The notes under the pieces: generated by a model
What the model was told of the DNA's origin: nothing
Seen by the model: only the letters and a program-made list of their open reading frames with translations
Database searches by the model: none
Translations under genes and position numbers: made by a program
Shown: positions 1 to 26,612 of the stretch, in pieces
Position numbering within the stretch: position 1 is the stretch's first letter
How the letters are laid out: every line of letters starts with the position of its first letter
IMG/VR virus record: IMGVR_UViG_3300025133_007509
Coordinates: 1-26,612 of that record
Reading direction: 5' to 3' (one strand)
Length of the DNA: 26,612 bases
Source of the DNA: a virus

Positions 1-1
1 A

Positions 2-703
2 ATGGTGAACCAGTATGGCGCTCTAATTATTTCTAACTTTGTTCTTCTTGCCCCGGCTCTTAAATCACATATCACGGCATCTTGTTCTTACATAATCTAT
101 GAACATGATCACAAATATGTAAGAACGCGTGACCCATCCAAGTTCGCCAACTTTTGTATCCCTGAGGACCAGATAATAAATAGAGAATTCTATGAGAACG
201 CAAAGAAGGTTGTAGTATTGAGCAGTATTTGCAAAGAGGTAATCGAAAAAAACCTCAAGATTGACAATGTACGTAACATCGGAACGAGCCTGTGGTCAAA
301 AGAGAAGCTTAAGTTTATTAAAGAGTTGTCCAAAAAGACGGAGAAGACAAAAGGAATGGCTCTTATGAATTCGACAAACAAGACAAAGGGAACAGTCCCA
401 GCTCTTCGATTCTGCCAGCAAAAAGGGTTAACTCCAGAAGTAATAGAATCACCAAATCAGTATGAATTTCTTACGATCCTGAGTCAATATGAATCACTTT
501 TGTTTTTACCTCAAGTGCTGGAAACCTATAGTCGATTAGTGGCAGAAGCAAAAATGTTAAATTGCGAAGTGATGACACAAAAGGCACTCATTGGGTTTAT
601 GAGTGAGTCATATTCAGATCAAACTGGCATATCTCTCATAGAGATTATAGAAGGCAAGGTTGACTCAGCATTAGATTATTTTTATGAGGTAATAACATCA
701 TGA
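2..703 (+). CDS. Glycosyltransferase-like protein, probably cut by the left edge
   Basis: The 233 residues read from an ATG at base 2, but the frame is open to the edge, so the true start probably lies outside the window. The second half resembles the nucleotide-sugar-binding half of GT-B (GT1/GT4-type) glycosyltransferases: a short strand followed by 'LETYSRLVAEAKML' at about residues 174-187, the place where these enzymes carry the conserved acidic helix. No signal peptide or membrane segment is visible. The stop overlaps the start of the next gene as ATGA (700-703), so it is translationally coupled to the heptose genes downstream. The family call rests on this one motif and on the neighbourhood; donor and acceptor are unknown. 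Confidence 0.5.
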   Translation: MVNQYGALIISNFVLLAPALKSHITASCSYIIYEHDHKYVRTRDPSKFANFCIPEDQIINREFYENAKKVVVLSSICKEVIEKNLKIDNVRNIGTSLWSKEKLKFIKELSKKTEKTKGMALMNSTNKTKGTVPALRFCQQKGLTPEVIESPNQYEFLTILSQYESLLFLPQVLETYSRLVAEAKMLNCEVMTQKALIGFMSESYSDQTGISLIEIIEGKVDSALDYFYEVITS

Positions 704-1557
704 TCCTGGTCACCGGCGCTGCAGGATTTATTGGTAGTTGTTTGCTAGAAGCAATAACAGAACCAACTGTGTGTGCAGACCCGGCCGGCTACAATATGCT
801 AGCACCAGAAGAAGCCATAGCAGAGCTACAAAGCTCAAAAGACATCAGTTGCGTCTACCATATGGGCGCTATTTCCTCAACAACCGAAACAAACTCGGTA
901 AAGTTAACAGAAAACAATATTTTGTATAGCCTCCGTATTCTGGAGGTGTGTATTATTAAGCAAATACCATTTATCTATGCATCTTCTGCTTCGGTTTATG
1001 GTGCCGCCACTGGTATACAAAGTGAATCACAATTGCTAGCTCCTATTAATGCGTATGCAAGCAGCAAGAGCGCCCTAGATTATTTTGTACAACTAAAAAT
1101 CGACTCTCACCCCGATGCACATATAGTTGGGTTGCGGTACTTTAATGTCTTTGGCCACCGCGAGCACCATAAGGGTGATATGGCCAGCCCGGTACACAAA
1201 TTTACTATACAGGGTCGAAAAACTGGCAAGATAAAAATCTTTGAAGGAAGCTCGGACTTCCAACGTGATTTTGTTCATATTGATGATGTTGTGGCGATGA
1301 CATTGGCTGCCCCCAGCTTTAAGTCGTCAGGAATTTATAATGTGGGAACTGGTGCAGCCCGCTCATTCCAAGATGTAGCAGAAATCATAGCAGCAGCGAC
1401 AGGTGCTGTGATTGAAGAGATCCCCTTCCCGCAACATCTTAAAGGAAAATACCAGAAGTACACTTGCAGCGACAATCATAAAATTTCTATGGCTGGATAT
1501 AACGAGCCACGCCAGAGTCTTGAAGAGGGAATCCGAAAAACGTTGGCGCTAATATGA
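700..1557 (+). CDS. hldD: ADP-L-glycero-D-manno-heptose 6-epimerase
   Basis: This extended short-chain dehydrogenase/reductase of 285 residues (E. coli HldD has 310) converts ADP-D-glycero-D-manno-heptose to the L,D form used in LPS inner core. The NAD(P)-binding GAAGFIG is at residues 6-12, the serine region YASSASVYG at 93-101 and the YxxxK pair at Y119/K123. Several blocks are specific to HldD rather than to general sugar epimerases: 'HKGDMASP', 'FEGSSDFQRDFVHIDDV', 'NVGTGAARSFQDVAE' and 'IPFPQHLKGKYQ'. The N-terminal half is shortened between the first glycine motif and the 'SSTTETN' segment. The next gene starts 4 bases before its stop, and the two following genes supply the preceding pathway steps. 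Confidence 0.93.
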   Translation: MILVTGAAGFIGSCLLEAITEPTVCADPAGYNMLAPEEAIAELQSSKDISCVYHMGAISSTTETNSVKLTENNILYSLRILEVCIIKQIPFIYASSASVYGAATGIQSESQLLAPINAYASSKSALDYFVQLKIDSHPDAHIVGLRYFNVFGHREHHKGDMASPVHKFTIQGRKTGKIKIFEGSSDFQRDFVHIDDVVAMTLAAPSFKSSGIYNVGTGAARSFQDVAEIIAAATGAVIEEIPFPQHLKGKYQKYTCSDNHKISMAGYNEPRQSLEEGIRKTLALI

Positions 1558-1952
1558 AAACTATTTTCATAAATGGATGCTTTGACGTATTGCACAGAGG
1601 GCACTTAGAAATGTTCAAATATGGCGCCAGCTTAGGCGACGAATTGGTAGTTGCTATCGATTCCGATAGAAAAGTGAAAGAAGCAAAAGGGCCCAACCGA
1701 CCGGTAAACAATGTAGAAGATAGAAAGTTTATGTTATCATCTTTACGTTATGTCGACCGAGTTGAGGTCTTTGACTCCCCCGAGGAGCTAGAAAATCTAG
1801 TACGAGTAAACGCCCCAGATATAATGATTGTGGGCTCCGACTGGAAAGGTAAAACAATTGTCGGCGGTGCTCACGCATATGAGATTAGATATTTTGAGAG
1901 AATAGATGGATACTCCACAACCCAAACAATTCAGAATATTAGTAATAGGTGA
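1554..1952 (+). CDS. hldE: D-beta-D-heptose 1-phosphate adenylyltransferase (HldE C-terminal half)
   Basis: This stand-alone nucleotidyltransferase of 132 residues corresponds to the C-terminal domain of bifunctional HldE (RfaE), which transfers AMP from ATP to heptose 1-phosphate. The cytidylyltransferase-like signature 'NGCFDVLHRGHL' spans residues 7-18, with the catalytic HxGH at H14-H17. 'GSDWKGKTIVGG' and the closing 'YSTTQTI' match the HldE domain rather than TagD or CoaD. It starts inside an ATGA overlap with hldD. Its 3' end overlaps the kinase gene by 47 bases in another frame. In E. coli the kinase comes first in one fused protein; here the halves are separate and the order is reversed. 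Confidence 0.92.
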   Translation: MKTIFINGCFDVLHRGHLEMFKYGASLGDELVVAIDSDRKVKEAKGPNRPVNNVEDRKFMLSSLRYVDRVEVFDSPEELENLVRVNAPDIMIVGSDWKGKTIVGGAHAYEIRYFERIDGYSTTQTIQNISNR

Positions 1953-2676
1953 TGCCTGCACGGATCGTTACTATTATGGTTCCGTAACCCGTTTAAGTCC
2001 AGAAGCCCCTGTCCCCGTTTTAAAGCATTTATACACCGAAGAGCGTTTGGGTATGTGTTTGAACGTGGGAGCCAACCTAGAGGCTCTGGGGGCCGTTGTA
2101 GGTGTTCTAAAGAATGATGAGATGATCTATAAAGATCGTTTCGTCGACGCAAAGACCAAGCAACACCTTCTTAGAGCAGATTTTGGCGAAAGTGGTACGG
2201 TACAGCCAATAGATCCACTTAAAGTAGATGTGTCGGATTATGATGCGGTGGTCGTATCCGATTATGATAAGGGATTTGTTTCCCGGGCAGCCGCCAACAG
2301 TATCACAATCAAATGTCATGATGCGGATATTCCCCTATTTGTGGATTCGAAAAAGAAAAATCTTGAATGTTATGGACACTGTTTCATTAAGATTAACGAA
2401 AAAGAAAGTGCTGAAATCCAATCACTCAACGACACAGCAAAATTAATTGTCACATTGGGGGGCCGAGGTGTTGAGTATGAAGGGGTCGTATATCCCACTC
2501 AAGAATGTGAGGTGTTTGATGTATCTGGCGCCGGCGACACGTTCTTGGCAGCCATGGCTCACAAGTACCTAGAAACCAAAAAGATGCCCACATCGCTTAA
2601 GTTTGCTAATGAATGTGCTAGAATAGTAGTACAAAAGTTTGGCACGTACTGCCTCAAGCCGGAAGACCTTATATAA
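1906..2676 (+). CDS. hldE: D-beta-D-heptose 7-phosphate kinase (HldE N-terminal half), shortened
   Basis: This PfkB-family sugar kinase of 256 residues would phosphorylate heptose 7-phosphate at C1. 'SPEAPVPVL' at residues 31-39 is a hallmark of the HldE kinase, and the PfkB anion hole and catalytic base are in 'DVSGAGDT' at 205-212 (D211). The E. coli kinase domain is about 318 residues. Here roughly 60 are missing, mainly between 'GANLEALGA' and the 'LLRADF' strand that matches 'LIRLDF' in E. coli, which trims the lid/dimer region. The ATG at 1906 is the only reasonable Met start and gives a 47-base overlap with the adenylyltransferase gene. The ATP- and base-site motifs are intact, so it is likely active. 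Confidence 0.9.
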   Translation: MDTPQPKQFRILVIGDACTDRYYYGSVTRLSPEAPVPVLKHLYTEERLGMCLNVGANLEALGAVVGVLKNDEMIYKDRFVDAKTKQHLLRADFGESGTVQPIDPLKVDVSDYDAVVVSDYDKGFVSRAAANSITIKCHDADIPLFVDSKKKNLECYGHCFIKINEKESAEIQSLNDTAKLIVTLGGRGVEYEGVVYPTQECEVFDVSGAGDTFLAAMAHKYLETKKMPTSLKFANECARIVVQKFGTYCLKPEDLI

Positions 2677-2677
2677 A

Positions 2678-2998
2678 ATGACGTATGTATTTGATATTGA
2701 TGGGACCATCTGTACAATAACGAATAGTGATTATGCTAATGCAGAGCCTATTCTTGAGCGTATAGAGGCAGTCAACGCCCTCTATGATGAAGGACACACA
2801 ATTATATTTCAGACCGCCCGCGGGATGGGAAGAACGCGCAACAACCCCACCGCCGCCGGGGAAATATTCTATGCGTTTACTCACCAGCAACTGACTGTAT
2901 GGGGAGTGAAATTTCATTCTCTATTTCTAGGGAAGGCCGCCGGCGATGTTTATATCGATGATAAAGGAATAAAAGATGAAGACTTCTTTACCAATTAA
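2678..2998 (+). CDS. Small HAD-family phosphatase; candidate for the GmhB step
   Basis: This capless HAD hydrolase has 106 residues. Motif I is 'FDIDGT' with D6 nucleophile and D8, motif II T46 in 'FQTAR', motif III probably K86, and motif IV the acidic pair in 'YIDDKG' (D94, D95). The start at 2678 sits just before motif I; an in-frame ATG at 2639 would add 13 residues of the kinase overlap and is less likely. It lies one base after the heptose kinase, and the only ADP-heptose step between kinase and adenylyltransferase is dephosphorylation of heptose 1,7-bisphosphate (GmhB, about 190 residues in E. coli). Similar short HADs are annotated as capsule phosphatases. Family membership is clear; the substrate is inferred from context only. 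Confidence 0.75.
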   Translation: MTYVFDIDGTICTITNSDYANAEPILERIEAVNALYDEGHTIIFQTARGMGRTRNNPTAAGEIFYAFTHQQLTVWGVKFHSLFLGKAAGDVYIDDKGIKDEDFFTN

Positions 2999-3335
2999 GT
3001 ATGTCCCCAAAGGATGGGGCTTTGAAAAGTGGATTGTTAATAACGAGGAGTATTGCGGTAAACTGTTGTACTTTGTCAAGGGACGGAAGTGCTCTTGGCA
3101 TTACCACGAACTTAAAGATGAGGTATTCTACATCCAGTCGGGAAAGATGCTGGTAAAGTATTCTGATGAGGATAATCTTGATACAGCCCAAGAGCTGATT
3201 CTGGAACGCGGCGATAACTTCCACGTGTATCGAGGACTAAGACACCAAATGTTGGCGCTAGAGGACACTGAGTTGTTTGAGTTCTCGACTCAGCATTTTG
3301 ATGAAGATTCATATCGAATCGAAAAAGGAGACTAA
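2976..3335 (+). CDS. Cupin-fold protein, sugar-isomerase-like
   Basis: This single-domain cupin has 119 residues. The metal-binding set is complete: H42 and H44 in 'WHYHELKDEVFYI', E49, and H90 in 'LRHQM'. The 'GWGFEKWI' opening followed by 'HYH..KDE.FYI..G' resembles the C-terminal cupin of type II mannose-6-phosphate isomerase/GDP-mannose pyrophosphorylase, but the pyrophosphorylase domain is absent. It overlaps the HAD gene by 23 bases in another frame. It could be a sugar isomerase, an epimerase or a non-catalytic sugar-binding cupin; the sequence does not decide between these. Confidence 0.8.
   Translation: MKTSLPIKYVPKGWGFEKWIVNNEEYCGKLLYFVKGRKCSWHYHELKDEVFYIQSGKMLVKYSDEDNLDTAQELILERGDNFHVYRGLRHQMLALEDTELFEFSTQHFDEDSYRIEKGD
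3325..3330 (+). promoter_or_regulatory. Ribosome-binding site that fixes the start of the tandem methyltransferase
   Basis: AAGGAG lies 6 bases before the ATG at 3337. The same frame is open further upstream from 3277, but only the 3337 start has this spacing. It lies within the last codons of the cupin gene. Confidence 0.7.
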
Positions 3336-3336
3336 A

Positions 3337-4545
3337 ATGGATAAATACAAAAAAAGATTAGAGGACCTACAAGGCTTTATTAATAATAGAAACAAAGGAT
3401 ATCTCAATAGAAGCACCTTCGCGTACGAAAGTGTTAATCAAGAGATAGAAAGTCTTTGTCATACGTTATATAACAACAAGGTCAATAATATTATAGAGAT
3501 AGGTACCTATTGTGGTATTTCTGCTGCTTTGTTCTCTAGCGTGATAAAAGGCAACGTATATACAATTAATGTTTCTAAAGAAGAAATGGGTAAGGCTAAA
3601 ATATTATGGGAAAAAGTGGGAGCAACAAACATTATTCAACTTGAAGGAGACTCACTGACAGTCCTCCCCGAATTAATAAAAGAAGTGAACGATGTTGGAT
3701 TTATCTATGTGGACGGCGAGCACTGGAGAGACTATCCTCTTAAAGAGTATGAAATTATAAAGAAAAACTTAGACTTAGGTTATCTTGCAAAGGATGCTTT
3801 AATCTATTTTGATGATGGTCGTACAGATGTTCAAAAAGTTATAGAAAAGTATGGTCTTGCTACGATTCTTATGAAAAACAACGCTTTAAGAGCTTATGAA
3901 ACGTTAGGAAACTTTAAGTTAGAGGAAGAGTTATTCACACAAGGTACAGAAAAAGCAGGATTAGATGAATTCGCCACGTATTTTAAAAAATATAAAGCAG
4001 GGCTCCATTGCCGAGCAAACACGTTCGGAGTGGCTCTGTCTTTGGCTTATAAAAGAAATCATAGGATATTAGTTGAAACGGGCACCGCGCGGAAGGAACA
4101 ACCAGATTTTCGAGGTGATGGCGCAAGTACTGTTCTCCTCGGAGACTATTGCTCTGTGTGGGGCGGGGAGGTGTGGACAATTGATAATGACGAAGAATGT
4201 ATAAAGAACTGTCGCACCGTGACAGAAAGATATAAGAAGCACATAAATTATATAGTATCAGACTCGGTTGAATTTTTAGATAATTTTGATCAAAAAATCG
4301 ATTTTTTATATTTAGACTCTATGATCGCGTCCGACCCTAGGGCGCATATGCATAATCTACTAGAGTTTCAAAAAGCAGAAAAATTTCTACATAAAGACTC
4401 GGTGGTTCTGATAGATGATTGTTATATAGAAGACAGTATATGTGTGAGAGGAAAAGGAGTACTCAGTTGCGAATATATGATTTCTAATGGCTGGAAGTTG
4501 TTAAATCCATCGGGCAACCAAGCACTATTCGTTAGGGTTGACTAA
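3337..4545 (+). CDS. Tandem double class I SAM methyltransferase
   Basis: The 402-residue protein has two Rossmann methyltransferase units in a row. The first (about 45-190) has motif I 'EIGTYCG' at 54-60 and 'FIYVDGEH' at 122-129. The second (about 240-400) has 'ETGTARK' at 247-253 and 'FLYLDSM' at 323-329. Both resemble the Methyltransf_24 / CmcI-like group found in glycan clusters, where they methylate sugars or attached acyl groups. A strong AAGGAG fixes the start. Base composition is lower in G+C than flanking genes: 3541-3600 has 18 G/C of 60, against 31 of 60 at 4561-4620 next door. The fusion suggests either two methyl transfers on one sugar or one catalytic and one structural unit. 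Confidence 0.8.
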   Translation: MDKYKKRLEDLQGFINNRNKGYLNRSTFAYESVNQEIESLCHTLYNNKVNNIIEIGTYCGISAALFSSVIKGNVYTINVSKEEMGKAKILWEKVGATNIIQLEGDSLTVLPELIKEVNDVGFIYVDGEHWRDYPLKEYEIIKKNLDLGYLAKDALIYFDDGRTDVQKVIEKYGLATILMKNNALRAYETLGNFKLEEELFTQGTEKAGLDEFATYFKKYKAGLHCRANTFGVALSLAYKRNHRILVETGTARKEQPDFRGDGASTVLLGDYCSVWGGEVWTIDNDEECIKNCRTVTERYKKHINYIVSDSVEFLDNFDQKIDFLYLDSMIASDPRAHMHNLLEFQKAEKFLHKDSVVLIDDCYIEDSICVRGKGVLSCEYMISNGWKLLNPSGNQALFVRVD

Positions 4546-4548
4546 TAA

Positions 4549-5364
4549 ATGAATTACTTGTTTATGTGCATGAAGCGCAGTGGCCAACACGGAGTTCTGA
4601 ATTGGTTTGCCCAACAAGCGAACCATGATGTCCTGCATTATAATAACTGTATTAATGGCTGGGGCACAACCCGGCTACTGCCGATGAAAGAGCATATGGT
4701 GGTACACTATCGTTATAATGGTACTGAACATGAAGTGAAGAATTATTTTGTGGATCATAAAATTGATTTTACAGCCAGTGAGGCTTTGCGAAAAGAATTT
4801 TACGATGCGGACTTCTCGGAGGTTGTGGACAACATCTACAATATTGAAGATCTGACATTCGAGGACTATAACCGATTAAAGATGTGGAATTTTGAGGAAA
4901 TGAAGGATGGGGGGAAAACGGTACTTATCGTGAGAGATCCATTTAATTTCATTGCTTCGTGTTTACAGAGGCTCAAGAATCCACCAGACGCAGGAGCAAC
5001 AGATGTGGGAACGCAACTTCCCACCAGAATAAAAGAATGGAAAAGGCACGCCCGACAAGCACTCAGTGCTGATGAAAGCAGTCAGCCAATTGAGATTATT
5101 AACTTTAATGAATGGTTCGCTAGCGAAGAATACCGGCGACAGCTATGTGTACGCTTGGGATTAGAGTTTACTGATCGTGGGCTGAATAAGGTTATGAACT
5201 TCGGCAGCGGCAGCTCTTTCGACCGTGAGAAGTTCGATGGCAATGCTCAACAGATGAAGGTACTCACTCGGTATGAAGAATGGAAAGATCACACCGCGTT
5301 CAAGCATCTTGTCGACGACGAAATTGTAGAATTGGCTTCGGCGCTGTTTGGGATAAAGCTATGA
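4549..5364 (+). CDS. Sulfotransferase-like protein
   Basis: The 271-residue protein has a P-loop-like opening, 'MKRSGQHGVLNWF' at residues 8-20, in the place of the 5'-phosphosulfate-binding loop of PAPS sulfotransferases. 'LIVRDPFNFIASCLQ' at 126-140 matches the 3'-phosphate-binding motif with R129/D130. The two motifs are about 110 residues apart, as in the family. It would transfer sulfate from PAPS to a sugar hydroxyl. No PAPS-forming genes are seen here, so the donor would come from the host. The gene is 3 bases after the methyltransferase and overlaps the next gene as ATGA. Other P-loop kinases could look similar at the first motif, but the RDP motif supports a sulfotransferase. Confidence 0.72.
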   Translation: MNYLFMCMKRSGQHGVLNWFAQQANHDVLHYNNCINGWGTTRLLPMKEHMVVHYRYNGTEHEVKNYFVDHKIDFTASEALRKEFYDADFSEVVDNIYNIEDLTFEDYNRLKMWNFEEMKDGGKTVLIVRDPFNFIASCLQRLKNPPDAGATDVGTQLPTRIKEWKRHARQALSADESSQPIEIINFNEWFASEEYRRQLCVRLGLEFTDRGLNKVMNFGSGSSFDREKFDGNAQQMKVLTRYEEWKDHTAFKHLVDDEIVELASALFGIKL

Positions 5365-6119
5365 AAGATATCTTAGTCATCTATCCTCATGGGCTTGGGG
5401 ATTGTGTTCTTTTAACGCCGACCCTAAGAGAGTACTATCATAAACATGGACAGAAGCTTAATATTGCGACTCTAGAGAGATTCCGATCTGCGCAGTTCTT
5501 CGATCATAATCCCTATGTGGATCAGATCTATTATACCAAAGATGCTTGGCTAGATTATCCTAATTCACAAGTCGGCTTTAATACTGTATACAATGATTGG
5601 AAAACTTACGCCCGCGAGCAAGGGTTACGAGGAGTTGTGATGCCAATGCATTCTAATCCCATAAGTAAGATCATTCTGAATTTTAAATATTTAGGGATCC
5701 CTGCGGATGCAAATCCAGTAACTGAGTTGCATACCACGTCTGAAGATGTTGCCGTAGCGGATAATATAATCGCAAAACTAGTAGGAGATGCTCCTTTTGG
5801 GTTTGTGCAAACCAATACGGGAGTCCCGTCAAAAGATCTCCCAGCTGATTACGGCCGCACTTGGCTTAAAGACCAGCGTGGACTTGAAAATGTTATAGAA
5901 ATTGGAAAAGAGATAGGTGCTCTAGATTATAATATTAACATACAGTTCGAGATTTTACGTCGAGCCGCGGCAGTGTGTATCCCAGATTCGGTTTTTTACC
6001 ACGCCTGTCATGCAATGAACAAGCCCATTGATTTGGTTTATTTTGGCCGCGGCAAAGGCATCTATGATCGAGTTCGTCCTTTGCATGAGGTAAAAGAAAA
6101 TGTGGTATTTAAATTATGA
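5361..6119 (+). CDS. Glycosyltransferase family 9 (heptosyltransferase-like)
   Basis: This 252-residue protein starts inside an ATGA overlap with the sulfotransferase gene. An in-frame ATG at 5280 would read through the end of that gene and is rejected. The opening 'IYPHGLGDCVLLTPTLREY' is the GT9 N-terminal signature (family form: GxGDxxxxxPxxxxL). 'CIPDSVFYHACHAMNKP' near residues 206-222 occupies the place of the C-terminal 'D(T/S)..(M/F)H.A' donor-site motif. The members known from LPS synthesis (WaaC, WaaF, WaaQ) use ADP-heptose, which fits the hld genes upstream. It is about 80-100 residues shorter than WaaC/WaaF, so the acceptor half is reduced. Donor identity is inferred. Confidence 0.78.
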   Translation: MKDILVIYPHGLGDCVLLTPTLREYYHKHGQKLNIATLERFRSAQFFDHNPYVDQIYYTKDAWLDYPNSQVGFNTVYNDWKTYAREQGLRGVVMPMHSNPISKIILNFKYLGIPADANPVTELHTTSEDVAVADNIIAKLVGDAPFGFVQTNTGVPSKDLPADYGRTWLKDQRGLENVIEIGKEIGALDYNINIQFEILRRAAAVCIPDSVFYHACHAMNKPIDLVYFGRGKGIYDRVRPLHEVKENVVFKL

Positions 6120-7000
6120 AGATTTTATTCATTGGCGTATTTGATAGCGCTAATCGGTCAACCAATAACGCACAATTGCGTGGGTTCCTTAAGACAGGAG
6201 CACAGGTTATAGGGATTAATTTCCGACAAAAACAACAAGAAATAGGATCCGAAGCGCTGGATCAACTAATCATTGATACATGCCGAGAAAGACGCCCCGA
6301 TCTAGTAGTATTCTCTAAGTGCGCGGAGTTAGATACTCGCGTCTTTGTGGAGTGCTCAGAGCTAACAACGACTTGCCTGTGGTGGATGGACCCTCTGAGC
6401 ACCCTCAATCAGACAACCGGAATCTTAGATAAGGCCCGTCATAGTACATATGTTTGCACTGGTGTTGCTAACACTATTAGTGTTTTTAAGGAAGTCAATC
6501 CGGAGGTGCATTATATACTGGAAGGCTATGACCCATTATTCCATAAGCCTCACGAAGCAGATCAAGATCTGGGCCTCACATTTATCGGGTCATTACATTC
6601 GGAGCGGAGAAAATGGCTAACCGCCATAGACCACCCGGTTACCCATGTGTCGAATGCCTATGCGGGCGAGCATGCGGTGGTTGTGTCCAGAACGAAGATA
6701 AATCTTAATTTGGCCACTATGGGCGGTGCTTCTGATAGGGTATATAAGGTCCTCGGCGCCCGGGGTTTTCTCCTTACGTCAGATTGGGAAGGACGTCAAG
6801 AGCTGTTTACCGATGGTGAGGATTTGGTTATCTATACCGACGCAGATGACCTTAATCAAAAGATAACTTATTACTTAAAAAATCCGGAAAAGAGAGATAA
6901 AATAAGGCTGCAGGGATATAAGAAGGTTCAGGGCATGTCAAAGGACGCCTGGGCCCAGAAGATCCTCGACATCTACCACGAGAAGGTAACTAATTCATGA
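6116..7000 (+). CDS. CgeB-type glycosyltransferase
   Basis: The 294-residue protein has the layout of the CgeB / Glyco_trans_1_2 group of GT-B glycosyltransferases. A Rossmann half opens with 'MKILFIGVFDS', a linker carries 'ILEGYDPLFH' (as in the family's '.P.g.dp..f.P'), and the C-terminal half carries 'FIGSLHSERRKWL' and 'DRVYKVLGARGFLLTSD' at about residues 207-223. In this group the last block is the nucleotide-sugar-binding helix, normally followed by an acidic residue pair, here 'GRQELFTDGEDLV'. No membrane segment is visible. It overlaps both neighbours as ATGA. Donor and acceptor cannot be read from sequence. Confidence 0.8.
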   Translation: MKILFIGVFDSANRSTNNAQLRGFLKTGAQVIGINFRQKQQEIGSEALDQLIIDTCRERRPDLVVFSKCAELDTRVFVECSELTTTCLWWMDPLSTLNQTTGILDKARHSTYVCTGVANTISVFKEVNPEVHYILEGYDPLFHKPHEADQDLGLTFIGSLHSERRKWLTAIDHPVTHVSNAYAGEHAVVVSRTKINLNLATMGGASDRVYKVLGARGFLLTSDWEGRQELFTDGEDLVIYTDADDLNQKITYYLKNPEKRDKIRLQGYKKVQGMSKDAWAQKILDIYHEKVTNS

Positions 7001-8001
7001 CAGAACGCGTTAAAATAGGCCTTGTAGGAACGGGCTATTGGGGGAAAAATCTTCTCCGAAACTTTGTTAATTGTACGTTGACCACTGTAACAGCAGTTTG
7101 TGATGCTAATACAGAACTAGCCAAAACACGCATAGAAGATTATGGAGACATAGAAATTTATGCTGATGTGACCACAATGCTAGAAAATGCAAATGTAGAT
7201 GCTATTGCTGTTGCCACTCCGGTACGCACGCACTTTGATATTGCCATGGCAGCATTGCGGTGCGGAAAGCACGTCCTTGTTGAAAAGCCAATTGCGTTAA
7301 ATTATGAGCAGGCAACACAGTTGGTAGCTGAGGCAAGCAACAACAATCTTACACTGATGTGTGATCATACCTTCTGTTATTCGGGCCCCGTCAGGCGTAT
7401 TCGTCAAGTTATAGAAAGTGGAATATTGGGAGACGTTGTAACTATTAACTCCACAAGAACAAACCTTGGATTGTTTCAGAAAGATGTCAATGTGTTGTGG
7501 GATTTAGCCCCGCACGACTTGTCGATTTGTGAATACATTTTGGGGGACTCATATTCTCCGGTTTCGGTTAGAGCAACAGGCACCAAACATCCTCATTCTC
7601 CTTTTGTAGCTGACGCTCATATGCACCTATCATTAGAAAACAATGTGAATATTGCTATTCATAATAGCTGGTTAGCACCAACTAAGACACGTCAATTTAC
7701 TATAGTAGGAACAAAAAAGATGCTTGTGTGGGATGACTTGAGTCCTAACGATAAAGTAAAAATATGTCATAAAAATATGCGAAAGGATGGGGAGGTTTTT
7801 GTTTACACTGACGATGGTACAACTTGCCCATCAATAGATATGACTGAGCCGCTGCTGGAAGTAGCTAATGATTTTGCTAGGTGCGTACTCACCGGAGATA
7901 GTCCTGTTGCCCCTGGTCATACGGCAGCTCAAATAGTTCAGATTTTAGAGTTGGCAGACGAATGTCTTGTGACTTCTGAAACGCTGGAGGTCTCCTCGTG
8001 A
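6997..8001 (+). CDS. Gfo/Idh/MocA oxidoreductase, UDP-sugar 3-dehydrogenase type
   Basis: The 334-residue NAD(P)-dependent dehydrogenase has 'GTGYWG' at residues 11-16, the family 'EKP' at 96-98 and 'WDLAPHDLSI' around 168-177, whose His is the proposed catalytic residue in WlbA. The best functional match by motif and neighbours is WlbA/WbpB/GnnA, which oxidises C3 of a UDP-HexNAc(uronate) before transamination. The aminotransferase and acetyltransferase that complete such a pathway follow directly, with ATGA and GTGA overlaps. WbpB in particular needs 2-oxoglutarate-coupled NADH recycling; whether this enzyme does cannot be seen. The UDP-GlcNAcA-forming dehydrogenase WbpA/WlbO is absent. Confidence 0.85.
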   Translation: MTERVKIGLVGTGYWGKNLLRNFVNCTLTTVTAVCDANTELAKTRIEDYGDIEIYADVTTMLENANVDAIAVATPVRTHFDIAMAALRCGKHVLVEKPIALNYEQATQLVAEASNNNLTLMCDHTFCYSGPVRRIRQVIESGILGDVVTINSTRTNLGLFQKDVNVLWDLAPHDLSICEYILGDSYSPVSVRATGTKHPHSPFVADAHMHLSLENNVNIAIHNSWLAPTKTRQFTIVGTKKMLVWDDLSPNDKVKICHKNMRKDGEVFVYTDDGTTCPSIDMTEPLLEVANDFARCVLTGDSPVAPGHTAAQIVQILELADECLVTSETLEVSS

Positions 8002-8480
8002 TAGCAGCAACAGCCTTGGTAGCAGATTCGGTTTGTTTAGGGGCCGATGTAGCGATTTATCACTATACAAATTTGTACGGGTGCACCATTGGAGATCAGT
8101 CAAAAATAGGCACATTTGTAGAAATACAGAAGAACGCAACGATCGGGAAGCTTTGTAAGATTTCCAGCCACACCTTTATATGTGAGGGTGTAATAATTGG
8201 TGATGGATGCTTTGTTGGCCATGGTGTTATGTTTATAAATGATAGATTTCCTGCTTCGCTTAACAGCGGAGGTTCGTTGGCGACAGATGACGATTGGATC
8301 CTGGAAACCACAACCGTAGGAGACCGTGTGAGCATAGGCACGGGCGCAACAATTATGTGCGGCGTTACTATTGGGGATGATGCTGTTGTGGGCGCCGGAG
8401 CTGTAGTCTTAAAAGATGTCCCCCCTAATACAACAGTAGTGGGCAACCCCGCTAGAGTAATCTCAAGGAGAGAAAAATGA
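7998..8480 (+). CDS. Left-handed beta-helix N-acetyltransferase, WbpD/WlbB type
   Basis: The 160-residue protein consists almost entirely of hexapeptide repeats, for example 'GCTIGDQSKIGTFVEI', 'GVIIGDGCFVGHGV' and 'GVTIGDDAVVGAGAVV', and closes with the usual 'VVGNPARVI'. The loop 'MFINDRFPAS' matches the WlbB/WbpD/FdtC subgroup, which acetylates a 3-amino sugar nucleotide with acetyl-CoA. The start is GTG at 7998, overlapping the previous stop by 4 bases. Its gene lies between the dehydrogenase and the aminotransferase, the layout of a 2,3-diacetamido-sugar pathway. Confidence 0.85.
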   Translation: MIAATALVADSVCLGADVAIYHYTNLYGCTIGDQSKIGTFVEIQKNATIGKLCKISSHTFICEGVIIGDGCFVGHGVMFINDRFPASLNSGGSLATDDDWILETTTVGDRVSIGTGATIMCGVTIGDDAVVGAGAVVLKDVPPNTTVVGNPARVISRREK

Positions 8481-9586
8481 TTCCGTTCGTAGACCTTAAA
8501 CCACAACACAGGCAGATTAAAGAAAGATTGCTCACTGCATGGGAAGAAATTATAGATTGTACAGGCTTCGTCGGCGGACCCTGGGTTGATCGCCTGGAGG
8601 CTGGTTTTGCAGAACTATGTGATACCACAGAATGCATCGCCGTCTCCAGCGGTACAGACGCCTTAGAAGTTGCCCTACGAGGCCTCGGCGTCGAACCCGG
8701 GGATGAGGTAATTCTACCTGCCAATACTTTTGTGGCCACTGCTGAAGCGGTCATGTTAGTGGGCGCTATCCCGGTGCTAGTTGATTGCAAGTGGGGAACC
8801 TGGAACATAGATCCCGAAAGTGTCCGCGCAGCGATCACTGACCGTACAGCGGGTATTATCGGGGTACATTTGTATGGACAGCCGTGTGATATGGACGCGC
8901 TCAAGGAAATAGCTCAAGAACGAAATCTCTGGGTACTAGAGGACAGCGCACAAGCTCATCTAGCAACATATAAAGGTTCTCCTTGTGGATCACTGGGAGA
9001 TGCTGCAGCATTCTCATTCTATCCCGGAAAGAATTTGGGAGCAACCGGCGAAGGTGGCGCCGTTACGACAAATAGCACTGAACTAGCTAATATTATACAG
9101 CAAGTCCGAAACCATGGCTCTAGCGAAAAATATGTACATAACGTTTTAGGCAATAACTCGCGTCTCTCATCGGTCCTTGCTGCCGGCCTAGCCATTAAAC
9201 TAGATTATATCGCAGACTGGACCAAGCAGCGCTGCGATAATGCTGCCACCTACTTAGAACATCTTTCTGATGTCCCCGGACTGACGCTGCCCGTAGTAGA
9301 AGAGTGGGCGAATCCCGTATGGCACCTATTTGTTGTACATCTCACAGATCCTAAAGATGCCCAGACATTTTTAAAAGAAAACGGAGTAGCCACAGGACTA
9401 CATTACCCTACCCCCCTCCATTTGCAAGAGGTGTTGGCGGACTCGTATGGTTCCCTCGGTCAGTTTCCGAATGCCGAATATAATGCTAGCCACTGTCTGA
9501 GTCTGCCGATGTATGCAGAGCTTACACAAGAACAAATCGTAAAGGTTTGCGACGAGCTAAAGAGATACATATCTCAGAAGCAGTAA
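8477..9586 (+). CDS. DegT/DnrJ/EryC1 sugar aminotransferase, WbpE/WlbC type
   Basis: This full-length PLP-dependent sugar aminotransferase has 369 residues. It shows 'SGTDAL' at 58-63 for phosphate binding, 'EDSAQAH' around 155-161 with the pyridine-nitrogen Asp, and the PLP lysine K185 in 'FYPGKNLGATGEGG'. 'GLHYPTPLHLQ' near the C-terminus is typical of the WbpE/FdtB group that aminates 3-keto sugar nucleotides. AAGGAG at 8465-8470 stands 6 bases before the ATG, which overlaps the acetyltransferase stop as ATGA. With the two preceding genes it forms the dehydrogenase/acetyltransferase/aminotransferase trio. Confidence 0.92.
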   Translation: MIPFVDLKPQHRQIKERLLTAWEEIIDCTGFVGGPWVDRLEAGFAELCDTTECIAVSSGTDALEVALRGLGVEPGDEVILPANTFVATAEAVMLVGAIPVLVDCKWGTWNIDPESVRAAITDRTAGIIGVHLYGQPCDMDALKEIAQERNLWVLEDSAQAHLATYKGSPCGSLGDAAAFSFYPGKNLGATGEGGAVTTNSTELANIIQQVRNHGSSEKYVHNVLGNNSRLSSVLAAGLAIKLDYIADWTKQRCDNAATYLEHLSDVPGLTLPVVEEWANPVWHLFVVHLTDPKDAQTFLKENGVATGLHYPTPLHLQEVLADSYGSLGQFPNAEYNASHCLSLPMYAELTQEQIVKVCDELKRYISQKQ

Positions 9587-9589
9587 CCA

Positions 9590-10423
9590 ATGAGTGTGAA
9601 ACAGCTAATCGTCGGACCTTGGGTTGGGGAATTTGGTTGGGAACTATTTGCGTGGCAGGCGCATATGCGCTCTCTTTCCCAGCATTACGATAATACTGTT
9701 GTTATATGTCGTTCTACCTCGCAGGCTTTATATGCGGACTTTGCTGATGAGTTCATATCTCTGCCAGAACTCAGTGGGCTAGCGGATTCTTTCTTTATGC
9801 ATGGAGTAGATACAAGCCGCGTCTTGAAGGAGGTGCTACAATCTCATACTCAACTCTTCAAGCCAGGCACCACCCTTATCCCTCCCAGGCGCCTGGGGAT
9901 GCCTCCTTTTACACCCTGCACACAGTCCGAAGTATTTGGGGAAAGACATATAATACCCCACTATCTCAAATTTGGAGATATAGGAGATAAGTCCTATGAC
10001 TATATTTTCCACATTCGCGACCGAGATCTGCGCAAGGAAGATAATTGGAGTCTGACGAACTGGAAACACCTTCGGGATAAACTACAAAATGATGGATCCA
10101 CCATAGCATGCATAGGAACACCAGCTGAGTCCGCGCATATTGATGACACCACAGATTTGCGTGATGGGGATTTGGCGACTGTTTTTGATGTGATTCGCAA
10201 TAGCGACTGTGTTTTTGGACCTTCCTCTGGACCGATGCATCTAGCTAGTTTATGTGGAGCCCCCCATGTGGTGTGGTCGAAAGAAGGCAACAGGGATAGG
10301 TATATTAATACATGGAACCCCCATGCAACAGCTGTTCTGTTTTTGTCTGAAAAATCCTGGCACCCTACGCCCGAGTATGTGTTCGCAGAGTTTAATAAAT
10401 GGAGAAAAGAATGGAAGTTATAG
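9590..10423 (+). CDS. GT9-like glycosyltransferase
   Basis: The 277-residue protein opens with 'GPWVGEFGWELFAWQAH', common in GT9-related proteins of surface-glycan clusters. 'FGPSSGPMHLASLCGAPHV' at about residues 209-227 is a very clear GT9 donor-site motif (family form: G.D.G..H.A...G.P). 'FHIRDRDLRKEDNW' at about 140-153 would be the start of the C-terminal Rossmann half. Compared with the GT9 gene at 5361, this one has a canonical C-terminal motif and an atypical N-terminus. It begins 3 bases after the aminotransferase gene. The sugar transferred is unknown. Confidence 0.72.
   Translation: MSVKQLIVGPWVGEFGWELFAWQAHMRSLSQHYDNTVVICRSTSQALYADFADEFISLPELSGLADSFFMHGVDTSRVLKEVLQSHTQLFKPGTTLIPPRRLGMPPFTPCTQSEVFGERHIIPHYLKFGDIGDKSYDYIFHIRDRDLRKEDNWSLTNWKHLRDKLQNDGSTIACIGTPAESAHIDDTTDLRDGDLATVFDVIRNSDCVFGPSSGPMHLASLCGAPHVVWSKEGNRDRYINTWNPHATAVLFLSEKSWHPTPEYVFAEFNKWRKEWKL
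10401..10404 (+). promoter_or_regulatory. Ribosome-binding site deciding the start at 10411
   Basis: GGAG lies 6 bases before the ATG at 10411. The alternative ATG at 10399 has no such element, so the shorter form is preferred. Confidence 0.55.
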
Positions 10424-11148
10424 TTTTTACATCCGATAGATATGTTTCGTTACTGGACAAGTTCGCTTATCTATTCAATAAACATTGGTCCCCGGATCAG
10501 AAAGTTAATATTCTGGGCTTTAAATCACCAGAGACAAAGTTGCCCGACAACTTTAAGTTTATCTCAGCCGGAAAACAAGAGGATTTCCCTCCAAAGTCAG
10601 TCGTAGAGCCCTTTCGTCCCATTCTTGAGAGCCTCGATACTGATATTTTCGTGTTGATGTTAGAGGACGCATTCCTAATAGATACGGTTGATCAAGACCT
10701 ACTGAGTAAAGGCGCCACCCTTCTCCGGGAGAACAAGGCATCTAAGGTCGAATTATTTCTCGGCGCGCGCTATCAATATATGTCATCGCGCCCCTTTAGT
10801 GACGATTTTAATATTTTTCCACAAGATATGGATTATAGATATACTGCAGCTCAGAGTCTTATTCGTAAGGATTACTATCTCAAATATTTTGATCAACCGA
10901 ATATGTGGGCTTTAGAGATTAACAATATTCCCCGAGCTAAGAATGATGGACACACCTTATTGGTACCCAAGTCTAAACCCATCGCTCCATGGATTAATTC
11001 GGTAGTGAAGGGCGGCTACAACGCAAAGCAGCATAATAACATGCTAGCAAGCAAGAGCGGACGAAACTTTGGCTGGAATAAGTTTCAGAGACTTAATGAC
11101 GAGGAATACGAGATTTTCACCTCATTGAAAGATTGGAAGGCAGGATGA
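10411..11148 (+). CDS. Uncharacterised protein of glycan clusters, GT-A-like
   Basis: This 245-residue soluble protein is not assigned to a named family. It opens with a Rossmann-type strand 'VIVFTSDRYVSLLDKFAYLF'. 'TDIFVLMLEDAFLID' near residues 77-91 could act like the metal-binding acidic motif of GT-A glycosyltransferases. 'YTAAQSLIRKDYYLKYF' and 'PNMWALEI' follow, as in proteins seen beside capsule genes. It overlaps the previous gene by 13 bases and the next as ATGA, so it belongs to the operon. A glycosyltransferase role is an inference from the acidic motif and context only. Confidence 0.5.
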   Translation: MEVIVFTSDRYVSLLDKFAYLFNKHWSPDQKVNILGFKSPETKLPDNFKFISAGKQEDFPPKSVVEPFRPILESLDTDIFVLMLEDAFLIDTVDQDLLSKGATLLRENKASKVELFLGARYQYMSSRPFSDDFNIFPQDMDYRYTAAQSLIRKDYYLKYFDQPNMWALEINNIPRAKNDGHTLLVPKSKPIAPWINSVVKGGYNAKQHNNMLASKSGRNFGWNKFQRLNDEEYEIFTSLKDWKAG

Positions 11149-11564
11149 AAGAAGAAATATTTTCTAAAGTAGAGCCAGGGAAGCTGCTGCATATTATTTA
11201 TCGCCCGGACGAATCTACGGGAGAGGAGTCTCGTGAAGATATCATAGCAGAAGAACAATACCTTCAGTGTTCCGCACTGAGATTCAACAAAGGCAGAACT
11301 TTTAGACCTCACAAGCATGTATGGAAAGAGATCCCTGGCAAAACCATTGCTCAGGAGTCCTGGGTGGTGACAGCAGGAAGGGTTAAATGCTTTTTTTACG
11401 ATGTTGATGACTCTCTACTTGGTGAGTGGGAGCTGGAATCTGGCGACATGTCGGTGACTCTCTGCGGAGGGCATACCTATGAAATACTAGAAGACAACAC
11501 CACCGTATATGAATATAAGTCGGGCCCCTACCTTGGAATCGATAAAGATAAGATCTTTATATGA
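11145..11564 (+). CDS. Cupin-domain protein of amino-sugar cluster
   Basis: The 139-residue protein has one cupin barrel. Metal-site candidates are H56 and H58 in 'PHKH', Q70/E71 in 'AQESWVV', and H110 in 'GGHTYEIL'. Cupins of this type ('QESWVV..G.V..F.YD' and 'GGHTYEIL') sit beside acyltransferase and DegT genes in bacterial glycan clusters, as here. FdtA-type 3,4-ketoisomerases are also cupins of about 140 residues, but no FdtA-specific residue set is evident. The start at 11145 (ATGA with the previous stop, GGAAGG at 11135-11140) is preferred over an in-frame ATG at 11133. Confidence 0.7.
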   Translation: MKEEIFSKVEPGKLLHIIYRPDESTGEESREDIIAEEQYLQCSALRFNKGRTFRPHKHVWKEIPGKTIAQESWVVTAGRVKCFFYDVDDSLLGEWELESGDMSVTLCGGHTYEILEDNTTVYEYKSGPYLGIDKDKIFI

Positions 11565-12085
11565 TATTCGAAAATAATAATTTTATCCATGAAGACGTAT
11601 ATATTAAAGACGATTCATATACTATCGGATCCAATAACGCGATAGATAAGGGATTTTATTGTACAACCAGGTTACAAATAGGGAGCTATGTTCATATTTC
11701 TCCATATGTAACCAGCATTGGAGGACTGACAACAACCCTGGAGATCCACGGCGTTAATAATATCATGGCTGGAGCCCGCCTCATTTGTGGCTCTGATCGC
11801 TTCGATGGCTCCGGACTATTTGGTGCAATGATCCCGGATGACTTAAAGGGAAGGCAAGTGATGGCGCCTGTGGTTCTAGAGAAATTCTCAAATGTGGGGA
11901 CCAATGCTGTTGTCTTGCCTGGAAGTATTTTGAGAGAAGGGGTACTTTTGGGCGCAGGCTCTTTATTAATGGGTGATACTGTACCCTGGGGGGTCTATAA
12001 GGGAAACCCAGCAAAACTTGTCAAGATCATCGATGCCACTGAAGCCCATCGGCGCTATGAATTATTGACCGCGAGGACTGAATAA
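11561..12085 (+). CDS. Left-handed beta-helix acyltransferase
   Basis: The 174-residue protein shows irregular hexapeptide repeats in its first half ('YTIGSNNAI', 'LQIGSYVHI') and regular ones in its second half ('SNVGTNAVVLPGSIL', 'GVLLGAGSLL'). It ends with the canonical 'VPWGVYKGNPAKLVK', where acyl-CoA binds. It is probably a sugar O- or N-acetyltransferase. It overlaps the cupin stop by 4 bases and abuts the next start with no gap. Between a cupin and an aminotransferase, an amino-sugar N-acyltransferase is the natural reading. Confidence 0.8.
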   Translation: MIFENNNFIHEDVYIKDDSYTIGSNNAIDKGFYCTTRLQIGSYVHISPYVTSIGGLTTTLEIHGVNNIMAGARLICGSDRFDGSGLFGAMIPDDLKGRQVMAPVVLEKFSNVGTNAVVLPGSILREGVLLGAGSLLMGDTVPWGVYKGNPAKLVKIIDATEAHRRYELLTARTE

Positions 12086-12691
12086 ATGTCGTTTGAAGCA
12101 ATTGAAGAACTAGAGACTAAGGTCGCCGACTATTTCGGGGCGCCCTATGCGGTAGCAATAGACTGCTGCACTCATGGATTAGAGTTGTGCTTACGCCACC
12201 AAGGTATTACACATTATACCGTGCCAAAAAGAACCTATATATCCGTTCCATTTCTAGCCACCAAACTAGGCATTGAATTTCAGTGGAGAGATGAAGATTG
12301 GGAGGATTATTATTTTCTAGGAGGAACCAACATAGTCGATGCTGCGGTCCTATGGGAACAAAACTCATATATCCCTGACACGCTCATGTGCTTAAGTTTT
12401 CAGTTTAGAAAGCACCTGAGCCTCGGTCGAGGCGGAATGATTCTGACGGATAACCCAAAAGATGCGAAAATGTTAAAAAAGATGTCATATGATGGTAGAA
12501 TACCTAATATACCTTGGAGAGAGCAGGACATAGACACAATGGGTTATCATTATTATATGACCCCGGAAACAGCACAACTAGGATTAAGTAAATTACCTGC
12601 TGCGATTGCCACCCCTCCCAAGAAATGGGTGGCCACCGATTGGCCTGATCTAACACAAATGGTTATTTTTAACAAGAAGAGGAATGAATAA
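12086..12691 (+). CDS. Miniature DegT-family aminotransferase
   Basis: At 201 residues this is little more than half the usual DegT length (about 370). The N-terminal order is kept: phosphate-binding region 'DCCTHGLELCLRH' at 26-38, 'NIVDAAVLW' at 82-90 in the place of the family 'EDAA' Asp, the PLP lysine K109 in 'FQFRKHLSLGRGGMIL', and 'YHYYMTPETAQLGLSKL' at 154-170 matching the family 'Y(N/R)MTE..AA.GL.QL'. The stretch between the phosphate and Asp motifs is also shortened. The whole C-terminal domain is missing, yet the frame is clean, coupled to its neighbours and free of debris. It could be a minimal enzyme, a partner for a host subunit or a non-catalytic relic. GAGG at 12073-12076 supports the start. 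Confidence 0.75.
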   Translation: MSFEAIEELETKVADYFGAPYAVAIDCCTHGLELCLRHQGITHYTVPKRTYISVPFLATKLGIEFQWRDEDWEDYYFLGGTNIVDAAVLWEQNSYIPDTLMCLSFQFRKHLSLGRGGMILTDNPKDAKMLKKMSYDGRIPNIPWREQDIDTMGYHYYMTPETAQLGLSKLPAAIATPPKKWVATDWPDLTQMVIFNKKRNE

Positions 12692-12692
12692 G

Positions 12693-13346
12693 ATGGATAT
12701 ACGGTTTAAAACTGTAGTAGTTCAAAAAAGTATGGTGAGATCTGGAGGCACTGTGCTAAGATTGATTTTAAATAGAGTCTTCAACGATGAGAAGTGTTTT
12801 GCCAATCATTCGTACAGGTATCCAGTCGACCGCACTCATAGCTATGAAAAACTACGCCCTGGGGGAAATAAAGTGCTGATAACCACCTGGAGGGACCCTA
12901 AAGATGTTGCTGTTTCTCTTATAAGAGTTGGTCGCAAAAAAACTTTTTCTAGCAACAGCGACCTAGTTGCTGCGTGTGATGATATCATGGGGTCTTTTAA
13001 TGGCATTAGACTCGCCGAAAAAGAAAATCCCGAAGGCCTATTTTTAAAGTATGAAAATTGGCATTGCAATTTTGATTATTTATTTGATAGATTAGAAGAC
13101 ACATATGATGGTAAAATAAGTAAAGAAATAAGAGATTCAATCGAGAAAGACTTTTCAAAAGAAGCAATAAGGAAGAAGCAAAGTGTCTTTTCAAATTTTT
13201 CTGAATATGACAAGGACACCCATATACATGGAGATCACGTGCACAATGGCTTTAGACAATGGGATAAAGTTTTTAATGAAAAACAAATAAAAATATTAGA
13301 TAATAAATTAGAATCTTATATTGAATACTGGGAAAAATTGGAATAA
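12693..13346 (+). CDS. Sulfotransferase family protein
   Basis: The 217-residue protein has 'KSMVRSGGTVLRLIL' at 12-26 as the phosphosulfate loop, 'TTWRDPKDVAVSLIRV' at 64-79 as the 3'-phosphate motif, and 'HNGFRQWDKVFNEKQ' near the C-terminus in the position of the family's 'G..G.W...f'. It is more typical of PAPS sulfotransferases than the gene at 4549. An ATG at 12684 is possible but lies only one base from the purine run AGAGG at 12678-12682; the ATG at 12693 gives a 10-base spacing. The 3' half is extremely AT-rich (9 G/C in 13261-13320), unlike both neighbours, which points to separate acquisition. Confidence 0.8.
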   Translation: MDIRFKTVVVQKSMVRSGGTVLRLILNRVFNDEKCFANHSYRYPVDRTHSYEKLRPGGNKVLITTWRDPKDVAVSLIRVGRKKTFSSNSDLVAACDDIMGSFNGIRLAEKENPEGLFLKYENWHCNFDYLFDRLEDTYDGKISKEIRDSIEKDFSKEAIRKKQSVFSNFSEYDKDTHIHGDHVHNGFRQWDKVFNEKQIKILDNKLESYIEYWEKLE

Positions 13347-14338
13347 TGAAAATGAAAAAAGCATTGATAACAGGCATATCAGGCCAGGACGGCAGCTACC
13401 TAACAGAATTATTAAGTTCTAAGGGCTATGAGGTTCATGGCATTGTACGCCGCCATTCGGTGGCCGAAAACCAGAACTTCCGATTGGGTAAGCTAGGAGA
13501 TTTGCCCAATGTGCACACCCACTATGGTGATCTTCTCGACTATCCGTCGCTTGTGAGAATTATGACAAAGGTTCAGCCAGATGAGATTTATAATTTAGGC
13601 GCTATGAGTCATGTCCGAGTGAGCTTCGATATGCCATCGTTTACTATCCAAACTAATGCGATGGGCGTATTAAATATGCTAGAAATTTATAGGACTATCT
13701 GCCCTACTGCAAAATTCTATCAAGCTAGCTCGTCTGAAATGTTTGGAAACTCCGTTGATGAAGACGGAATACAACGCCTAACAACTCCAATGAGCCCAGT
13801 GAGCCCCTACGGGTGCGCTAAAGTGATGGGATACAACCTCGTACGCCACTATCGGCACGCCTACGGATTACACGCTTGCAATGGTATATTGTTTAATCAT
13901 GAATCCCCTCGACGCGGCACCAACTTCGTGACAAACAAGGTCGTGAAAACAGCTGTACAGATCAAAAAGGGCCTCACTGACAAATTAGAGTTGGGTAATA
14001 TGGACTCCTCTAGAGATTGGGGACATTCTAAGGACTACGTAAGGGCTATGCATATGATAATTAACCATGGTACACCCGAAGAATTTATAGTTGCTACAGG
14101 CGAAACTCACACTGTCCGCCACTTATGTGAGATAGTGTTTACAAAGCTGGGGATGAACTATGAAGATTATGTAGTGCAAAATCCCAAGTATATGCGACCT
14201 GAGGAGTTAAAGTATCTCAAAGGAGATTCTTCCAAATCCCGAGAGGTACTTGGATGGGAACCAGAGTATACCTTTGAGTCTATGTTAGAAGAGATGATAG
14301 ATCGCTGGATATCAGAGATTTATGTAAAAAAGTTTTAA
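13346..14338 (+). CDS. gmd: GDP-mannose 4,6-dehydratase
   Basis: This enzyme makes GDP-4-keto-6-deoxy-D-mannose, precursor of GDP-fucose, GDP-rhamnose and GDP-perosamine. It has 330 residues: the cofactor loop 'GISGQDG' at 10-16, 'HYGDLLDYPSL' at 59-69, the catalytic 'SSSEMFG' at 128-134, YxxxK at Y155/K159, and the Gmd hallmark 'LFNHESPRRG' at 182-191. 'GNMDSSRDWGHSKDYV' is the family's RDWGHA-type segment with Ser for Ala. No GDP-fucose synthase (fcl) follows; the mini-DegT and acyltransferase upstream could instead lead to a perosamine-like sugar. Start and previous stop share one base. It is the last gene of the glycan cluster. Confidence 0.95.
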   Translation: MKMKKALITGISGQDGSYLTELLSSKGYEVHGIVRRHSVAENQNFRLGKLGDLPNVHTHYGDLLDYPSLVRIMTKVQPDEIYNLGAMSHVRVSFDMPSFTIQTNAMGVLNMLEIYRTICPTAKFYQASSSEMFGNSVDEDGIQRLTTPMSPVSPYGCAKVMGYNLVRHYRHAYGLHACNGILFNHESPRRGTNFVTNKVVKTAVQIKKGLTDKLELGNMDSSRDWGHSKDYVRAMHMIINHGTPEEFIVATGETHTVRHLCEIVFTKLGMNYEDYVVQNPKYMRPEELKYLKGDSSKSREVLGWEPEYTFESMLEEMIDRWISEIYVKKF

Positions 14339-14418
14339 ATAACAAGTATAATATAAGAGAACGTAAAAGAAAATAAATGTTCTGGTTAAAATATTTCAAG
14401 AAAGGATATAAATTAACA
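14339..14418 (+). promoter_or_regulatory. AT-rich intergenic stretch, possible promoter between glycan and late genes
   Basis: This is the longest gene-free stretch in the window. It holds TATAAT at 14347-14352, a weak 7-bp inverted repeat (AGAACGT 14358-14364 with ATGTTCT 14377-14383, one G-T pair, 12-base loop) and TATAAATT at 14407-14414, one base from the T4 late box. No convincing -35 element or T-run terminator is present. The 14407 box is too close to the next ATG (14419) to serve that gene with a leader. A promoter or processing site is plausible but not shown. Confidence 0.3.
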
Positions 14419-14598
14419 ATGCCAAAAAAGACCACAACTGTGTCAAGAAAAGCAACTGAAAAGACACTCATAACAGTCGCAAAAGTAGAGGATATCGTAG
14501 ATAAAAGTTTGCGAAAGGCCCTCCAGGATCAAGCACGTGAGCTTGAATCTCATCTGAGTGACATCGATAAAAGATTAAGAGCCCTGGAGGGAAAATAA
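14419..14598 (+). CDS. Small coiled-coil protein, unknown
   Basis: The 59-residue protein has a basic Ser/Thr/Lys-rich head (first 15 residues) and a charged helical remainder whose end, 'ARELESHLSDIDKRLRALEG', has heptad-like leucines and isoleucine typical of a coiled coil. A longer reading from an ATG at 14377 adds 14 residues of intergenic sequence; AAAGG at 14401-14405 favours the start at 14419. No family recognised. It lies first in the gene string leading to the late sigma factor. Confidence 0.55.
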   Translation: MPKKTTTVSRKATEKTLITVAKVEDIVDKSLRKALQDQARELESHLSDIDKRLRALEGK

Positions 14599-14599
14599 T

Positions 14600-14809
14600 A
14601 TGAAACTATCAAACCAAGCAGTCGGAGCCCTGATGATGGCTCTCCAGAAGTCACTAATGGAACAAAGTGATATTGTGCCTGTCTTAACAGGAATGGACTT
14701 TGTGTCTGATACTGAGGGAGATCTCTCGGTCACCAACCCACCGGTGGTATCTCTTGATGGAGTTGAAGTCTTAGGTGACGACTCCGACAATCTCAGTACA
14801 GAGGAATAA
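14600..14809 (+). CDS. Small acidic protein, unknown
   Basis: The 69-residue protein has a short helix 'NQAVGALMMALQKSLMEQ' followed by an acidic tail rich in Asp, Ser and Val ending 'DDSDNLSTEE'. A strong GGAGG at 14586-14590, 9 bases upstream, marks the start as real, and the next gene follows after 2 bases. No family recognised. Its size, acidity and place near the sigma factor would suit a co-activator like T4 gp33, but no sequence match supports that. Confidence 0.6.
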   Translation: MKLSNQAVGALMMALQKSLMEQSDIVPVLTGMDFVSDTEGDLSVTNPPVVSLDGVEVLGDDSDNLSTEE

Positions 14810-14811
14810 GT

Positions 14812-15060
14812 ATGCCGCGTTATCGGTATCGTTGTAATAACTGCGACGAAACACAAACGATACAGCATCTATCAAGCGAACTGCTTAAAGACTGCGACCT
14901 ATGTGAAACAGCCGATACACTGACGAAGCTACTCAGTACATTCTCTACCGCAAAAAAAACAACAAGTCGCAAAAAGACTGGACAGATCACAGAAGAGTTC
15001 ATTCAAGACGCTCGACAAGATCTTAAAAAACAGAAAACAGATTTTAAGGAGAACACCTAA
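14812..15060 (+). CDS. FmdB-type zinc-ribbon protein
   Basis: The 82-residue protein has an N-terminal zinc ribbon: 'YRCNNCDETQTIQHL' and 'CDLCETADTLTKLLS' provide two CxxC pairs (C8/C11 and C28/C31), the layout of the FmdB/CxxC_CXXC_SSSS family of putative regulatory proteins. The tail is basic and helical with 'KKTTSRKKTGQI'. Such ribbons are common in T4-like phages and have no established function there; DNA or RNA contact is possible. GAGGA at 14801-14805 precedes the start by 6 bases, and the stop shares one base with the next start. Confidence 0.75.
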   Translation: MPRYRYRCNNCDETQTIQHLSSELLKDCDLCETADTLTKLLSTFSTAKKTTSRKKTGQITEEFIQDARQDLKKQKTDFKENT

Positions 15061-15377
15061 TGGAACTTTATTTGTTGTTCGCCGTCTCAATTCTTCTGAA
15101 TGGAGTTTTGATCTGGTACATAACCAGATTGTTGAGAAAATTTGTCTTTATTTCTGAGAATATGGCAGACTTGTTTCTTACTGTAAAAGCATTTCAGGTT
15201 TTTGCAAGCTCGATGTATAGTATGGACAGCTATCATGGTGAGCCTATGATACAGGAGCTTGTGGTGAGGATTAGAGAAGTTGGTCTGGAGATGGAAGACT
15301 TCCGAGACATATTTGAATATGGACTCGATGCCGAATTAGAGGAAGAACTTAATGCCGCCGAAGAAGAGAAAAGCTAG
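15060..15377 (+). CDS. Small membrane-anchored protein, unknown
   Basis: The 105-residue protein has one N-terminal hydrophobic segment (residues 3-24, 'YLLFAVSILLNGVLIWYI'), then a helical region and a very acidic C-terminal end ('EEELNAAEEEKS'). The segment followed by 'TRLLRK' predicts an inner-membrane anchor with the charged tail in the cytoplasm. AAGGAG at 15046-15051, 8 bases upstream, supports the start. The stop lies 26 bases inside the sigma-factor gene, so translation of the two is linked. No family recognised. Confidence 0.6.
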   Translation: MELYLLFAVSILLNGVLIWYITRLLRKFVFISENMADLFLTVKAFQVFASSMYSMDSYHGEPMIQELVVRIREVGLEMEDFRDIFEYGLDAELEEELNAAEEEKS

Positions 15378-16047
15378 AAAAAAGAATCATTACTTCACAA
15401 AGGTCCATGAAGACGCAATTGTGAAGTATGCAAACACGGAGGACCGCCAACTCCGAGGGATGTTGTACGAAGAGTACATACAGCCTGCATTTGATCAGAT
15501 GGTCGATAAAATTATTTACACTTATCGATTTACGACACTGCCGAATATTGACTACCTCAAGGGGGATTGCAAGGTTTGGCTCACAACCATATTAAATAAA
15601 TACGACCCGAATAAGGGCTCGAAAGCATTCTCATACTTTTCAGTTGTGACCAAGAACTGGTTTATTCACAAAGTCAAACAGACACAGAAAAGAAACCGAA
15701 CTGAGGTCTTCATGGAAGACGTTATCAACGAGGTAGAAGAAAACTTGGTGTCGAAGGAAAGGTCATACCTCCAGGTCCGTTCTGAAATAGAATTTTGGAA
15801 GTCGTTGCATCATGAGATAGACACTTGGGACTCTTTTATGCTCAAAGAAAATGAGAAAAAAGTTTTAATGGCAGTCCGGATCCTATTGGAATCTGCTGAC
15901 ACAATTGAAATTTTCAACAAAAAAGCTATTTACTTATATCTTAGGGAGATCACAGGACTCAATACAAAACAAGTCGTGAACAATCTTAATAAACTAAGAA
16001 AAAGATATAGGACGTTTAAAAACAAATGGCAAAGCGGCGCGATCTAA
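15352..16047 (+). CDS. 55: T4 gp55-like sigma factor for late transcription
   Basis: The 231-residue protein replaces the host sigma factor on RNA polymerase to read phage late promoters. It is longer than T4 gp55 (185 residues). A divergent sigma region 2 covers about residues 38-112, with the core-binding and promoter-melting pattern 'LNKYDPNKGSKAFSYFSVVTKNWFIHKVKQ' (aromatic residues F93, Y95, F96, W103, F104), typical of gp55. The start is lysine-rich ('PPKKRKARKKNH'). A predicted helix-turn-helix-like end lies at about 185-222 ('YLYLREITGLNTKQVVNNLNKL'). The gene overlaps both neighbours (26 and 22 bases). In T4, gp55 works with gp33 and the clamp gp45, neither of which is recognised here. 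Confidence 0.82.
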   Translation: MPPKKRKARKKNHYFTKVHEDAIVKYANTEDRQLRGMLYEEYIQPAFDQMVDKIIYTYRFTTLPNIDYLKGDCKVWLTTILNKYDPNKGSKAFSYFSVVTKNWFIHKVKQTQKRNRTEVFMEDVINEVEENLVSKERSYLQVRSEIEFWKSLHHEIDTWDSFMLKENEKKVLMAVRILLESADTIEIFNKKAIYLYLREITGLNTKQVVNNLNKLRKRYRTFKNKWQSGAI

Positions 16048-16331
16048 GTCTAGAAGAATACCTCGAAGAGACGACTAGAAATATTCGGGAAGACCGAGCA
16101 ATGGCCAAGACCTTGCTCGTTGATGTCATGACAGATATGGCTACATCCCCTACGGACCGTCGAGAGATGGGACCTATTGCAGCTAAATTTGTAGAAAACC
16201 TACAGCGCTCCAACGAGCAAATGGTTAAACTAGCTGCCATCATTCAGAAACAAAAAACCCAGCAGTTCGGCCTGTCTGCGGACGACAAAGAACAGTTGTT
16301 TGATTTGCTGAATGAGGAAGAGAAGCCGTGA
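16026..16331 (+). CDS. Small helical protein, unknown
   Basis: The 101-residue protein is charged and predicted all-helical, with 'EEYLEETTRNIREDRAMAKTLLVDVM' near the start, 'IAAKFVENLQRSNEQMVKLAAIIQKQ' in the middle and an acidic end. The overlap with both neighbours and the intact frame support a real gene. Helical proteins of this size in T4-like phages include small terminase subunits and baseplate assembly factors, but no signature decides. No clear ribosome-binding site is visible, consistent with coupling to the sigma-factor gene. Confidence 0.6.
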   Translation: MAKRRDLSLEEYLEETTRNIREDRAMAKTLLVDVMTDMATSPTDRREMGPIAAKFVENLQRSNEQMVKLAAIIQKQKTQQFGLSADDKEQLFDLLNEEEKP

Positions 16332-18862
16332 GTGACGACCCGAAAGCCAAAGCTGAAGGCAAGTTAACTTTAAAGGGCCTGTCGTACGGTTTCCTGAACG
16401 ATGTTTCAGATACCTCATTGGGAGGGGCCGTCGATCCTCAGCGATCAACCGGGCTCGATTTTCTAAGAGCAACAGTATCGACCGAGTATAAGCGTTCCGC
16501 CCTAGCAACAGTCTCAACATTCAAAGGTGCTGTACTAGCCAGTACAGAGAAGCAGGTAGGCGCCAGTAGGTCGACCGAAGATGTCTTGGCTGGATATGCA
16601 AAGCAAAATATTGTCGAGAAAACTGGCGACTGGATTAGTAGCTTCTTCGGCGATAAGAAAGTCATCGCATACAAAGTATATATCCCAGAGATTGAGTGTC
16701 GCCCGGCCCCACGAAGTTTTGAGGATCCGATATTAACGACCTATTACGATGTTTATGTTGACAAAGGGATGCTGGATGCTGAGACGACAATCGAAATAGG
16801 ATCCATCGTGACCGTTCGATTTGATAATATAAATAATTTTTCTACTGCTCGCATAATAGGCGTATCCAAGGATAAGTTTGAATTTGAAGGATTTGAGGGC
16901 GCCTCCTTAGAGAGCTCCCATCGCTCCGGCCGCTCCGGAGGCGGCGGCGGCCGTCATACCGCCGGCGGCGGGGATAAATTTGAAAAGGCGTATAACCAGA
17001 CGGCGCGTTCCAAATGCAAACAGGAACCCCACCCAGAAGAAGTGCGAATTGCAGAATATTTTGGTTTAGAAGTTGCAATACTTCAGGCAATAGGCGCCGT
17101 GGAATCGGGTGGAAGGATGGACGCAATTCGGTTTGAACCACATCTTTTTCTTCGCGACCACCGCCCGGATCTTAAAGATAAAGTTCCGTTCACCAGGAAC
17201 CCGGGGAACGAACCGGTGTACAGCTTAGAGGGAAAGGAAACAAATGCAGCAGCATTCGAGCACGCATATACTTTAGACAAGACTGCAGCAGTAAAATCAG
17301 TAAGCTGGGGCAGATTTCAGGTACTCGGAGGAAAGCTTATTAGATTGTTTGGTGATGCGCCGAAAGGACGCGCAGCGTATAAAGCCGACCCCGAGGCTAT
17401 ATCTTTCCAGCTACTTGAGCTGTGGCTTAAAACGGACCATGGTCCAAAAGCAGTGGCCGCGGCGAAAGAAAAGGACTTTGTTACATTTGCGCGCTACTAT
17501 AACGGTCCAAAACAAAAGTATCACTATGGTGGAGCGATCGCCCGGGAATATAACGCAATAGTTTGTGGAGAATACACGCCCCCCACTTTCGGTCCAGATC
17601 CAGCCATGGCGGGGGGATGTGAAGGCGAAGGTGCTGTCATATATCTCGCCGACAGCCAACACGCGGCCGGTTACTCCCTTGGGGGGTTACTCCGGGAGGA
17701 GCTTAAAAGCCAGGGAGTTCCCTTAGTTATCAATATGGCTGAGTCCGGCCGCGGCCTAATCGCCGGCGCAGGGAAAGGATTTTTAAAACTCAAACTAAAG
17801 AAAAAGTTAAAATCTAAATTATCAGAAGCTAAACCGAAGTATGCCATCGTGGGACTGGGAGGCAACGACGCAGGAATGACCAGCTGGTCCGCGGAAAAAT
17901 TTAAAAAGAAAGCAGAAGAGTTTATACAAATACTCAAGGACGGCGGCGTGGAAGAAATAATTTGGTTTGGGATTACCAAACCAATGGTTCCCGACACACC
18001 CCATCTCAAGAAGAATAATGGATATGGCTCCGTTGGAATCGACCCCGGCCCGAAGGCTCAGGAAACGCGAGATAAGATGAGAGATATACAGAAAGAGGTG
18101 CTTCCAACGCTCCCGGGCGTAACCTATATAGATACTATGCAATATACCCAAAATCTTCATACTAGCGACGGTGTTCACTATGCCCCGGCCGAATACAAAA
18201 CTATCTTTAATGCTGCCAAGGCAGGAGATCTTAAAGCGCCCCTGGCAGCGATGATTAAGAAGATTAAGGACGGCTGCGCTGAGTATGAAAAGAAAGCCGC
18301 AGCCGCGGCCGCAACAGCGAGGCCGTTTACAGTCGACGCAAAATGCTATGACGACGCGCAAGACATCCCCAATAAATCACAACATGCTTCTGTTCTCGCA
18401 GCAGTCCACCCGGATTTCCTTCCTCATGTAAAAAGTTTTATTTGCGAAGCCTGGAAACAAAAGCAAATCACTATACGATTAAACTCTAGTTATCGTTCTG
18501 TCGCCAAACAACAGAGACTTTATGATAAATGGGTTAATGGCGGAAAGAATGGAATAGCTCCTGCGAACCCGGCCAAAGGGTTGAGTTATCATAATCTTGG
18601 AATGGCTATTGATTTTAATCCCACGTTGTCAAACGGGACAACATTGATGTCCACTAGTTCTAAGAGTTCCTGGCGTAATAGTGGGATTGTTGAGATCGGT
18701 AAGGCCGCCGGTATGTATTGGGGAGGCCTCTTCAGTACAAACTTCGATCCAATACACTTTGATTTTCGAACCAGAGTCCCCGACCGTTACAAAGCGCTTG
18801 CCGCGGCAAGCAAACAAGGTGTCGACCCGAATAAGTCAAATCTAGATGGAATTATAACGTAA
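16328..18862 (+). CDS. 5: Baseplate hub/cell-puncturing lysin with muramidase, SGNH and M15 peptidase domains
   Basis: The 844-residue protein starts at GTG, overlapping the previous stop. It appears to be a T4 gp5-type hub. Residues about 112-190 look like the OB fold ('YKVYIPEIECRPAP', 'TIEIGSIVTVRFDN', 'ARIIGVSKDKFEFEGF'), followed by a Gly-rich linker (199-216). Next is an N-acetylmuramidase of the DUF3380 type: catalytic E259 in 'AVESGG', 'RFEPHLF' at 268-274 and 'SWGRFQVLG' at 326-334. Then comes an SGNH hydrolase-like domain (about 434-635): S443 in 'LADSQHAAG', N513 in 'GLGGNDAG', and D614/H617 in 'DGVHY'. After an Ala-rich linker (656-664) follows an M15 zinc peptidase: 'SSYRSVAKQQRL' near 720, H755/D762 in 'HNLGMAID', and D807/H810 in 'FDPIHF'. 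The set would cut glycan, an ester and a peptide bond while the tail drills through the envelope. Confidence 0.88.
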   Translation: MSDDPKAKAEGKLTLKGLSYGFLNDVSDTSLGGAVDPQRSTGLDFLRATVSTEYKRSALATVSTFKGAVLASTEKQVGASRSTEDVLAGYAKQNIVEKTGDWISSFFGDKKVIAYKVYIPEIECRPAPRSFEDPILTTYYDVYVDKGMLDAETTIEIGSIVTVRFDNINNFSTARIIGVSKDKFEFEGFEGASLESSHRSGRSGGGGGRHTAGGGDKFEKAYNQTARSKCKQEPHPEEVRIAEYFGLEVAILQAIGAVESGGRMDAIRFEPHLFLRDHRPDLKDKVPFTRNPGNEPVYSLEGKETNAAAFEHAYTLDKTAAVKSVSWGRFQVLGGKLIRLFGDAPKGRAAYKADPEAISFQLLELWLKTDHGPKAVAAAKEKDFVTFARYYNGPKQKYHYGGAIAREYNAIVCGEYTPPTFGPDPAMAGGCEGEGAVIYLADSQHAAGYSLGGLLREELKSQGVPLVINMAESGRGLIAGAGKGFLKLKLKKKLKSKLSEAKPKYAIVGLGGNDAGMTSWSAEKFKKKAEEFIQILKDGGVEEIIWFGITKPMVPDTPHLKKNNGYGSVGIDPGPKAQETRDKMRDIQKEVLPTLPGVTYIDTMQYTQNLHTSDGVHYAPAEYKTIFNAAKAGDLKAPLAAMIKKIKDGCAEYEKKAAAAAATARPFTVDAKCYDDAQDIPNKSQHASVLAAVHPDFLPHVKSFICEAWKQKQITIRLNSSYRSVAKQQRLYDKWVNGGKNGIAPANPAKGLSYHNLGMAIDFNPTLSNGTTLMSTSSKSSWRNSGIVEIGKAAGMYWGGLFSTNFDPIHFDFRTRVPDRYKALAAASKQGVDPNKSNLDGIIT

Positions 18863-18877
18863 AAGGCATTATAAATT

Positions 18878-19885
18878 ATGGCAAAAATAAAAATTGATCT
18901 ACCAACACAGGCTTCTAAAGCAGTAGATTTGCAATTGATGTCGGACCAAGAAAGAAAATCGTTCGACAAGAAATCCCCAGCCCAGCAGGCGCGCCTCCTA
19001 GGTTTTGCTGATGGGCCCAAGCAGAATTTTGATACCCCCACCTATATCAGTGCCACAGCGGAAAAAATATATAGCAAGGGGAATTCATTTATCGTATTAG
19101 GATTGGATAGACCCAGCAATATCTTCTCTGGATTTGGTGGCAGCAATAACACACACTGTGCTGCTATTGATCTCGTTGTGGGTCGTTTGGGCTCACGCGG
19201 CGCGAGTAGCACAAAGCGCGGCCAGACTGTCAATGCAGACCCAAACTTCAAAACCGATGCAGCGAGAATTTATATATCACAAAAATCAGACCCAGATGGC
19301 TATTTTGGCCTAGTCAAAGGAACCGTTGGGAATACCTCTATTTCTAGCCCCCGCAGTACGGTTGCTGTAAAAGCAGACACTATTCGTGTCATTGCTCGCG
19401 AGAATATAAAGTTGGTAACTCGCACAGATGCACAAAATGCACAGGGAGCAGAGTTGACCAATGCGTTCGTCGGGAACTATGGAATTGATCTGATCGCCCT
19501 AAATGATGACAAGAACTTGCAGCCAATGGTGAAAGGGGAGAACCTGAAAGAGTGCTTATCTGCCATCATAGAATCAATTCATGATATCCGCGATCTTTTT
19601 GACAACTTTATCGAAGAGGATAGGAAACTAACCCAAGCGTTGCTTAAGCATACACACTACTCACCATTTTTTGGATCCCCGACATCCCCGGCTCTTACTG
19701 GGCTCCTACCTACAGGAATCGAGACTCTGGTCAATAAAATCACAAATGTACAGTTGCAATTGAATATATCAATGCAGAAGCTAAATTCAGTCCAGACTAA
19801 CTATTTAGAGACACCCGGAGGCGCCGCGGCCGCCAAAGACGGCCAAAGTCAATATATCTTAAGCAGATATAATAACACGAACTAA
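18878..19885 (+). CDS. Spike-like baseplate structural protein
   Basis: The 335-residue protein has a beta-rich middle (about residues 55-215) with strands such as 'ARIYISQKSD', 'GYFGLVKGTVGN', 'STVAVKADTIRVIARENIKLVTR' and 'YGIDLIALND', reminiscent of central tail-spike proteins. From residue 220 it turns helical ('LKECLSAIIESIHDIRDLFDNFI'), has a 'KHTHYSPFFGSP' turn, then a coiled-coil-like stretch ('LVNKITNVQLQLNISMQKLNSV', about 284-305). Its place right after the hub gene fits a spike or needle that in T4 is the C-terminal beta-helix of gp5, missing from the hub gene here. The role is inferred; no enzymatic motif is seen. AAAAGG at 18861-18866 lies 11 bases before the start. Confidence 0.6.
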   Translation: MAKIKIDLPTQASKAVDLQLMSDQERKSFDKKSPAQQARLLGFADGPKQNFDTPTYISATAEKIYSKGNSFIVLGLDRPSNIFSGFGGSNNTHCAAIDLVVGRLGSRGASSTKRGQTVNADPNFKTDAARIYISQKSDPDGYFGLVKGTVGNTSISSPRSTVAVKADTIRVIARENIKLVTRTDAQNAQGAELTNAFVGNYGIDLIALNDDKNLQPMVKGENLKECLSAIIESIHDIRDLFDNFIEEDRKLTQALLKHTHYSPFFGSPTSPALTGLLPTGIETLVNKITNVQLQLNISMQKLNSVQTNYLETPGGAAAAKDGQSQYILSRYNNTN

Positions 19886-19889
19886 GACC

Positions 19890-22800
19890 ATGTCGTCAAA
19901 ATTGAACTTTTACAAAGAATACCCCGCGAAGACACTGAATGTTCCATTCGAGGTCCGAAGTAAGAATCTACTCAAGATTAAAGTAAGGAAAAAGAATGTA
20001 GCAAACAAAGAAAAGGTTTTCAGGGAAGCATTAGATCTCTATATAGCCCACTACTTTCCAGAGTTCTATCGGAATATGGAAGACAAATCGTTTAGTGGCG
20101 ACAACACTGTTTATGATGCACTCCGCGCTGATCTGAAATCCGGCCTATCGATAGAGAACCCCGGATTCGCCACCAAGCCCCCTTCTGCGTATAAAGTAGT
20201 AATCACGCGCTTAGATATGGGACGCTCCCTATATGAAATGCGGGAAGATATGGCTGCAGCAGGCGAGCTACCAGACTTCCAAGAGAACCTAGAGTTCTTC
20301 AACGAGAAGAACGACATTGGAAACGAAATCATTGGTCAGACCGAGCTAGACATGTCGACGGTGCTGACGGATGTCAATTCATTCAGTGATTTGATGAAGA
20401 ACTTTGGCAAACAGTTAGACAACTATAACGGCGCCGTCCCCGTTGGAGGAGTAAACTTCAGTTTTCTTGAGAGCGCAGTAGGCAAGATTATTTCTATTGC
20501 CATAGCTGAAACCGTAAAGACTATTGAGGCGGCGTCAGGTGGAGCTAGATATCGCGGCGAAGAGGGCGATAAGCTGACCATCTACTTTTCAAATCGTACA
20601 AAGCGAGACCCTGCCGCTCCGGCTCTGGATCCTCTCGGAATATTTCCGCCCAAGATTGCCATCGCCGGAATTACGTATCTCGGCGGTGAGACTGCGTCCA
20701 CTGACTTTTTGAAGGTGGGGTACTTTTCAATTATCAAGTACAAGAAAAAGTTTAGTGATCAAGCAACGCTGAAGATTTTGCAGCGATATAAAGAAATATT
20801 AGAAAAAGGCGCCGAGCACACAGATTCTGGCCAGCCCTACCCGATGTTTGACTTCCTATCAAACGTATTACCGGAACAGATAGATCAAGATATAAGCTCT
20901 GGTAACTTTTTTAGCTTTCCGACACCGAACGATAGGGATAATGGCGAACATAGTGCTCTGACAAAAGAAGCCATTCGACTTGAACTAATAGACCTCTCCA
21001 ATACCGATGACCTAGAAAAGGGAATCAAAGCATTATCGACAACAGAGTTGATAACTCTAAAAGAAGAGGTGGCGAAGAACCCTAAACTATTTGAAAAAGT
21101 ATATCAAGAGGAGAAGAAGAAAGTACTTGAAACGGGCCTAGACATTGCCAAGGTAATCGAAAATGTTATGAAAACAGGACCGATGGCACTTGTGAAAAAA
21201 GGCTCTGCCGTCGATCGAATCTTAGCGCAACTTGGACTTAAAGCCCTGGCCAGAGAGGCAATGATTTGCTTGACGTTCGGATTCAGCTTTGAGTTAGCAA
21301 GAATTGCCATGGCCACAGCCAACGTGATGGAAGAAGAACTAAATGAACGGCCGTCACTGGACCCGAAACAATTTGAACTGTTCAAGATTAAAGGAGATAT
21401 CTGGAAGAAGGTCCTGGATATTATTTTAGATTCCGTCAAGCAAGCGCTTATGTCTCTAATTCAGGGATTGGCAGAACTACTAAAAGAAGCTTGCAACCTT
21501 AATAACCCGCGAGCAACCGATTACGGGAATACCGATATTGCAGGGCTGATTAAGGACGACCTCCTCGACCCACTCGCAGGCCGAGACCCCTTTGGTTACG
21601 GCAATGACGAAAACAACCCGCTTGGGCGCCTCACGGATATGTTAGGAATGTCTCCAACCGACATTTATCTGTATTTGACATCTGTATCTTCAATTCTCAG
21701 CTCAATCGATATATGTATTCTTTTGATGGATACACAAAACGCCCCAGAAGAACTCATAGACAGAATAATCGAGTTCAATTTAAACTATTCCGACCCAAAC
21801 ATCTCCACGAAGCTTATAGAGGCCTCCGCTGTAATAGAATTCTTCACCATCTTGGGGAGCATAGTCGATGTAACAGACTTGTGTAACGAGATAATCAATG
21901 ACATGACTTTGTTGAATCAAAACAATATTTGTTTAACTGAGGACGACCTTGCTAACCTCGACGCAGAGGAAATGCAAAACATTGAGGATCTTCTCGACAT
22001 CATCGAAAATGGTTTCACCGACGCTCCCCCTGTGTTCAACTTTGATTGCCCCGACGCGGAGAATTATATTAATGACCCGACGATGACCAGGCTGATCCCT
22101 GAAACGCTCAGCACCATGGTCGAACTGGTCGAGATGCAATTTGTATATTCAGTTGACTCTATTAAGAGCGTTCTACTAGAACCGGGCCTCGCTCGCGCCA
22201 GTGGCGGCCCGGGCGGCGGAGGCCCGGGCGGCAATGGTAAAAAGGGCGCCTACGATACCTTTAAGACTATTAACCCAGAAAGTGACTACCCAGAACTACC
22301 AGAACCTGATAACGGCGCGATTAATGCCATTATGAATTCTCTTAAGGACCTCGCCGCGGAGTTTGAGAACCCAATGGACCACCCTCTTGCTGGCGCAATT
22401 GAAGCCTGTCTGGTCAACCAACCGGGCCTCTTGGACTCTAATCTTAGAAACTTTGCTGATGCTATAGAAATATTATTGAATATTTTCAATAATGCTGAAA
22501 TTAGGGATGCTATTGATAATATGGTTGAAAAGGCCGACGAACTATCCCAAGGCTCCGGCCCGGCCGTCACTACCTACAAATTCAATAAAGAATTCTACAG
22601 GAAATTTGCGGATTATATCAACATTGATACGGCGGACTTTAAAAGCATTGACGCAAATCGAAAGCAATATAGGATTAAAAATCATTTCAAGAGATATGCC
22701 ACATCGGAAGACCCCGCCAGCAGTCGCATTCAGTTCTCCTTCCCGCGGTTTAACGCTGAAAATAGACAAAGAATCGTAATGCAATACCCGGCATATGGTG

Positions 22801-25169
22801 CTCCTGCAGAATCCTCACACGCCTACTTCAATCTTGATGCACTCTTTGAGGCGAACGTCGAAGAACAATTTAAAACAGATATGTCTATTGGCACCCAAGA
22901 CGACGGCGCAGCATATAATCTAGACCAGTTCGTCGACGCAGTTCGCACCAGCGCCGAAGATTCTCAGAATTGGAACATATCAGAAGACGTTGCTGTTCAG
23001 AGGTATTTCCCTCTTGCATATGGACTATTCGCAGATCAAGTATTTGATTATTATATTGAAAATGGCATATTTGATGCCGGAGCGCTCCAGTCTCTGAATT
23101 TCTTTCATGATAACATAAACTGCTCTAGTGAAGATATATCAGACCTCTTGGATGTTGAGGGCATTTTTAAGCAGATGCAGAGGGAATACGTTGAAGAGGC
23201 TTGCAACAATAATCCCTCCTCGCCTCGTGAGCGCATGCGAGAAGTTATCAAATATGGTATGTTTCTTCTGTTAGTACAGGTTCACGTTGCCGAATTCGTA
23301 ATTAAAAACATCTTCGTACTTTCTGCAGTCCAAATGGATGAGTTGTTCGCGAAGCCGTTTATTCTTTCTTATATGAGGGATCAAGTTAATGCGTCAATGA
23401 CAGCATACTTCGATAAGCTGACAGCTGCAGGCAACGCGGAAGCTGTTGATAAAGTTAAGGATTCCTTGATTGTTATCTTTAACCGAATGATGTTACGACC
23501 AAATGTTATTGCCGAAGGTGGAGTGACAGATATGCACGGTAACGTGATATTCCCCAACGGCACTGTTTTTATAACGACCGGTAAGACCCGGGCCACGCGA
23601 AAGCCCCGCGTCTTGGCAAAGGGAACACCTACAGCAACCTTTGACGACATCCTGGATTATTTGGCAGTCTATCGAATCCAGAGTGCTATGGGGACGGCAG
23701 AGTTCCCGGGCGCTACATCTAATGCGGTGAAAAACGCATTGCCAGTATCTAACCAGAAACCTATGGAAGAAATCTTCTTGAACTCTATGCCGGTGGTAAA
23801 TGGCACCGCCGCGGCAAATCTGGTGCCACCGATGGGAACCGGCCAGCTTCTATCAAACAAGTTAAAACAAAAGTCGGGCATCGTAATGGTAAAAACAATC
23901 CCGCGAGGAATAATGGAAGCGCTGCCATGCCTTGATCAAAGTCGAATTGATCATCTACTAGATTTTGGTGCTACCATCCCTCAAGGCCATGGCTGTGAGG
24001 GCACTACACACGGGCCCCCCGATGCAGAGCACGGCGGCGCAACGCCGGCCAGCGCAGCCCCGACCAAGATACAATATGAATGCTGGATGTACATCGACAG
24101 TCTAGCCGGCTTCGATCTCCCGGCAACGCCTCAGCCCCCAGCTAACCTGGCACTCAAACTTTTTGAAATAGAACTCAATTTATCAGATCTAGAGCCCAAT
24201 AATCGAAGTTCTGCAGAGACTCGCCTGGACCTAACTCCGGCAGAAGTAAAATATATTCTAAATAATGAAATATACCAGGACTATTTCACCAATGTGTTCG
24301 ACGCAGAGATTATTGGCATCCTTCCGATAATACACAACTTTTATCTTACCAACAATTACTTTAGTGATATTCGATCTGCAATGCGATCGACAAAAAACAG
24401 AGTACTCGATATTCTCAATACTACAATTGATAATCACGATAGTTACAATTCATTACCCCAACTGGGTCGACCTGCGGCCCGCGCCGTGTCACTCTCGAAT
24501 AATGAGCCAGACGCTGAGAACCTAGCGCGCGACTTCATTCTTAAAATGATTGTTAAAACACCGATTGATATTATCAAGGGTCTTATGCAACTTATAGATC
24601 CACACGTTGTGATTTCAAAGTTCATCAAAAACGGCACAGCAGATGTGTTTAATATGATCCAGGCGTCGCTCCGGACTATAGATTTGCCCAGCGTCGACGA
24701 CGAGCCGTCCGTTCCGATATTTGCCCCGGGCGCAACCGGAGCCGATCTGTTTACGGCAGTCTTGTGCTTATTACAGTATCTTATGGAGAATCCAGATGGA
24801 TTCCCGCCTATGCCGGACTTCGTCGATAACGAGCAAGGGTTCCCTCACCCCGGCGGCGACGGCCCTGACCCCAAGCCTGAAAACTTCTTCCCTCGCATAT
24901 CAGAAGACGGCGTTGATTTCTTGGGCACCGGTATGGGCATGCTAATGATTCCGCCAACACCTTTAGGGTTAATTTATCTACTGCTGTCACTAATTAACTT
25001 TGATACACAGCAGCCCAACCTAGATGTCGGCGTAGAGTTTGGCCCAAACCAGGCTACAGCCGGAGACGTCAATACGGGCGCCTGTGCTGAGGATCAGATT
25101 ATTGATCCTGAAGAGGAGGAATCCGAGGAATCACTAGATCCCGTGCGACCACCATATGTCCCCGGCTAA
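19890..25169 (+). CDS. Very large virion protein of unknown fold
   Basis: At 1759 residues this is the longest gene in the window, a fifth of its length. It is mostly helical and charged. The first 110 residues are basic and look globular. A Gly/Pro-rich linker is at about 772-787. Hydrophobic stretches lie near 1120-1150 ('YGMFLLLVQVHVAEFVIKNIFVL') and 1680-1702 ('GMGMLMIPPTPLGLIYLLLSL'), long enough to cross a membrane. A second Gly/Pro/Asp-rich stretch is near 1650 and the C-terminus is highly acidic ('DPEEEESEESLDP'). No enzyme motif, repeat array or T4 homologue is recognised. Its place between spike and gp25 argues for a baseplate or tail component, perhaps a peripheral arm or an ejected protein. 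It begins 2 bases after the previous stop codon, without a clear ribosome-binding site. Confidence 0.65.
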   Translation: MSSKLNFYKEYPAKTLNVPFEVRSKNLLKIKVRKKNVANKEKVFREALDLYIAHYFPEFYRNMEDKSFSGDNTVYDALRADLKSGLSIENPGFATKPPSAYKVVITRLDMGRSLYEMREDMAAAGELPDFQENLEFFNEKNDIGNEIIGQTELDMSTVLTDVNSFSDLMKNFGKQLDNYNGAVPVGGVNFSFLESAVGKIISIAIAETVKTIEAASGGARYRGEEGDKLTIYFSNRTKRDPAAPALDPLGIFPPKIAIAGITYLGGETASTDFLKVGYFSIIKYKKKFSDQATLKILQRYKEILEKGAEHTDSGQPYPMFDFLSNVLPEQIDQDISSGNFFSFPTPNDRDNGEHSALTKEAIRLELIDLSNTDDLEKGIKALSTTELITLKEEVAKNPKLFEKVYQEEKKKVLETGLDIAKVIENVMKTGPMALVKKGSAVDRILAQLGLKALAREAMICLTFGFSFELARIAMATANVMEEELNERPSLDPKQFELFKIKGDIWKKVLDIILDSVKQALMSLIQGLAELLKEACNLNNPRATDYGNTDIAGLIKDDLLDPLAGRDPFGYGNDENNPLGRLTDMLGMSPTDIYLYLTSVSSILSSIDICILLMDTQNAPEELIDRIIEFNLNYSDPNISTKLIEASAVIEFFTILGSIVDVTDLCNEIINDMTLLNQNNICLTEDDLANLDAEEMQNIEDLLDIIENGFTDAPPVFNFDCPDAENYINDPTMTRLIPETLSTMVELVEMQFVYSVDSIKSVLLEPGLARASGGPGGGGPGGNGKKGAYDTFKTINPESDYPELPEPDNGAINAIMNSLKDLAAEFENPMDHPLAGAIEACLVNQPGLLDSNLRNFADAIEILLNIFNNAEIRDAIDNMVEKADELSQGSGPAVTTYKFNKEFYRKFADYINIDTADFKSIDANRKQYRIKNHFKRYATSEDPASSRIQFSFPRFNAENRQRIVMQYPAYGAPAESSHAYFNLDALFEANVEEQFKTDMSIGTQDDGAAYNLDQFVDAVRTSAEDSQNWNISEDVAVQRYFPLAYGLFADQVFDYYIENGIFDAGALQSLNFFHDNINCSSEDISDLLDVEGIFKQMQREYVEEACNNNPSSPRERMREVIKYGMFLLLVQVHVAEFVIKNIFVLSAVQMDELFAKPFILSYMRDQVNASMTAYFDKLTAAGNAEAVDKVKDSLIVIFNRMMLRPNVIAEGGVTDMHGNVIFPNGTVFITTGKTRATRKPRVLAKGTPTATFDDILDYLAVYRIQSAMGTAEFPGATSNAVKNALPVSNQKPMEEIFLNSMPVVNGTAAANLVPPMGTGQLLSNKLKQKSGIVMVKTIPRGIMEALPCLDQSRIDHLLDFGATIPQGHGCEGTTHGPPDAEHGGATPASAAPTKIQYECWMYIDSLAGFDLPATPQPPANLALKLFEIELNLSDLEPNNRSSAETRLDLTPAEVKYILNNEIYQDYFTNVFDAEIIGILPIIHNFYLTNNYFSDIRSAMRSTKNRVLDILNTTIDNHDSYNSLPQLGRPAARAVSLSNNEPDAENLARDFILKMIVKTPIDIIKGLMQLIDPHVVISKFIKNGTADVFNMIQASLRTIDLPSVDDEPSVPIFAPGATGADLFTAVLCLLQYLMENPDGFPPMPDFVDNEQGFPHPGGDGPDPKPENFFPRISEDGVDFLGTGMGMLMIPPTPLGLIYLLLSLINFDTQQPNLDVGVEFGPNQATAGDVNTGACAEDQIIDPEEEESEESLDPVRPPYVPG

Positions 25170-25190
25170 TCTTAAAAGGAAAAACAAAAA

Positions 25191-25580
25191 ATGTCAGGAT
25201 TATCTGTAAAATTACCACTAGTTGTCAGCAATGTGTTCGGTCCATACGACTTAAACACAACGTTTGATGATCTAGCAAAACAAAATTTAAAAATGTTGGT
25301 GCTCACAAACCCCGGCGAGCGCATTATGTATCCCAACTTTGGTGTCGGGATCTCAAGGTATCTATTTGAGAACAATACCCCTAACACCTACGACAGTATA
25401 AGATCGCGGCTACAAGAGCAGGTAGACATATATATGTCATACATTCAGATTGATCATGTTGATTTTTCAGTCAGAGAAGATAATCCAGATTTGTATCCCA
25501 ATTCCATCAGACTAAGTATATTTTTCACCATTGTGCCGCTTAAACAGAGTACATCGCTACAAATTAACATAAACAACTAA
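25191..25580 (+). CDS. 25: Baseplate wedge subunit, GPW/gp25 family
   Basis: The 129-residue protein is close in size to T4 gp25 (132). The family core is clear: 'LTNPGERIMYPNFGVGISRYLFE' at residues 38-60, where PGER matches the conserved E/G-x-R turn of gp25, then 'IRSRLQEQVDIYMSYIQID' and the closing strands 'NSIRLSIFFTIVPL'. In T4, gp25 with gp6 and gp53 forms the wedge core and contacts the first sheath ring; the same fold anchors sheaths in type VI secretion (TssE). AAAAGGA at 25174-25180 precedes the ATG. The next gene is gp6, as in many T4-like phages. Confidence 0.93.
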   Translation: MSGLSVKLPLVVSNVFGPYDLNTTFDDLAKQNLKMLVLTNPGERIMYPNFGVGISRYLFENNTPNTYDSIRSRLQEQVDIYMSYIQIDHVDFSVREDNPDLYPNSIRLSIFFTIVPLKQSTSLQININN

Positions 25581-25596
25581 TTAAAGAGACCTTATC

Positions 25597-26612
25597 ATGC
25601 CAAAAAAACTGCAACCGATAGATTATACGAGCCGCGATTTTGATTCTATTCGTAAAGATTTAGAGAATTACGCGAAGCGATATTACCCAGATACCTACAA
25701 GGACTTCAATAAAGCATCCTTTGGGTCACTAATGCTCGATACTGTGGCATATGTTGGTGATATCCTGTCTTTTTATGTCGACTATCAAGCAAATGAGAGT
25801 TTCTTAGAAACAGCTGTAGAGTATGATAACGTTTTGCGCCTCGCTCGACAGATGGGGTTCAAGCTTAATAGAAACCCTTCATCATATGGCGTGCTTACCT
25901 TCTATATTCAAGTCCCCGCAAACCCGAACAGCTTGGGCCCAGACCTGGCATATGCTCCCACTCTTGCGCAGGGCTCTGTATTCTCTTCTCTCGGCGGTGG
26001 CTCTTATACTTTGCTTGATGACGTTAATTTTGCAGTCCTAACAAATCAGGTGGTACCCAAGGATATTGACAACAGCACCAATGATGTTCTTAACTATGTA
26101 ATTAGGGCACAAGGTCGTGCTGTCTCAGGGCGCACAAACTTCAAAGAGGTCGAAGTATTTGATTTCGAGAGATTCCTTAAGGTTAACCTTGGCACACAGA
26201 ACATAACAGATGTTATTTCCGTGGTTGATTTAGAGGGACATGAGTATGTTCAAGTCGACAACCTTTCTCAAAATGTGATTTATAAGGCGATTAGAAACAC
26301 TGACACCTCGACAGCTGGTACAGTCAGCAGTATTATGAAGGCTGTCCCTGTCGCTCGCCGGTTCACAGTTGAGTCGTCGGATACCACAACATACCTTCAG
26401 TTTGGATATGGCTCAGACTCTGAGCTACTTTCGGACGCTGTTGTGGATCCAACAAACTTGATCTTGGACTTAAACGGTAGAACATATGTTACAGATGCTG
26501 AGTTCGATCCTACGAAATTAATTAGTAGCGATAAATTTGGCATCGCGCCATCAAACACAACTCTTCGGATAGCGTATCGAACAAACGAGGTCAATGATGT
26601 TAACGCTTCGGT
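25597..26612 (+). CDS. 6: Baseplate wedge subunit gp6-like, cut by the right edge
   Basis: The frame opens at ATG 25597 and stays open to the last base, giving 338 complete codons; T4 gp6 has 660 residues. The start 'PIDYTSRDFDSIRKDL' and the following 'FGSLMLDTVAYVGDILSFYVDYQANESFL' at about 42-70 are the signature of gp6/J-type wedge proteins, and 'ARQMGFKLNRNPSSYGVLTFYI' at about 83-104 extends it. 'TYLQFGYGSD' near 265-274 matches the family 'F G dG' segment. In T4 it dimerises to form the iris ring of the baseplate. It follows gp25 with a 16-base gap, and AAAGAG at 25583-25588 lies upstream. Confidence 0.92.
   Translation, partial: MPKKLQPIDYTSRDFDSIRKDLENYAKRYYPDTYKDFNKASFGSLMLDTVAYVGDILSFYVDYQANESFLETAVEYDNVLRLARQMGFKLNRNPSSYGVLTFYIQVPANPNSLGPDLAYAPTLAQGSVFSSLGGGSYTLLDDVNFAVLTNQVVPKDIDNSTNDVLNYVIRAQGRAVSGRTNFKEVEVFDFERFLKVNLGTQNITDVISVVDLEGHEYVQVDNLSQNVIYKAIRNTDTSTAGTVSSIMKAVPVARRFTVESSDTTTYLQFGYGSDSELLSDAVVDPTNLILDLNGRTYVTDAEFDPTKLISSDKFGIAPSNTTLRIAYRTNEVNDVNAS

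What the first reader, a model, noticed from the sequence alone, without database searches (positions are those of the whole stretch)
700..2998. Nearly complete ADP-heptose pathway on a phage, with HldE split and in reversed order
HldD, the HldE adenylyltransferase and the HldE kinase are adjacent, the kinase gene overlaps the adenylyltransferase by 47 bases in another frame, and a HAD phosphatase follows. Only GmhA (sedoheptulose-7-phosphate isomerase) is missing from view. In E. coli HldE is one protein with the kinase first. The phage could raise ADP-heptose supply to alter LPS core, exclude rival phages or decorate its own virion.
Basis: partly seen in the sequence, partly recalled or inferred. 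Interest (0 to 1): 0.7.

Follow-up and report, generated by a model that had tools for sequence, protein, structure and literature searches.

The report
Phage heptose-sugar genes, possible new isomerase
A marine virus of bacteria carries a compact set of genes, already known from related cyanophages, that probably makes an activated seven-carbon sugar; the one enzyme thought to be missing may be a small neighbouring cupin protein of a type not known to do that step.

Summary
The genes are real: HldD-like (700-1557), HldE-adenylyltransferase-like (1554-1952), HldE-kinase-like (1906-2676, 47-nt overlap) and a HAD phosphatase (2678-2998), followed by an overlapping cupin (2976-3335). The same module (T4-GC 304-308) has been catalogued as LPS genes in cyanophages since 2010, so phage ADP-heptose genes and the split, reordered HldE are not new. 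Kinase and epimerase are clearly HldE/HldD-type and keep catalytic residues. The nucleotidyltransferase is nearest HldE by family score but carries two cytidylyltransferase-like pocket residues, so ATP use is unproven. The HAD is of the EcbF/BcbF type, widely mislabelled 'phosphoheptose isomerase'. GmhA is absent, but the cupin may fill its step: it accompanies the kinase in 31/31 marine phage records and 75/80 viral loci fetched by kinase; records lacking this kinase place the cupin between GDP-heptose enzymes HddA and HddC, a pathway sharing only the GmhA and GmhB steps; one operon has cupin, canonical GmhB, AT, kinase and HldD; weak sequence and fold matches are partly to cupin aldose-ketose isomerases. 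Against exclusivity: some loci carry the cupin with no heptose gene nearby. Phage kinases form a phage-specific lineage, so recent host capture is not supported.

The parts
2..703 (+). ORF upstream of the module, 5' truncated by the contig end; by eye the C-terminal part of a glycosyltransferase
   Evidence: homologues L001 5953-6795, L002 5866-6792; no Pfam hit at 0.01
700..1557 (+). HldD-like ADP-heptose 6-epimerase; Ser96, Tyr119, Lys123, Lys158 = E. coli HldD Ser116, Tyr140, Lys144, Lys178
   Evidence: TIGR02197 273.5 bits, cut-off 274.6; alignment and residue map
1554..1952 (+). HldE-AT-like nucleotidyltransferase (HRGH, GYSTT motifs; DW and Arg116 as in TagD)
   Evidence: TIGR02199 107 bits, TagD 66 bits; phrog_7878
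1906..2676 (+). HldE-kinase-like PfkB sugar kinase, about 60 aa shorter than the HldE kinase domain, GAGD catalytic motif kept; overlaps the AT by 47 nt
   Evidence: TIGR02198 164.8 bits; PDB 4e84 112 bits
2678..2998 (+). small HAD phosphatase (EcbF/BcbF type), candidate GmhB stand-in; called 'phosphoheptose isomerase' in PHROGs and RefSeq
   Evidence: TIGR01689 40.5 bits; phrog_1238; PDB 9iqw 78.5 bits, 1xpj
2976..3335 (+). cupin, candidate sedoheptulose-7-phosphate isomerase (GmhA stand-in); invariant H42, H44, E49, H90 metal-site pattern

Best explanation
The five overlapping genes at 700-3335 are a compact, phage-specific operon that makes an activated heptose, most likely ADP-heptose, from host sedoheptulose 7-phosphate. 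Inferred steps: the cupin isomerises sedoheptulose 7-phosphate to D-glycero-D-manno-heptose 7-phosphate; the HldE-type kinase phosphorylates C1; the small HAD removes the 7-phosphate; the AT attaches a nucleotide; the HldD-type enzyme epimerises C6. The product would feed the glycosyltransferase-rich sugar cluster that follows, to remodel the infected cell's surface or decorate virions. Shown by sequence: identity of kinase and epimerase, and conservation of the gene set. Inferred: cupin and HAD substrates, nucleotide used, final acceptor.
For: Family scores and catalytic residues of kinase and epimerase. Same module in isolated cyanophages. 53 of 72 distinct cupin loci have HAD+kinase+AT. Reciprocally, of 78 distinct loci fetched by kinase, 75 have AT, 48 the small HAD, 45 HldD, 1 GmhA-like; 75 of the 80 fetched loci have a cupin, three of the five exceptions being short or at a contig edge. 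In L224 the operon is cupin - canonical GmhB (NF006506 133 bits) - AT - kinase - HldD, all overlapping: every step but the isomerase is accounted for and only the cupin is unassigned. Every one of 31 marine phage records with the kinase has the cupin; the 4 cupin records without it have HddA (279-287 bits in the two annotated genomes) - cupin - HddC-like in overlapping genes, a pathway that shares only the GmhA and GmhB steps. No SIS_2 in 10 relatives. Cupin profile matches L-ribose, D-lyxose and mannose-6-P isomerases (weak), Pfam Lyx_isomer in 17/39 members, D-lyxose isomerase 7nzq Z 14.4, rmsd 2.8, 114 aligned, 25% identity; the four metal ligands of that isomerase (H75, H77, E88, H143, PMC8378251) correspond by motif to H42, H44, E49, H90.
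Against: No enzyme activity is known. Cupin matches to isomerases are weak (E 0.001-0.05) and the fold is shared with KdgF, CapF, oxalate decarboxylase and others. Some loci carry the cupin without any heptose kinase within 8 kb, including one ORF that looks like a NeuB-cupin fusion (L096), one next to a GDP-mannose-dehydratase-like gene (L072) and ones with no sugar genes. Two of 50 viral records have a plausible GmhA-like SIS protein along with the module, and SynMITS9220M01 has a second, SIS-type candidate. The AT pocket is TagD-like at two positions, so the nucleotide could be CTP. AT and kinase score below NCBI's curated cut-offs.
Confidence: 0.6

Rival explanations
1. Same heptose module, but the isomerase is supplied by the host GmhA and the cupin does a side reaction or serves another sugar, for example as a phosphomannose isomerase feeding the GDP-mannose 4,6-dehydratase at 13346-14338.
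For: Cupin resembles type II / archaeal phosphomannose isomerases; the window encodes GMD; GMD lies near 17 of 85 cupin loci; a cyanophage phosphomannose isomerase has been reported (PMC9602691); cupin occurs without heptose genes in some loci.
Against: Of the same 85 loci, 68 have the heptose kinase; GMD is near only 2 of 80 kinase loci while a cupin is in 75. The cupin sits inside both ADP- and GDP-heptose operons. Only 18 of 61 genomes of the picocyanobacterial family have a GmhA match, so host supply is not general for cyanophage hosts.
Confidence: 0.25
2. The module makes a different activated sugar: the AT is a cytidylyltransferase (CDP-heptose or a CDP-polyol) and the pathway only resembles ADP-heptose synthesis.
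For: PDB profile search scores GCT 1coz 92.5 and ethanolamine-P cytidylyltransferase 3elb 116 bits (two domains) at or above 5x9q 89; Arg116 invariant in 11 phage ATs aligns with the Arg of the RTxxISTT motif of TagD-like proteins, and DW replaces the DY of most HldEs.
Against: TIGR02199 beats TIGR01518 by 41 bits; KGxxRPVN and IVG motifs are HldE-like; in the tree phage ATs sit between TagD-like and bacterial HldE rows; other phages with a closely similar cupin and HAD have the canonical KGGDY AT without the Arg; the partner epimerase is the ADP-heptose type. Some Planctomycete HldEs also have DW.
Confidence: 0.15
3. The genes are non-functional cargo kept for genome length (headful filling).
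For: Raised for cyanophage LPS genes in PMC3037559.
Against: Open frames, conserved overlaps and catalytic residues across highly diverged phages; gene order shuffles while the set stays.
Confidence: 0.03

Closest known systems
Cyanophage T4-GC 304-308 cluster (P-SSM2, S-SSM7, S-SM2, S-CAM1/3)
   Same: Homologous AT, kinase, HAD, cupin, epimerase; AT-kinase overlap in most; placed with glycosylation genes
   Different: Window phage has no close isolate by its 1759-aa structural protein; epimerase lies upstream on the same strand instead of downstream and inverted as in P-SSM2 and S-CAM3
Bacterial ADP-heptose pathway (GmhA, HldE, GmhB, HldD)
   Same: HldE kinase and HldD type enzymes with catalytic residues kept
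   Different: HldE split; kinase shortened; GmhA absent; HAD not a GmhB orthologue; extra cupin
GDP-heptose pathway (GmhA, HddA, GmhB, HddC) as in Caulobacter phage Cr30 and SynMITS9220M01/Bellamy
   Same: Shares the first (isomerase) and phosphatase steps; the cupin occurs there too in Bellamy, SynMITS9220M01 and AG-345-E15
   Different: Other kinase (GHMP) and guanylyltransferase; Cr30 has a true SIS-type GmhA next to its HddA-like kinase
Cupin aldose-ketose isomerases (D-lyxose isomerase, L-ribose isomerase, type II and archaeal phosphomannose isomerase)
   Same: Fold, HxH-E-H metal pattern, YC-K and EFS(S/T)Q stretches
   Different: 20-25% identity; substrate of the phage protein unknown

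Membership tests
HldD (TIGR02197) | family score at curated cut-off (274.6 bits) | tested here: inconclusive
   273.5 bits, next unrelated family (GalE) 89 bits
HldD (TIGR02197) | catalytic Tyr140/Lys178, Ser116, Lys144 | tested here: met
   all four kept in the window and nine aligned sequences
HldE kinase domain (TIGR02198) | family score at curated cut-off (345 bits) | tested here: not met
   164.8 bits, shortened protein; still best family by far (ribokinase 46 bits)
HldE kinase domain (TIGR02198) | GAGD motif and RxSPExPVPV signature | tested here: met
   G208-A209-G210-D211; R29, P32, E33, P35-V38 invariant with E. coli HldE
HldE adenylyltransferase domain (TIGR02199) | family score at curated cut-off (181.5 bits) | tested here: not met
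   107 bits
HldE adenylyltransferase domain (TIGR02199) | HxGH and G-x-S-T-T motifs | tested here: met
   HRGH, GYSTT
HldE adenylyltransferase domain (TIGR02199) | pocket motif KGxD[YW], no Arg three residues before the GxSTT motif | tested here: not met
   VGSDW and ERIDGYSTT in the window; the bacterial HldE ATs read out have KG-x-D-Y/W and none has the Arg
TagD glycerol-3-P cytidylyltransferase (TIGR01518) | family score at curated cut-off (165.4 bits) | tested here: not met
   66 bits
GmhB | best match to GmhB models | tested here: not met
   window HAD matches EcbF-BcbF (40.5 bits), no GmhB model listed
GmhA (SIS fold) | SIS_2 domain encoded in the record | tested here: not met
   none in the window record or 10 relatives
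cupin sugar isomerase | cupin fold with HxH..E..H metal site | tested here: met
   model pLDDT 96.5, fold matches; H42, H44, E49, H90 invariant
cupin sugar isomerase | aldose-ketose isomerase activity | not testable with these tools
   needs enzyme assay

The most novel reading that the evidence does not exclude
The cupin (window 2976-3335, T4-GC 307) is a sedoheptulose-7-phosphate isomerase unrelated to GmhA, so marine phages carry complete, self-sufficient heptose pathways built with non-orthologous isomerase and phosphatase, usable with either the ADP (HldE) or the GDP (HddA/HddC) branch.
Probability: 0.45. Interest if true: 0.65.

Novelty: new variant of a known kind. Interest (0 to 1): 0.45.

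Why it matters
If the cupin is the isomerase, phages do not depend on host gmhA and can make heptose in hosts that lack it; marine Synechococcus LPS is reported to contain no heptose (PMC4515613), which raises the testable question of where the phage-made heptose goes. It would also correct labels: the HAD is called 'phosphoheptose isomerase' and the cupin 'cysteine dioxygenase' in reference records, and 'phosphoheptose isomerase [gmhA]' has been used as a marine viral AMG marker (PMC9238414).

Tried and rejected
GT9 heptosyltransferase idea for 5361-6119: no PDB or Pfam match and a poor model (pLDDT 58, only 3 relatives), so left open and no fold search run. Same for 9590-10423 (no PDB match). 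Recent capture from a host: phage kinases fall on one side of a supported branch from bacterial HldE (97*); phage ATs form two lineages apart from bacterial HldE, with weak support for where they join. Literature search for a cupin sedoheptulose isomerase found none in the held library; absence there is weak evidence. The 2005 P-SSM2 genome paper was not held.
Full report
OBSERVATION. The window is a whole IMG/VR virus record of 26,612 bases. The HAD more plausibly starts at ATG 2678 than at TTG 2639 (sequence).

IDENTITY OF THE PARTS. Epimerase: TIGR02197 273.5 bits (cut-off 274.6), next unrelated family 89 bits; E. coli HldD Ser116, Tyr140, Lys144 and Lys178 are kept in all ten aligned sequences. 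Kinase: TIGR02198 164.8 bits versus ribokinase 46; with a phage profile the best PDB match is heptose-7-phosphate kinase 4e84, 112 bits, next a ribokinase at 45; GAGD and the RxSPExPVPV signature are kept, about 60 residues are missing. Kinase and AT fall well short of curated cut-offs, so I call them HldE-like rather than HldE. AT: TIGR02199 107 bits versus TagD 66, but the PDB profile search scores the cytidylyltransferases 3elb (116, two domains) and 1coz (92.5) at or above 5x9q (89.3), and the window AT has VGSDW and ERIDGYSTT where bacterial HldE has KG-x-D-Y/W and no Arg. Its nucleotide is therefore open. HAD: EcbF/BcbF-type capsule phosphatase family (TIGR01689; PDB 9iqw and 1xpj), not a GmhB orthologue and not a phosphoheptose isomerase as PHROGs and RefSeq name it.

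THE MODULE IS KNOWN IN CYANOPHAGES. The same five genes are T4-GC 304-308 in P-SSM2 and recur in S-CAM3, S-SSM7 and S-SM2, with four of the five (no epimerase close by) in S-T4 and Sf-CH8. Sullivan et al. 2010 noted that T4-GCs 304, 305, 307 and 308 co-occur with other LPS genes in three phages (PMC3037559), and SynMITS9220M01 was reported with heptose genes (PMC7378029). In viral contigs the AT-before-kinase order is common (26 loci, most with an overlap of roughly 40 nt), but 17 loci have kinase before AT and 11 have them apart: order shuffles, the set stays.

IS GMHA REALLY MISSING? No SIS_2 match in the window, in the 64-kb and 61-kb closest relatives, two other viral contigs or six cyanophage genomes. 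Of 50 further viral records four have sub-threshold hits; one, in G045, gives TIGR00441 at 65.6 bits against a cut-off of 209. In the picocyanobacterial family, 18 of 61 genomes have a GmhA match at E 1e-5. The host of the window phage is unknown.

THE CUPIN AS CANDIDATE ISOMERASE. (i) Association: 53 of 72 distinct cupin loci have HAD, kinase and AT. Fetching by kinase instead, 54 of 78 distinct loci have the cupin at 100 bits or more and 75 of the 80 loci have one at 60 bits or more; three of the five exceptions are short or at a contig edge. A divergent cupin class accompanies the kinase in most loci where the small HAD is absent. (ii) Operon logic: in L224 five overlapping genes read cupin, canonical GmhB (NF006506 133 bits), AT, kinase, HldD (TIGR02197 242 bits); only the isomerase step and only the cupin are left unassigned. 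L247, L241, L226, L238 and L204 show other orders of the same set. (iii) Second pathway: all 31 marine phage records with the kinase have the cupin, and the 4 cupin records without it (Bellamy twice, SynMITS9220M01, AG-345-E15) have HddA, cupin and an HddC-like guanylyltransferase in overlapping genes. Records include duplicates of the same phage. ADP- and GDP-heptose synthesis share only the GmhA and GmhB steps (established pathway knowledge). Caulobacter phage Cr30 shows the mirror case: an HddA-like kinase with a true SIS-type GmhA, and no cupin match in that record. (iv) Fold: an AlphaFold model of pLDDT 96.5 matches CapF, KdgF, Pac13, archaeal phosphomannose isomerase and D-lyxose isomerase at similar Z (14-15), with the highest identity (25%) to D-lyxose isomerase 7nzq. 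Profile searches are weak but point partly the same way. By motif, H42, H44, E49 and H90 correspond to the metal ligands H75, H77, E88 and H143 of that isomerase (PMC8378251). Phosphomannose isomerase makes mannose 6-phosphate from fructose 6-phosphate; GmhA makes the one-carbon-longer manno sugar from sedoheptulose 7-phosphate, so the chemistry is analogous (established knowledge).

COUNTER-EVIDENCE. Fifteen of 72 loci lack the kinase in the stretch held, three of these at contig edges; the rest include an ORF that looks like a NeuB-cupin fusion (L096), a neighbour of a GMD-like gene (L072) and loci with no sugar genes (L105, L106). The cupin may thus be a sugar-phosphate isomerase of wider use, or something else recruited to several pathways. 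No activity is known.

ORIGIN. Phage kinases form one side of a supported branch (97*) from bacterial HldE. Phage ATs fall into two lineages between TagD-like and bacterial HldE rows (short alignment, many unresolved forks); the second lineage has canonical KGGDY pockets yet the same cupin and HAD. So the halves do not show a single recent bacterial source, and the AT may have been swapped.

ROLE. The module opens a run of sugar genes (3.3-14.3 kb: methyltransferase domains, glycosyltransferase, Gfo/Idh-hexapeptide-DegT set, GMD) just before a late-sigma-like gene and baseplate genes. Surface remodelling or virion decoration are both possible; nothing here separates them. Marine Synechococcus LPS is reported to lack heptose (PMC4515613).

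VERDICT. Observation confirmed; interpretation partly supported; the module is a known cyanophage set in a phage without close isolates. The new element is the evidence that the cupin supplies the 'missing' step.

Noticed in passing
window 2678-2998; NC_006883.2 PSSM2_311: phrog_1238 and RefSeq call this HAD phosphatase 'phosphoheptose isomerase'; the neighbouring cupin is called 'cysteine dioxygenase' or 'nucleotidyltransferase'. These labels look wrong.
   Followed up: yes
window 5361-6119 and 9590-10423: By eye GT9/heptosyltransferase-like glycosyltransferases; not confirmed (no profile hit; poor model for the first).
   Followed up: partly
window 6997-9586: Gfo/Idh oxidoreductase, hexapeptide acetyltransferase and DegT aminotransferase in a row, a WbpB/D/E-like set for an amino sugar.
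   Followed up: no
window 13346-14338: GDP-mannose 4,6-dehydratase (TIGR01472 368 bits, cut-off 415).
   Followed up: no
window 14377-16331; L077 8513-10119; L095 6964-8585: By eye, relatives share the genes downstream of the sugar cluster (zinc ribbon, late-sigma-like) but carry different cargo upstream: a cargo hotspot.
   Followed up: no
window 19890-25169: 1759-aa structural protein; its first 1000 residues have no match in the 50,697 phage records.
   Followed up: no
L096 7071-8345: Single ORF that looks like a sialic-acid-synthase (NeuB) domain joined to this cupin.
   Followed up: no
L028 (QCKN01000003.1): A contig filed under a Prochlorococcus single-cell genome looks viral (recombinase and cargo genes).
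   Followed up: partly
L110 1294-2984 (G045): GmhA-like SIS protein next to a dehydroquinate-synthase-like gene in a phage that also has the cupin module.
   Followed up: partly
L001 4-426: A second, different nucleotidyltransferase-like ORF beside PhoH in the closest relative.
   Followed up: no
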